From Siphonodentalium dalli (Eukaryota > Mollusca > Scaphopoda > Gadilida > Siphonodentaliidae), in assembly GCA_032622095.1 (NCBI GenBank), contig CP136069.1:8200036-8264035 (forward strand): DNA of 64,000 nt. The letters are read 5' to 3'. Position numbers and translations under genes: made by a program. The notes under the pieces were generated by a model. That model saw only the letters and a list, made by a program, of their open reading frames with translations, searched no databases and was not told where the DNA came from. Below, piece by piece: positions 1 to 64,000 of the stretch. How positions within the stretch are numbered: the stretch's first letter is position 1; each line of letters begins with the position of its first letter.

Positions 1-123
1 GTTTGAAACCGTATTGAGTTTCAGCTAAATGACTTGTAATCAGGCGATGAAATCTATTGTCACATTTTGCATATCAGATAGTTCCGTGATCGATGCTAAG
101 ATTTTGTTTGTACACCCATTACA

Positions 124-244
124 TACAGCAATGCCATTGGAGCTTTCCGATGAATGGCAACAAGCCATATTTCCGACTAATTTCTGAAAAGTTAACCATA
201 ATTCTGCTGTGGTTAAGGAGTCCATTATTTAGGGCATTACTGTA
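124..244. mobile_element. C foldback, collapsed copy
   Basis: Starts with a degraded left end (TACAGCAATGCC) that runs almost at once into the right arm and ends in GGGCATTACTGTA. Most of the left arm is deleted, so only one arm of the TA-flanked foldback remains. Confidence 0.8.
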
Positions 245-266
245 TGTCGTTCTACTTGCCAAAGGG

Positions 267-666
267 TTAACCCTTTACCCAACAAACCGGCCAAAACCGG
301 CCAAATAAAGCTTCAACAGCCTAAAATATCTTCGGTCTGTCTCAATAGAACCATACACATATGGATATCATTGGAACCGGCTCCTTGACCACATTGTGAT
401 AGTTACAGTTATGCCCTGTGCCAATGCATTCTCTTATATATGCGAGTCGACCATAGGTCGCCTCGCATATATAAGAGAATGCATTGGCCTAAAAAAAATC
501 TTTTTTTAACACTTTTTACCATTTTTTCTTACATTCTTTAACAATTTTATAATTTGTAATGTGTTAAGCCAATGCATTCTCTTATATATGCGAGGCGACC
601 TATGGTCGACTCGCATATATAAGAGAATGCATTGGCACAGGGCCGTTCTGTTGGGTAAAGGGTTAA
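267..666 (+). mobile_element. A element (TTAA MITE), complete
   Basis: TTAA duplications at 267-270 and 663-666 flank CCCTTTACCCAACA and its complement TGTTGGGTAAAGGG. Inside, the left has a ~140 bp subterminal segment rich in CCGG. Then come hairpin module 1 (about 420-489), an AT-rich spacer, and hairpin module 2 (about 567-636), which is the reverse complement of module 1. There is no coding sequence. TTAA duplication plus CCC ends fits the piggyBac superfamily, which is inference because no transposase is present. Confidence 0.9.
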
Positions 667-1001
667 AGGAGAGACCCCTCGTGTCTTTATTCCACTAAGC
701 TGCTCACTGCTGCTAATTTTACTTCCCTGTTTCTGAATGAATTATATTATATTGTCACAGACTCTGCATGAAATAGTGTGAATACATTGCTCGATTACAT
801 TGTTTGATTACATTGTTCGATTACATTGTTCGATTACATTGTTCGTATTGTTCTCTGGAGACTCCTAACTTCATGGATTGTTTGTTTATGTCTGTGAATA
901 ATTAATCCTGTCTGTCTTTCTGAATCAAATCAAAGGTCGTTGTTTTAAGATAAAACTTATCAGGGGAGATTCCATTCATTACTCTGAGCAGGAACAATAC
1001 T
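667..1001. other. Interval without a gene; short 13-bp tandem repeat
   Basis: The only structure seen is about four copies of a 13-bp unit (cgattacattgtt) at 791-844. The rest shows no convincing frame or repeat. Confidence 0.7.
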
Positions 1002-2290
1002 TAAAATAGTGTGTCTGTCATTTTCAGAATGTTTTCCTCAGAGGGTGAATCCTCACAGCGTGGGATAGCATCACCAAATTCACCCTCTAGGAACCACATT
1101 CTGTTTAGGCCTTATATTCTGGGAAGTATCTGTAGTCATTGTTAGCTCAACTTACTTTGTAAGTTTGAGCTATTGCCATGGGTTGGCGTCCGTCGTCCAT
1201 GTGTCTGTGCGTCCGTGTGTCCGTCAACAATTTCCTTTGGCGCGGGCTACAGATCGTACCTTTGGTATGATCTTTATGAAATTTGTCATGAATGTTGACA
1301 TTGACATGTAGATGGGAACGAGTCATTTTGGGGTCATTCGGCCAAAAAACATGGCCGCTGGTGGCCATCTTGGATTTTAAAATTAAATCCATTGGCACGG
1401 TCTACAGGTAGTACTGTTCGTTTGATCATCATGAAATTTGTCATGGATGTTAATATTGACATGTAGATGGGAACAAGTCATTTTGGGGTCGTTTTGTCAG
1501 AAAACATGGCCGCCAGCAGCCATTTTGGATTTTACTCTTCGCATGACTAAATCCTTTGGCGCGGGCTGCAGGTCGTAGCTTTAGTCGGATCTTCATGAAA
1601 TTGTCATGGATGTTAACAATGACATGTAGATGGGAACGAGTCATTTTGGGGTCGCACAGCCAAAAAACATTGCCGCCAGCAGCCATCTTGGATTTTACTC
1701 TTTGCATGACTAAATCCTTTGGCGTGGGCTACAGGTCGTAGCTTTGCCATTGGTCTGATCTTCATGAAATTTGTCATGGATGTTAACAATGACATGTAGA
1801 TGGGAACGAGTCATTTTGGGGTCATTCGGTCAAAAAACATGGCCACCAGCAGCCATCTTGGATTTTACTCTTTGCATGACTAAATCCTTTGGCACAGCTA
1901 CATGTAGGTTAGACATTTCAATTAGCACCTTTCCGATTCCTCCATTTACTGTCAACCATTAAATTATTCCCTTACCTAAGTTGAGCTACAGTGTCATTGA
2001 CACTTTCATTTTTTGGTTACTTTTTCCTTCTGGAATTTTCTATATCTCCTAATTTGCAAAAGATAAAATGCATAATCGAGGTTAGTAATGGGTGACTATC
2101 ACCAACTTCAACTAGGGAACTTGAAATCTTATCCTGGGTCTCGCACAGCAGTTGATGCCTAAGCATGAAGAGGTTCCAAGAGGGGGAATATGGTGATGCT
2201 AGCCTGCCGTGCGGGATAGCATCACTAAATTCACCCTCTGGGAATCTCATTCTGCAAAAGAGAGACATACTACATGTATTTTCAGGCTCA
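1002..2290 (+). mobile_element. D element (subtype 2), interrupted by E
   Basis: The left end reads AATAGTGTGTCTGTCATTTT, followed by a damaged D palindrome (1028-1110). The right palindrome is at about 2166-2260, followed by a decayed end near 2290. The interior matches the D interior (gcataatcgaggtt...aatgggtg). An E element sits between the two palindromes. Confidence 0.7.
1144..1987 (+). mobile_element. E element, complete, with four internal ~165-bp repeats
   Basis: AGCTCAACTTA at the left and TAAGTTGAGCT at the right form an 11-bp terminal inverted repeat. The interior opens with a ccgtcgtcc-rich stretch and then four diverged units. Each has 'atcctttggcgcgggctacaggtcgta' wording, then ATGTAGATGGGAACGAGTCA, then 'ttttggggtc...gccgccagcagccatcttggatttta'. 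No coding potential; the open frames are translations of the repeat. A second copy enters the window at 63529. Confidence 0.75.
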
Positions 2291-2489
2291 GATCTAATCA
2301 ATAGAGTGAGGATTCAAAGTGAGCTTGATTAGTGAATTGTATCATTGCCACCTCTCATTGAGACGAGGACATCTTCATCTCGAGCCCTGAACACGTTTCA
2401 GCACGGATCTAATTTAAATGACTGGGTGCCATCAGGATTCAATTTTCTCATCCTGCTGAGTCTAACGAGAATCTAACATGTCTGCCTCG

Positions 2490-3316
2490 CCACCGTTATT
2501 TCCTGAACGCGGCTCTGGTTTATTCTTTGAAGTTTTCCGTAGGTGCTGATTCCGTATTCCGAAGTATCGACTTAGACCAAAAAAAACTCTTATGTTTTCG
2601 ATAACCCTGCTTGGCTGAGACTTTCTTACCTGCCTCAATTATATTTTTTCGATTTTCTCCAGAAGGCTATAGTCCGAGAGCTTTCCGATGAATGGCAACA
2701 AGCCATATTTCCGAATAAATCCTGAAAAGTTACCCATAATTCTGCTGTGGTTAAGGAGTCGATTACTTAGAGCATTACTGTACTGTATTCAATATCTCTT
2801 TCTTGTTATCTCCCTTGCTATTTCCTGAATGTGGCTCTGTTTCATTCATTGAAGTCTTCCATAAACCGCTGATTGCCGCTGAATCGTGTTCCGACGTATC
2901 GACTTACTCTTCCTTGTTCTCTCCCTTCCTATTGCTCTGTTTCATTCATTGAAGTCTTCCATAAACTGCTGATTCCTGATGATTCATGTTCTGAGGTATC
3001 GACTTACTCTTCCTTGTTCTCTCCCTTCCTATTGCTCTGTTTCATTCATTGAAGTCTTCCATAAACTGCTGATTCCTGATGATTCATGTTCTGAGGTATC
3101 GACTTACTCTTCCTTGTTCTCTCCCTTCCTATTGCTCTGTATCATTCATTGAAGTCTTCCATAAACTGCTGATTCCTGATGATTCATGTTCTGAGGTATC
3201 GACTTACTCTTCCTTGTTCTCTCCCTTCCTATTGCTCTGTATCATTCATTGAAGTCTTCCATAAACTGCTGATTCCTGATGATTCATGTTCTGAGGTATC
3301 GACTTACTCTTCCTTT
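2490..3316 (+). repeat. Satellite with a 100-bp unit
   Basis: The phrase GACTTACTCTTCC recurs at 2901, 3001, 3101, 3201 and 3301, a period of exactly 100 bp. Units at 2490-2580 and 2794-2900 are more diverged and are separated by a C foldback arm. The last four units are nearly identical, which suggests recent expansion at the right side. Confidence 0.9.
2676..2782. mobile_element. C foldback, right arm only
   Basis: GAGAGCTTTCCGATGAATGG through GAGCATTACTGTA, with no left arm. It lies inside the oldest part of the 100-bp satellite. Confidence 0.8.
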
Positions 3317-3540
3317 TTCTCAGTCTGGGAGCGCTGGATAAAAATAGATCATATTAAAGTGATGTACTAATCTTGAAAGCTCAATTCACCCTTTGTATTC
3401 CATATGGACTCTCCCTCTCAGTTATTAAAGTATGCATTGGAATGGTTTATTATACATCTGGAGGGGTTTTCAAGAAAAAAAAGCAGACGACAGATAAGAC
3501 AAGTACAGAACTATACATGTGGTAGCTTTATGTTAGGATG

Positions 3541-3671
3541 TACAGTAATGCCCTAAGTAATCGACCCCTTAACCACAGCAGAATTATGGGTAACTTTTCA
3601 GGATTTAGTTGGAAATATGGCTTGTTGCCATTCATCGAGAGCTTTCTGATGAATGGCAACAAGCCATATTT
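3541..3671. mobile_element. C foldback, left arm and start of right arm
   Basis: TACAGTAATGCCC start, the full left arm, the turn at about 3637-3645, then truncation inside the right arm after AAGCCATATT. Confidence 0.85.
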
Positions 3672-3918
3672 ATAAATAAATTATATATGTTATATACCGT
3701 TATATACCGTATAAGCCTACATTTTTGTTTTATTTATTATTTAAACCCTTGCTTATGTGATTCAATATGTGTTTTCCAGTATTCACACTTTGTATATTAA
3801 ACAATGAGAACGGAATCCCAGTTCAAAGTTTGTATTTCCATATCCTGCTAAACCTTAATACTGGTCCAATATATGAGCCGAGTGAATACTGACATGTGCA
3901 AAGTTAATATGGCTACCT

Positions 3919-4507
3919 TTAACCCTTTCAGTGCTAGGTCCAATTTTTGTATCAACCCATATACCCTGTGCCAATGCATTCTCTTATATATGCGAGTCGA
4001 CCATAGGTCGCCCTGCATATATAAGAGAATGCATTGGCCTAACAATGTTTAATCATTTGTTATTATTTTTTACAATTTTAATAATTTTTTTCTTATATTC
4101 TTTAACAATTTTATAATTTCACCCATACAGAGCCCCAGACAAACATGAGCAGACGACACTCAGTACACATGCTTCTATATATGTGTGGGGCTCCCTGTAG
4201 GGTTATTAACACTCTGGATGTTTTTTTTATTTTATGTCCTAAAAATTGTTAAAGAATGTAAGAAAATTTAATATAAAAAAAAGTTAAAAAATTGTTAGGC
4301 CAATGCATTCTCTTATATATGCGAGGCGACCTATGGTCGACTCGCATATATAAGAGAATGCATTGGCACAGGGTATTACTCTATATATTTTTTTTCTTCC
4401 AAAATCTGTGTACGCTGTGGTCATTACATTGTTTGTTGAACTTATTATCTGAACATTTTCAACAGGATAACTACTCAATAGTTAGTGTTTAGTGTAAAAA
4501 GGGTTAA
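3919..4507. mobile_element. B element, long form with two hairpins and an internal G module
   Basis: Left TTAA then CCCTTTCAGTGCTAGG. Hairpin module 1 is at about 3970-4038, a G module at 4122-4205, hairpin module 2 at about 4299-4367. A weak right end (AGTGTAAAAAGGGTTAA) closes at 4507. The order terminus-hairpin-G-hairpin recurs at 29465 and 33554 under other termini. Confidence 0.65.
4122..4205 (+). mobile_element. G module (miniature TTAA-type unit) inside B
   Basis: CCCATACAGAGCCCCAGAC at the left, GTGTGGGGCTCCCTGTAGGG at the right. The left TTAA is missing here; free copies elsewhere have TTAA at one or both ends. Confidence 0.6.
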
Positions 4508-4774
4508 CCCTTTTAGTGCCAGGGGGCGATCTCATCGGCCCTAATTTATGGTCTGTATATGTCTTATATATGTCGTCTGCTCATGTTTGTCTGGGGCTCT
4601 GTATGGGTGAAATTATAAAATTGTTAAAGGTTGCAAGAAAAAATTCTTAAAATTGTAAAAAATTGTTAGGCCAATGCATTCTCTTATATATGTCGACTCG
4701 CATATATAAGAGAATGCATTGGCACAGGGTGTATGGGTCGATACAAAAATCGGACCTGGCACTCAAAGGGTTAA
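4504..4774. mobile_element. B element with a partly collapsed hairpin
   Basis: TTAA at 4504-4507 is shared with the previous element's right end, and TTAA closes at 4771-4774. The ends are CCCTTTTAGTGCCAGG and CCTGGCACTCAAAGGG. Half of a G module lies inside (4573-4612). The hairpin at 4672-4724 has lost the GAGGCGACCTATGG part of its apex. Confidence 0.85.
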
Positions 4775-4837
4775 TGGATTTCCTCATATCTCCGGATGTG
4801 GAAAGTTTAGATGCACCGATGCAGAAAACTACTTAAA

Positions 4838-5060
4838 GAATTGTAAGAACAAAAGATAAAAATTTTAAAGAATGTAAGAAAAAATGATTATTTTGTTTAT
4901 AGAATGTAAGAAACGAGATCGGCAGATGTTTAACTGTTAGGCCAATGCATTCTCTTATATATGCGAGGCGACCTATGGGAGACTCGCATATATAAGAGAA
5001 TGCATTGGCACAGGGTGTATGGGTCGATACAAAAATCGGACCTGGCACTCAAAGGGTTAA
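4838..5060. mobile_element. B element, right part, within a 285-bp direct duplication
   Basis: Right TIR and TTAA (5057-5060) are present but the left end is missing. The stretch 4723-4837 is repeated almost exactly at 5009-5122, so this copy arose by local duplication. The hairpin (4942-5008) has an A-type left arm and an H-type right arm at its apex. Confidence 0.75.
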
Positions 5061-5122
5061 TGGATTTCCTCATATCTCCGGATGTGGAAAGTTTAGATGC
5101 ACCGATACAGAAAACTACTTAA

Positions 5123-5343
5123 AGACATATTATCCTGTGCCAGTGCATTCTCTTATATATGCATAGGGAGCCTTGTATATTTAAGAGAATGCACTGACTT
5201 ACAAGATCAAGGAAAAATATTGTTAGGCCAATGCATTTTCTTATATATGCGAGGCGCCCTATGGGCGACTCGCATATATAAGAAAATGCATTGGCACAGG
5301 GTTTTCGCAAAAATTCAGGAAGCTCCAGTCATGAAAAGGTTAA
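5123..5343. mobile_element. H element, partial
   Basis: Two hairpins. The first (about 5134-5197) is of H type (GCCAGTGC outer stem) with a truncated arm. The second (about 5226-5295) has the variant apex stem CGCCC/GGGCG. The right end AGCTCCAGTCATGAAAAGG plus TTAA is a weak H terminus. Confidence 0.65.
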
Positions 5344-5539
5344 CCCTTTTAGTGCCAGGGATTTAGTCTGAATTTATGGTCTGTAGAGTGCCCTTTTTTT
5401 TTAAATTTTTTTGGGTTAGGCCAATGCATTCTCTTATATATGCGAGGCGACCTATGGTCGACTCGCATATAGAAGAGAATGCATTGGCACAGGGTATATG
5501 GGTCGATACAAAAATCGGACCTTGCACTCAAAAGGTTAA
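5340..5539. mobile_element. B element, short form with one hairpin
   Basis: TTAA 5340-5343 (shared with the H element to its left) and TTAA 5536-5539. Ends CCCTTTTAGTGCCAGGG and TTGCACTCAAAAGG. One hairpin at about 5419-5488. Confidence 0.85.
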
Positions 5540-5598
5540 TAGTAATAATGCTGCATAATTTGGTAACTGTGAGCATTAATAAGGCACATATAATAAAA

Positions 5599-5727
5599 GA
5601 ACACCTGCAGTTTGAATACCTGACACATCTCATTCATGTCTGGAAAGAAATATTGAATTTGAAACTTGATATTTCTTTCCAGACACTCGTGAGATATTTT
5701 GGTATTAACAGAAAAAAACTCTAGGTG
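5599..5727. repeat. Imperfect foldback, ~55-bp arms
   Basis: AACACCTGCAGTTTG... on the left pairs with ...AACTCTAGGTGTT on the right. The inner stem TGTCTGGAAAGAAATAT / ATATTTCTTTCCAGACA is perfect. Single copy in this window. Confidence 0.7.
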
Positions 5728-6159
5728 TTCTCTAGATTTTCTTTCCATTGATTGATATGTAATATTCATGTCTTCATAATTTGAATTTACGAGTAAAATT
5801 GTTGACCATTGTCAAGGGACATAATTTCTATTATCCCGACTAGTATCTAGTTACGTGGCACCATGGCTGTACCGATCACACAAACAGATCCTTACTTCCC
5901 AGAATCCATGCTTGGGCTGTGAACTTAATTAGTTTGCCAGAGCTCTCTTCTTTCTTTCATTACCATAAGGCTTTGTGAGGCAATTTAAGGACCCATTGAG
6001 AATTATGTGGATGATGATGACCGCCATGAAGTCTAATAAACCACGAGACTTCTATTCACAACTTATCATGTTGCCGCACCAGGCCGCTTATCATGTTGCG
6101 GAATCATTTTGTGTGCTGTCACAAATTTGGAGTGGCATAGACTGAACTTTAAAGTCATA
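5728..6159. other. Interval without recognised features
   Basis: Ordinary AT-rich sequence; no repeat, RNA gene or convincing exon seen. Confidence 0.6.
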
Positions 6160-6347
6160 TACAGTAATGCTCTGAGTAATTGACTTCTTAACCACAGCAG
6201 AATTATGGGTAACTTTTCAGGATTTAGTCGGAAATATGGCTTGTTGCCATTCATCGGAAAGCTCTCCCCATATTTCCGACTAAATCCTGAAAAGTTACCC
6301 ATAATTCTGCTGTGGTTAAGGAGTCGATTACTTAGGGCATTACTGTA
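6160..6347. mobile_element. C foldback, complete
   Basis: TACAGTAATGC to GGGCATTACTGTA with both arms. The loop around 6255-6262 is shortened compared with longer copies. Confidence 0.9.
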
Positions 6348-6438
6348 TAGTGATAAAAACATCAAATTTTTAAGCTGCTAGTCCTTATCCTATCAATTTT
6401 GGTTTGACAGTGTTTCCATTAAAGGGGCAGTGGGTAAC

Positions 6439-6580
6439 CTGTACAAAACCTTGGAACTATTTGAAGTTTTGACAGGGAACCTTATAAAGTCGAAAAATAA
6501 CGCGGGTAATATATTTCTTAGTTATTATGTTTTCCTTAATAATGTACTTCATTCTTGGTGAAGATCCCAACCCACATATA
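6439..6580 (+). repeat. Half copy of the K foldback
   Basis: GTACAAAACCTTGGAACTAT through 'cttggtgaagatccca' matches the left half of the long foldback at 62957-63398. The right arm is absent. Confidence 0.7.
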
Positions 6581-6759
6581 CAATAACCATACACATCCCA
6601 TTCCAAAGAATAATTGCTTATGTTGGACCCCTTGTATCTCCCTCTAAATAAAATGATCACGGAATGATAAACAAAGGTCATTTTATTTTCCTGCTGAGGC
6701 TGACAAACTAGATATATGGCATAATGTTGTTTTAGGTCAAAGTCCCATGTGTAGATCTT

Positions 6760-7372
6760 TCTATATCACATGAAACCCCTATAATATCATTGAAAAATCC
6801 ATTAGAGTAATAGCTGCATTGCACCAAGAAAATTACAGCGCAGATTAATACTATTCAGAAAAGCCGCACTTGACATCAATACCAGACATTGCAAAATGAT
6901 TGCTTTCTTGATTAAAGTTCAATTATTGTCCAACTTAGTTACACTATCGAAAATAGGCTCAAAAACAAAGAGGGGGACTATATATTTGGCACAAGGCAGA
7001 GCACGCAATATGGTCGTTTATGGTTGTGAAACGTCTCGGCTAACGCGTGCATGTATACATTTTACATCCATTTTTCAGCTTCTTTTAACCCTTTGAGTGC
7101 CAGGGGCCAATCTCATCGGCCCTAAACCTACTAAATAAGTCTGTTAAAGAATATAAGAATAAATTATTAAAATTGTAAAAAATTGTAATTTTTTTTTTTT
7201 AGGCCAATGCATTCTCTTATATATGCCAGGCGACCTATGGTGAGTATGGTCGACTCGCATATATAAGAGAATGCATTGGCACAGGGTATATGGGTTGATA
7301 CAAAAATCGACCTGGCACTCAAAGGGTTAAAGATTTTGATTTGTTGAAAAGGCATAAAGCTCTAGTATTTTT
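6760..7372 (+). repeat. Dispersed segment, copy 1 (paralogue of 36715-37240)
   Basis: Matches the later segment along its length ('catgaaacccctataatatcatt', 'agacattgcaaaatgattgctt', 'gattttgatttgttgaaaaggc'). This copy carries a B insertion at 7085-7330. The other copy lacks it and so gives the empty site. Confidence 0.8.
7085..7330. mobile_element. B element with complete ends and an expanded hairpin loop
   Basis: TTAA at both ends; CCCTTTGAGTGCCAGG and CCTGGCACTCAAAGGG. The hairpin loop has extra bases (ctatggtgagtatggtc instead of ctatggtc). Comparison with the empty paralogous site at about 37198-37204 confirms insertion at TTAA. Confidence 0.92.
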
Positions 7373-7389
7373 CATGTGATGAACAATAT

Positions 7390-7530
7390 CTTCAGCTCGT
7401 TATGTTGGAATATAAGATTTTATGAAACTCATTTCATAAATTTGATTCACAACTCGTCTACAACTTGTATCAAATTATCAAACTCGTTTCATAAAATCTT
7501 ATATCCCAACATAACTCGTTGGAGATCTTC
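7390..7530. repeat. L foldback, copy 1
   Basis: Arms of about 60 bp, with 'cgttatgttggaatataagattttatgaaa' pairing with its complement near 7480-7520. A second copy is at 38254-38392. Confidence 0.8.
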
Positions 7531-7623
7531 TATATATCAGGGTTTAGTGTTGTTTACCCCGCTCACATTATAAACCATTATCGTGAGTAAGAATACCATT
7601 ACAATCAGTAAATATACTTTAAC

Positions 7624-7769
7624 TACAGTAATGCCCTAAATAATCGACTCCTTAACCACACCAGAATTATGGGTAATTTTTCAGGATTTAGTCGGAAATA
7701 TGGCTTGTTGCCATTCATTGGAAAGCTCTCAGCAACAAGCCATATTTCTGACTAAATCCTGAAAAAATA
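7624..7769. mobile_element. C foldback, right end lost
   Basis: Intact TACAGTAATGCCC left end. The right arm stops at CCCATAAT, where a G-rich gatatcc repeat begins. Confidence 0.85.
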
Positions 7770-8133
7770 CCCATAATGGGGGGGGGATATCCAGTGGTGG
7801 GGATATCCAGGGGGGGATATCCAGGGGATGACGTGTTACACCGGAAGCTCTTTCAGTTGTTATACTTCTGATATTTATTTATTAGTTAGCTGTCTACTAT
7901 ATATGTCTGTATTCTGGCAATGTAGTGAAAACTTTTGTCCTAATGATGTTGATAAGTAAACCCTCAATTAGTACTGTGCCAAATTACCAATAGCTTAGAG
8001 GCTCTATTCCATGTTTATGCTGGCTCCCGTTTACATGTCTGGTCACTGCCAAGAGTATAACTCAAATCATAGTCTTGTAGTGGGTCCAGGGATATATTGT
8101 AGCAAGTGCAGCCAGTGCTTCTTCTTTGTACAG
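7770..8133. other. Short GGGGGATATCC repeat, then unassigned sequence
   Basis: Four imperfect copies of ggggatatccag at 7773-7825. Nothing else recognised to 8133. Confidence 0.6.
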
Positions 8134-8599
8134 TTAACCCTTTACCCAACAAAACGGCCAAAAACGCCCAAATAAAGCTTCAACAGCCTAAAATATCTTC
8201 GGTCTATCTCAACACCATACAAATGTAGATATCATTGGAACCGGTTCATTGACCACATTGTGATGGTTACAGTTATGCCCTGTGCCAATGCATTCTCTTA
8301 TATATGCGAGTCGACCATACTAGTAGGTCGCCTCGCATATATAAGAGAATGCATTGGCCTAAAAAAAATCTTTTTTAAACACTTTTTACCATTTTTCTTA
8401 CATTCTTTAACAATTTTATATATTTTTTCTTACATTTTTTAACAATTTTTATAATATTTTTCTACATTCTTTGACAATTTTATCATTTTTAATATGTGTT
8501 AAGCCAATGCATTCTCTTATATATGCGAGGCGACCTATGGTCGACTCGCATATATAAGAGAATGCATTGGCACAGGGCCGTTCTTCTGTGAACAGTTAA
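8134..8599 (+). mobile_element. A element with aberrant right end
   Basis: Left TTAA and TIR are intact. Hairpin 1 carries a loop insertion (CATACTAGTAGG). The spacer is longer than usual because an AT-rich segment is repeated. After hairpin 2 the canonical ending TGTTGGGTAAAGGG is missing and is replaced by TTCTGTGAACAG before TTAA, which resembles the left flank (TTTGTACAG). Confidence 0.8.
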
Positions 8600-8816
8600 A
8601 GTGACGTTGATCTTGAATATATACAAGAAAACCATAGTCAGAAATGGTAACCCCCCCAAGATCATATTATTAGGCATATACATGTATATAAATTATAATA
8701 TAAAATATATTGGTTTCATGAATGCACCACCTCAGAATTCCGTTAAAATAACTAATCCTTCAAATTATTAAAACGTCTATGGCTAATGACTGCAGGTTTC
8801 TCCTTCACCACACCAC

Positions 8817-8968
8817 CAAGCCTTGAAATAGTGTGTGTGTCATTTGCAGAATGAGGTCTCTAGAGCGTGAATTTAGTGATGCTACCCCGCATAGCGGGCT
8901 AGAATCACCAAATTCACCCTCTGGGGAACTCATTCTGCAACTGACAGACATACTATAAATCAGGCTTG
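8817..8968. mobile_element. D element, one-palindrome form
   Basis: CAAGCCTTGAAATAGTG start and CAGGCTTG end around a single D palindrome whose apex stem is CCCGC/GCGGG with ATA loop. Flanks CACACCAC / CACACCAG are an 8-bp duplication with one mismatch. Confidence 0.8.
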
Positions 8969-8999
8969 CACACCAGAAAGCCTCTAAATGCAGACCAAA

Positions 9000-9315
9000 A
9001 ATCTACTAATCGGATTAAACACACCCTATAGTTCACAATACAACCTTTATTAATCTACTAATCGGATATAAACACACCCTATAGTTCACAATACAACCTT
9101 TATTAATCTACTAATCGGATATAAACACACCCTATAGTTCACAATACAACCTTTATTAACCTACTAATCGGATATAAACACACCCTATAGTTCACAATAC
9201 AACCTTTATTAAACTACTAATCGGATATAAACACACCCTATAGTTCACAATACAACCTTTATTAATCTACTAATCGGATTAAATACACTCCCTATAGTTC
9301 ACAATACAACCTTTA
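9000..9315 (+). repeat. Satellite with a 52-54 bp unit, six copies
   Basis: 'atctactaatcggat...acacaccctatagttcacaatacaacctttatta' repeats head to tail with few differences. Confidence 0.92.
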
Positions 9316-9699
9316 TTCTACATTCCAACTGAGACATACGTCATCAGCAAAGTTAGCTGTTATATTATGCATTTTGTTCCCGCAATATAATCTTCAAGAG
9401 TGGCCCAGCCATTGTTCATATCTAAACATCGAAAGCAATTAACACAGTCATTATAGTTACATACTGCAACAATGAGACATCTGCGAAGATACATCACGAA
9501 AACCCGAAATGTCTTGCGAGATATCCCCGAAATGTCTTGCGAGATATCCCCATCGCTATAGCTCTAGTGTACAATTTCCTAAAATAACTCACATCGCATG
9601 AAACCGGAAATGTGTTTCCTGCCTGATATCCCCATTGCCCCATTGGCATGGCCAGATCAGCGTAGCAGGAAACGCCCATAGTATAGGACGTAACTAGTC
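9316..9699. other. Interval without a gene
   Basis: Only a 23-bp direct repeat (gaaatgtcttgcgagatatcc) near 9506-9551 was noticed. Confidence 0.6.
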
Positions 9700-9766
9700 T
9701 GCAAATAGTGTGTCTGTCAGTTGCAGAATGAGGTCACCAGAGGGTGAATTTAATGACACTATTCCT
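9700..9766 (+). mobile_element. D element fragment (left end)
   Basis: AATAGTGTGTCTGTCAGTTG and the first arm of a D palindrome, then truncation. Confidence 0.75.
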
Positions 9767-9927
9767 GCCTGGGCATTTAAAATATTATTCAATACATTGT
9801 AAATACCACAATAATTTAATAAAACTAAGGGAAATTATTTCTGAACTTGTCAAAATTAGCAGATCATCGGACTCAGAGGACCACAGTGGAATTGTTGTTT
9901 ATGATGACTCCGGTTTCATGTCCGGTT

Positions 9928-10133
9928 TTAACCCTTTACCCAACAAACCGGCCAAAACCGGCCAAATAAAGCTTCAACAGCCTAAAATATCTTCGGTCTG
10001 TCTCAATAGAACCATACAAATATGGATATCATTGGAACCGGCTCCTTGACCACATTGTGATAGTTACAGTTATGCCCTGTGCCAATGTATTCTCTTATAT
10101 ATGCGAGTCGACCATAGGTCGCCTCGCATATAT
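9928..10133 (+). mobile_element. A element, left half (split by N)
   Basis: TTAA, CCCTTTACCCAACA, the CCGG-rich subterminal segment and most of hairpin 1, ending at GCCTCGCATATAT. The element resumes at 18740 with ATATAAGAGAATGCATTGGC. Removing 10134-18739 and one ATAT restores a normal hairpin. Confidence 0.92.
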
Positions 10134-10867
10134 GAGTCATTATCAATTTTGGCGCATATTCTTGTCCTTTCACACTGGCGTCTTTCAGACAAGATATATG
10201 CTGGCAAATTATAATTTTATATATGGCCCGCAATGCGTTCTATAAAATACACACCGAATACATGTCGTGTAGCGGGATATTAACCCCCTACCCGTTAGTT
10301 TTATAGCTGAATTTCCACTAAAACTCGTGTCCCAATTTCAAAATATCGAGTTCGCTCGTCTGTCTATGGACATTATTCACAATAATTATGAAAACTGTCA
10401 TGCGTAGTTGAATAATGGTCATTACTCTAAATGAAAACTAACTGTAGACTACCAATGTCCGAGATTTCCACATATTTTTTGCTCGTTACATCTTGTCCCT
10501 CAACTCGATGTATCTACTGTAACGAAGATGCATACTAGCAAAATAATAGGACCTCCCTATCAGTGTCAATGACGTCAATTCGTTTTATAAGAGTGAGAGC
10601 ACATGGCATGATCGAAAGTGGACGCCGATTTGGAATACGAAGATACAGCAGAGGAAAAATTAGCATCAGGTAGGTGCACCCATAGCCGTATATTTAAAAA
10701 GCGTCTGAAATGTAACGCAAATTTAATCGATATGACCAGGGAGCTCAGTATCGCTAATTAATTTTCATAGATATGTTTGTGCGTCATTTCGATTGCCACA
10801 TTATCCCCCCGCTGAAGGGAGAATTCATTGAGATATTTCGTGTTTGATAGTCAATACATATCTCCTG

Positions 10868-11840
10868 TAACGGTCTACTCCTGTTACGAAGAAAATCATT
10901 ACAGGAAATACCAGTTTTGTTACTGGAGATAGAAATATCACCTTGAGATTAGTCTATCTATAATATGTGTCAAAATATTATGTGGATTTATTATGTAAAC
11001 TGTCAGGTGACTCATTAGAATTTTATTTAGCCAAACAGTTATGTGTTTAAGATAAACCATTTGCTGGGACTTTGTCACAATGTTAAATCATGTTACGGGA
11101 GATACTATAATTGTTACGGGAGAAAGCAGTTTTGACCAACAACGTAGCAATTTTGAATAAAGTCGACTTTTAGCCCCTTTGTCGCATTCCTGCTATCATT
11201 GTGATGTGAAAAACATCATATAATAATAAACGCGACCTCTTCTATATTTGAGTCGCTTCAAATTGTGATTTTGTTACACGAAATACACTGCGAGTAACAC
11301 GATATACGACATGTGTTACATGAATTTTACTTTTGTAGTAATAGCAAGCAATCGTGTGTTATTTTGTTTGACGTTTATTTACTGTGTTTTGGTATGTTAT
11401 AATTACATGAGTAGCTTGAAATTATTTGAAAATACCGAAATTACATGCCAGTTATCTGCACAAATAACCAAATAGGCGTTACAGGAAATACGATTAGTTG
11501 TCATTATTTTAATTTCGGTGTAAGGGGAAAGGATTACCAAATGGTGTCAGTTTTAACTCACATACAAATATGTATGTGAGTGTACTATGGTGAGTAAGCA
11601 TCGATGCGTTCGTTATATAGTTCCTTTTAAATTCATGACCAGATCGCGTGGTCGTTACATTAAATACACAACACGCTACAGGAAAGACCAGAGTGTGTCT
11701 GAAGGGTTATTTTGGTGGGGTAATTCAAATTCGCTCGCCAAAATAGCAATAATAAAAGGGTCGAATTATTGGTATAATACTTTGTTTTGGTGAATTATAA
11801 TGGAAACCAAACTTGATTAGACGTTACACGATATATATGT
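10868..11840. repeat. Subterminal GTTAC-type motifs of N
   Basis: Short variants of GTTAC(A/G)(G/C)GA(A/G)ATA occur about a dozen times here, e.g. near 10901, 10918, 11093, 11113, 11272, 11297, 11480, 11673 and 11822. The complementary form (TCGTGTAAC and similar) occurs in the right subterminal part near 17462, 17807 and 17967. Inverted subterminal motifs are typical transposase-binding arrays; that role is inferred. Confidence 0.5.
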
Positions 11841-11973
11841 CAAGATGCCATTGATTTACAACTCGACAAATTCCGGAAGTCGCATATGTCCGTGTACATA
11901 TCGTTTTTGAACAAGCACGCTTAATACATATACGGTATTCGTAAATTAGTAACGTCGTCCTGATTGCTTTCAG

Positions 11974-12972
11974 ATATGGCTATGTCAAATGCTGAGAGAC
12001 AGAGGAAATTCAGAGCGAATATGGATAAGGATCCTGAACGGCGACGCTCTTATTTGAACAAACAGAAAGCAAAGTATAAAGAAGACAAGAGATGGACTGT
12101 CATCCGGTGCATAACCCCTTGTGGCATACCGACTAGTGTGGGCATATCTATAACGTATGAGTGCTATACTCAGACCGATGGACCCAAAAATCAGCCTTTT
12201 CATATAAACAAAGATGAATAACTATAGAACAAAAAACCAAAAACAAAACAGTTGAATATGCCATTAAATGTCCTCATAGTGGTGAACAACCATACAAATT
12301 TTCATTGAGATCCGAGCGTTACTGTTCAAGTTATTACCTGAACAGTCATCGGATGGACCAAACAGCCAACATTTCCAGATACACAAAGATGAATAACTCT
12401 AGAATGGAAAATCCGAACAAAACGATGTAACCCTCTATTGAATGCCCTCATATTAGTGAACATCCAAACCAAATTTCATTGAGATCCCAGCACAACTGTT
12501 GAAGTTACGATATGAACAGACACCAGACGGACCAAAAGCCAAAATTTCCATATAAACAAAGATGAATAACTCTAGAATGGAAAATCCGAACAAAACGATG
12601 GAACCCACTATTTAATGTCCTCATATTAGTGAACATCCATACCTAATTTCATTGAGATCTGGGCACTACTGTTCAAGTTATGACATGAACAGACATCGGA
12701 CTGACGCACAGACGGACAGGTGCAAAACAGTATACCCCCATTTTTAAAAAAGGGGGTATAATAAGGAACTTGGAAAAAAGAAGTGCAAAAAAATATATGA
12801 CATCGCGAGAACTGACGAAAACAATGGAAAGAAAAACAGAGAAAACAAAGAGAAAAACTAAAGAAAATAAAGTAGATTATAGCATGTATACACCACCAGC
12901 TTCGCCACTGCAAAATCACGAAGAATTTCCGAGGCCCATCTAGACAGGAAAGAGAGAGAGCAGCAAGCAAAC
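11974..12972 (+). pseudogene. N protein, N-terminal exon, interrupted and frameshifted
   Basis: A polypyrimidine tract and TTTCAG at about 11964-11973 look like a splice acceptor. An upstream CAG/GTAGGT at 10667-10675 may be the matching donor of a noncoding first exon. The likely start gives MAMSNAERQRKFRANMDKD, an Arg/Lys-rich segment. After KYKEDK the frame is broken by a 673-bp repeat (12090-12762). Beyond it the reading resumes as ELGKKK, so removing the insert restores continuity. A 1-nt shift follows in an A-run near 12790, then a basic stretch and TPPASPL. From memory this resembles the N-terminus of uncharacterised, transposon-borne animal proteins; no search was done. Confidence 0.6.
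12090..12762 (-). mobile_element. U repeat inserted into the N exon
   Basis: AAG occurs on both sides (12087-12089 and 12763-12765). The insert holds three diverged ~110-120 bp units with AAAGATGAATAACTCTAGAA and 'cattgagatc', and ends in a small hairpin (TATACCCCC / GGGGGTATA). The same family in opposite orientation lies at 43090-43420 ('gagttattcatctttgtttatctgg'). Confidence 0.75.
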
Positions 12973-13186
12973 AAGAAAACCATAGTCAGAAATGGTAACG
13001 CCACCAAGATCGTATTATTAGCCATAAATATAAATAATAATACAATTATTCTATAAACTAGCTTTCAAATTTTATGCGGGAAATTTGCGTACTTCCATAT
13101 TTCAAGTTTTCCCGTTTCTCGTGGCATACATTACTTTCATCAAACTGTCTTCTTTATTACACAAGCTGATAGGCCCGACTTCACCC

Positions 13187-13745
13187 GGGCTGTTTCACAT
13201 CTGCTTTCCGGTGAAAGGTGCGATTTGACCTTCAATTGACTATTTCGAAAGTCAAGGTCAGGTCAGGGTCATGATTTGTCCAGTCCAAAACACCCCCACC
13301 CGTAGAAAACTACCCATAGGTATCAAATTTCGTCGAAATCCGTCCGTTTTACCCAACTTGACCTTTAATTAACAATTTTGAAGGTCAAGGTAAGGTCAGA
13401 GTCATGATTTGACCCGTCCAAAACACCCCCCCCCCCCCCGACAAAAGTACCCATAGGTATCAAATTTCGTCGAAATCTATCCGTTTTATCCGAGTTGACC
13501 TTTGATTGGCCATATTGAAGGTCAATGTCAGGCCGAGGTCACGATTTGACCCGTTCAAAACTCTCCTCGGACCAAAGTATCCCTAGGTATCAAATTTCGC
13601 CGAAATTTGTCCGTTTTACCCAAATTGACCTTGCATTGACAGTTTTAAAGGTCAAGGTCAGGTCGGGGTCACGATTTGACCCGTTCAAAACACTTCCCGG
13701 ACACAAATACCCATAGGTATCAAATTACGTTGAAATCTATGGAAA
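13187..13745 (+). repeat. Tandem repeat, ~120-bp unit, four to five copies
   Basis: Each unit reads roughly 'ttgaaggtcaaggtcaggtc.gggtca.gatttgacccgt.caaaac' then 'cccataggtatcaaatttcgtcgaaat'. A C-run lies at 13426-13439. Located inside N; no coding. Confidence 0.85.
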
Positions 13746-14094
13746 GCCGAGGAGGACATGTTGGTTGCTAATTGCTAGATATACGACGCGGTATTTTGAA
13801 GGTGTTTCAAACTAGGAGATAGAAGTATTCTGCCTTTCAAATGGTGATGAATTATAGTAGTTTATTCAAATTTTATGGCATAAATTGTTATTAAAACCGT
13901 ATATACTATAAAAAATTAATGACTCGAAAATTAAGTGGGCCTTTAAACAAAGTCACAATTGCATTTAGGCTCATCTCATACTCGTCCATTCAGCGATATT
14001 CTACTGCGCAGTTTGTTATAGCCTCCAGTATTTATTGAGCGTTATACCCCCAACTGTTATAATTCGCCTTTAGCAGGCGTACTCTTGCCTCAGA

Positions 14095-14960
14095 TTATTG
14101 AGATATTAGGTCACACATAATCACATTAAATCGCATCGTAACATAGCAATTGTGTGGGCTCCTTGGCGTGAATATGTAATGAGAAATAAGGTCATACGTA
14201 ATGACATTAAACTCAAGAAAACCCTCGAAAACAAAACAAAATCACATTTAATGTTTTACGTTATTTCCTTCATAAAAAGAATCTTCGTGATAATGAACCC
14301 TCTCGTTACTTTAGAATATAGAATTAACCTTAAAATAAAAAAAATCTTTGGAACACAGAACCTTCGGAATAACGAACCTTCGGATTGGTGAACCTTCGGA
14401 ATAGCGAACATTCAGAGAAATTTCGGAATAGTGGACCTTCGGGATAGTGAACCTTCGGAATAGAGCCATGCCCCCCAATATTCATATTATATGCCCAGAG
14501 TTCAAAGGTATGGACCCATAAAATTCTAAACTTGGCCCTTAAAATAATGAACTCCAAATTGGAGCACACACAGAACACCACTTAAGTCAACTGAACCTAT
14601 GTCATGTCCCAATGCGGGAGGGTCCATATATACCACAACATTCATAGTATATGCCAAGAATTCAAAGGTATGGGCCCACGTAATGACATAAAATCTCAAG
14701 AAAACCAGCGAAAACAAAACAAAATCACATTTAATGTTCTAAGTTAAGTTATTTCCTCCTGTATCTGTATCGGTGTGCGCGCATGATCAGTTCGGATGTG
14801 AGCGCACACTCCATATAAAGAATCTTTGTGAAAATGAACCCTCTCAAATTAGTCTCAATACTTTAAAATATAGAATTAACCTAAAAATAACAAAAACCTT
14901 CGGAATAGAGAACCTTCGGAATAGCGGATCTTCGGGATAGCAAACCTTCATAATAGAAGC
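14095..14960 (+). repeat. Duplicated block with AACCTTCGGAATAG mini-repeats
   Basis: The block 14199-14480 recurs at about 14680-14960: 'gaaaacaaaacaaaatcacatttaatgtt', then 'gaatagcgaaccttcgg' strings about 14 bp apart. The phrase 'ttcaaaggtatgg.ccca' also occurs twice (about 14500 and 14660). Confidence 0.8.
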
Positions 14961-15239
14961 ATGTCCCCACAATTACACCGGTGACGTAAACACATGTGCC
15001 AATCTTAGTTGTACTCTCGTAATTATCGGTACGATGAAACGGTGACGGAATCTGACGAGATTTGCCGAATGTACAATCACCCAGTGAATTATCGATCGAC
15101 CATGCGATACAAAAAAACCAAATGCAATAAACACCACACTACGGTGGCGTAATAATTCGCGAACGATCCAAATGTTATCGGGATAAAGTTCTGTATGAGA
15201 GTCCCAATATCATTATGCCTGTTATTAGAACTAGAAGGA

Positions 15240-16593
15240 ATGTTAAGAAAAATTTATTGGGTGTTTGTGGCAAGAAAGCGGGTCAGGGTGCGCAATCATG
15301 TAGAGAGGCAAATGCGATGTGTTAGATGGGAGTGTAGAGGAATCTGGGACGATTGCCAATGATGGTTTGAAAGTTGGGTCGGTGGGCAGACAGGTGGAGG
15401 GTGTTTTGACTAGGCGTGGTAGGCACGCAAGTCGAGGTGTGTGATCAGACAGAGAGGTCGGCGACGGGTTAGTTGGGAGTGGAGAGGAACCTGGGGCGAT
15501 TGTCGATGACGGTTTGAAAGTTGGGTGTTGTAGGGAGAAAGGTTGAGGGTGTTTTTACTAGGCGTGGTGGCAAGCAAGTCCATGTGTGCGATCAGACAGA
15601 GAGGTCGGCGACGGATTAGTTGGGAGTGGAGAGGAACCTGGGGCGATTGTCGATGACGGTTTGAAAGTTGGGTCTGTATGGAGAAAGGTTGAGGGTGTTT
15701 CGACTAGGCGTGGTATGAAAGCAAGTCGAGGTGCGCTCTCAGACAGAGAGGTTAGCGTCGGATTAGTTGGGATTGGAGAGGATTCTGAGTTGATTGAACA
15801 GAGTGAGCCAGATGTTGATGAATGTGATGGGGAGAAGCTTGTTGAGGGTTTAGACGGGAGGTGTCCGGATAATGTACTAGCGAGTGAACAGCAGAGTAAG
15901 ACAGTTGATGACAATGACACGAAGATGGAGATCGAGGGCGTGGACGACATGTGTCCAGAGATTGTACTAGAGAATGAACAGGGTAAGACATATGTTGATG
16001 AATGTGACATGGATATGGTGATCGAGGGTGTGAACGAGAGGTGTCAGGAGAAAGTATCGGAGAGTGAACAGCAGAGTAATACAGCCGATGAATGTGATGG
16101 AGAGAGGCAGGTTGAAGGTTCGGACAGGCTGTTTCAGGGGAAAGTACAGGATAGTGAACAGCAGAGTAAGTCAGTTGATGAATGTGAGTGAGAGAAACGG
16201 GTTGACAGTTTAGACGGGATGTGTCAGGAGAATGTACTGGAGAGTGAACAGCAGAGTAAGATAGTTGTTGATGAATGTGGAATGCATATGTTGATCGAGT
16301 GTGTGCATTCGATGTGTCCGGAGAGTGTAACCGAGAGCGAAGAGACAAGTAAGATAGTTGTTGATGAATGTGACGGGGAGAAGCACGTTGAGGGTTTAGA
16401 CGGGATGTGTCAGGTGAATGCATTGGAGAGTGAACAGCAGAGTACAGCTGGTGAATGTGATGGAGAGAAGCGGGTTGAAGGTTTAGACGGGATGTGTTAG
16501 GAGAAAGTACCGGATAGTGAACAGCAGAGTAAAACAGTTGCCAATGAATGTGATGGGGAGAAGCTGGTTGATGGTTCAGACAAGACGTACGTG
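15240..16593 (+). pseudogene. Acidic repeat-coding region of the N protein, decayed
   Basis: The base composition changes to G-rich. The first part (15250-15780) has about three copies of a ~150 bp unit translating as SDREVGDGLVGSGEEPGAIV. The second part has ~80-bp units translating as VDECDGEKLVEGLDGMCQ then ESEQQSK, about nine copies. Stops have arisen by point changes: near 16189 GATGGA became GAGTGA, and near 16498 CAG became TAG. No known domain is recognised. It is probably a lineage-specific acidic linker upstream of the 16594-16912 domain. Confidence 0.55.
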
Positions 16594-16912
16594 TGATGGT
16601 GTTTGGTTGAATGTGCCAAGTTCAGTTGAGTGTATTGATAAATATGGTATTGTTAAATACCAGCGGAACATATACCCTGGATATGTCCAGAATGTCTCGG
16701 GTGATGAGTTGCTTATAAAATGTATGAAGCGTATAGGTCCAAAGAAGGCAAATTGCTTTACATGGCCAAAACGCTGCACAGATATTTCGTGGTACTGTCA
16801 TAACAAGATTTTGGCAGTTATTCCTGAGCCAAAGATAATTACAGGGAGAGGTTCGTACTTTAAAGTGTGCATGCCAATATGTAATAAATTACAGAGTAAT
16901 ATCGGACATTAA
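16594..16912 (+). pseudogene. N protein, C-terminal domain fragment
   Basis: About 105 residues with an aromatic/Pro pattern: VWLNV, then VKYQRNIYPGYVQNV, then a Cys-Met-containing strand, then CFTWPKRCTDISWY, then ILAVIPEPK. A stop follows at 16910. The frame differs from the preceding acidic repeats, so a frameshift near 16585-16593 separates them. From memory the YPG...WP..D..WY...PEP pattern is the C-terminal domain of the same uncharacterised transposon protein family as the basic N-terminus at 11974. A homology search would settle this. Confidence 0.5.
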
Positions 16913-18712
16913 GAAAGGCTATTGGCTGAGTATGTAATTTCCCCGTAAATATTCCGTGGTTTGCAGTTGGAAATGTCAGCGGTATATTATACATATATCG
17001 TAACGTACATGTATGATATTAGTTGGAAAATATCCACACGTGTGGTTTAGTTATTTGTTTCCGTTAAACATATTTTAAATTACAATTTATGTTTTCTTGT
17101 TAATAGACGGGTTCAGTCACACGCATTTGTATAGTATTGTGCATAGTATTGATATAGTGGTGCATGATGAAGGGAATTTAAAGCCACCCGACTGCTGTCA
17201 CGAACGCAAGTGTAACGACAACATGATTAAATTTGCATCACTCAAAATAAAATATGTCTGCGGGTAAATCACACATGCTCATAACAGCCACATGGCGTTC
17301 ATAACTCGTTGAAACCTTCTTTATGTAATGAAGGTGGGGTAATACTCTTAATTACACTTCTTAGTTACATGTTATACATCGGATAGACTTACATCTAAAC
17401 TAATCTTAACCGAATAACCGTGCACGTAATCAGGTTAGTTTCATTCACCAGATCAATTCCTTCTATCTACACATACGTGTAACTGAACCTCGCTAGTATT
17501 ACTTAGGGATGAAGAAACTCTCCCATAACGCAATTAATATGCGATGAGTTGTAGTTGGCCCTCGATGGTAACTCACACATATCTGATATATGCATCTCTA
17601 CTAAATACTCCACTTGAAATATTTCCGTGTATCAGATGTGTGTACAGTTACGACGGAGGGGCAACGGAGCGCTCTAGAATCGCCAAAAACTTCATTCTAT
17701 GGCGAATACACCACTCCAGTTATATATTTTTCCTTCTTTTTTCTTTGGATAACGCATTTTGATTATCCCTTTTTGTTGAATAAAACAATAATAAAAATGT
17801 GTCTTTCGTGTAACATTAAGAGCCAACGGACAAGTTCTTTGGCCAGATAATGGTTATATATGGCAAAAACTCTTTAACAAAATTTAGTGAGACCCTGAAT
17901 ATATTAAACAAATCTTCCTTCATCAAAATGGAACTAGAAATGTCCAAATGTACATGTTATGTATATCGTGTAACACGCATGTCTTTACTGTAGCATATGA
18001 CATTTTAAACTACACGGTAATTTATGAAATAACATTGTACATCCTTTATTATGCACGTCAGACTGCGAAATTGTTATTTTTGTCGCGCTATACTCGAAAT
18101 ATGACATATTGGTATAGCTTAGTGGGGTTTCAACCTCCATGTGGTGCTCAAAATTGTATATCACGTAACGATGACCATCTATACTGTCACACAAATGTCC
18201 CCACTGTAACGCAGTGAATATTGAAATTTTAAAATGCTAAGTCATACAATTCCAAGGGAGTTTTTTTCAATTATCAGTGGTTTAGGCATATCGGATTCAC
18301 GGCATTAAACCAATACCCAATATGATACGAATATTCTCTCTTGAAGAACTCTTTCGTATCGGCAAAATGTAATTTTCGAAAAACAGTTAATTCTACACAT
18401 GGAAAAGACATGATTTAACATCATATAACCGGAAAAATCTGTTTTATTAGTTGTAAGATAACCCATTTTGACATGATCGAGTTACAACATGAAGTAGTTC
18501 TAATATTTGTTAATTGCAGCCATACAAAGTGTGTTTGTTACAGTATAGACATTATATATGTATAGCCAACATTGACAACCCAACCAAATACAAATCATAG
18601 GTGATTAAGCCTGCATTTTAGTGTTTTAATAACCCATAAGGTCTATTTATTCCAAACGATGACCAAATTACGTTTTCTGCCAACATATTTTTTTCAATTA
18701 TTACCAGACTGA
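16913..18712. other. Right subterminal region of N, no coding seen
   Basis: AT-rich, with scattered GTGTAAC-type motifs that mirror the left subterminal motifs. No exon recognised. Confidence 0.55.
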
Positions 18713-18739
18713 AATATGCGCCAAAATTGATAATGACTC

Positions 18740-18924
18740 ATATAAGAGAATGCATTGGCCTAAAAAAAATCTTTTTTTAACACTTTTTACCATTTTTTCT
18801 TACATTCTTTAACAATTTTATAATTTTTAATGTGTTAAGCCAATGCATTCTCTTATATATGCGAGGCGACCTATGGTCGACTCGCATATATAAGAGAATG
18901 CATTGGCACAGGGCCCTTCTGTTG
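18740..18924 (+). mobile_element. A element, right half (split by N), aberrant right end
   Basis: Rest of hairpin 1, spacer and hairpin 2 (about 18839-18907). The right TIR stops after CCCTTCTGTTG and runs into ACTCCGGTTTCATGTCTGG. That resembles the sequence immediately left of the element (9906-9928). Confidence 0.85.
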
Positions 18925-18963
18925 ACTCCGGTTTCATGTCTGGTTTCTGCCAAGAGTACAGTA

Positions 18964-19122
18964 ATGACCTCATTCTGCAAATGACAGACACACTACAGTA
19001 ATACTCTAAATAATCGACTCCTTAACCACAGCAGAATTATGGGTATTTTTTCAGGATTTAGTCGGAAATATGGTTTGTTGGCAAGTTGCCATTCACTGGA
19101 AAACTCTCAGTGAAAAGCCATT
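18964..19122. mobile_element. D right-end remnant followed by C left arm
   Basis: 'cattctgcaaatgacagacacacta' (18970-18994) is a D terminus. TACAGTAATACTC starts a C element at 18994 that is truncated after the turn. Confidence 0.8.
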
Positions 19123-19137
19123 ATGCTTAGTAAACAT

Positions 19138-19503
19138 TTAACCATTTACCCAACAGAACGGCCCTGTGCCAATGCATTCTCTTACATATGCGAGTCGACC
19201 ATAGGTCGCCTCACATATATAAGAGAATGCATTGGCTTAACACATATTAAAAATGATAAAATTGTCAAAGAATTGTCAAAGGCCAATGCATTCTCTTATA
19301 TATTCGAGGCGACCTATGGTCGACTCGCATATATAAGAGAATACATTGGCACAGGGCATAACTGTAACGATCACAATGTGGTCAATGAACCGGTTCCAAT
19401 GCTATCCATATTTGTATGGTGTTATTGAGACAGACCGAAGATATTTTAGGCTGTTGAAGCTTTATTTGGGCGTTTTTGGCCGTTTTGTTGGGTAAAGGGT
19501 TAA
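19138..19503 (-). mobile_element. A element, complete, inverted orientation
   Basis: TTAA at both ends, CCATTTACCCAACA left, TTGTTGGGTAAAGGG right. The CCGG-rich subterminal segment is on the right, defining minus orientation. Both hairpins are present. Confidence 0.9.
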
Positions 19504-19909
19504 AACATATTTTTGCGAAATATGTGTAATACTGGTTGTATATCGACTATAATCAAGATGGTTATTCACGTCGTTTTAGAAATACCAGCGCAGACATTAT
19601 TATATTTTTCAAAAACATATCTGTTCTTGGATGTTTCATACACAAACTGTTTTTTTTTCTCAAATTGCTCGGATTAGCCAAATTAACACAGCGAAAATGA
19701 CAACTTTAGAAAAAATAAAGGTACTTTTTCATAAAGGTATCAGTTTGCCCTACCCACATCATATCATCATAGCAATTCAGCAGGACCACCAGCATCATAG
19801 CGTATTAGCAGGACCACTTGACCAGAGGTGCTTCGGTGATTTTAATCTAAGCACTCTGTAGTCTGTACAATTAGAATGTGTGTAATTACAACAACAGTAC
19901 TATTACAGT

Positions 19910-20365
19910 CAAGTCTGAGTTTAGTGTGCCTGTCATTTCTAGAATGAGGTCCCCTGAGGGTGAATATAGTGACGCTATCCCACATAGTGGGCTGACATCA
20001 CTAAATTCACCCTCTGGGAACCTCATTCTGCTTGGGCCTCATCTGCTATGGGAGACATAAACTCAGATTGAAGTTTAGATGATGAATATTGTGATATACA
20101 CCCATTGGGAACCTCTATTATGCAACATGTCATCTGCCAATTTGTGGATAAAGAGAAACTAGACTAAAAAAGAAAAAGAATCTATGTGAAGTTTCTATAG
20201 AAATTTGATAATAAAGAAACTTTCCAAAGAAGAGGAGGTTTAAGCAGAATGAGGTCCCCAGAGGATGAATTTAGTGATGCTAGCCCGCTATGCGGGATAG
20301 CATCACTAAATTCACCCTCTGGGGACCTCATTCTGAAAATGACAGGCACACTAAACTCAGGCTTG
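19910..20365 (+). mobile_element. D element (subtype 1), complete
   Basis: CAAGTCTGAGTTTAGTGTG to CACACTAAACTCAGGCTTG. Palindrome 1 (19935-20030) has apex T-CCCAC-ATA-GTGGG-C. Palindrome 2 (20246-20335) has the inverted apex with CCCGC/GCGGG. The ~215 bp interior is shared by all long D copies and has no frame. Confidence 0.9.
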
Positions 20366-20642
20366 TATAGTACATTAAGATGGAATGTAGCCGACTATTT
20401 GTGGAAGTTTAATTACGTTGATAATAGTTGTTAATTTAGTTAGGTTCCCACTTGAAACAAACAACAGCGCTTGATTGCATTTTATGATGGAATGTTCACA
20501 TTTATTTACAGTAGTGTACACATGGCATTCCATCAGGGCCAATGTATTAAAACCCGATATTTTAGGACAGTCCCATGTTAAAGTAACCTTGGGCTTTTAC
20601 AGGGTGAGACAGGGTGAGACGATATAATTTGTCAGTATATTC

Positions 20643-20737
20643 AGGTAATGCCTAAACAATCGGAAATATGGCTTGTTGCCATTCATCGGAAAGCTCTCAT
20701 AAATTCTGCGAATGACAGGTACACTAAACTCAGGCTT
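20643..20737. mobile_element. C remnant joined to D right-end remnant
   Basis: 'cggaaatatggcttgttgccattcatcggaaagctctc' is part of a C left arm; 'aatgacaggtacactaaactcaggcttg' is a D right end. Confidence 0.75.
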
Positions 20738-20770
20738 GACACTGATGCAGGGGACATACTTTGTACCCTT

Positions 20771-21033
20771 CAAGCCTTGAAATGGTGTGTCTGTCATTTG
20801 CAGAATGAGGTCCCCAGAGGGTGAATTTAGTGATGCTACCCCGCATAGCGGGCTAGTACACATGTATCACCAAATTCACCCTCTGGGAACCTCATTCTGC
20901 TGAGGTGTAAGCAGAATGAGGTCCCCAGAGGGTGAATTTGGTGATGCTAGCCCGCTATGTGGGGTAGCATCACTAAATTCACCCTCTGGGGGACCTCATT
21001 CTGCAAATGACAGACACCCTATTTCAAGGCTTG
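20771..21033. mobile_element. D element (subtype 2), compact, with 8-bp target duplication
   Basis: CAAGCCTTGAAATGGTGTG to CCTATTTCAAGGCTTG, flanked by GTACCCTT at 20763-20770 and 21034-21041. The two palindromes are separated by under 10 bp. An 8-bp duplication with CAAG ends suggests hAT. Confidence 0.92.
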
Positions 21034-21199
21034 GTACCCTTAGCTTAAATTACGCATATAATTACTAACTTGCATTTCTTATGTTTGTATTGAAGTACAC
21101 TGAAGTATACATGAAGTATACATGTTTCAGATGATGTACTGGTAAATGAAGTATAAATGCATGTATTGCTAGTCAGTATTGAAGTACATTAAGTTTGGG

Positions 21200-21576
21200 T
21201 TAACCCTTTACCCAACAAACCGGCCAAAACCGGCCAAATAAAGCTTCAACAGCCTAAAATATCTTCGGTCTGTCTCAATAGAACCATACACATATGGATA
21301 TCATTGGAACCGGCTGATTGACCACATTGTGATGGTTACAGTTATGCCCTGTGCCAATGCATTCTCTTATATATGTGAGTCGACCATAGGTCGCCTCGCA
21401 TATATAAGAGAATGCATTGGCCTTTTTATCATTTTTTCTTACATTCTTTAACAATTTTATAATTTTGAATGTGTTAAGCCAATGCATTCTCTTATATATG
21501 CGAGGCGACCTATGGTCGACTCGCATATATAAGAGAATGCATTGGCACAGGGCCGTTCTGTTGGGTAAAGGGTTAA
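21200..21576 (+). mobile_element. A element, complete
   Basis: TTAA at both ends, canonical TIRs, two hairpins (about 21354-21421 and 21478-21546). The spacer is shorter than in the 267 copy. Confidence 0.92.
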
Positions 21577-21786
21577 ATCTCATGCTTACCATAAATACAT
21601 ATATTAATTGGTTTTATCAATTGTCAGTTTTGAAGTACATTGAAGTAGGGTGGATACTTGCTATAAGTTAAGTCAGTACTCAAGTACACTAAAGAAGTGG
21701 ATATACTTTATATTTTTTATTTAGAAATGGATGTTGATTTGGTTGCAAAAGTGTTCCACACATATAAATGTCAGAACATGCATCCA

Positions 21787-21981
21787 TACAGTAATGCTCT
21801 AAGTAATCGACTCCTTTATAACCACAGCAGAATTATGGGTAACTTTTCAGGGTTTAGTCGGAAATATGGCTCGGGAGAGCTTTCCGATGAATGGCAACAA
21901 GCCATATTTTCGACTAAATCCTAAAAAGTTACCCATAATTCTGCTGTGGTTAAGGAGTCGATTATTTAGAGCATTACTGTA
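21787..21981. mobile_element. C foldback, complete
   Basis: TACAGTAATGCTCTAAG left and TTAGAGCATTACTGTA right. Both arms carry the same GCTCTAA variant. Confidence 0.92.
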
Positions 21982-22245
21982 CTTTTTGGAACGTAACAAA
22001 ATCAACATCCATTACTTATATTTACACTCAACCGAGTCAACTGGCAGATTAGAAGAGCATTAAGCGCACATTTCCAATGTTATTCTCATGACTTGATGGA
22101 AGTTACGTCTACACAAAAATGGATGCAAGTTGGGGTCGGCGCTCGACATCATGTGGCGTAATTTCGACCAACCAACGTCCTGCATTCATGTTCCACAACG
22201 CAAATGCATGTGTGAGTTGAAATATTTACATTGGGATAATGTGCA

Positions 22246-22467
22246 TACAGTTTATATACCCTAAATAATCAAATCCTTAACCACAGCAGAATTATGGGTA
22301 ATTATTCAGGATTTAGTCGGAAATATGGCTTGTTGCCATTCATCGGAAAGCTCACACTGAGAGCTTTCTGATAAATGACAACAAGCCATATTTCCGACTA
22401 AATCCTGAAAAATTACCCATAATTCTGCTGAGGTTAAGGGATCAATTATTTAGGGCATTATACTGTA
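22246..22467. mobile_element. C foldback, diverged
   Basis: Left end damaged (TACAGTTTATATACCCTAAA). The arms and the right end (GGGCATTATACTGTA) are recognisable. Confidence 0.85.
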
Positions 22468-22481
22468 GGACCTATAACCTT

Positions 22482-23712
22482 TATATTGCTACATGTAGGC
22501 ATGTATGTCTATGTTAAATCCCAGGGCCAGTTAATGCTTGCCCCATATATTGCTACATGTAGGCATTGCATATTGTCCATGTTAAATCACAGGGCCGGCT
22601 ATTGATTGCACCATATATTGCTACATGTAGGCATTGCATATTGTCCATGTTAAATCACAGGGCCGGCTATTGATTGCACGATATATTGCTACATGTAGGC
22701 ATTGCATATTGTCCATGTTAAATCACAGGGCCGGTTATTGATTGCACCATATATTGCTTCATGTAGGCATTGCATATTGTCCATGTTAAATCACAGGGCC
22801 GGCTAATGCTTGCACCATATATTGCTTCATGTAGGCATTGCATATTGTCCATGTTAAATCACAGGGCCGGTTAATGGTTGCACCATATATTGCTACATGT
22901 AGGCATTGCATATTGTCTATGTTAAATCCCAGGGCCAGTTAATGGTTGCACCATATATTGCTACATGTAGGCATTGCATATTGTCTATGTTAAATCCCAG
23001 GGCCGGTTAATGCTTGCACCATATATTGCTACATGTAGGCATTGCATATTGTCCATGTTAAATCACAGGGCCGGTTAATGGTTGCACCATATATTGCTAC
23101 ATGTAGGCATTGCATATTGTCTATGTTAAATCCCAGGGCCGGTTAATGCTTGCACCATATATTGCTACATGTAGGCATTGCATATTGTCCATGTTAAATC
23201 CCAGGGCCGGCTAATGCTTGCACCATATATTGCTACATGTAGGCATTGCATATTGTCCATGTTAAATCCCAGGGCCGGTTAACCCTTTACCCAACAAACC
23301 GGCCAAAACCGGCCAAATAAAGCTTCAACAGCCTAAAATATCTTCGGTCTGTCTCAATAGAACCATACAAATATGGATATCATTGGAACCGGCTCCTTGA
23401 CCACATTGTGATAGTTACAGTTATGCCCTGTGCCAATGCATTCTCTTATATATGCGAGTCGACCATAGGTCGCCTCGCATATATAAGAGAATGCATTGGC
23501 CTAAAAAAAAACGTTTTTTAACACTTTTTACCATTTTTTCTTATATTCTTTAACAATTTTATAATTTTTAATGTATTAAGCCAATGCATTCTCTTATATA
23601 TGCGAGGCGACCTATGGTCGACTCGCATATATAAGAGAATGCATTGGCACAGGGCCCTTCTGTTGGGTAAAGGGTTAATGCTTGCACCATATATTGCTAC
23701 ATGTAGGCCTTA
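22482..23712 (+). repeat. Satellite with a 68-bp unit, about 12 copies, split by an A element
   Basis: Unit begins CCATATATTGCTACATGTAG, continues GCATTGCATATTGTC(C/T)ATG and ends with AGGGCCGG(T/C)TA(A/T)TG. The A element at 23279-23678 sits in a TTAA of one unit, and the array continues beyond it to about 23712. Confidence 0.95.
23279..23678 (+). mobile_element. A element inserted in the 68-bp satellite
   Basis: The unit motif GGCCGGTTAATGCTTGCACC is cut exactly at TTAA, which is present on both sides (23279-23282, 23675-23678). Neighbouring units provide the uninterrupted target. This fixes the element ends. Confidence 0.97.
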
Positions 23713-23983
23713 TCAGTTGAATCAGTACATGTGCTCTCCCAATCAGCGTACCCTATACTGGTTACTGGTGTCTCCCAGCCTATGTACACCAGGTTGTCAT
23801 TAGACTAACAATAATGCTGTGGTGGTTTAATACCAAGCCACTGGCTTTCAATCGACCCATTTCACAGTGTGGGCATACACAGACCACCAGTATGCTTACA
23901 GTATAACTAGGGTACTGCACCTCTGTACTCATGTTAAAAGAAAAGAGCTGGAAAATGGCTCGTTTTGACTTCTTTAGTATATA
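23713..23983. other. Interval without recognised features
   Basis: No repeat family recognised; unassigned single-copy-looking sequence. Confidence 0.5.
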
Positions 23984-24081
23984 TTGGATATAATGAGTGA
24001 TTGGACTCCGGACCCTGACTGGGAAGCTGAACTGTTTGGTTCTAATGAATGTGTGGATTTAAAAGCTTTGAATGAATGCAG
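23984..24081 (+). other. Possible first coding exon, unidentified
   Basis: ATG then a short acidic, Trp-rich peptide (MDIMSDWTPDPDWEAELFG...) ending at a good splice donor (GCAG/GTATGT at about 24081). No partner exon found downstream, where ~173 bp repeats begin. It could equally be chance. Confidence 0.2.
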
Positions 24082-24167
24082 GTATGTGCTTGTTAACCTG
24101 TTGTCACATGCCGCTGACTGGTCATTTAATTTCATTGACCTCTTACGTAGGTTTACAATAGGTATGT

Positions 24168-25440
24168 ACACTCCATACCTGACAAGCCTGCCATCACATA
24201 CAATATCACAATGTCGTTGTCAAAATTATTTAACACTTCATTTTATATATATTTTACATTTTACATAAAATGATCCAAATATTTTACCGTGGCTGGTAGC
24301 ATGCCTGCTCATTTTCATGACGCCCACTCGCTTCATAGACACTTGTCATCATTGGTCGAAAGCTTGCAAATCATGGTGTTATATTGTTATTATATTAAAA
24401 CAATAATTAAAGGTGCATACCGGTATAAAGATGTCACAGTTGGGTATATGTGAAATTAATAAAAAATATGAAAAATCATCAAAATTGAGAAAAAGGTCTA
24501 TAAACTTTACTGTTACAGTGCGGGTCATTTTATCAGCAAACAGTTGGTCAAAGTACACACTCCATACCTGACAAGCTACTCATGTACTATATCACATGTC
24601 ATTGTCAAAATTATTTAACTCTTCATATTATATATATTTTACATTTAAAATGATCCAAATATTTATGGTATGCCTCGCTTCATAGACGCTTGTCATCAGT
24701 TAGTTGAAAGCTCGCAAATCATTGTGTTATTGTTATTATATTAAAACAATAATCAAAGGTGCATACCGGTATAAAGATCTTCACAGTTGTCTATATGTGA
24801 AATTAATAAAAAATATGTAAAAATCATCAAAACTGAGAAAAAGGTCTGTAGACATTACTGTTACAGTGCAGGTCATTTTTATCAGCAAATAGTTTCATTG
24901 TGTTGTATTATTATATTAAAACAATAATTAAAGGTGCATACTGGTATAAAGACATTCAAGGTGGGTATATGTGGAAAAAATAATAAATATATAAAATCAT
25001 TAAAACTGAGAAAAAGGTCTGTAGACATTACTGTTACAGTGCAGGTCATTTTATCAGCAAATAGTTTCATTGTGTTATTGTTATTATATTAAAACAATAA
25101 TTAAAGGTGCATACTGGTATAAAGACCTTCACAGTGGGTATATGTGGAAATAATAATACAAATGTAAAATCATTAAAACCAAGAAAAAGATCTGTAGACA
25201 TTACTGTTACAGTGCAGGTCATTTTATCAGCAAACAGTTGGTCCACGCACTCCATATCTGACATGCCCTCACTCTACTGTATCACAAATTGATTGTCAAA
25301 AATTATTTACATATTATATATATAAAAGTGTTTGATGAAAATATTTTTGCGGCTCGCATTCCTTGCTCATTTCATGACACCCAATAATTTTATAGGCCAG
25401 TGCTTGTCGTCTGTTAAAAGATTGCAAAGCATTGTGTTGT
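24168..25440 (+). repeat. Higher-order repeat: ~173-bp units alternating with ~215-bp units
   Basis: The segment 'attattatattaaaacaataattaaaggtgcatac' starts near 24384, 24730, 24903 and 25078. A second segment beginning ACTCCATA(C/T)CTGACA recurs at about 24168, 24559 and 25247. No coding potential. Confidence 0.85.
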
Positions 25441-25695
25441 ATTATTATATTAATAGAGCATTTACAGATGTATTCAGGGTTCCAGACCTCCAGTTACAAC
25501 AACAACAAACAAAATCTAGTTCACCATTGTCTTTGCTCTTTGCTTTGTTTCACTGAGAGAAATGTTGAAAACCAAATATGTCATAAACTAGACATATAAA
25601 TCTCATATACTTCTCCGTCCAAATGTTTTATTTTTATTCACTAAATAATGAGTAAAATAGGTTTCGTAAAATTATCCTGGAATACTAAATACATC

Positions 25696-26035
25696 TTAAC
25701 CCTTTACCCAACAGAACGGCCCTGTGCCAATGCATTCTCTTATATATGCGAGTCGACCATGGGTCGCCTCGCATATATAAGAGAATGCATTGGCTTAACA
25801 CATATTAAAAATGATAAAATTGTCATCTTATATATGCGAGGCGACCTATGGTCGACTTGCATATATAAGAGAATGCATTGGCACAGGGCATAACTGTAAC
25901 CATCACAATGTGGTCAATGAACCGGTTCCAATGATATCCATATTTGTATGGTGTTATTGAGACAGACCGAAGATATTTTGGGCTGTTGAAGCTTTATTTG
26001 GGCGTTTTTGGCCGTTTTGTTGGGTAAAGGGTTAA
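25696..26035 (-). mobile_element. A element with a truncated second hairpin
   Basis: TTAA ends intact, hairpin 1 intact. At 25826 the spacer joins directly to CTTATATATGCGAGG, so the first ~15 bp of hairpin 2 are lost. Confidence 0.9.
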
Positions 26036-26227
26036 ATTAACCCTCTCTATACTAAATGGATTCTCCCATTGAGATAAAAAAATATTTGTAATAGTCCGAT
26101 AACCAGATGACAGACAGACGAAAAGCTGATACAAGTGCACAATTATTCATTGGTAGGAAATGTTCAGATAATAAGTTCAATAAACGATCTGTTGTTTTTT
26201 TAACATTTTGTTATGGAACTACCAAAC

Positions 26228-26335
26228 TGAGAGCTTTCCGATGAATGGCAACAAGCCATATTTCCGACTAAATCCTGAAAAATTACCCATAATTCCGCTG
26301 TAGTTAAGGAGTCGATTATTTATGGCATTACTGTA
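26228..26335. mobile_element. C foldback, right arm only
   Basis: GAGAGCTTTCCGATGAATGG through GGCATTACTGTA. Confidence 0.82.
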
Positions 26336-26469
26336 CAACTTTTAAGCCCTGTGCTAACCATTCATTGCAATTTGACATTCATTTGTGAAGAATGATCAGC
26401 ACAAAATCTTGAATTTTATTTCAATTGAGTATTTGTCACTAAAAACAAACATTCTGAGAGCGGCTAACT

Positions 26470-26710
26470 ATAGTTTTCGATTCACCGACATTGGCCGCTT
26501 CAGCTTGCATCAAATCTGAATGTAGCACGGTAAAATTTCATCGGTGCAGAACGGAGTAGCAAAATGAGCACACCTGCTCGTTGTTGTCTATAGATACCGT
26601 TCATCGGCCACTTCAGCGTCCATCAAATCTGAATGTAGCACTAGCACAGTAAAATTTCATAGGCACAAAAAGGAGCAGCGAAACGAGCCAACCCGCCCCA
26701 CAGGAAATTG
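26470..26710 (+). repeat. Two-copy tandem repeat of about 110 bp
   Basis: 'ggccgcttcagc.t.catcaaatctgaatgtagcac' then 'gtaaaatttcat.gg.gca' occurs at 26491 and again at 26606. Confidence 0.75.
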
Positions 26711-27684
26711 TTACGGAGCAGTGTTCCGAGTAACGCAATGAACAAACCCAACGAATTGTGCACGGTGACAACGGCAAAATGATAGTCTTGATTCGTGTCA
26801 TTAAAATGACTAAATGATACTTTTTATACAGTTTGTGAACTCGCCGGCAAACCAGCTCGTTCATAAACTGTTTTCATGCTCGAATCCCAGAATGTACAAC
26901 AAAACAGGCTACGTTTATCTCCTAAATTGCATATCGGTCTCTCCATAACATTTAAAAAAACTTTTTTACTTTAACGGTCAGTAGTTGGAGAATTGGAAAA
27001 CTTGGAGGCTTTTAGTAATTATTATTTCGATATTTAAATTAAAGACATATTATGCACTTGTTCGGGTGTGTGAAACTGATAAGTTAGTATTCATGTGCAA
27101 TGACAACTGGAGGAATGTAGCATTCTACTAACATCACTGAAAATCTTAAGCAAATCGATGGTACCTCTCCATAGAAAACATTGTCTAAACTACGCTAAAT
27201 TGTAAATATTTACTACTCCAATCGGGACGCTTCTATCGGTGATAAACTAACGAACACGATTTCGAGAGTCACTGCATTTAATTAATATATAAGAATGATG
27301 GTGTGTGTTGTCAATTTAGATATAATATTTGTTAATATAACTACTTTGAACAAGATTATTCTACATTTCTATTTGTTCACCCTACTGGAGTGTTTCACAT
27401 CACTTTAAATTATGTGTAGTTTTGTAGCCAAATGATGATTGATAAATTTACAGATCACCGACTCTGTTTATAACAATATAATTATACTTCAAACATCATT
27501 CTAGATGAGCAAAGTCAATCACCTCAAATATATATCTTAGTTAAGTCAATGTTTATCCTAAAGTTAATTTTAACATCAACATAAAGTGTGATGACTTTAG
27601 GTCCTGAGTTTAGTTCAGGTGTAACTAAATTAAAAGTATTCCAAGCCTGAGTTTAGTTCAGGTGTAACTAAATTAATTGGTCCC
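26711..27684. other. Interval without a gene
   Basis: Only a two-copy direct repeat at 27606-27676 ('gagtttagttcaggtgtaactaaatta') stands out. Confidence 0.6.
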
Positions 27685-28017
27685 TTAACCCTTTACCCAA
27701 CAAACCGGCCAAAACCGGCCAAATAAAGCTTCAACAGCCTAAAATATCTTCGGTCTGTCTCAATAGAACCATACAAATGTGGATATCATTGGAACCGGCT
27801 CCTTGACCACATTGTGATAGTTACAGTTATGCCCTGTGCCAATGCATTCTCTTATATATGCGAGTCGACCATAGGTCGCCTCGCATATATAAGAGAATGC
27901 ATTGGCCTAAAAAAATCCTTATTGCGCTTAAGCTCAATTATTTATTAAATGTCAATTTGGCTTCCCATATAATTCTGCTGTGGTGAAGGAGTCGATTATT
28001 TAGGGCATTACTGTACA
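27685..28017 (+). mobile_element. A element left half, then C right-end scrap
   Basis: TTAA, TIR, subterminal segment and hairpin 1 (27836-27906). The element ends shortly after the A-run. ATAATTCTGCTGTGGTG to GGGCATTACTGTA (27969-28017) is a C terminus. Confidence 0.85.
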
Positions 28018-28657
28018 TACTGCCATGATCTCAGTTACCTCTTTATATTTACTTTCTGTCTGTTATTCAATTTGTTTATGATAATGAGCAGCAAAGTAAC
28101 TGAAGTATATATGTACTTTTACATAGGTACTTATCCAACTTCAGCGATCACAGTATCTACCAATTGTATCTTTATACTGCTAATTATCAGCTGCAAATGA
28201 AGCTTGGCAGGAGGGATTAGAAATGAGTTCTGTCTCCAGGTTTCATTTACTTACCTTTGGTTACTTGTGCTTTTAGTGGACGCTAGCTCCTGTGGTTGCC
28301 ACTGTATCCACCTCATTTATACATGTACATGACACGTCAACTAGAGAATCCTCAGCTAGAGACTTGTTGCATGTTTGAGAGATTGTCAGATTAGTTTTCA
28401 ATTCAGCCTTAAAGTTGTACTTCACCTCTTGCTTGTCCCAATGGTGATCCAGGTTGTTCTTAAATTGATTAATTTTTTCTGAATATACAACATTTTTCTT
28501 GTAGGTTGTTCCATGTTTCCACTACTCTCTGACTGAATGAATATTTTCTTGTGTTGTAGTTTGATCCCTCTAGATATAGTTTATAATTGTGTCCTCTAGT
28601 TCTTTTGTCAGTATTTCTTGTGTTGTGAGTATGTCTGCAACTTCTTGGTCATATGTG

Positions 28658-29027
28658 TTAACCCTTTACCCAACAGAACGGCCCTGTGCCAATGCATTCT
28701 CTTATATATGCGAGTCGACACATATTAAAAATGATAAAATTGTCAAAGAATGTAGAAAAATATTATAAAAATTGTTAAAAAATGTAAGAAAAAATTATAA
28801 AATTGTTAAAGAATGTAAGAAAAAATGGTAAAAAGTGTTAGGCCAATGCATTCTCTTATATATGAGAGGCGACCTATGGGCATAACTGTAACCATCACAA
28901 TGTGGTCAATGAACCGGTTCCAATGATATCCATATTTGTATGGTGTTATTGAGACAGACCGAAGATATTTTAGGCTGTTGAAGCTTTATTTGGGCGATTT
29001 TGGGCGTTTTATTGGGTAAATGGTTAA
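28658..29027 (-). mobile_element. A element, both hairpins reduced to one arm
   Basis: TTAA ends; left TIR intact, right TIR ATTGGGTAAATGG. Hairpin 1 stops after GCGAGTCGAC. Hairpin 2 keeps only its first arm and apex. It sits in the LINE relic. Confidence 0.88.
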
Positions 29028-29036
29028 TTAAGAGAT

Positions 29037-29148
29037 TTATCCCACAGGGAGCCTCACACAGATGGAAGCATGCACTGCATAGTGTCGTCTGCTCCAGTCT
29101 ATGTGGGGCTCTATAAAGGGTTAATTACGGTAAAGGGTAAAGGGTTAA
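29037..29148. mobile_element. G element beside an A terminus scrap
   Basis: CCCACAGGGAGCCTCACAC to GTGGGGCTCTATAAAGGG plus TTAA (29037-29124). Then GGGTAAAGGGTTAA at 29135-29148, an extra A right end. This indicates successive TTAA insertions at one place. Confidence 0.7.
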
Positions 29149-29464
29149 AGCTTTTGTAACACTCTATCATGTCACCTCAATGTCTTCTGTATTGGAGTGT
29201 TGGAATTTTAAGTCGCTCCAGTCTTTTGTCATATTCTAGATCTTTTAGCCTTGGTACTAAACCTTTAACATAAACTAGCTGGTGAAATCGGCAGGGATAA
29301 TACTGGTTTACGTCAAAGCATGGTTGCCTTACTATTCTATAGGGGACTTTTAGCGCAAATTACCATCATCTAAAGTCACCAATGAAGGTAATAAAAAGTC
29401 ACAATCATGAAAGTTTATTTGATAGAAAGAATATTTGTGACCCGCCATATCAAATCCAGTCGGA

Positions 29465-29855
29465 AGTCGGGATTTTTTTACCCTGTGCCAATGCATTCTC
29501 TTATATATGCGAGTCGACCATAGGTCGCCTCGCATATATAAGAGAATGCATTGGCCTAACAATTTTTTATCATGTTTTTTAAATAAATGTTTCTTACAAT
29601 TTTTAGGACATAAAATAAAAAAACATCCATTACCCTGCAGGGAGCCCCACACATATATAGAAGCACCTAGAAGAGTGTCGTCTGCTCATGTTTGTCTGGG
29701 GCTCTGTATGGGTGAAATTATAATATTGTTAAAGAATACAAGAACAAATTATTAAAATTGTTAGGCCAATGCATTCTCTTATATATGCGAGGCGACCTAT
29801 GGTCGACTCGCATATATAAGAGAATGCATTGGCACAGGGTAAAAAAATCCCGACT
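29465..29855. mobile_element. P element: hairpin-G-hairpin under a different terminus
   Basis: AGTCGGGATTTTTTTACCC on the left and its complement GGGTAAAAAAATCCCGACT on the right enclose two standard hairpin modules and a G module (29633-29717). The ends share no sequence with A, B or H beyond the CCC next to the hairpin. Target duplication not clear. Confidence 0.75.
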
Positions 29856-29911
29856 ACACGAGTAGTAATCAAATGTGAAAAATCTATTTTATTTCAATGT
29901 CTACATAATTC

Positions 29912-30415
29912 AAAAGATTACGAATTCATATGGCCTCGCGACTTTACGAATTCATATGACCTCGCGACTTTACGAATTCATATGACCTCGCGACTTTACG
30001 AATTCATATGACCTCGCGACTTTACGAATTCATATGGCCTCGCGACTTTACGAATTCATATGACCTCGCGACTGTACGAATTCATATAACCTCGCGACTG
30101 TACGAATTCATATGACCTCGCGACTGTACGAATTCATATGACCTCGCGACTTTACGAATTCATATGACCTCGCGACTTTACGAATTCATATGACCTCGCG
30201 ACTTTACGAATTCATATGACCTCGTGACTTTACGAATTCATATGACCTCGCGACTTTACGAATTCATATGACCTCGCGACTTTACGAATTCATATGACCT
30301 CGCGACTTTACGAATTTTTATGACCTCGCCACTTTACGATTTCATATGACCGCGCGACTTTACGAATTCATATGACCTCGCGACTTTACGAATTCATATG
30401 ACCTCGCGACTTTCT
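29912..30415 (+). repeat. Satellite with a 26-bp unit, about 19 copies
   Basis: Unit tttacgaattcatatgacctcgcgac in two pieces: TTTACGAATTCATATG and ACCTCGCGAC. Nearly every unit keeps GAATTC and CATATG. A few G variants (ATGGCC) and three 'ctgtacg' units cluster in the left half. Confidence 0.97.
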
Positions 30416-30481
30416 AACAGTTCTAACTTTCTCTGAGTGTAAATAAACACAGATCAAACGTGAGTTATATTTATTCCTAGT

Positions 30482-30986
30482 TTGATTGATTGATTGATTT
30501 ATTGCACAAGTCACATAACAGTGAAACAAGCAAAACGTATATACACTATGTACACAACTTTGGATATCACATTCATCATTGTTCATTTCATATACACATC
30601 ATGCATGTTTATATATATACAGCAGTAATTAAATTAGATTACACAATAATAGGCGATAAACTTAACAAGTATGATAATTACATGTGTTCACCCATAACAA
30701 TAAATGATTTCGCTCATATAGAATATGACACCTTAAAGGCACACCTTAGGAATATGCATAGTCTTTTTTATGAGGCTTATGTTTTGAAGAGATAGGAGAC
30801 CATAGAATTTCTCTCTCTAGGGTTCTTCCAAAAGTATTCAGGGATATATTTTTTTCTGATTTCATCCAAATGACTGCATATAATAACTAAATGGTATTTG
30901 TCTCCTAAATATTCTCCACATATGGTGCATAGCCTATCGTCATTATCATTTGGAGATTTCTTTATGATTAGCAGTTTTGAGCTTCA
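30482..30986 (-). pseudogene. LINE 3' end with ORF2 C-terminal fragment and (TCAA)n tail
   Basis: Minus-strand translation of 30777-30986 gives LLIIKKSPNDNDDRLCTICG then YHLVIICSHLDEIRKKYIPE then YFWKNP. This is the zinc-knuckle-like Cys-x2-Cys...H...C tail common at the C-terminus of non-LTR ORF2 proteins. Stop at 30777. Downstream is 3' UTR ending in AATCAATCAATCAATC at 30482-30498, a typical short-repeat LINE tail. Strongly 5'-truncated. A ~80 bp match to its upstream flank lies inside Q (about 34510-34590). Confidence 0.75.
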
Positions 30987-31113
30987 GGAGTAATACACAG
31001 CATATTCTGAGCGAAATTTAACATATATGTTTATAATACATCATTATGACCATAACATATTTCTCTTTTCAATATATATAGCATTTTGGATTTATTTGTA
31101 TGATAAAATCAAT

Positions 31114-31533
31114 TTAACCCTTTCAGTGCCAGGGGCCGATCTCATCGGCCCTAATTACGCTCGGTAAAATCGGCCCTTTTTTGGGTACCGGTATGCTTAA
31201 GCATGCTATAGCGAATTTAAAAACAAACTGGATAAAACCTTAGGGGCATGTGATAACTCAAAACTGTCACCAAGTATTTGTAGTAATAATTTTGATGCCC
31301 ATGAAAAACGTAAGATTCCCTGGCACTAAACCAACAAAATAAATCTGTTAAAGAATACAAGAAAAAATTATCAAAATTGTAAAAAATAATAACATATGAT
31401 GAAAAATTGTTAGGCCAATGCATTATCTTATATATGCGAGGCGACCTATGGTCGACTCGCATATATAAGAGAATGCATTGGCACAGGGTATATGGGTTGA
31501 TACAAAAATCGGACCTGGCACTGAAAGGGTTAA
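31114..31533. mobile_element. B element, long single-hairpin form
   Basis: TTAA ends; CCCTTTCAGTGCCAGG and CCTGGCACTGAAAGGG. The left subterminal has a small hairpin GGGCCGAT-CTC-ATCGGCCC. The interior is longer than in other B copies (31170-31330 is unique). One hairpin module at about 31412-31481. Confidence 0.9.
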
Positions 31534-31787
31534 TAAAATTGATGAAAAAAGCTCTTATTTTTTGGTGTGTTGAGCTGATAAGTGTATCTCCACAAATAAA
31601 TGAATGGGAATCCATGGCTGATAAGTATAATACACGGCCTAATATCTCCACAAATAAATGAATGGGAATCTATGGGTGTTTCTTTGTCTGTTGTCTGTTT
31701 CTATTATCTGAACATTCCAAAAAAAAAAAAAAGACCATTACAATTTATTCTTTAAAAACTTAATGAAAGAATTTATTCTGGAACAAA

Positions 31788-32207
31788 TTTTAGTGTGTGT
31801 CATTTGCAGAATGAGGTCCCCAGAGTGTGAATTTAGTGACACTATCCCTCATAGCGGGCTAGCTCCACCAAATTCACCCTCTGGGGACCTCATTCTGCTT
31901 AGGCCTCATCTGTTATGGGAGACCTAGACTCAGATTGAAGTTCCCAAATGGTGAATATTGTGATGTACACCCAGTGGGAACATCGATTATGCAATGTGTC
32001 GTCTGCCAATTTGGGGACACAGAGAAACTAAACTAAAAAAGAAATAGAATCTTTGTGAAGAAGTTTCAATAGAAATTTTATAATAAATAAACTTTCCTGA
32101 GAAGATGAGGTCTAAGCAGAATGAAGTCCTCAAGAGGGATAGCGTCACTAAATTCACCCTCTGGGGACCTCATTCTGCAAATGACAGGCACACTATACTC
32201 AGCCTTG
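31788..32207 (+). mobile_element. D element (subtype 1), left end eroded
   Basis: TTTTAGTGTGTGTCATTTGC start, palindrome 1 with apex CCCTC/GCGGG, the standard interior, a half-deleted palindrome 2 (32120-32180) and right end ACTCAGCCTTG. Confidence 0.82.
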
Positions 32208-32254
32208 TTCCGGAATGAATAAACTGCTGTATTACAAATCTAAAAAAGTTGCAC

Positions 32255-32643
32255 TTAACCCTTTACCCAACAGAACGGTCCTGTGCCAATGCATTCTCTT
32301 ATATATGCGAGTCGACCATAAGTCGCCTCGCATATATAAGAGAATGCATTGGCTTAACACATTAAAAATTATAAAATTGTTAAAGAATGTAAGAAAAATG
32401 GTAAAAAAAGATTTTTTTTAGGCCAATGCATTCTCTTATATATGCGAGGCGACCTATGGTCGACTCGCACATATAAGAGAATGCATTGGCACAGGGCATA
32501 ACTGTAACTATCACAATGTGGTCAAGGAGCCGGTTCCAATGATATCCATATGTGTATGGTTCTATTGAGACAGACCGAAGATATTTTAGGCTGTTGAAGC
32601 TTTATTTGGCCGGTTTTGGCCGGTTTGTTGGGTAAAGGGTTAA
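32255..32643 (-). mobile_element. A element, complete
   Basis: TTAA ends, both TIRs, two hairpins, CCGG-rich subterminal on the right. Confidence 0.92.
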
Positions 32644-32761
32644 AACCAAAAGTACAATAATTCTCACCACATTTTTAAAATATGTTAAATTGGCATCTTT
32701 TCAAGTGTTTTCTCCATGGACTCCTTTCTTGAGGAGTTTCTTTGACAAGTTTCTTTGGCTA

Positions 32762-33223
32762 CAAGCCTGAGTTTAGTGTGCCTGTAATTTGAAGAATGAG
32801 GTCCCCAGAGGGTGAATTTAGTGAAGCTATCATGCATAGTGGGCTAGCATCACTAAATTAACCCTCTGGGGACCTCATTCTGCTTAGGCCTCATGTTCTT
32901 TGGACAGTTTCTTTATAAATATCAAATTTCTATGGAAACTTCTTCACATAGATTCTATTTCTTTTTTAGTTTAGTGTCTATATACCCAAATTGGCAGATG
33001 ACACATTGCATAATCGAGGTTCCCAATGGGTGTACATCACAATATTCACCATTTGGGAACTTCAGTCTGAGTCTTTATCTCCCATAGCAGATGATGCCAT
33101 GCAGAATTAGGTCCCCAGAGGGTGAATTTGGTGATGCTAGCCCACTATGCGGGGATAGCATCACTAAATTAACCCTCTGGGGACCTCATTTTGCAAATGA
33201 CAGGCACACTAAACTCAGGCTTG
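32762..33223 (-). mobile_element. D element (subtype 1), complete, inverted
   Basis: CAAGCCTGAGTTTAGTGTG to CACACTAAACTCAGGCTTG, flanked by CTTTGGCT(A) on both sides (32753-32761 and 33224-33232), an 8- or 9-bp duplication. The interior runs in reverse relative to the 19910 copy. Confidence 0.92.
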
Positions 33224-33553
33224 CTTTGGCTAGACACATATCTACACTCAACACCCAGTTTTGATGGAGGTATCTCATGATATAATGGTATGTGACATCC
33301 GAGACATAGTTTCCTTCTCTTTATGAGTCTCTGCTTTGATAAATCTGATATTTTATGAGCGATCCACCTGTTTTGAAGGAGAAAAGCATTTATATTAATA
33401 TTTAATCATTCTAACTTCTTAGGATGATAACTTATATATTGGTTGCCTTTGGGTTATTGTCAGAATTCTTCAGTGGTAGGGGTCAGATTTTGCACTTATT
33501 TTATTTAAAAGTGTACCTTTCTAAGGTTCCATTACACCATTGAGCTTGCTTTG
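33224..33553. other. Interval without recognised features
   Basis: AT-rich, no repeat family or exon seen. Confidence 0.55.
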
Positions 33554-34950
33554 TTAACCCTTTACCCAACAGAAGAGCCCTGTGCCAATGCATTCTCTTA
33601 TATATGCGAGTCGACCATAGGTCGCCTCGCATATATAAGAGAATGCATTGGCCTAACAATTTTTTACAATTTTAATAATTTTTTCTTGTATTCTTTAACA
33701 GTTTTATAATTTCACCCATACAGAGCCCCAGACAAACATGAGCAGACGACACTCTTCTATATGCTTCTATATATGTGTGGGGCTCCCTGCAGGGTAGTCC
33801 AAGTCTTCTCGTACTAAAACCGGCTAAGATATTGGGATGGAGGTGCCGGTCTTTAGTCCGAGTTCCAGGCCCATGGTCTCCTTTGACACGAGTTAATCGT
33901 TAGTGACCCGCTCAAATAAAACCACAATTATATGAAATAAAATATCACAATTGCTACAATAAACGGATAGTTTCCGCAGAAGACATGCTATTTGATCTGA
34001 AACCCACATCGGTTGTGAATTGAAAGCGGTAATTTAATGTGAAAAGAAACTTTTGCCGCAGTGTTTACATATTTTTTAAAGTATGCGAACTCAGTTGACC
34101 TTGCGAACTGCGTTCGGCATTTTCCGGTGAAAATATTCCGTAGATTTTCAATCAACCACGCACGATGAATTCTCCATTGTAATCGTAATTATACGTGACA
34201 ATAAATAAATAAATACATAGATTAAATACATATTGAAGATATAAATGTAATACATTAAATAAATTACGGGAATTATAACCATCTCACAGTTTAAAACAGT
34301 GTAAACACAATGACCATTAGAATATCATGGGGGCCGCCATTTTGTTTGTATCGAAATTCGTCTCGGCCAAAACAAACACCGGACAATGCCGAAGTTCTTC
34401 GGAACCTGAGTTCGGCTTTCAGTTAAGTAAACAAACAGAAAAAAACAGCGATGTTGGTGACAATCAACCGGAATATTCTATGCGTAATTTAACATGAAAG
34501 TTAGATTATTATACACCATTATGACCATAATATGTCTCTCTTTCCGATGTATATAGCATCATGTATTGATTCATTAGGTAAATCGAGTAAAATACACCAC
34601 AGATTCCCGCCACAGATCGTGGGCGTAACTCGTGTGATAGGATTGGTATGCAAGCGGGCTGGGACTAAAAACAGCAAATCGCAATCCCAATATCTTAGCT
34701 GGTTTTAGTACAAGAAGACTGGGACTACCTGCAGGGTAATGGATGTTTTTTTATTTTATGTCCTAAAAATTGTAAGAAACATTTATTTAAAAAAAATGAT
34801 AAAAAATTGTTAGGCCAATGCATTCTCTTATATATGCGAGGCGACCTATGGTCGGCTCGCATATATAAGAGAATGCATTGGCACCGGGTATTTTAGGCTG
34901 TTGAAGCTTTATTTGGGCGTTTTTGGCCGTTTTGTTGGGTAAAGGGTTAA
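33554..34950. mobile_element. A-ended composite: hairpin-G-hairpin, interrupted by Q
   Basis: A-type left (CCCTTTACCCAACAG) and right (TGTTGGGTAAAGGG) ends with TTAA. Inside are hairpin 1 (33583-33653), the G module from 33716, then Q, then the rest of the G-associated spacer ('aatggatgtttttttattttatgtcc') and hairpin 2 (34812-34882). G modules are otherwise seen within B and P, so this is a recombinant arrangement. Confidence 0.85.
33795..34737. mobile_element. Q element: 943 bp, 9-bp target duplication
   Basis: TAGTCCAAGTCTTCTCGTAC left and the near-complement GTACAAGAAGACTGGGACTA right; arms of about 45 bp continue to CCAATATCTTAG. CCTGCAGGG is duplicated (33786-33794 and 34738-34746). 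Nine-bp duplications are typical of Mutator-like elements (inference). No coding seen. Confidence 0.88.
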
Positions 34951-35357
34951 CTCATTACCACTCTGACTGCAGCTGACTTACAGCTGACTACAACCCCCAG
35001 GTTACTTTGAGGTTGTGATGTTAAAAACTCAGCACAGTCCTTAATTGCCACGGCGATGTAATTTACATCCCATTTCCTCAGAGATTTTGACATTTTAGTC
35101 GGCTTTAGCATGTTTTTACCTTAGTTCTGTGATTGCTGTCATTCTAATTTCTAAATTCTAGAAATGGCCTTTCGTGATTTCGCTATTTAGTATTTGTTCA
35201 GAATTGTCACAAATGTTCTGAAAAGTAACCAGAGGGCTTCGTTTGTACTCAGAATTTTCCCTCTCGCACTCTCCCACAACGACGTGTTCAGCGTTGGTCA
35301 TCTCTTCACGATGAATGGACCGTCCACCCACCTCTTTATTTTGCAATTCATCACTGC
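34951..35357. other. Interval without an assigned gene
   Basis: A 69-codon minus-strand frame at 35158-35367 has a charged composition (EEMTNAEHVVVGECEREN) but no family resemblance, and overlaps a C fragment at its start. Confidence 0.4.
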
Positions 35358-35431
35358 AACAAGCCATATTTCCGACTAAATCCTGAAAAGTTACCCATAA
35401 TTCTGCTTGTTAAGAAGTCGATTATTTATTA
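35358..35431. mobile_element. C foldback fragment (right arm)
   Basis: GCAACAAGCCATATTTCCG through GTCGATTATTTA; the end is decayed. Confidence 0.75.
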
Positions 35432-35581
35432 TACATTCCTATGTGTGATTTACCTTGATTTCTCGTGTGATTATAAACGATAATTTCACTAGTGTATTAT
35501 CTCACTTGAACTATCACAAACGAAAGTTATGCTTCATGTTTAAAACAGCTGTATTATTCAGATTTCTGGTAAATCAAATGT

Positions 35582-35968
35582 TTAACCCTTTAGTTTACCC
35601 AAAAGAACGGCCCTGTTCCAATGCATTCTCCATAGGTCGCCTCACATATATAAGAGAATGCATTGGCTTAACACATTAAAAATTATAAAATTGTTAAAGA
35701 ATGTATGAAAAAAATGGTAAAAAGTGTTAAAAAAAGATTTTTTTAGGCCAATGCATTCTCTTATATATGCGAGGCGACCTATGGTCGACTCGCATATATA
35801 AGAGAATTAATTGGCACAGGGCATAACTGTAACCATCACAATGTGGTCAATGAGCCGGTTCCAATGATATCCATATTTGTATGGTTTTATTGAGACAGAC
35901 CCAAGATAATTTAGGCTGTTGCAGCTTTATTTGGCCGGTTTTGGCCGCTTTGTTGGGTAAAGGGTTAA
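35582..35968 (-). mobile_element. A element with truncated first hairpin
   Basis: TTAA ends; the left TIR has an insertion (CCCTTTAGTTTACCC). Hairpin 1 lacks CTTATATATGCGAGTCGAC (GCATTCTCCATAGGTCG). Hairpin 2 is nearly complete. Confidence 0.88.
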
Positions 35969-35988
35969 AGTGGATTATAATAAACAGA

Positions 35989-36479
35989 ATAATCACCTGA
36001 TTGAACTGGTGACCTGAAATAATTCATTCGAGGCAGGGACTATTGAACTGCATGGTGACCTGAAATAATTCATTCGAGGCAGGGACTATTGAACTGGTGA
36101 CCTGAAATAATTCATTCGAGGCAGGGACTATTGAACTGGTGACCTGAAATAATTCATTCGAGGCAGGGACTATTGAACTGGTGACCTGAAATAATTCATT
36201 CGAGGCAGGGACTATTGAACTGGTGACCTGAAATAATTCATTCGAGGCAGGGACTATTGAACTGGTGACCTGAAATAATTCATTCGAGGCAGGGACTATT
36301 GAACTGGTGACCTGAAATAATTCATTCGAGGCAGGGACTATTGAACTGGTGACCTGAAATAATTCATTCGAGGCAGGGACTATTTTGAAAAAAACACTCA
36401 AGCGCAATTCGCTCTCGTGTATGTATAATGTCCCTGCCTCATGAATTATTTCACGTCAACAGTTCAATCAGGTGATTAT
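35989..36479. repeat. R: 43-bp satellite bounded by inverted ends
   Basis: ATAATCACCTGATTGAACTG at the left and CAGTTCAATCAGGTGATTAT at the right are exact complements. Between them are about nine near-identical 43-bp units (gactattgaactggtgacct, gaaataattcattcgaggcaggg). The last inverted partial unit (36431-36470) makes the whole a tandem core inside terminal inverted repeats. Confidence 0.88.
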
Positions 36480-36493
36480 ATTCTCTATATACA

Positions 36494-36720
36494 TTCAGTA
36501 ATGCCCTAAATAATCAACTCCTTAACCACAGCATAATTATGGTTATTTTTTCGGGATTTATTCGGAAATATGGCTTGTTGCTATTCATCGGAAAGCTCTC
36601 AGTGAGAGCTTTCCGATGAATGGCAACAAGCCATATTTTCGACTAAATCCTGAAATGTTACCCATAATTCTGCTGTGGTTAAGGAGTCGTTTATTTAGAG
36701 CATTACTTTATGTCATATGA
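36494..36720. mobile_element. C foldback, complete, ends slightly mutated
   Basis: TTCAGTAATGCCC start, full arms, turn GAGAGCTTT at about 36600, end GAGCATTACTTTA. Confidence 0.88.
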
Positions 36721-37240
36721 AACCCCTATTATATCATTAAAAAAGTCATTACATACATTGATGGAAAGAGCTGTAAGAGAGCTTTCCGATGAATGGCAAC
36801 AAGCCATATTTCCGACTAAATCCTGAAAAGTTACCCATAATTCTGCTGTGGTTATGGAGTCGATTAATTAGGGCATTACTGTAGGCGCATGCTACATATC
36901 ACTTGGCTGCACACCAACAAAATGACTGCACTTTGTCTTTACATTGATTGAAGTGGATTAGTACTATTTCGAAAAGCCACGCATGACACCAGACAATGCA
37001 AAATGATTGCTTTGTTAATAATTAAAGTTAAATTATTGTTGAACTTCGTTGCACTGACGAAAATAGACACAAAAACACAAGAGGCAAATTGGGGACACTA
37101 TATTCTGTCTTCAGCAGCAAAGTGCGCAAATGTAATTTTCAGTTGTGAAGCGTCTCAGCCAACTCTGTAAAATGAAAATGTATGTATTTTCAGCTTCCTC
37201 TAAGGATTTTGATTTGTTAAAAAGCCGTAAAGCTCTAATT
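36721..37240 (+). repeat. Dispersed segment, copy 2 (empty site for B)
   Basis: Aligns with 6760-7372. At 37190-37212 it reads CAGCTTCCTCTAAGGATTTT, where copy 1 has TTAA plus the B element. Contains a C arm that copy 1 lacks. Confidence 0.8.
36775..36883. mobile_element. C foldback, right arm only
   Basis: GAGAGCTTTCCGATGAATGG to GGGCATTACTGTA, inside the dispersed segment copy 2. Confidence 0.82.
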
Positions 37241-37480
37241 TTTACGTTTACCCATACCATAGTATGGTAAACATAGTGTCAACGTCCGGATTGACCACTT
37301 GTCGTTCGTCTGTCCGTCTATCCGTCTATCCGTCCGTAAATACTTTACGCATAATGCAATAAGCCGATAACTGAAACATTTTCTATCTGATCGCAACCAA
37401 ATTTTTGAGTCTGAATATGGGTTTGATCCGACTATATTTAACTGAGTTATGGCCCTTTTTCGAAAAAATATATTCACTCA
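37241..37480 (+). repeat. Dispersed repeat with GTCCGTCTATCC run
   Basis: Starts TTTACCCATACCATAGTATG (small palindrome), then 'cgtctgtccgtctatccgtctatccgtccgt', then 'ctgagttatggcccttttt'. It is a noncoding dispersed repeat of the CCGTC-rich type. Confidence 0.55.
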
Positions 37481-38047
37481 AAAAAAATAAATATATATTT
37501 TAGTTTGAATTCCTTGCTCAATTTAACCCCCAAAAAATGAATATTAAAATAAATAAAAAAAATATATAATAAAATATTTTTTGTTTATAAAATAATTAAA
37601 AAACAAAAATGTTAGTTAACAAAATTTGAAAAACTAACACCATTATAACTCTGCCAAGGGTACCCCGAGTCACCACACCAAATTTTGTTTAAATTGGTCC
37701 ATAATCTTGTGTTATGTACTGGTAAATTTGTTTGGAGCGACTTTAACCCCAATTCATTATAAATGTTATTGGTTTAACAGAGATGCCCGCATCAATATAA
37801 ACAATGTCTGTGATTTGTTGATAGCTCTGCTATATAATTGATATTAATGGGTCAGCAGTGAGGTGTCTTTATCTTGATGGGTGTTGGTAGAATTTGATAC
37901 ACTATCCTTGTAAACTTAAATTTGACTCTCTTAACCCAAGTATTCCATGTCCAGGTCACCTTTTTCGTGCTCGTGGCTGTCGGTTGGGGTGTCATTCAGT
38001 CTCGACTGCATTAACCCAAGGCTGTGGTGGTTCAGCATTACAGATCC
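37481..38047. other. AT-rich interval without a gene
   Basis: Very A-rich to 37620; 'aaaaactaacaccattataactct' is similar to 58150-58180, suggesting a shared old repeat. Confidence 0.5.
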
Positions 38048-38080
38048 TGTACCAGTGCATTCTCTTATATACATGCGAGT
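38048..38080. repeat. Isolated half of an H-type hairpin
   Basis: CCAGTGCATTCTCTTATATA then catgcgagtgacc; the second arm and element ends are absent. Confidence 0.6.
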
Positions 38081-38253
38081 GACCCAAAAATTCCAATAAT
38101 TTGTGTTAAGTACATTTGTCTATAATAGTACATAACATTATACTCTATAATTCAACGTCAAAACTCTCATTTATGATTCCGATCATAGTAATTTACTATC
38201 GCCAAGGGATGGGTTAACATCTGCCGATAGTGATCGGCCTCTTGTTTTATGTG

Positions 38254-38392
38254 ATATACAAAATCTTCAACTCATTATGTAAGATTTATGAAACTCGTTT
38301 GATAAATTTGATTCTGCGCCTCGTTGTGAATCAAATTTATCAAACTCATTTCATAAAATCTTATATCCCAACATAACTCATTGGAGATCCTC
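38254..38392. repeat. L foldback, copy 2
   Basis: Same arms as 7390-7530 ('aaatcttcaactcattatgt' and its complement), with a different loop (ctgcgcctcgttgtg). Confidence 0.8.
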
Positions 38393-38445
38393 TAATTTTC
38401 AATGTTTCAATAGATATTACATAGTTAAGAAGTGGAGGTGAGATT

Positions 38446-38819
38446 CAGGGGCGCCGGAGGAGGGGGGGCAGAGGGGGCAGCTGACCCCCCTGCCCTTGAC
38501 CAAGGGGGGCGAGCGGGGGCAGGACTTGCCCTTTTTCTGGAGACAGAAAATGCTTTTTGTGTGTTTAATCTCGTGTTTTTAAAGCAAAATGTGACTTTTT
38601 TGGTCCAAATACCACCAATTACACAAGGAATATTAATTTTTTGTCAATTTTATCACAAAACGGCCATAAAAACCGACAAATACCATTAAAATAGGGATTT
38701 TTGCCACAATGAATTTATCGTTATTTTCCCGAGTTTGCGGAGAAAATGCCCTTTTTTGCGGAAAAGTGCCCTTTTTGTAGGCTCTGCCCCCCTGCCCTTG
38801 GATGCTTCCAGCGCCCCTG
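38446..38819. mobile_element. T: hAT-like MITE, 374 bp, 8-bp target duplication
   Basis: CAGGGGCGCCGGAGG left, CCAGCGCCCCTG right, with GTGAGATT duplicated at 38438-38445 and 38820-38827. CAGGGGC ends plus 8 bp fit hAT. Subterminal regions are G-rich (left) and C-rich (right, GCCCCCCTGCCCTTGG). No coding. Confidence 0.9.
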
Positions 38820-39083
38820 GTGAGATTTAATTTCTTATGATCAGTCACGGCCAAGTCATCCTGAACAAAAGAGAGCTTAAAATGTGGTATCCTGTGGCTA
38901 AAATGGACATAACTTTAGTCACTACCTTATAGTCTTATAAACTCTTATAGGCGCTGGCATGCTTGTTGGGAATTATTAGAGTGTATTTACCGCCTCAGGG
39001 CATGTGTCCAGGTGTCACTGTCCCATGGAATGTGCAGTCATAAGTGAAGTGGTGTTACCTCCCTTTACTATTATATCAAGTAA

Positions 39084-39138
39084 ATAGTGTCTGTCATTTG
39101 CAGAATGAGGTCCCCAGAGGGTGAATTTAGTGATGTGT
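39084..39138 (+). mobile_element. D fragment (left end)
   Basis: ATAGTGTCTGTCATTTGCAG and the first palindrome arm to AGTGATG. Confidence 0.8.
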
Positions 39139-39390
39139 TATAATGGAGTCATGTATGTTCATTGCTTCCTATGTGTGTGAGCAAATTCTCATTCTTATCG
39201 ACATGGTCATGTTACGCTCTTCAACTCAAATTAAGCTTGAAAATTCAGCTTTCTGTGATGCGGGAGGACTTCATTGATGATATTCACCATCGATTCTCTT
39301 GTCTAGAATAATGGATCTTTCTGATCTCTGATTTACTAAATTGTTGATGCTATCTTATGATGAGATATAATATTATAGCTGGGCGGGACA

Positions 39391-39786
39391 TACAGTAATG
39401 CCCTAAATAATCTACTCCTTAACCCTTTGAGTGCCAGGGGCCCTAAACCTACAACATAAGTCTGTTAAAGAATATAAGAATAAATTATTAAAATTGTAAA
39501 AAAAAAAAAAAAAAATTTTAGGCCAATGCATTCTCTTATATATGCGAGGCGACCTATGGTCGACTCGCATATATAAGATAATGCATTGGCACAGGGTATA
39601 TGGGTCGATACAAAAATCGACCTGGTACTCAAAGGGTTAACCACAGTAGAATTATGGGTAATTTTTAGTCGGAAATATGACTTGTTTCTGATGAATGGCA
39701 AAAAGCCATATTTCCGACTAAATCCTGAAAAATTACCCATAATTCTGCTGTGGTAAAGGAGTTTGATTACTTAGGGCATTACTGTA
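39391..39786. mobile_element. C foldback carrying a B insertion
   Basis: TACAGTAATGCCC to GGGCATTACTGTA. The left arm is interrupted at its own TTAA by the B element at 39419-39640. Confidence 0.92.
39419..39640. mobile_element. B element, short form, inside C
   Basis: TTAA at both ends, CCCTTTGAGTGCCAGG and CCTGGTACTCAAAGGG, one hairpin (39521-39590). C's arm continues directly (CTCC-TTAA-CCACAG). Confidence 0.95.
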
Positions 39787-40059
39787 TATTGGTGGGGGGG
39801 GGGGGGGCATACTGATCATTTGATAATCTCTCAACAGAACCTCACCCAGTAAATTCATTGTTAATAAAGGGAATGATGGTCTTTTCAGTCGCAGACAATA
39901 AATGATCAGACAGTGGACATGTATTGTCCCACACCGGGTTGTCGATCGATGAGAGCATCATGGGAGATAGAAATCACTGCTCATATATATTATGTATAAT
40001 TCTAGGAGGTATGAGATGAACCATGGTCGAATAAACAATGAATTTATTATTGCTGGGCA

Positions 40060-40229
40060 GGACATAGTTTCCATATTTCTTATGGATATATAGCCCGATA
40101 AATTTGCCCTCAGGGAACCAAATGATAATAAAGAAACTTTCAAGAGAAAATGAGGCCTAAGCAGAATGAGGTCCCCAGAGGGTGAATTTAGTGATGCTAG
40201 CCCGATAAATTTGCCCTCAGGGAACCAAA
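40060..40229. mobile_element. D fragments with a duplicated 32-bp piece
   Basis: 'gaggcctaagcagaatgaggtccccagagggtg' is D. 'tagcccgataaatttgccct' plus 'cagggaaccaaa' occurs at 40090 and 40198. Confidence 0.7.
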
Positions 40230-40315
40230 GTTGGTGGGGTGGGGGGGGGGGGGGAAGAGGGGTTGGTATATTGATTCAATCAATCCCATGATAAAAATCA
40301 ATTTAGATTTTGGTA

Positions 40316-40503
40316 TACAGTAATGCTCTAAAATAATCGACCCCTTAACTTTTCAGGATTTAGTCGGAAATATGGCTTATTGCCATTCATCGGAAAGATC
40401 GCTTTCCAATGAATGGCAACAAGCCGTATTTCCGACTAAATCCTGAAAAGTTACCCATGATTCTGCTGTTGTTAAGGAGTCGATTACTTAGGGCATTACT
40501 ATA
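40316..40503. mobile_element. C foldback, deleted left arm
   Basis: The left arm lacks 'accacagcagaattatgggta'; right arm complete, ending GGGCATTACTATA. Confidence 0.88.
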
Positions 40504-40901
40504 TGTACTGATGTAACAGATTATCTCCTCCTCGATATATTCATATATACTGATCATTTGATAATCTCTCAACAGAACCTCACCCAGTAAATTCATTGTT
40601 AATAAAGGGAATGATGTTCTTTTCAGTCGCAGACAATAAATGATCGGACAGTGGACATGTATTATCCCACACCGGGTGTCGATCGATCAGAGCATCATGG
40701 GAGATAGAAATCACAGCTCCTATATTTTATGTATGATTCTAAGAGTATGAAATGAACCATGGTCGAATAAACAATGAATTTATATGACAAATAACAGGGA
40801 TACATAGCACTTTAGTAAATAAAACCTGACTTTGCGTGGACAAATAACACTGAGTTACCCCGCAGAAAAACCTGAATTATTAATGTGTTAAAACATGTAG
40901 G

Positions 40902-41118
40902 TACCGTAATGCTCTAATTAATCGACTTCTTAACCACAGCAGAATTATGGGTAACTTTTCAGGATTTAGTCGGAAATATGGCTTGTTGCCATTCATCGGA
41001 AAGCTATCTCCGAGAGCTTTCCGATGAATGGCAACAAGCCATATTTCCGAAAAAATCCTGAAAAGTTACCCATAATTCTGCTGTGGTTAAGAAGTCGATT
41101 AATTAGAGCATTAATGTT
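40902..41118. mobile_element. C foldback, near complete
   Basis: TACCGTAATGCTCTAATTAATCG left; CGATTAATTAGAGCATTAATG right. Both arms carry the AATTAAT variant and the TTCTTAA / TTAAGAA variant. Confidence 0.88.
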
Positions 41119-41134
41119 GGTACATCAGATGGGT

Positions 41135-41250
41135 ACATTAATCGACTCCTTAACCATAGCAGAATTATGGGTAACTTTTCAGGATTTAGATGGAAATATG
41201 GATTGTTGCTATTCATCGGAAAGCTCTCTTAGAGCTCTTTCCATCAATGT
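41135..41250. mobile_element. C foldback, left arm only, adjacent
   Basis: TTAATCGACTCCTTAACCAT through GGAAAGCTCTCTTAGAGCTC. Confidence 0.8.
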
Positions 41251-41287
41251 ATCACATTATTATAATCAATAAATTTGAAAAATGATC

Positions 41288-41338
41288 AAGGAAATATGGG
41301 TTGAGACAAAAATCGGACTTGGCACTGAAAATGTTAAC
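41288..41338. mobile_element. B right-end remnant
   Basis: ATATGGGTTGAGACAAAAAT then cggacttggcactgaaaatgttaa, a decayed B terminus. Confidence 0.7.
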
Positions 41339-42030
41339 ATATTGTTTACTTATAAATCTCGTTGCTTTGACTTTTAACGGACCTCTGATATACTAGTATG
41401 TATGTTTGATCATCATGCCTAGCAACGGCTGCCCTCTATGTTCATATACGCAAAGCTTGCATTTGACCTAATCTGAAGACATACATACAAGCAAGATAAT
41501 TCTCAGGACTCGGTCCAAAACAGCATCCACCTAACAGGTTACACTGGTGTAAATGTTTTCCATAGGCCTCAGTGCTAACGTTTTAGCGTATACTGTTGGC
41601 AATATAAATTTTGTGTCCCAAATTTTCTTTAAATCTTAAAAATTGACATTTGTGGAAACTTTTTACGCAAAAAAAATCACGTCCGTCTAGCAGGGAATTC
41701 ACCTTTAAATCTTGCGTTTTCGTAACTAGTTTCAAAACCGCACTAAAAAATACTGTCATATTTTAGACAACACCAAAAAATTCAAACTTCACTACAAAAG
41801 GTTAATTCCTGTGCCAATGGCTATTTTACCTATGGGTAATGCAAAAACCACACACGGCTATTGACCAATCAGGGCCCAGTGTCTATTTTATTCTCTCCTA
41901 TATATTCCTCCCGCATCTGCTAGATGTCACTCCGAACCCCATTTACCCCAGTGTAACCAACAGATATCCCAAGATGTTGTGTACCAAGAAGTATTGGTCT
42001 ACGAATCTTCCTACATCTACCTACTCAAAA
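41339..42030. other. Interval without recognised features
   Basis: No repeat family, RNA gene or convincing exon seen. Confidence 0.55.
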
Positions 42031-42505
42031 CAAATCTGAGTTTAGTGTGCCTGAGTTTAGTGTGTCTGTCATTTGCAGAATGAGGGCCCCAGAGGTGAAT
42101 TTAGTGATGCTATCCCACATTGTGGGCTAGCATCACCAATTCACCCTCTTGGAACCTCATTCTGAATGGCCTTATCTGCTATGGGAGACATAGACTCAGA
42201 TTGAAGTTCCCAAATGGTGAATATTGTGATGTATACCCATTGGGAACCTTGATTATGCAATATGTCGTCTGCTACCAATTTGGGGATGTAGAGAAACTAA
42301 ATTATAAAAGAAATAGAATCTTGTGAAGAAGATTCTATAGAAATTTTATAATAAAGAAACTTTGCAGAGAAGATGAGGACTAAGCAGAATGAGGTCCCCA
42401 GAGGGTGAATTTAGTGATACTAGTCCACTATGCGGGATAGCATCACTAAATTCACCCTCTGGAGACCTCATTCTGCAAATGACAGGCACACTAAACTCAG
42501 ACGTG
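42031..42505 (+). mobile_element. D element (subtype 1), complete
   Basis: CAAATCTGAGTTTAGTGTG with a duplicated start, both palindromes, standard interior, end CACACTAAACTCAGACGTG. Flanks TACTCAAAA / TATTCAAAA are a near-match duplication. Confidence 0.88.
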
Positions 42506-42871
42506 TATTCAAAAGTGTCCTCATAGAAGCATATACACATCAATAGAGCACAACAGAACTGACCCACGGAACACGTCCTCAAGTCATGGCAGCTTCACTG
42601 AAGATAGCTTTTAATATTTCATTGATTTATACAGATAGCTGCACAGGCAGAACAGGTAGTAATTTTACACGGCACACCACAAGAGGGGAATATGTCAGCA
42701 GCATCCTCCGTAACCCGACAACTTTAATTCCTGACATCCTGTCCCATTGTCAGGTGCCATCACCCGCTTCCAATAAACAGCTTGGATCTGTAGTGTATAT
42801 GGGGTAGGGTGTGTGTGTGGGGGGGGGGGGGTCTGTCCTAATGTTAGTTGCCATCACATTATAAACAGCTT
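42506..42871. other. Interval without a gene; G-run
   Basis: Ends in a GT stretch and a 13-base G-run at 42819-42831. A 73-codon frame at 42586 has no recognisable features. Confidence 0.5.
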
Positions 42872-43073
42872 GGATTTAATTAACCACAGCAGAATTATGG
42901 GTGACAGTTTCAGGATTTAGTCGGAAATATGGCTTGTTGCCATTCATCGGAAAGCTCGTGATGTTCACTGAGAGCTTTCCGATGAATGGCAACAAGCCAT
43001 ATTTTCGACTAAATCCTGAAAAGTTACCCATAATTCTGCTGTGGTTGAGGATTCGATTATTTAGAGCATTAGC
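42872..43073. mobile_element. C foldback, both ends damaged
   Basis: AATTAACCACAGCAG to TTTAGAGCATTAGCTGC. The left TIR end is missing and the right end is interrupted. Confidence 0.82.
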
Positions 43074-43089
43074 TGCTTTTACTGTAGAT

Positions 43090-43420
43090 TACATCTGTTT
43101 AATCCTCCGTCTGTCTGTCTGTCTGTCTATCTGTGTATCCATCCATCCATCTGAACAGATATCTAGAGTATATTCATCTTCGTTTATCTGGAAATGTTTA
43201 TTTTTTGTCTGTCCGAGCAGATAATTATCTCAACCACAGGTTGTCAGATCTCAATGAAATTTGTATGGATAATCACCACTATGAGGACAATCAATGTTCA
43301 CTTGGTTTGGTTGGGTTTTCTATTCTAGAGTTATTCATCTTTGTTTATCTGGAAATGATGATTTTTGTGTCCGTCTGTCTTAAGTTTCTGAGCCATGGGT
43401 TATCGGTATGTCCACCCAAG
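43090..43420 (+). repeat. U repeat, forward copy with (GTCT)n start
   Basis: CCGTCTGTCTGTCTGTCTGTC then units with 'attcatcttcgtttatctggaaatg' and 'agatctcaatgaaattt'. Reverse-complement relative of 12090-12762. Its open frames are repeat translations. Confidence 0.7.
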
Positions 43421-43671
43421 GCGGTATGCAGAGCTGTTAATTTTCCCGGATTGTCCATGAGACTCCCGGATTGCCGTAGGGAAAACCTCCAAAATATGGA
43501 AGACATCCACAGATGCACTATTGGTCACTTCAACATAAGCAAGACTGCTCAAAATTAAAATTATTTAAATGAACTGTCTGTAACATCAAGAATAATTTCA
43601 TATTCATCATCATTCTGTACTAATCAGCAGTACTAATTGAGACTAATTAATTTGTATGCCCTTCATAGCAT

Positions 43672-44015
43672 GCCCACCATAGGTCGCCTCGCATATATAA
43701 GAGAATGCATTGGCTTAACACATTAAAAATTATAAAATTGTTAAAGAATGTAAGAAAAAATGGTAAAAAGTGTTAAAAAAAGATATTTTTTAGGCCAATG
43801 CATTCTCTTATTTATGCGAGGCGACCTATGGTCGACTCGCATATATAAGAGAATGCATTGGCACAGGGCATAACTGTAACTATCACAATGTGGTCAAGGA
43901 GCCGGTTCCAATGATATCCATATTTGTATGGTTCTATTGAGACAGACCGAAGATATTTTAGGCTGTTGAAGCTTTATTTGGCCGGTTTTGGCCGGTTTGT
44001 TGGGTAAAGGGTTAA
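43672..44015 (-). mobile_element. A element, left end deleted
   Basis: Begins inside hairpin 1 (CCATAGGTCGCCTCGCATAT). Hairpin 2 and the right subterminal and TIR with TTAA (44012-44015) are intact. Confidence 0.88.
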
Positions 44016-44022
44016 TATATAG

Positions 44023-44152
44023 AATATACGCATAGTGTTTCTGAATAACAAATTTAATCCACGAGTGGGATTGGCGATTTACACCATGAGCTTTAAATCG
44101 CCATTCCCACGAGTGGATTAAATTTGTTATTCTGAAACACTATGCGTATATT
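44023..44152. repeat. Foldback with ~55-bp arms
   Basis: AATATACGCATAGTGTTTCT...CCACGAGTGGGA...GGCGATTTA pairs with TAAATCGCC...TCCCACGAGTGG...ACACTATGCGTATATT. The inner 14-bp TCCACTCGTGG-type stem is itself palindromic. Confidence 0.85.
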
Positions 44153-44330
44153 TTGTTTATGCCACGATGTTTACAATGCGATGGATAAACGCTTTTCCTT
44201 TCAAATTGTATGGAGAAAGTTTAATCCACTCTGCGATGTTTATGCCACGATCTTTACAATGCAATGGATAAACACTTTTCCGTTCAAATTGTATGGAGAA
44301 AGTTTAATCCACTCTGCGAAGTTTAATCAA
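44153..44330 (+). repeat. Two-copy tandem, ~83-bp unit
   Basis: 'tgtttatgccacgat.tttacaatgc.atggataaac.cttttcc.ttcaaattgtatggagaaagtttaatccactctgcga' occurs twice. Confidence 0.85.
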
Positions 44331-44487
44331 CAGTAGGCACGTTTAATCAACAGGTGTTGATTAAATGTAAAATTTAAACAGATGGCTTTATTTATATAGT
44401 AAGATAGGCAATCGTGGTATAAAATGCTATGACTGATAAATGATGGCTATAATTCTCACCCATTCATGTCACACAGCAGAATTATAG

Positions 44488-44862
44488 TTAACCCATACAG
44501 AGCCCCAGACAAACATGAGCAGACGACACTCCTCTATATGCTTCTATATATGTGTGGGGCTCCCTGCAGGGTAATGGATGTTTTTTATTTTATGTCCTAA
44601 AATTTTTAAGAAACATGTATTTAAACAAAATGATAAAAAATTGTTAGGCCAATGCATTCGCTTATATATGCGAGGCGACCTATGGTCGACTCGCATATAT
44701 AAGAGAATGCATTGGCACAGGGCCCTTCTGTTGGGTAAAGGGTTAACCACAGCAGAATTATGGGTAACTTTTCAGGATTTAATCGGAAATATGGCTTGTT
44801 GCCATTTATCGGAAAGCTCTCAGTGAGAGCTTTCCGATGAATGTTAACAAGCCATATTTCCC
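44488..44862. mobile_element. G/A chimeric element joined to a C arm
   Basis: TTAA then a G-type left end (CCCATACAGAGCCCC), G module, 'aatggatgttttttattttatgtcc', one hairpin (44645-44715), and an A-type right end with TTAA at 44743-44746. The same TTAA starts CCACAGCAGAATTATGGG of a C left arm running to 44862. Confidence 0.82.
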
Positions 44863-44959
44863 ATAAACTCTTCATAAAAAGGCATCGCCCATCAAAGAGG
44901 CCCATCAAAGAGCGCTGTCATTTACTGCCCATTCACCCTACCATAACTGGTGCTTCCTG

Positions 44960-45215
44960 AATTTTTGTGTGAACCCTGTGCCAATGCATTCTCTTATATA
45001 TGCAAGTCGCCATAGGGAGCCTCGCATATACAAGAGAATGTGTTGGCCTACCAATATTTACCTTGGACCTTGTAAGCCACTGCATTCTCTTAAATATGTG
45101 AGACTCCCCATGGGATCGAGACTCACATATATAAAAGAATGCACTGGCACATGCAGGATCTTTAATGCTGCATCAGCACAGCTCCCGTCATCAAAGGATC
45201 AAGGAGTCGCTACTC
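44960..45215. mobile_element. H element, diverged
   Basis: Hairpin 1 (44978-45045) and hairpin 2 (45071-45150, GCCACTGC/GCACTGGC) are joined by 'ctaccaatatttaccttggaccttgtaa'. The right end 'ctgcatcagcacagctcccgtcatcaaagga' matches the H terminus. Confidence 0.7.
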
Positions 45216-45401
45216 CTGTGTGGCATTGATCCATAAAAATGCTCTGTCATGACAATAGCTTCCAGTTTCTTCTCTGTTGCTGTTGTCTTCGTCTGTTCTG
45301 ATTGAAAAAGTTTTTATACCAATTTGTAGCCTACCAAACTATTTTTTTAAATGATCTTTTAATTAAAATAACACTGAAATTGTAAAATGCATTATTAAAA
45401 A

Positions 45402-45530
45402 TCATGTGCCAGTGCATTCTCTTAAATATGCAAGTCTCCCATATGGAGCCTCGCATATATAAGAGAATTCACTGGCTTACAAGGTCAAGGTAAATGTTGT
45501 TAGGATGATGTATTCTCTTATATATGCGAT
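45402..45530. mobile_element. H element, fragment
   Basis: GTGCCAGTGCATTCTCTTAA hairpin with apex CTCCC-ATA-TGGAG, the 'cttacaaggtcaaggtaaatgttgttagg' spacer, then the first arm of hairpin 2. Confidence 0.75.
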
Positions 45531-45566
45531 AGAAATCTATTGCTTCAACTTATCGAAAGGTTAATT

Positions 45567-45585
45567 CCCCCCCCCCCCCCCCCCT
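45567..45585. repeat. C homopolymer (19 bases)
   Basis: Uninterrupted C-run; likely variable in length and assembly-sensitive. Confidence 0.9.
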
Positions 45586-45670
45586 TTATTCTTCCAGGTT
45601 TCATGATTCATAAATTTATGAATGATTTTCTCATAATTCATAGTAATATTGCTAATCAATATTATAAAGT

Positions 45671-45833
45671 CATTATACAATGTTGTGTACAGTATGTGTT
45701 TGTCTTGTATGAGTCCAGGTTCTGGTGGAAAGTCATATTGGACGAGACACGCAGTGTCGAGTCCAATATGACTTTTCACCACAACCTGGACGAGTACAAT
45801 AAAAACTCATACTGTACACAACATTGTATAATG
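45671..45833. repeat. V foldback, ~75-bp arms
   Basis: CATTATACAATGTTGTGTAC at the left mirrors GTACACAACATTGTATAATG at the right; inner AAGTCATATTGGAC / GTCCAATATGACTT. Confidence 0.9.
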
Positions 45834-46468
45834 ATTGTATAATGACATTTTTATTATCCAAATTTATATTTTAACCAAATTTTGGGAATAAAACTTTTGT
45901 GGTTATTTTTGGTATTTGTCGGCACTTAATTCTCTATAAAAGCCTGTATTTAATCATCAGAAAACATGATTTGGAAAAGTAAACACGGAAATGAAAAAAA
46001 AAACTCAATGCGGAAGTGAAACATCTGCTAAATCCACCAGTGTTGCGTGCGCATCACAATTTCACCGATCCATTTCACAATAGTTAATTTGTGACATCAC
46101 GGAGTCCCAATAAAAAAGTGATATTGCACACTTGGGAGTCCAATATGACATGATCCAACCCTTATTCCATTCAATAAAATTGTGATATGTAATATTCATA
46201 AACATTGCATAACAGGAAATAGTGCCAGTTTGTCTTCTGTTTACATTCCGTATGCTACATCTCAATATTTTTCCAACAATCTCTAATGAATAAAGAGTTT
46301 GAAAAGTTATTTCATTAAATTTAAGTCACTAAATAAATCAAAGAGTCTTTATTTATCTGGGACTACATGTATTTCTATACGCAGGCAAAACCATGCATAG
46401 TTATTTTGAAGCCAATGATATTTTCACGTCCCATTTGTTGATTTTAGTATGTTTTATCTAGGTTTTGG
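45834..46468. other. Interval without a gene
   Basis: The phrase 'gagtccaatatgac' near 46135 repeats part of V; nothing else assigned. Confidence 0.5.
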
Positions 46469-46618
46469 ATCATGTAATAAATAGAATCTACAACTCATCC
46501 CCAGTTTATAGCGGAATTTACAAAGGCTCAATCCAGACCTAATTTACTTGACGAGTTTTGTAAATTCCACTATAAACTGGGGACTCATTGTAGATCCTCT
46601 ATGTATTTATTACATAAT
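46469..46618. repeat. Foldback with ~60-bp arms
   Basis: 'atgtaataaatag..atctacaa..ctcatccccagtttatag' pairs with 'ctataaactggggactcattgtagat...ctatgtatttattacat'. Confidence 0.88.
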
Positions 46619-46693
46619 TTGATGCCCGGAATGTGAAAAAAACAGGCAATTACCTGTGACAAAAATAAGCAAGGCTTAAAATAAAAAAAAAAT

Positions 46694-47130
46694 TACTGAC
46701 TCAAAATGACAGGCACCAAATGGATGGCGTTGGTCATTTCAAAATGGTGCCTGTCAAATTTTCAGATGTTCTGAATGAGACCGTATTTAAATTTCCAATC
46801 AACTTATTATTCGTCAATGAGTGAGTTAGTGAGCGTCCAATCGCCACCCAGGAAAAACACAAGTTTTGTTTGTTTTCAAAAGTTCAAAAACGTTCCGTTG
46901 ATTAATACATACAAATGCACTTCACAAACGAGATAATTTGCATTAAACTCTGAATTGATCTGAAATTAAAAAAGAGCTATTTTTTATTTTCAATGTCTGA
47001 TTTGGCCACTAATGGCTCCTTTGATGTACCCAAACAGATACAGATTGTTTAAAAATTTGTATTGGACACAATGTCCGACAGATACAGGAGTGCACTGGAC
47101 ATAAACTATTTTTCGATGGGACAATGACCT
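46694..47130 (+). repeat. M dispersed repeat, copy 1
   Basis: Shares with 56311-56783 the order 'aggcaccaaatggatgg.gttggtcatttcaaaatgg', 'cccaggaaaaac', 'ctgaattgatctgaaattaaaaa', 'acccaaacagatacagattgtttaaaaat', 'gtccgacagatacag.agtgcactggacataa'. Noncoding. Confidence 0.88.
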
Positions 47131-47197
47131 TGACCGGCCACTTATTTTGAGCCTTGAATTTCAGACTGAGTGTTATACATGTACTACATGTAGATGG

Positions 47198-47448
47198 TTA
47201 ACCCTTTCATGACGGGAGATTCCTGAAATTTTGTAAAAACACTGTGCCAAGGCGTTCTCTTATATATGTGAGTATCCCATAGGGAGCCTCGTTTATATAA
47301 GAGAATACATTGGCCTAACAATATTTACCTCGACCTTATAAGCCAGGCATTCTCTTATAAATGCGAGGCCCTCTATATAAGAGAATGCACTGGCACAGGG
47401 TATTTAATGCTGCACCAATGCACCACTCCCTCATGAAAGTGATAATAA
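47198..47448. mobile_element. H element with intact left end
   Basis: TTAA, CCCTTTCATGACGGGAG, hairpin 1 (47242-47317), spacer 'aacaatatttacctcgaccttataagcc', a reduced hairpin 2 (47343-47395), 'tttaatgctgcaccaatgcacc', weak right end CTCCCTCATGAAAG. Confidence 0.82.
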
Positions 47449-47474
47449 TCGAGGTGATATATAAAGTTTAATGT

Positions 47475-47561
47475 TTAACCCACAAGGAGCCTCACACAGA
47501 TGGAAGTTTCTACTATGGAGTGTCGTCTGCTGTAGTGTATGTGGGGATATTTGTGGGTTAA
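47475..47561. mobile_element. G element, free copy with TTAA at both ends
   Basis: TTAA, CCCACAAGGAGCCTCACAC, GTGTCGTCTGCT, GTGGGGATATTTGTGGG, TTAA; 87 bp in all including duplications. The right TTAA is shared with the A element that follows. Confidence 0.85.
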
Positions 47562-47930
47562 CCCTTCACCCAACAAACCGGCCAAAACCGGCCAAATAAA
47601 GCTTCAACAGCCTAAAATATCTTCGGTCTGTCTCAATAGAACCATACAAATATGGATATCATTGGAACCGGCTCCTTGACCACATTGTGATAGTTACAGT
47701 TATGCCCTGTGCCAATGCATTCTCTTATATATGCGAGTCGACCATAGGTCGCCTCGCATATATAAGAGAATGCATTGGCCTAAAAAAAATTCTTACATTC
47801 TTTAACAATTTTATAATTTTTAATGTGTTAAGCCAATGCATTCTCTTATATATGCGAGGCGACCTATGGTCGACTCGCATATATAAGAGAATGCATTGGC
47901 ACAGGGCCCTTCTGTTGGGTAAAGGGTTAT
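47558..47930 (+). mobile_element. A element, complete
   Basis: TTAA, CCCTTCACCCAACA, both hairpins, TGTTGGGTAAAGGG; right target mutated to TTAT. Confidence 0.9.
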
Positions 47931-48175
47931 ATGTTATGCAGCTCCCACCATGAAGGGGTTGATAAATCTATGACTAATAAATGACGGCTATAATTCTCAC
48001 CCATTCGTGTCACATCTTGTTAGTGTTTTTATCTTCATTATTTGTAGACCATGGTTTTATACTCCCACTCGTCATAAAAAGGCTTCCGTCATCACGGAGC
48101 CGTTCATTTACTCTCCGTTACCACTGTACCTGTGTGTCCTTGATTAATAAATGACTGTCATATCGGTGGCTTCCA

Positions 48176-48602
48176 GATGCCAGTGCATTCTCTTATATAT
48201 GCGAGTCTCCCATAGGGAGTCCTGCATATATATACAGTAATGCCTGAAGTATATGATCCTTTAACCACAGCAGAATTATGGTAAATTTTTCAGGATTTAG
48301 TCGGAAATATGGCTTGTTGCCATTCATCGGAAACCTCTCGGTGAGAGCTTTCTGATAAATGGCAGCAAACCATATTTCCGACTAAATCCTGAAAAATTAC
48401 CCATAATACTGCTGTGGTTTATGGGTTGATTATTTAGGACATTACTGTATAAGAGAATGCACTGGCTTACAAGTTCAAGGTAAATGTTGTTAGGCCAATG
48501 TGTTCTCTTATATTGCATAACAGGCCCTCTATATAAGAGAATGCACTGGCACAGGGTCTTTAATGCTGCACCAATGCAGCTCCCACCATGAAGGGGTTGA
48601 TA
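48176..48602. mobile_element. H element interrupted by C
   Basis: Hairpin 1 starts at 48178 (GCCAGTGCATTCTCTTATAT, apex CTCCC-ATA-GGGAG) and is cut at GCATATATA by a C element (48233-48449). It resumes TAAGAGAATGCACTGGC. Reduced hairpin 2 (48493-48552). Right end CTCCCACCATGAAGGGG. Confidence 0.88.
48233..48449. mobile_element. C foldback inserted into an H hairpin
   Basis: TACAGTAATGCC to GGACATTACTGTA, complete arms, standing in the TATA-rich arm of the hairpin. Confidence 0.93.
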
Positions 48603-48954
48603 AATCTATGACTAATAAATGACGGCTATAAAATTCTCACCCGTTCGTGTCACATCTTGTTAGTGTCTTTATCTTCATTATTTGTAGACCATGGTTTTAT
48701 ACTCCCACTCGTCATAAAAAGGCTTCCGTCATCACGGAGCCGTTCATTTACTCTCCGTTACCACTGTACCTGTGTGTCCTTGATTAATAAATGACTGTCA
48801 TATCGGTGGCTTCAAGATTCTCCTCTGTTTCCCATTATCTTCGCCATTGCAAGTTGTCATTGACACTATCATTTCTCAAAGTTACATGTATCATTTCTCA
48901 AATTTCACAACATTATTGTCAGGCACACTTTTTGATAATGTCAGACAAGTTACT

Positions 48955-49826
48955 TTAACACGTTGAATGCTGGCTACGAGTTATCTCATACTACACTATA
49001 TTCCAGGTTGCCACTACGAGTTATCTCGTACTTTATATGGGGTCTAGATATTATGCTGTAGAAATTTAGGAAATTGAGTTCCCCACGTAATTATGATTTC
49101 AACCATCTCAGGAGGCTCAAATATATATGTGATGTGAGTGGTGCCACCGCATCTCTGTAATAAAGCAACCTAATTCGGGCCAAAATTATGGTTATACTGA
49201 CGCATTGGTCCCTAGCTCCGTAGTGCTGTCTGAATTGGCATTTTATAAGATCCACAAAAGTCCCTAACACTCCGCACTCCAGAATAACGAGTTAATTTGT
49301 GTATTTGAATAGTAGACATCAATTTTGAAGTAGCACGATTACACATGTAAGATTGTATTTGTCGAAATTTAGGTATGAGATAACTCGTAGTCGGCACCCA
49401 GCACCACCCATCTAAACCTGGAATGTGGGATATGATATTTCCTGGCTGTGACAACGAGTTATGTTGTAGCCAGAACTAGCGCAGGGTACTCCAAAAGATC
49501 AAATGAGCACATGTTTATTATTTACAGTATTGAACATGATAATCTGATGAAGTACTCTTATAATCTTATTAATGGCAAAGTTTGGATACGAGATAACTTG
49601 TAGTCGGCACCCAGCCATAATACCATAAAATGGCTTTGCTCTGTGCCGACTACGAGTTATCTCATAGTGCGATTATGCCATGTTTTTATGTGATCTATAA
49701 AGCTGATACATGCCCAGTTTTGGGGTTTGAGGGTGGTTATATGGTGCTATCTACCTATTAAATACTTAATATAAAGTTGGCACCCTGGAATGTTACACTA
49801 TAGGTTTCCTGCACTCAACGTGTTAA
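48955..49826. mobile_element. W: 872-bp TTAA element with repeated palindromic motif
   Basis: TTAA at 48955-48958 and 49823-49826. TIR CACGTTGAATGCTGG versus the complement of TCCTGCACTCAACGTG. The motif TACGAGTTATCTCGTA, or close variants, occurs about seven times (48974, 49012, 49283, 49374, 49452, 49576, 49649) in both directions. 'gtcggcacccagc' also recurs (49390, 49591) with its complement near 49642. No frame. Repeated palindromic subterminal motifs look like protein-binding sites (inferred). Confidence 0.85.
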
Positions 49827-49959
49827 GAGCCAGACATGTGTCGGGTGATCAAACAATAATTAAATCCAAACTTGAAAGCGAGGCCCAATCGTCACTCATG
49901 CATAATCGGAATTCATCAGATTCCAACCGGGTTACATGCATGTGCTTCCATTCAACGGT

Positions 49960-50175
49960 GACTGTTTTCAAATTATGTCAGCCATCTTGGATTGGGGGGG
50001 ACCTTTACTTGGGTGAGATATAGGTAGAGTACAGTATTTTCAATTCAACTATAAGTTTCGGTGGAGTTGTCATGACAATAACGCCAGTTGATGTGAAGAT
50101 GAAGAAATTTTGGTGATTCTTTCAAATTATGTCCACCATCTTGGATTTGGGGGACCTTTTCTTGGGTGAGATACA
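49960..50175 (+). repeat. Two-copy direct repeat of ~57 bp
   Basis: 'ttcaaattatgtc.gccatcttggatt.gggggacctt..cttgggtgagata' at about 49966 and 50117. Confidence 0.8.
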
Positions 50176-50339
50176 GTGCATGCCCTAAATAATCGACTCC
50201 TTAAGCACAGCAGAATTATGGATAATTTTTCAGGATTTAGTCGGAAATATGGCTTGTTGCCATATTTCCGACTATATCCTGAAAAGTTACCCATAATTCT
50301 GCTGTGGTTAAGGAGTCGATTATTTAGGGCATTACTGTA
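50171..50339. mobile_element. C foldback, complete, short loop
   Basis: TACAGTGCATGCCC to GGGCATTACTGTA; the turn is at GGCTTGTTGCCATATTTCC. Confidence 0.9.
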
Positions 50340-50420
50340 TAAGGAAAGTACTTCGCCTCAGTGTCCCCAACTCACAATTTTCAGCATGAATGTATTCCAG
50401 GAGATATTGGTCGATATCTT

Positions 50421-50584
50421 AAATTTATTGACACTATCCCGCATTGTGGGCTAGTGTCACCAAATTCACCCTCTGGGGACCTCCAATGAATGGCAACAAG
50501 CCATATATTTCCGTCTAAATCCTGATAAATTACCCATAATTCTGCTGTGGTTAAGGAGTCAATTATTTTTATGGCATTACTGTA
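50421..50584. mobile_element. D half-palindrome fused to C right arm
   Basis: 'cactatcccgcattgtgggctagtgtcaccaaattcacc' (D apex and arm) joins 'caatgaatggcaacaagcc...ggcattactgta' (C). Confidence 0.8.
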
Positions 50585-50833
50585 TCTCCTATATAATTTT
50601 AATAATTTATTCTTATTTTCTTTAACAGGCTTTAATATATTATCCATAGGCTCAGTGTTTAATATATTACCTATATACATGACCAGAGGTTCAGTGTTTG
50701 TTGTAAGGGTTAGCTGTCTGGTTTATGAACTAGATAATTTGCTGCACAAACCGCAGCCATCTACAACCTATCTGACCTGGCACCCATCTACAACCTATCT
50801 GACCTGGCACGCACCAGAATGCACCAGTAAGCC

Positions 50834-51016
50834 TTAACCCTTATCGGCCCTAAAACTACAAAATAAGTGTGTTGAAGAATATAAGAATAAATTCTTAAAA
50901 TTGTAAAAAAAAAAAAAAAAAATGGTAGGCCAATGCATTCTCTTATATATGAGAGAATGCATTGGCACAGGGTATATGGGTTGATACAAAAATCGACCTG
51001 GCACTCAAAGGGTTAA
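50834..51016. mobile_element. B element with collapsed hairpin
   Basis: TTAA ends; the left TIR is shortened (CCCTTATCGGCCC). The hairpin reads GCCAATGCATTCTC-TTATATATGA-GAGAATGCATTGGC, with the whole apex lost. Confidence 0.88.
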
Positions 51017-51420
51017 TTTAGTGTGTCTGACATTTGCAGATTGAGGTCCCCAGAGGGTGAATTTAGCGACGCTATCCCGCACAGCTGGCTAGCATCACAA
51101 AATTCACCTTCTGGGGACCTCATTCTGCTTAGGCCTCATATTCTGGGAAGTATCTATAGTCTCAAACTAACATTGTTTTTAGTTACTTTTTCCCTTCTGT
51201 TGAATTTCCATATCCCCTAAATTGCAGAAGATTAATGGGTAAACATCACCAACTTCAACTGGGGAATTTCAATCTGATCCTAGGTCTCCCATAGCAATTG
51301 AGGGCAAAGCAGAATGAGGTCCCCATAGGGTGAATTTGGTGATGCTAGCCCACTGTGCGGGATAGCGTCACTAAATTCACCCTCTGGAGACCTCATTCTG
51401 CAAATGTCAGACACACTAAA
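51017..51420 (+). mobile_element. D element (subtype 2) at the centre of the composite
   Basis: TTTAGTGTGTCTGACATTTG to CAAATGTCAGACACACTAAA. Palindromes at 51040-51130 and 51308-51400, standard interior. The usual CAAGCC terminal bases are absent; the flanks are TTAA of the B elements. Confidence 0.82.
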
Positions 51421-51705
51421 TTAAACCTTTGAGTGCCAGGTCGATTTTTGTATCAACCCATATACCCTGTCCCAATGCATTCTCTTATATATGCGAGTCG
51501 ACCATAGGTCGCCTCGCATATATAAGAGAATGCATTGGCCGCCTCGCATATATAGGTCGCCTCGCATATATAAGAGAATGCATTGGCCTAACAATTTTTT
51601 TATTTTTTTTTTTACAATTTTAAGAATTTATTCTTATATTCTTTAACACACTTATTTTGTAGTTTTAGGGCCGATAAGATCGGCCCCTGGCACTCAAAGG
51701 GTTAA
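51421..51705. mobile_element. B element with partly duplicated hairpin
   Basis: TTAA ends; CCTTTGAGTGCCAGG and CCTGGCACTCAAAGGG. The hairpin is followed by an extra GCCTCGCATATATAGGTC piece and a second outer arm. The small hairpin GGGCCGAT-AAG-ATCGGCCC is near the right end. Confidence 0.88.
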
Positions 51706-51954
51706 GGCTTACTGGCGCATTCTGGTGCGTGCCAGGTCAGATAGGTTGTAGATGGCTGCGGTTTGTGCAGCAAATTATCTAGTTCATAAACCACACAGCT
51801 AAATTCGTGCTTGTTTGGAACTGCTGCAGTTACTCAACTATCAAATGCTAAATGACAAAGTGCAAATATTCACTTATTTATTTCAAATGACGAGGACACT
51901 ATTGGCACAGTAACCGATGACACTATTAGCACAGTAACCGGCATCCATATTAAA

Positions 51955-52400
51955 GTTAACTGCGACACAATATGCACGGCTGATGAAACCTATCGGTGAT
52001 AATATCTCTAACCTGACATGTACAGAGTTAATTGCCGGCATGGAGCATGTGCCTGTTAACCCTTTGAGTGCCAGGGGCCGATCTCATCGGCCCTAAACCT
52101 ACACAATAAGTCTGTTAAAGAATATAAGAATAAATTATTAAAATTGTAAAAAATTGTAAAAAAAAAAAAAAAAAAAAAAATTGTTAGGCCAATGCATTCT
52201 CCTATATATGCGAGGCGACCTATGGTCGACTCGCATATATAAGAGAATGCATTGGTGGCACAGGGTATATGGGTTGATACAAAAATCGGACCTGGCACTC
52301 AAAGGGTTAATCATTTTTGGCAGGGCTGAGGCGAGTCACAGAATGGTTGCGTAACCATGGTGGGGAGGGGAGCTGTGGGCGGATGGAGGTTTATTCCACA
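51955..52400 (+). repeat. Local duplication, filled copy
   Basis: 'gcgacacaatatgc.c..ctgatgaaacctatcggtgataatatc', 'gacatgtacagagttaatt' and 'catttttggcag.gctgagg' recur at 53575-53705. This copy has a B insertion, the other does not. Confidence 0.85.
52056..52310. mobile_element. B element, short form, complete
   Basis: TTAA ends; CCCTTTGAGTGCCAGG and CCTGGCACTCAAAGGG; long A-run (52160-52180); hairpin 52189-52260 with a 3-bp GTG expansion at its right foot. Confidence 0.93.
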
Positions 52401-52454
52401 ACCGTCGATGCACATGTATTCAAAGTAATCCCAGAGATTGAATAGATATGGCTG

Positions 52455-52560
52455 TATCAATGTGCCTGTCATTTGCAGAATGAGGCCCCCAGAGGGCAAT
52501 CATCACTAATTTCACCCTCTGGGGACCTCATTCTGCTTAGGCCTCATCTTCTCATACTGT
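52455..52560 (+). mobile_element. D fragment with apex-deleted palindrome
   Basis: GTGCCTGTCATTTGCAGAAT, first arm, then GAGGGCAATCATCAC (apex gone), second arm. Confidence 0.8.
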
Positions 52561-52794
52561 ACATGTATCATTACTGCTTTTTCATCAAACTTAAATCCCA
52601 ATGAGGGTAGTTATAGAATCAATGGATTAAACTTTTCTGACACAATGGTGTGGAATAAATACAGAACACAACTTGCATCATAATATAGAATATTTTGTGT
52701 GAATATTGAACATCGATAATTTAAGCCATCAGGGAACGTAAATCATGATTTTCACGACTAACGCCTTCTGATGCTCCAGACTGCAAGCCTGGAA

Positions 52795-53130
52795 ATAGTG
52801 TTTCTGTCATTTGCAGAATGAGATCCCCAGAGGGTGAATTTAGTGACGCTATCTCACATGGCATGAACCTCATTCTACTTAGGCCTCAACTACTTTGGGA
52901 GATCTAGGATCAGATTGAAGTTATCCAGTTGAAGTTGGTGATATGCACCCATTAGTCACCTCGATTATCAATTTATCTTCTGTAAATTAGAGGATATAGA
53001 AACTGAACAGAAGGGAAAAAGGAACTAAAAACAACATTTATTTGAGACTATAGATACTTCCCAGAATTTGAGGCCTAAGCAGAATGAGGTCTCCAGAGGG
53101 TGAATTTGGTGATGATAGCCCAATGTATTG
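52795..53130 (+). mobile_element. D element (subtype 2), right end lost
   Basis: CAAGCCTGGAAATAGTGTTT, damaged palindrome 1, full interior, start of palindrome 2 to GATAGCCCAATG. Confidence 0.82.
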
Positions 53131-53305
53131 ATCAGAATGGCATATTTAGATGTCCATCAACTCAGGCTTTCACCCATGTCGAACACGCGCCAACATCATC
53201 TACCCCAGAACGCGATGTTGGTATCCACAACATGTTGTGTTTATTTCGATTTTAAATTATAGTTATATAACTCAAAGTTTTAAAATACCACAACCTGTGA
53301 CAATA

Positions 53306-53457
53306 TACAGTAATGCTCTAATTAATCGACCTCTTAACCAAAGCAGAATTATGGGTAACTTTTCAGGATTTAGTCGGAAATATTTCCGACTAAATCCTGA
53401 AAAGTTACCCATAATTCTGCTTTGGTTAAGAAGTCGATTACTTAGAGCATTACTGTA
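53306..53457. mobile_element. C foldback, 152-bp loopless palindrome
   Basis: TACAGTAATGCTC to GAGCATTACTGTA with the centre TTTAGTCGGAAATATTTCCG and no loop. Both arms share the ACCAAAGCAG / CTGCTTTGGT variant. Confidence 0.95.
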
Positions 53458-53519
53458 GGACACCATGTGACAATAAAGGCTGCCTATCTTTTTTTTTTAT
53501 AATTTTTTTACAATTTTAA

Positions 53520-53740
53520 TATATTTTATTATATAATATCGGCCCCTGGCACTCAAAGGGTTAATAAAAGTTAATGCGACACAATATGCCCGACTGATGA
53601 AACCTATCGGTGATAATATCCCCAACCTGACATGTACAGAGTTAATTCCCCTGATGGAGCAAGCGCATGTAAATCATTTTTTTGGCAGAGCTGAGGTGGG
53701 CTGTCACAGAATGCATGGTTACGTAACACAACACAACAGC
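53520..53740 (+). repeat. B right-end scrap and local duplication, empty copy
   Basis: 'tcggcccctggcactcaaagggttaa' (53538-53564) is a B end. 53570-53705 parallels 51955-52350 but reads GCATGTAAATCATTTTT where the other copy has TTAA-B-TTAA. Confidence 0.82.
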
Positions 53741-53763
53741 CTTCTGGAATGTATACTCTGCAT

Positions 53764-54221
53764 CAAGCCTGAGTTTAGTGTGCCTGTCATTTGCAAAATG
53801 AGGTCCCCAGAGGGTGAATTTAGTGATGTATTCCTCATAGCGGGCTAGCATCTGCAAACTCACCCTCTAGGGACCTCATTCTGCACGGCTTCATCTGCTA
53901 TGGGCGACATAGACTCAGATTGAAGTTCCCAAATGGTGAATATTGTGATGTACATCCATTGGGAACCTCAATTATGCAATGTGTTGTCTGCCAATTTGGG
54001 GATATAGATAAATTAACTAAAAAGGAAATATTATCTGTGAAGAAGTTTCTATAAAAATTTGATAATTAAGAAACTTTCCAGAGAAGATGCGGCCTGAGCG
54101 GAATGAGGTCCCCCGGAGGGTGAATTTAGTGATGCTAGCTCGCTATGCAGGATAGCATCACTAAACTCACCCTCTGGGGGACCTCATTCTGCTAATGACA
54201 GGCATAATAAACACAGGCTTG
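53764..54221 (+). mobile_element. D element (subtype 1), complete, 8-bp target duplication
   Basis: CAAGCCTGAGTTTAGTGTG to AACACAGGCTTG, flanked by CTCTGCAT at 53756-53763 and 54222-54229. Two palindromes and the standard interior. Confidence 0.95.
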
Positions 54222-54318
54222 CTCTGCATGTCATCTGGGCATGTTAGTTTCTACATGTAATAATGAAATCCATGATGGCCCGCAACAACATCCAATGTTT
54301 TGAGGGTGCTTTCTTCAT

Positions 54319-54723
54319 TTAACCCTTTACCCAACAGAACGGCCCTGTGCCAATGCATTCTCTTATATATGCGAGTCGACCATAGGTCGCCTCGCATATA
54401 TAAGAGAATATTATGCATTGGCTTAACACATTAAAAATTATAAAATTATTAAAGAATGTAAGAAAAAATGGTAAAAAGTGTTAAAAAAAGATTTTTTTTA
54501 GGCCAATGCATTCTCTTATATATGCGAGGCGACCTATGGTCGACTCGCATATATAAGAGAATGCATTGGCACAGGGCATAACTGTAACTATCACAATGTG
54601 GTCAAGGAGCCGGTTCCAATGATATCCATCTTTGTATGGTTCTATTGAGACAGACCGAAGATATTTTAGGCTGTTGAAACTTTATTTGGCCGGTTTTGGC
54701 CGGTTTGTTGGGTAAAGGGTTAA
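54319..54723 (-). mobile_element. A element, complete
   Basis: TTAA ends, both TIRs, hairpin 1 with a 4-base insertion (GAATATTATGCATTGG), hairpin 2 intact. Confidence 0.93.
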
Positions 54724-54856
54724 TAATGTAATCCACAGGGACCAACCAGCCAAGAGGGTGACATTGAAGACATCTTCTCTATAAAATGTGCCACTTCTCC
54801 CAATATTATCCCAGGGAGAAGTGACTTTTCTCTCATATACCAGTAGGCAGTATGTA

Positions 54857-55057
54857 TACAGTAATGCCCTAAGTAATCGACTCCTTAATCACAGCAAAAT
54901 TATGGGTAACTTTTCAGGATTTGGTTGGAAATATGGCATGTTGCCATTCATCGGAAAGCTTTGCGATGGCAGCAAGCCATATTTCCAACTAAATCCTGAA
55001 AAGTTACCCATAATTCTGCTGTGGTTAAGGAGTCCAGTTACTTAGGGCATTACTGTA
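54857..55057. mobile_element. C foldback, complete
   Basis: TACAGTAATGCCC to GGGCATTACTGTA. Both arms share the TTGGTTGG/CCAACTAA-type variation near the inner stem. Confidence 0.9.
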
Positions 55058-55115
55058 TATGCCAACATCATACATGTACATTGTAATTGAAATGTATTCA
55101 CTGATTATAACAATT

Positions 55116-55315
55116 TACAGTAATGTCAGGTAATGTCCTAAATAATCGACCCCTAAACCACAGCATAATTATGTGAAATTTTTAAGGATTTAGTCTGAAA
55201 TATGGCTTGTTACCATTCATCAGAAATTCTCACCGAGATCTTTCCAATGAATGGCAGCAAGCCATATTTCCAACTAAATCCTGAAATATTTCCCATAATT
55301 CTGCTGTGGTTAAAT
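55116..55315. mobile_element. C foldback, right end lost at a satellite
   Basis: TACAGTAATGTC start, both arms diverged; CTGCTGTGGTTAAA then runs into the 42-bp array. Confidence 0.82.
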
Positions 55316-56120
55316 CCGTCTTGGTAATTATAATCCATATTAAAGCAATAGAGTTATCACTCTTGTTAATTAAAATCCATGTTAAATCAATAGAGTTATC
55401 CTTCTTGGTAAGTATAATCCATATTAAAGCAATAGAGTTATCCTTCTTGGTAATTATAATCCATATTAAAGGAATAGAGTTATCCTTCTTGGTAATTATA
55501 ATTCATATTAAATCAATAGAGTTATCCTTCTTGGTAATTATAATTCATATTAAATCAATAGGGTTATCCTTCTTGGTAATTAGAATCCATATTAAATCTA
55601 TAGAGTTATCCTTCTTGGTAATTATAATCCATATTAAAGCAATGGGGTTATCCTTCTTGGTAATTATAATCCATATTAAATCTATAGAGTTATCCTTCTT
55701 GGTAATTATAATCCATATTAAAGCAATAGAGTTATCATTCTTGGTAATTAGAATCCATATTAAATCAATAGAGTTATCCTTCTTGGTAAATATAATCCAT
55801 ATTAAAGCAATAGTTATCCTTCTTGGTAATTAGAATTCATATTAAATCAATAGAGTTATCCTTCTTGGTAATTAGAATCCATATTAAATCAATAGAGTTA
55901 TCCTTCTTGGTAATTAGAATCCATACTAAACTTTCTGACTGCAGGTATATTATGACTGAATGAGTTATCCTTCTTGGTAATTAGAATCCATATTAAATCA
56001 ATAGAGTTATCCTTCTTGGTAATTATAATCCATATTAAAGCAATAGAGTTATCCTTCTTGGTAATTAGAATTCATATTAAATCAATAGAGTTATCCTTCT
56101 TGGTAATTAGAATCCATACA
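55316..56120 (+). repeat. Satellite with a 42-bp unit, about 18 copies
   Basis: Unit AATAGAGTTATCCTTCTTGG plus TAATTA(T/G)AATCCATATTAAA(G/T)C. The period is divisible by three and the unit lacks stops in one frame, so long open frames appear that are not genes. A 40-bp non-repeat phrase ('actttctgactgcaggtatattatgactgaatg') interrupts at 55926 and recurs at the right edge. Confidence 0.93.
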
Positions 56121-56310
56121 AAACTTTCCGACTGCAGGTATATTATGACTGAATGTGAAGTCTCTCAGTTCAATGTGGATATGAATTGTTGTGTCGATAT
56201 ATAAGACTTTTTGCAAAAAGTGGGCTAGTTGTGGGAATCCAAGAAAAACCTCAGTCGATCGGGTTCCACCAGTTCCATCATGCATATGAAAGGCTCAATT
56301 TTTTTTTTTT

Positions 56311-56783
56311 TACTGACTGTCAAAATGGCAGGCACCAAATGGATGGTGTTGGTCATTTCAAAATGGTGGCTGTCAAAAATCAGATGTACTGTATCAGACA
56401 GTATTTAAATTTTCAATTGACTTATTATTCGTCAATGATGCACACATTTTAGTTAGTGTCCACCCAGGAAAAACCAATGTTATTTTTGTTTTCAAAAGTT
56501 CAAAACTTCCATTACGTTGATTAATAATAAATACACATGCTATTCACAAACAACATAAAATTATGTTGTTTGTGAATAGCATGTGTATTTTATATTCACT
56601 CCGAATTGATCTGAAATTTAAAAAGATTTATTTTTTACTTTCACTGTCTGATTTGGCCAGTACAGCAGCTCCTTGGACGTACCCAAACAGATACAGATTG
56701 TTTAAAAATATGCATTGGACGAAATGTCCGACAGATACAGAAGTGCACTGGACATAAGCTATTTTTCGTCGGACAATGAGCCA
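56311..56783 (+). repeat. M dispersed repeat, copy 2, with a local snapback
   Basis: Collinear with 46694-47130. At 56541-56590 it contains an extra inverted duplication, ATGCTATTCACAAACAACAT / ATGTTGTTTGTGAATAGCAT, absent from copy 1. Confidence 0.88.
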
Positions 56784-56848
56784 TGTGCATATGTTTTTCC
56801 GATTTCTCCTAACCCCATGACATGGATCATACTTTCCATTAAAATTTT

Positions 56849-57480
56849 AGACTGAGTCTATGTCTTCCATAGCAACTTCTTGACATAGATTCTATTTCTT
56901 TTATCTCACCTGAGACAAAGTCTCCAGTGGAGCTTTCGTCATCACTTCTCGTCCGTCGTCCATCCATCTGTCTGGTCATCCGTCCGTGTTTACTAATGTG
57001 ACTACTTTTGTGGCTAAGATTGTGTGAAATGGATATTTATACTTGTGCATAACTTCCGTTGCGTGGCTAGCCACGTAACAGCTTTCAGATGGACATTCAA
57101 AAATGATCTATTTGGCCTAATCAGCTTAATTTAATTTTGTAGTCACTCAAAATTTGGAAACAAAAAGTCCATAGATTTAGACATCCATGACCTGTCAATA
57201 GGAGATATCGGACACTGATGGACATTTATGTGGCTAGCCACCCAATCACAGACCTGTCAGTTTCTCATTCCACTGTCCCAGTAGCTGTGTGCAAGTTTTT
57301 GAGTTTTAATCAGCTTCTTCTGCTATAATTCCAACATGTTATGAATCCATAATCTGGAGTTTTATCACTATCTACTACTTGATAGCCACATAAAATTTTA
57401 TGGCTACTTGAGAAGCCACATAAAAACTAAAGCCACATTACCATTTCTAGCCACATAGGTCGGAGCCACATATCTACCCA
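56849..57480 (+). repeat. D interior scrap, then GTCCGTCGTCC-rich repeat with 'gccacata' motifs
   Basis: 'agactgagtctatgtcttccatagc' is D interior. From 56910 'cacctgagacaaagtctccagtggagctttcgtc' opens a dispersed repeat containing TGGCTAGCCACGTAACA and several 'agccacata' strings. Noncoding. Confidence 0.5.
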
Positions 57481-59300
57481 TTTGTTCGTCCGTCCGTCCA
57501 TCCGTCCGTCCGTCAACAATTCTTTAAACATCTTCTCCTCTGGAACCATAAGACCGAATGGGTTCATATTTGGTGTGGATATTCCCTAGGTGACTCTCAT
57601 TCAGATTTGTTCAAAATGAGGTCACTGGGTTAAATAGTTGCGAAGCCAGGGCCATAACTCTTTCCCACCATAGTAATTCTTTTAAACATCTTCAGAACGA
57701 TAAGACCGAATGGTTTCATATTTGGTGTGGATGTTCCCTATGTGACTCACATTCAGATTTGTTCAAATTTCACTTGGTGAAATAGTTGCGAAGCCAGGGC
57801 CATAACTCTTTCCCTCCATAGTAATTCTTAAAATGACTTCTTCTCAAATACCATTAGGCCAAATGGGTTCATATTTGGTATGAAGGATCCTTGGGTGACT
57901 GGGGTTCAGATTTGTTCAAATCAGGTCACTGGGTCAAATGTGGGTGGGGCCAGGGACATAACTCCAAATTGTTTTTGTTTGTTTGTAGATTAAACTCTTT
58001 AATAAAAAAAAAATATATATTATATATTAAAAAATAAAAGAATATTTAAAAAAAAATGTGATTGTTTTTTATTAAAAATATTTAAAAAAAGAAAAGAAAA
58101 CATTTGTATTTAACTCCATTGTCAATTATATATATATTTTGTTTAACATTTTTTGAAAATTGAAAAACTAATGCCATTACATTTTACAAGGTTGTGCCCC
58201 CTGGCCCTTCACTCAAGTTCACTGCTTCTGCCACCCAGTCCCAAAAAATAATATCTACTAAAATTCTTGACAGAATCATTAATAAGAAGCATTTACTTTG
58301 GCTCTAACTGTATGCGGGGTATGCCTACACATGTCAAGTGAAATCTGACATTTTTATAAACATTCCCTGGAGATTTGCTAGAGGTCATTAATTCCCAATT
58401 ACAACAACAATCTATCATATGTATTGTTCAAATCTTTCAACAGGACATTTAACACTCCCACATCCACCATCTCACTAGAACATATTTGGCAAACTTGAAA
58501 AGTGTCCTTTGAAAGAACCTGACCAGCTATATTTAGCTCATATTTAATATTGAGGCTCCTTTGGTGATTGGGATTCAGATTTGTTCAATCAGGGTCACCA
58601 GGTCAAGCAGCAAGACCAGCTACATTACTCTTTCTCTCCATAGTAATTCATGATATGTCTTCTATGCAAGAACCAAATGGCCTATTTTGCTTATATTTGG
58701 TATGAAATTACCTTGGGTGACAGATTTGTGAAAATGGGATCACAAAGTCAAATAAGGGCAGAGCCAGAGACATAAATATAGTAATTCTTAAAATATGTTT
58801 GCAAGAATTAGTTGGCTTATTTAGCATGGAATGTTGTTGTTTGACTGCAATTCAGATTTTTTTTAATGGGGTCACCTGGTCAAATAGGGGCCAAGTGAAG
58901 GACAGTTTCCCTCTTAATTTGCTTCCTTCAAAAGGACCATCAGGTCTATTTTACTGATATTTAGTATGAAGGGTTCTGGGATTCTGGGATTCAAATTTAT
59001 TCAGATGGGGTCACCAGGTTAAATAGGGTGGGACCAGGGACATAACTATATGTCTCTATAGTAATTCTTAAAATGTCTTCTCAAGAGAGGTTGGACTATT
59101 TAGCTTACATATAGTATGGAGGATCCTTTAGTGACTGAGATTCAGATTTGTTAAAATGAGGTCAACCTGTCAATAAATGGCGGGGCTATGGGGACTCCGG
59201 GAGTTAACACTTTTGTGTCTAATAAAATTGAAATACCAAATTCATTAAAACATCTACCTTGGAACCACCTGACTGATTAATCTGACATACATGTATGGTT
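57481..59300 (+). repeat. Y: degenerate array of ~150-165 bp units
   Basis: (CCGT)n start, then repeated phrases 'accgaatggtttcatatttggtgtgga', 'gtgactc.cattcagatttgttcaaa', 'agccagggccataactctttccc.ccatagtaattctta'. At least eight diverged units. An AT-rich, non-repeating block at 57980-58500 interrupts. Confidence 0.8.
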
Positions 59301-59679
59301 TTTGGGTCCATGGATAATTGGGCTTCAAACATGTCGAAATTGTTTTATAAAAAGGCGCTTGAGAGATTGGAAATTTCCAACAATTGAGAAAGTTTGAGGT
59401 GTCGGTTGTGAAATTCCAGCCTAAGATTTGGGAGTCTGAAGCCCGGTCGGGAGGGGACTTGTTGAGCTGGAGGAGGGGGGTGATCAGTAGTTTACAGTTG
59501 GTAATTTCAAAGTGGATTTTCAACAATCTACGTACGTGAATTCTCTCTAGCCACATATACTGTTTAGATCTACTTCTTTTAAAGTGATTATGAAAAGTTC
59601 TGACTGTTGTGGTCTCCAGAGTCCCAGTCTTATCAGTCATTGCAGTCTGGTGAGCAACCCCACAGTCATTGACTGTCTT

Positions 59680-59830
59680 GTTTAGTTTAGTTTCTCTTAT
59701 TCCCAAATTGGCAGATGACACATTGCATAATCAAGGTTCCCCAACTTCCCAATGGGTGTAGATCATAATATTCACCATTTGGAAACTTCAATCTGAGTCT
59801 ACATCTCCTATAGTATTATTATCATTTTAA
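59680..59830 (-). mobile_element. D interior fragment
   Basis: 'agtttctcttattcccaaattggcagatgacacattgcataatcaaggtt' to 'caatctgagtctacatctcctatag', without palindromes. Confidence 0.75.
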
Positions 59831-59857
59831 TGGAATGCATTAGGGAGGTTAACCCTT

Positions 59858-60730
59858 CAAGCCTTGAAATAGTGTGTCTGTCATCTGCAGAATGAGGTCC
59901 CCAGAGGTCGAATTTAGTGATGCTATTCCGCATAGTGGGCTAGCATCACTAAATTCACCATCTGGGGGTCTCATTCTGCTTATAGGCCTCATCTTTTCTG
60001 TAAAGTTTCTTTATTAACAAATTTCTATAGAAACTTCTACACAGATTCTATTTCTTTTTTAGGTTAGTTTCTCAATGTCCCCAAATTGGCAGACGACACA
60101 TTGCATAATTGAGGTTCTCGTTTTATAGAGCCCATATACAGAATGAGCAGGTGATGCCACAGTGTCCTGGGCCCACAAACAAGGTACCCCGCCTTGCTCA
60201 CCGGAAGCTTATATTATGCTAATGATGAACAGACAGTCTGCCGTAGGAGCAGTTTTAGCCAGTCAAAAATAAAATTAGTGTAAATAAAATTGTAGAGAAT
60301 CCTGAATATCATGAATTGATTACACGATGGTATACACTTACAAAGCCCAAAATTTACAACTATAAATTCAACAACAGTCGTAGTCAGGTTATATTGTTTA
60401 CATAAACATCGGAGGTGCCCTTGTTGTTAGCGGGAGTTATCGGAATCCACCGAGATCGCATCGGGCGCATACATTCCTATATTTTACATATTACCGCGTT
60501 ATCATATGCGTATTTTACATATTAAATATAGTATACATGTACATTACAATATTCACAATTTGGGAACTTAAATCTGAGTCTAGATCTTACATAGTAGATG
60601 AGACCGACGCAGAATGAGGTCCCCAGAGGGTGAATTTGGTGATGCTAGCCCGCTATGCGGGATAGCATCACTAAATTCACCCTCTGGGGACCTCATTCTG
60701 CAAATGACAGGCACACTTAACTCAGACTTG
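59858..60730 (-). mobile_element. D element with ~420-bp internal insertion
   Basis: CAAGCCTTGAAATAGTGTG (subtype 2 end), palindrome 1 (59888-59980), interior to about 60122. An unrelated block follows to about 60540 ('cctgggcccacaaacaaggtaccccgccttgctcacc'), then the rest of the interior, palindrome 2 (60609-60703), and a subtype 1-like right end TTAACTCAGACTTG. The ends belong to different subtypes. Confidence 0.8.
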
Positions 60731-60866
60731 CGATCAATGACCAAAACAAAAATTCAGTCAATTGGAATCATTACAGTGACATTTCCCCATATGGGATCAA
60801 ATTCAGTATCGGCTGTAAAAACTCTGCTACTGTCTAGACACTGAACAAACGGCAGTGTCTCCTTCC

Positions 60867-61313
60867 AGGTTACAATACACCAAATACAAATTAGTAGAGT
60901 GATTTCCCCTGGCACTACCAAGCTAGGATCAGCATAAAAAAAATTCTGGCAGCTGAATGGTCAATGATACATGGATGAAAAGTGTACGAAAAAATGCACA
61001 AAGGTGTTTCCCGTCGAGAAACATCAAATATAGCCACATGGTGAACGGTTATGGCTGTGCAAATGGCGAATAATTTATGGGAGGTGTTTGTGTCAATGTC
61101 ATTTTTTCCTCAGATTTAAGGGTAGTGTGACGTTTGTCAAGCTGCAGTGTGATCCACCACGTTTACAAGTACTTTTGGGCACATTTCCGTGTGTCTTAAA
61201 GGACGTTCTTTAATTTTAAATACTCGTGCAGGGTCAAAGCTTTCCTGCGAATACAGGCCAGCGGGATTTGTTAACACTGAGGCCTATGTAAATCATTTGG
61301 TGTATTGTAACCT
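60867..61313. mobile_element. Z: 447-bp element with ~19-bp TIRs
   Basis: AGGTTACAATACACCAAAT left and ATTTGGTGTATTGTAACCT right are exact complements. The interior has no frame. Target duplication unclear (TTCC beside each end). Single copy here. Confidence 0.75.
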
Positions 61314-61431
61314 ATTCCAGTGCCATGCAGCGCTCTGTGTAGATTGGTGCTAGGGTACTACTCTTGTATTGGTTGATAGTATGCATGTGTAAGTGTAAAT
61401 ATATATGTTTCAGAGTGACGATAGCTACAGT

Positions 61432-61530
61432 AATGCCCTAATTAACCCATATGGTGCCCCTCACAGACAGGAGCAGACGACAGTCAGTAATAGATCCTTC
61501 TATATATGTGGGGCTCTCTATGGGAGTTAG
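61432..61530. mobile_element. C start with a G element in its TTAA
   Basis: TACAGTAATGCCCTAA then TTAA, CCCATATGGTGCCCC, GCAGACGACAGTC, GTGGGGCTCTCTATGGG, TTAG. C does not continue afterwards. Confidence 0.7.
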
Positions 61531-61560
61531 CCATATATAGTACAGATTCATAGGATGATG

Positions 61561-62049
61561 TACAGTAATGCCCTAAGTAATCGACCTCTTAACCCTTTAC
61601 CCAACAAACCGGCCAAAACCGGCCAAATAAAGCTTCAACAGCCTAAAATATCTTCGGTCTGTCTCAATAACACCATACAAATATGGATATCATTGGAACC
61701 GGCTCATTGACCACATTGTGATGGTTATAGTTACGCCCTGTGCCAATGCATTCTCTTATATATGCGAGTCGACCATAGGTCGCCTCGCATATATAAGAGA
61801 ATGCATTGGCCTAAAAACAATTTATAATATTTTTCTACATTCTTTGACAATTTTATCATTTTTAATATGTGTTAAGCCAATGCATTCTCTTATATATGCG
61901 AGGCGACCTATGGTCGACTCGCATATATAAGAGAATGCATTGGCACAGGGCCGTTCTGTTGGGTAAAGGGTTAACCAAAGCAGAATTATGGGTAACTTTT
62001 CAGGATTTAGTCGGAAATATGGCTTGTTGCCATTCATCAGAAAGCTCTC
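61561..62049. mobile_element. C left arm carrying an A insertion
   Basis: TACAGTAATGCCC...CCTC-TTAA, A element, TTAA-CCAAAGCAGAATTATGG, ending after GAAAGCTCTC. No right arm. Confidence 0.9.
61589..61974 (+). mobile_element. A element, complete, inside C
   Basis: TTAA ends, canonical TIRs and two hairpins. Inserted at the conserved TTAA of the C left arm. Confidence 0.95.
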
Positions 62050-62099
62050 AACTAGACAGGCCTGAAATGTTTATGTCTATACTTATACATACCCTGTTA

Positions 62100-62310
62100 A
62101 GCAGGTAACTCTATCTACATATCTACAGCGTACTGGAAGCTTACGCCCCGAAGGGAGGAATTTAAACAGGAATTTTGCCATTCACCTGTTGATCGTTGCC
62201 CACAGTAGGGTTCTTTAACGTGCACACATTGTTGTACACGGGACAGCCATTAACGTCCCCACCCGATGGGACGGCGTGATCAAACCATGCAGTGTCATCC
62301 CTGTACATAA
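62100..62310 (-). repeat. Possible SINE-like conserved core
   Basis: 'gggttctttaacgtgcacac' then 'gtacacgggacagccattaacgtcccc' then 'cccgatgggacgg'. From memory, very similar wording (GTCCCATC...GTTAA...CCCGTGT...GCACGTTAAAGAACCC) occurs in widely scattered animal repeats. I saw no tRNA-like head or tail. Confidence 0.35.
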
Positions 62311-62417
62311 CACCAGGCGGGAGAGGATTATACCGCTTAACTAGTAATTTTGGAGCATTAATTCGGATTATGCATCATTATGGATAAAGAATGAAACTTG
62401 GTCCAGTTCATAACATG

Positions 62418-62634
62418 TACAGTAATGCCCTAAGTAATCGACCTCTTAACCAAAGCAGAATTATGGGTAACTTTTCAGGATTTAGTCGGAAATATGGCTT
62501 GTTCCCATTCATCGGAAAGCTCTCGGCGAGAGCTTTCCGATGAATGGCAACAAGCCATATTTCCGACTAAATCCTGAAAAGTTACCCACAATTCTGCTTT
62601 GGTTAAGAGGTCGATTACTTAGGGCATTACTGTA
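62418..62634. mobile_element. C foldback, complete, with matched arm variants
   Basis: TACAGTAATGCCCTAAGTAA to TTACTTAGGGCATTACTGTA. Both arms carry CGACCTCTTAACCAAAGCAG or its complement. Confidence 0.95.
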
Positions 62635-62956
62635 TTTGGTACTTTATGTGAGACAGCCTTTTAGTACATGTAATTGGTGATGTCCTGCTATAAACACACG
62701 ATGCTGAACTAAACACAGCTTTTATTTGACCATTTCATTGTTTTTTTCCTAGTCTATGTTTGCAATAAAACTGGACACGCATACCAGTGCACAACATTCC
62801 AGCTGAAAGCAGTACATATGTCACTTAAGGTGACAACCTTTCTGGCAATTGGCCACGGCATTGTCATACTTCAATCTCAATATAAATTTTATCCCAAACA
62901 TTAAACCTGGTATAATCTATTAGTGGTGTCAAACAGACTTTACGGTTTGGATGTAT
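62635..62956. other. Interval without recognised features
   Basis: No repeat or coding signal seen. Confidence 0.55.
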
Positions 62957-63398
62957 ACAGAATGTGTAGATCGTGCCATGAATCTCTGCTCTGGATAACG
63001 CCCATAGAGATCATATTCCACCAGTACAAAACCTTGGAACTTTTTAAAGTTTTTTGACAGGGAACCTCATAAAGTCGAAAATATTATGTGGGGAATATAT
63101 ATATTTCTTAGTCATTGTCTGTAATGTAATTCACTGTTTGTGAAGATCCCAAATCAAAATTTCACGATTTAAGTGAATTTGTGAGTGATTTTGCTTTGCT
63201 TCACTTGCAATTATGGAATTTTTCCGGGGCAATTAATTAAGGAACAGATAATAACCAACAAATACATTCCCGGCGTTTTTTTTTACTTTATAAAGTTCCC
63301 GGTCAAGACTTCAAAAAGTTCCAAGGTTTTCTACTGTTGGAACATGATCTCTACGGGCGCTAGCCAGAGTAGAGATTCATGGCATGATTTACATAATG
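62957..63398. repeat. K: long foldback, ~130-bp arms
   Basis: 'gccatgaatctctgctctgg..aacgcccatagagatcat' and 'aaaaccttggaactttttaaagt' on the left pair with 'acttcaaaaagttccaaggtttt' and 'atgatctctacgggcgctagccagagtagagattcatggc' on the right. About 100 bp of loop. A half copy is at 6439-6580. Confidence 0.9.
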
Positions 63399-63528
63399 TG
63401 CAGCTAGCACTATAGCTTAACATGATATTCAGCATCTCTTGGGTAAGCCTCTGCTGAGCCAAATAGATGCCAAGTCCCCCCCCACCCAGAGTGGAGAATT
63501 AATTCTTAGAGAGGAAAGTAACATTTTT

Positions 63529-64000
63529 AGCTCAACTTTACTTTGTAAAATTTGAGCCATTGCCATGGCTTGTTATCCGTCATCCGGTTGTGTGTGTATG
63601 CATGTGTGTATTAGGGTGTGTGCGTCTGTGTCTGTCAACAATTTCCTTTAGCATGGGCTACAGGTCGTATCATTGGTTGGATCATTATGAAATTTGTCAA
63701 AGCTGTTGACATTTAGATGGCAACGAGTCAATTTCGCATCATTCGGCCAAAAAACGTGGCCACCTGCAGCAATCTTGGATTTCAAAATTCAGTCCATTAG
63801 CACGGGTTAATATTGACATGTAGATGGGAAACGATTCATTTTGGGGTCATTCGGCCATAAAACATGGCCGCCGGCAGCCATCTTGGATTTTACTCTTTGC
63901 ATGATCAAATCCTTTGGCATGGGATACAAAACGTACCTTTTGTCGGATCATTATGAAAACATTGACATGTAGATGGGAACAAATCATTTTGGGGTCATTC
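63529..64000 (+). mobile_element. E element, left part (runs off the window)
   Basis: TAGCTCAACTTTACTTTGTA start, (gtgtgt)n stretch, then units with ATGTAGATGGGAAC and 'cattcggcc.taaaacatggccgccggcagccatcttgg'. Same family as 1144-1987. Confidence 0.85.

Follow-up and report, generated by a model that had tools for sequence, protein, structure and literature searches.

Long hairpins in two putative MITE families of a 64-kb window: a shared tip, probably coincidental, and breakpoints close to hairpin centres

PiggyBac-type elements have short terminal inverted repeats starting with CCC, and IS200/IS605 elements are not known to have terminal inverted repeats or target duplications. In experimental systems, the deletion of palindromes from a break at their centre is explained by opening of the hairpin loop. 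Moreover, piggyBac-like elements carry subterminal or inner inverted repeats that could in theory form hairpins (PMC12324416, excerpt), and the piggyBac and piggyBat transposases bind palindromes via two cysteine-rich domains (PMC11707139, excerpt). Hairpins with loops shorter than 9 nt are attacked by the yeast Mre11 complex (PMC8053094, excerpt).

The whole stretch of DNA analysed here, 64 kb in length and called the window, contains hairpin-bearing elements labelled A, B and H that, judging from their TTAA target and CCCTTT ends, appear to be piggyBac-like MITEs. An initial annotation had given A/B elements TTAA flanks, and 18 of the 19 with both ends found are indeed TTAA/TTAA, the other being TTAA/TTAT, the end patterns searched having included TTAA with mismatches tolerated. 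Terminal inverted repeats CCCTTTACCCAACA and CCCTTTNAGTGCCAGG lie at both ends of the listed A/B elements, within the mismatches allowed. Two inverted apices are found in 11 of the 19, one apex in 6 and none intact in 2. All 11 two-apex elements have a left hairpin on the plus strand and a right one inverted, in keeping with the annotated layout of an outward-facing T-bearing arm and an inverted second copy. MER75, MER85 and Looper share with A/B the TTAA duplication and short terminal plus inner inverted repeats (PMC12324416, excerpt), whereas A/B hairpins are 69 nt long and near-perfect with a mismatched tip, and no transposase was found in the five frames of the window tested. Examples of A elements are:

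8134..8599, plus strand: A element with left end TTAACCCTTTACCCAACA, from the end scan and the sequence; right limit approximate
8284..8358, plus strand: A hairpin with a 6-nt insertion, ATACTAGTA, replacing the ATA loop, from the paired-hairpin survey
8503..8571, minus strand: A hairpin, inverted copy with exact tip, from the tip scan and hairpin survey
19138..19503, minus strand: A element flanked by TTAA at either end; hairpins at 19168-19236 (plus) and 19282-19350 (minus)
23279..23678, plus strand: A element whose insertion site is the TTAA of a tandem-repeat unit, from the sequence and end check

The first of these lacks the usual right terminal repeat, and a TTAA comes after it, at 8596. 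Its left hairpin (8284-8358), with which the annotated interval began, has no triloop because of the 6-nt insertion in its loop.

A second group, D, has terminal inverted repeats beginning CAAGCC and appears to be a MITE class duplicating 8-9 bp; the candidates for its superfamily are hAT-type or other miniature elements that duplicate 8-9 bp. The 8-bp duplication attributed to D is found at 8/8 bp in two elements (GTACCCTT and CTCTGCAT), but other D elements differ: two have a 9-bp register (CTTTGGCTA, 9/9; TAYTCAAAA, 8/9) and two, at 19910-20365 and 59858-60730, show no visible target duplication. A duplication was thus seen in four of six elements checked, with one further at 7/8 by eye. 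D and hAT-type MITEs are alike in their terminal inverted repeats and, for two D elements, the 8-bp duplication; D differs in the 9-bp register of two elements, the absence of a visible duplication in two, and its two internal inverted hairpins. The second hairpin is inverted in 7/7 D pairs, as annotated, the pair 59906/60628 possibly being two separate elements. Representative D elements are:

8817..8968, plus strand: one-hairpin D element with a C/C mismatch; flanks CACACCAC / CACACCAG, 7/8, by eye
19910..20365, plus strand: D element whose two hairpins (19941-20029 and 20245-20335) are inverted relative to each other, each with T/C and ATA
20771..21033, plus strand: D element with 8-bp duplication GTACCCTT and C/C in both hairpins

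Subterminal hairpins are shared by A/B and D with IS200/IS605, yet the analogy drawn at first is weakened by the terminal inverted repeats of A/B and D and by the target duplications present in most elements checked. Furthermore, a Pfam search of five frames of the window gave nothing above cut-off and no transposase, the sole sub-cut-off match being CUT_N (E 0.019) in the frame 59257-59730; the Rfam search gave no match and the tRNA search found none. Exact patterns of the A tip, A arm and D arm had zero matches in viral contigs, as did the A arm in prokaryote genome contigs. Among the literature matches listed, titles and abstract openings contained no description of these elements; of four element sequence strings, three were absent from the literature text available and the fourth occurred once, in an adenovirus-therapy paper.

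The initial annotation proposed that two unrelated MITE classes (A/B/H and D), with family-specific stems, carry one tip, in which T and C oppose each other below a 5-bp stem closed by an ATA loop. An exact scan of the 64-kb window for T-N5-ATA-N5'-C returned 37 sites, 34 in TTAA elements, 3 in D and none of H type. The A/B tip T-CGACC-ATA-GGTCG-C is present in 33 exact copies, as described, alongside a single copy of the variant T-CGCCC-ATA-GGGCG-C at 5254. Positions 267, 8134, 21200 and 61589, quoted for this tip, are element starts; the tips at 447, 21380 and 61769 begin 180 bp inside the elements starting at 267, 21200 and 61589. The D tip is exact at 19978, 20283 and 60648, but the 42112-type copy quoted with it has an ATT loop. 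Among 17 paired D hairpins the loop is ATA in 13, ACA in 2, ATT in 1 and ACG in 1, and the mismatch is T/C in 14 and C/C in 3, so that D in the window retains both features in most hairpins (13/17 and 14/17). ATA apices are uncommon in other short hairpins of the window (4/109 sites).

The H tip, given as T-CTCCC-ATA-GGGAG-C, has no exact match anywhere in the window by exact-pattern scan, and the copy quoted for it, at 48179, ends in GGGAG-T rather than GGGAG-C. Two H-type hairpins illustrate the divergence:

48179..48466, plus strand: left arm and tip (GGGAG-T) of an H-type hairpin that an E element interrupts
45408..45476, plus strand: H-type hairpin with tip TCTCCC-ATA-TGGAG-C and an A-type arm whose changes compensate each other

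Among other copies, 47246 reads TATCCC, 44980 has one base missing, 5139 has lost its left half, and the hairpin at 4941 is half H and half A. The H consensus, written by hand from its copies, is identical to A at 63/69 positions, and its arms differ from those of A by compensated changes; two apical pairs changed jointly while loop and mismatch stayed the same. Two-sided changes restore pairing in 8/8 cases across 40 A/B/H copies with no more than 13 mismatches, and in 2/3 in D. H as a third independent class is ruled out by this compensated-change relation. H being a variant of A, just two independent families have a common tip; the shared apex is present in A/B and D, but is narrower than claimed.

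How far A and D resemble each other depends on the comparison. Nine of the 15 nt around the loop agree, a level reached by 1496/20000 shuffled and 4528/200000 random hairpins, and similarity around the loop is borderline relative to shuffled hairpins. Whole-hairpin similarity does not rise above shuffles, with 2005/3000 D shuffles and 1894/3000 A shuffles scoring as high. A rough product of probabilities, uncorrected for multiple looks, puts the joint chance of agreement in loop and mismatch at an estimated ~1e-4 to 8e-4 per family pair. Because ATA is uncommon locally (4/109), joint agreement in loop, letters and position is less chance-like than the plain similarity test implies.

The expectation that loop and mismatch would be more conserved than the arms failed in clean copies: loop changes number 1/120 against 54/2000 in the arms for A/B/H (P 0.37; 40 copies, ≤13 mismatches), and 4/36 against 57/888 for D (P 0.29; 12 copies). 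An apparent signal in 43 A/B/H copies (1/129 against 104/2150, Fisher 0.028) was set aside because some arm changes derived from truncated copies. In a DNA energy model the ATA triloop had the same energy as the best and the worst triloops, whichever the context, so that the model had no discriminating power for the loop; a base pair in place of T/C gained 3.6 to 4.3 kcal/mol. The likeness of the A and D tips is likely a coincidence, and the agreement in ATA and T/C is best read as due, at least in part, to chance.

Two further palindromes of the window bear on this layout:

45682..45822, unstranded: unrelated palindrome with a GCA triloop, a 5-bp apical stem and a 2-nt mismatch directly beneath the stem
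36535..36669, unstranded: E hairpin with tip CTCTC-AGT-GAGAG and no mismatch, serving as comparison within the window

The former is a third case of triloop, 5 bp and mismatch, its loop being GCA, not ATA. The E family consists of TA-flanked hairpins with neither ATA nor mismatch. Pithovirus M1/M2 repeats are likewise palindromic and abundant, with a putative TA target duplication, but lie in viral genomes and are likened to E by description only (PMC10664404, excerpt).

Copies broken at the tip include:

28842..28881, plus strand: A hairpin broken at its tip (junction CCTATGG^GCATAAC)
35599..35667, minus strand: A hairpin broken at its tip (junction CCTATGG^AGAATGC)
52815..52859, plus strand: broken D hairpin, junction within the loop, CTCACAT^GGC

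With A/B/H, D and E pooled, 19 of 37 events fall within 4 nt of the tip against 5.8 expected, in a lesion test whose 4 and 6.5 nt limits were, like the test itself, chosen after the pattern was noticed; counted as broken ends (45 kept of 51), 20 are no more than 4 nt away from the centre, where 5.9 would be expected. Taken singly, E has 9/23 ends near the tip against a null of 6.8% and D has 6/9, whereas A/B/H is not significant (5/13 within 4 nt, P 0.23; 8/13 within 6.5 nt, P 0.08). Small loop insertions occur at 7203-7280 and 8284-8358. Some D junctions share CCC microhomology, where slippage is possible, and some of the E half-hairpins may be termini of longer elements. Centre-break deletion and these elements both show deletions ending at the symmetry centre, although here the process is read from old mobile-element copies and there from experiment.

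We consider it somewhat better than an even chance (about 55%) that A/B/H and D are two separate MITE families with a generic palindrome layout, whose tips are extruded and opened irrespective of loop sequence. The A/B/H hairpins would be much lengthened versions of piggyBac-like subterminal inner inverted repeats, and the common tip two cases of one layout: a triloop, a short GC-rich stem and the first mismatch at the stem base. Fold-back priming is suggested as the origin of the palindromes: a short hairpin would fold back on itself and act as primer for a copy of its arm; the 5-bp seed and mismatched terminus would be fossils of such priming at the tip. E, without the seed mismatch, is a counter-point to this origin. 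Once extruded, hairpins may have their loops cut open by a generic, Mre11-like hairpin nuclease; deletions would then end at the tip and small insertions would arise in the loop, regardless of its sequence.

The annotation instead invoked a common factor acting on the extruded hairpin. Its extrusion half gains indirect support from the loop-centred deletion ends of the pooled families; the factor itself, a single nuclease, replication protein or host protein recognising the extruded ATA-5 bp-T/C tip, for which both classes evolved that tip, is distinctly unlikely. Two unrelated classes do agree in loop, mismatch letters, and distance and orientation to the element end, ATA is rare among other local hairpins (4/109), and the change from A to H consensus kept loop and mismatch while two apical pairs co-changed. 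However, loop and mismatch are conserved no better than the arms, D has C/C in 3/17 and non-ATA loops in 4/17, A-D likeness is borderline, and tip lesions cluster strongly in E; E having neither ATA nor mismatch, generic extrusion and loop opening are favoured over a tip-reading factor. The stronger version, in which two unrelated DNA transposon classes converged on one tip read by a host or transposase-borne protein aiding excision or copying, seems very unlikely. If true, eukaryotic cut-and-paste elements would be recognised via a folded strand, as known from bacteria, and the tip lesions would be cutting scars. Descent from a common ~29-nt core, ATGC-(2 or 3)-TC-NNN-CATAG-NNN-GC-(2 or 3)-GCAT, moved between element families, is highly improbable: the best local A-D alignment spans that core, outer ATGC/GCAT included, but its score of 15 is under the shuffled mean of 16.7, and no intermediate was seen in the window.

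Palindromic DNA tends to be lost from E. coli clones and is difficult to sequence, and tip-centred deletions might be cloning or assembly artefacts; we regard this as decidedly improbable, given that junction partners vary between copies and that TTAA is retained at both ends of three A/B elements whose hairpins are broken (4504-4774, 28658-29027 and 35582-35968). Alternatively, the hairpins might serve as double-stranded dyads for transposase dimers, the tip being the dyad centre and extrusion unnecessary for function. This would fit the paired cysteine-rich domains with which piggyBat and piggyBac recognise palindromes (PMC11707139, excerpt), the subterminal inverted repeats of piggyBac-like elements (PMC12324416, excerpt) and the unequal distances of A hairpins from the two ends (267-666, apices 452 and 599). 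It is nonetheless unlikely, as arms of at least 33 bp exceed the 14 to 19 bp palindromes in the excerpt of PMC11707139, tip-centred lesions indicate extrusion, at least as a by-product, and the tip shared by D is left unexplained. Under generic extrusion and loop opening, the window would be a natural record, with dozens of copies in three hairpin families and breakpoints mappable to the base; genome-wide, such breakpoints could reveal the place and manner in which extruded hairpins are opened in the cell, and any influence of the loop sequence.

One A element is itself interrupted within a hairpin arm:

9928..10136, plus strand: A element, left part, with hairpin tip at 10108; interrupted by the insertion 10137-18739
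10137..18739, unstranded: 8.6-kb insertion in the A hairpin arm, with identical 27-bp inverted ends GAGTCATTATCAATTTTGGCGCATATT
18740..18920, plus strand: remaining, right-hand part of that A element, carrying hairpin 18839-18907; right limit approximate

Comparison with intact hairpins suggests that ATAT was duplicated at this insertion. An empty target is preserved for the A element 23279-23678, the units adjoining it showing an uninterrupted TTAA.

The initial annotation had proposed that unrelated miniature elements, the TTAA-flanked A, B and H and the separate family D, share one hairpin apex, an ATA triloop on five pairs with a T/C mismatch below. An exact scan for T-N5-ATA-N5'-C found 37 sites: three lie in D and 34 in A/B, of which 33 have CGACC and the other CGCCC; the tip T-CTCCC-ATA-GGGAG-C attributed to H has no exact occurrence in the window. 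A second hairpin list, built on the arms with the tip ignored, comprises 46 A/B/H and 17 D paired hairpins. The apex described for D holds for most of these 17, with ATA loops in 13 and T/C in 14, but four have other loops (ACA in two, ATT and ACG in one each) and three have C/C. The hairpin at 8284-8358, the first in the annotated interval, has a 6-nt insertion in its loop. Since the H consensus, hand-written from its copies, is identical to the A hairpin at 63/69 positions and the differences form three compensated pairs, H is by sequence a branch of A, and its standing as an independent family is ruled out.

Compared as sequences, A and D hairpins resemble each other no more than shuffled hairpins do: their similarity is matched or beaten by 2005/3000 D shuffles and 1894/3000 A shuffles. 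When aligned on the loop, they agree at 9 of 15 tip positions, a level that 1496 shuffled (n=20000) and 4528 random hairpins (n=200000) attain, and agreement over wider spans is less unusual. The ATA loop is no local habit: only 4 of 109 other 5-bp triloop sites in the window carry it, so its use is not equally frequent in other hairpins here. The palindrome at 45682-45822 shows that the layout recurs without ATA: below its GCA triloop come five pairs and a mismatch of two bases. Greater conservation of loop and mismatch position than of flanking stem had been suggested as a check; among clean copies, neither exceeds the arms. The simplest reading is that the A-D likeness is a coincidence within a generic layout, which leaves the agreement in loop and mismatch letters unexplained. 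The common tip is a lead deserving a genome-wide check, not yet an established feature.

Lesion clustering at the hairpin centre is a more solid new observation than the common tip, and echoes known centre-break behaviour. Each family, including the TA-flanked hairpin family E as an in-window comparison, was anchored at the arm base and traced through the tip; 18/104 A/B/H, 9/40 D and 24/35 E anchors stopped early. Six of these 51 broken ends were excluded, four as transposon insertions and two for a junction common with another copy. Of the 45 retained, 20 fall no more than 4 nt from the centre and 24 no more than 6.5 nt, where uniform cutting in simulation predicts 5.9 and 9.6; counted as events (n=37), the figures are 19 against 5.8 and 22 against 9.2. 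The share of 200000 simulations attaining the observed end or event clustering was printed as 0.0. By family, 5/13 A/B/H (P 0.23), 6/9 D (P 0.00013) and 9/23 E ends (P 1e-5) fall within 4 nt; the test was picked after the pattern had been seen, so all these figures are descriptive. Read by eye, four A/B hairpins (4670, 28842, 35667 and 43714) are broken about one base or less from CCTATGG^ (^, break junction), whereas the automatic ends of three are placed as much as 3 nt beyond that point; at 4670 the automatic end falls across the centre from the by-eye break, the deletion being bridged by a gap. Loop insertions in two A/B hairpins and a deletion at 5139 were left out of the counts.

This pattern fits opening of an extruded loop followed by end joining, and the lesions may alternatively be cloning or assembly artefacts. 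Because both ATA and the mismatch are missing from E, the determinant is probably not the sequence of the tip. In a mechanism of loop opening, element anatomy, target duplications and lesion clustering are the demonstrated part; hairpins would be extruded in the organism and opened by a nuclease of the Mre11 kind, the yeast Mre11 complex attacking hairpins with loops <9 nt (PMC8053094, in excerpt). The A/B hairpins may correspond, in lengthened form, to the inner repeats found in piggyBac-like elements (PMC12324416, in excerpt), whose transposases are described as binding palindromes as duplex (PMC11707139, in excerpt), and the 5-bp seed with its mismatched base could have been left behind by fold-back priming. 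The elements appear to be new representatives of kinds already known.

An end scan placed TTAACCCTTT at the left end of A and B and its inverted copy at the right. The TTAA duplication ascribed to A/B is borne out in 18 of 19 elements with both ends found (TTAA/TTAT in the other), and the second hairpin of A is indeed inverted, the left being + and the right inverted in 11/11 two-apex elements (of 19). One A element lies inside a tandem array at the unit's TTAA, adjacent units representing the empty target. D elements start with CAAGCCT; of the 8-bp duplication claimed for them, two elements bear it, but two have 9 bp and two, including 19910-20365, none visible. E is a full palindrome with TA at both flanks in 6/10 listed end pairs. 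Individual features are as follows.

22461-23270: tandem array, 68-bp unit with TTAA, target of the A element at 23279-23678
51017-51420: D element with a B element on each side (one ending at 51016, one starting at 51421), between their outward-facing TTAA ends
10137-18739: 8.6-kb insertion within an A hairpin arm, 27-bp identical inverted ends, ATAT apparently duplicated; holds minisatellites and short frames near 11976 (MAMSNAERQRKF...) and 16600, both without Pfam match
8817-8968: one-hairpin D element, flanks CACACCAC and CACACCAG (read by eye)
31949, 33032, 42215, 53934: two-hairpin D elements, interior with a diverged hairpin-arm copy, about TGGTGAATATTGTGATGTACACCCA

In the 64-kb window, GC content is 37.7% (base counts), tRNA and Rfam searches gave no match, and none of the five reading frames tested against Pfam exceeded the cut-off. 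Exact A and D patterns have zero occurrences in viral contigs, and the exact A arm pattern has none in prokaryote genome contigs. Much of the sequence that was read consists of miniature mobile elements and tandem repeats, among them a 53-bp repeat with several near-identical units (9016-9332). By their appearance the repeats would suit a mollusc, as a guess. Two E copies (36763-36844 and 41161-41242) have the same altered tip and the same first ten bases of flank (ATCAATGTAT), which may point to a longer progenitor of E. In another E copy (53308-53455), the arms end at an identical point, forming a perfect palindrome with centre GGAAATATTTCC.
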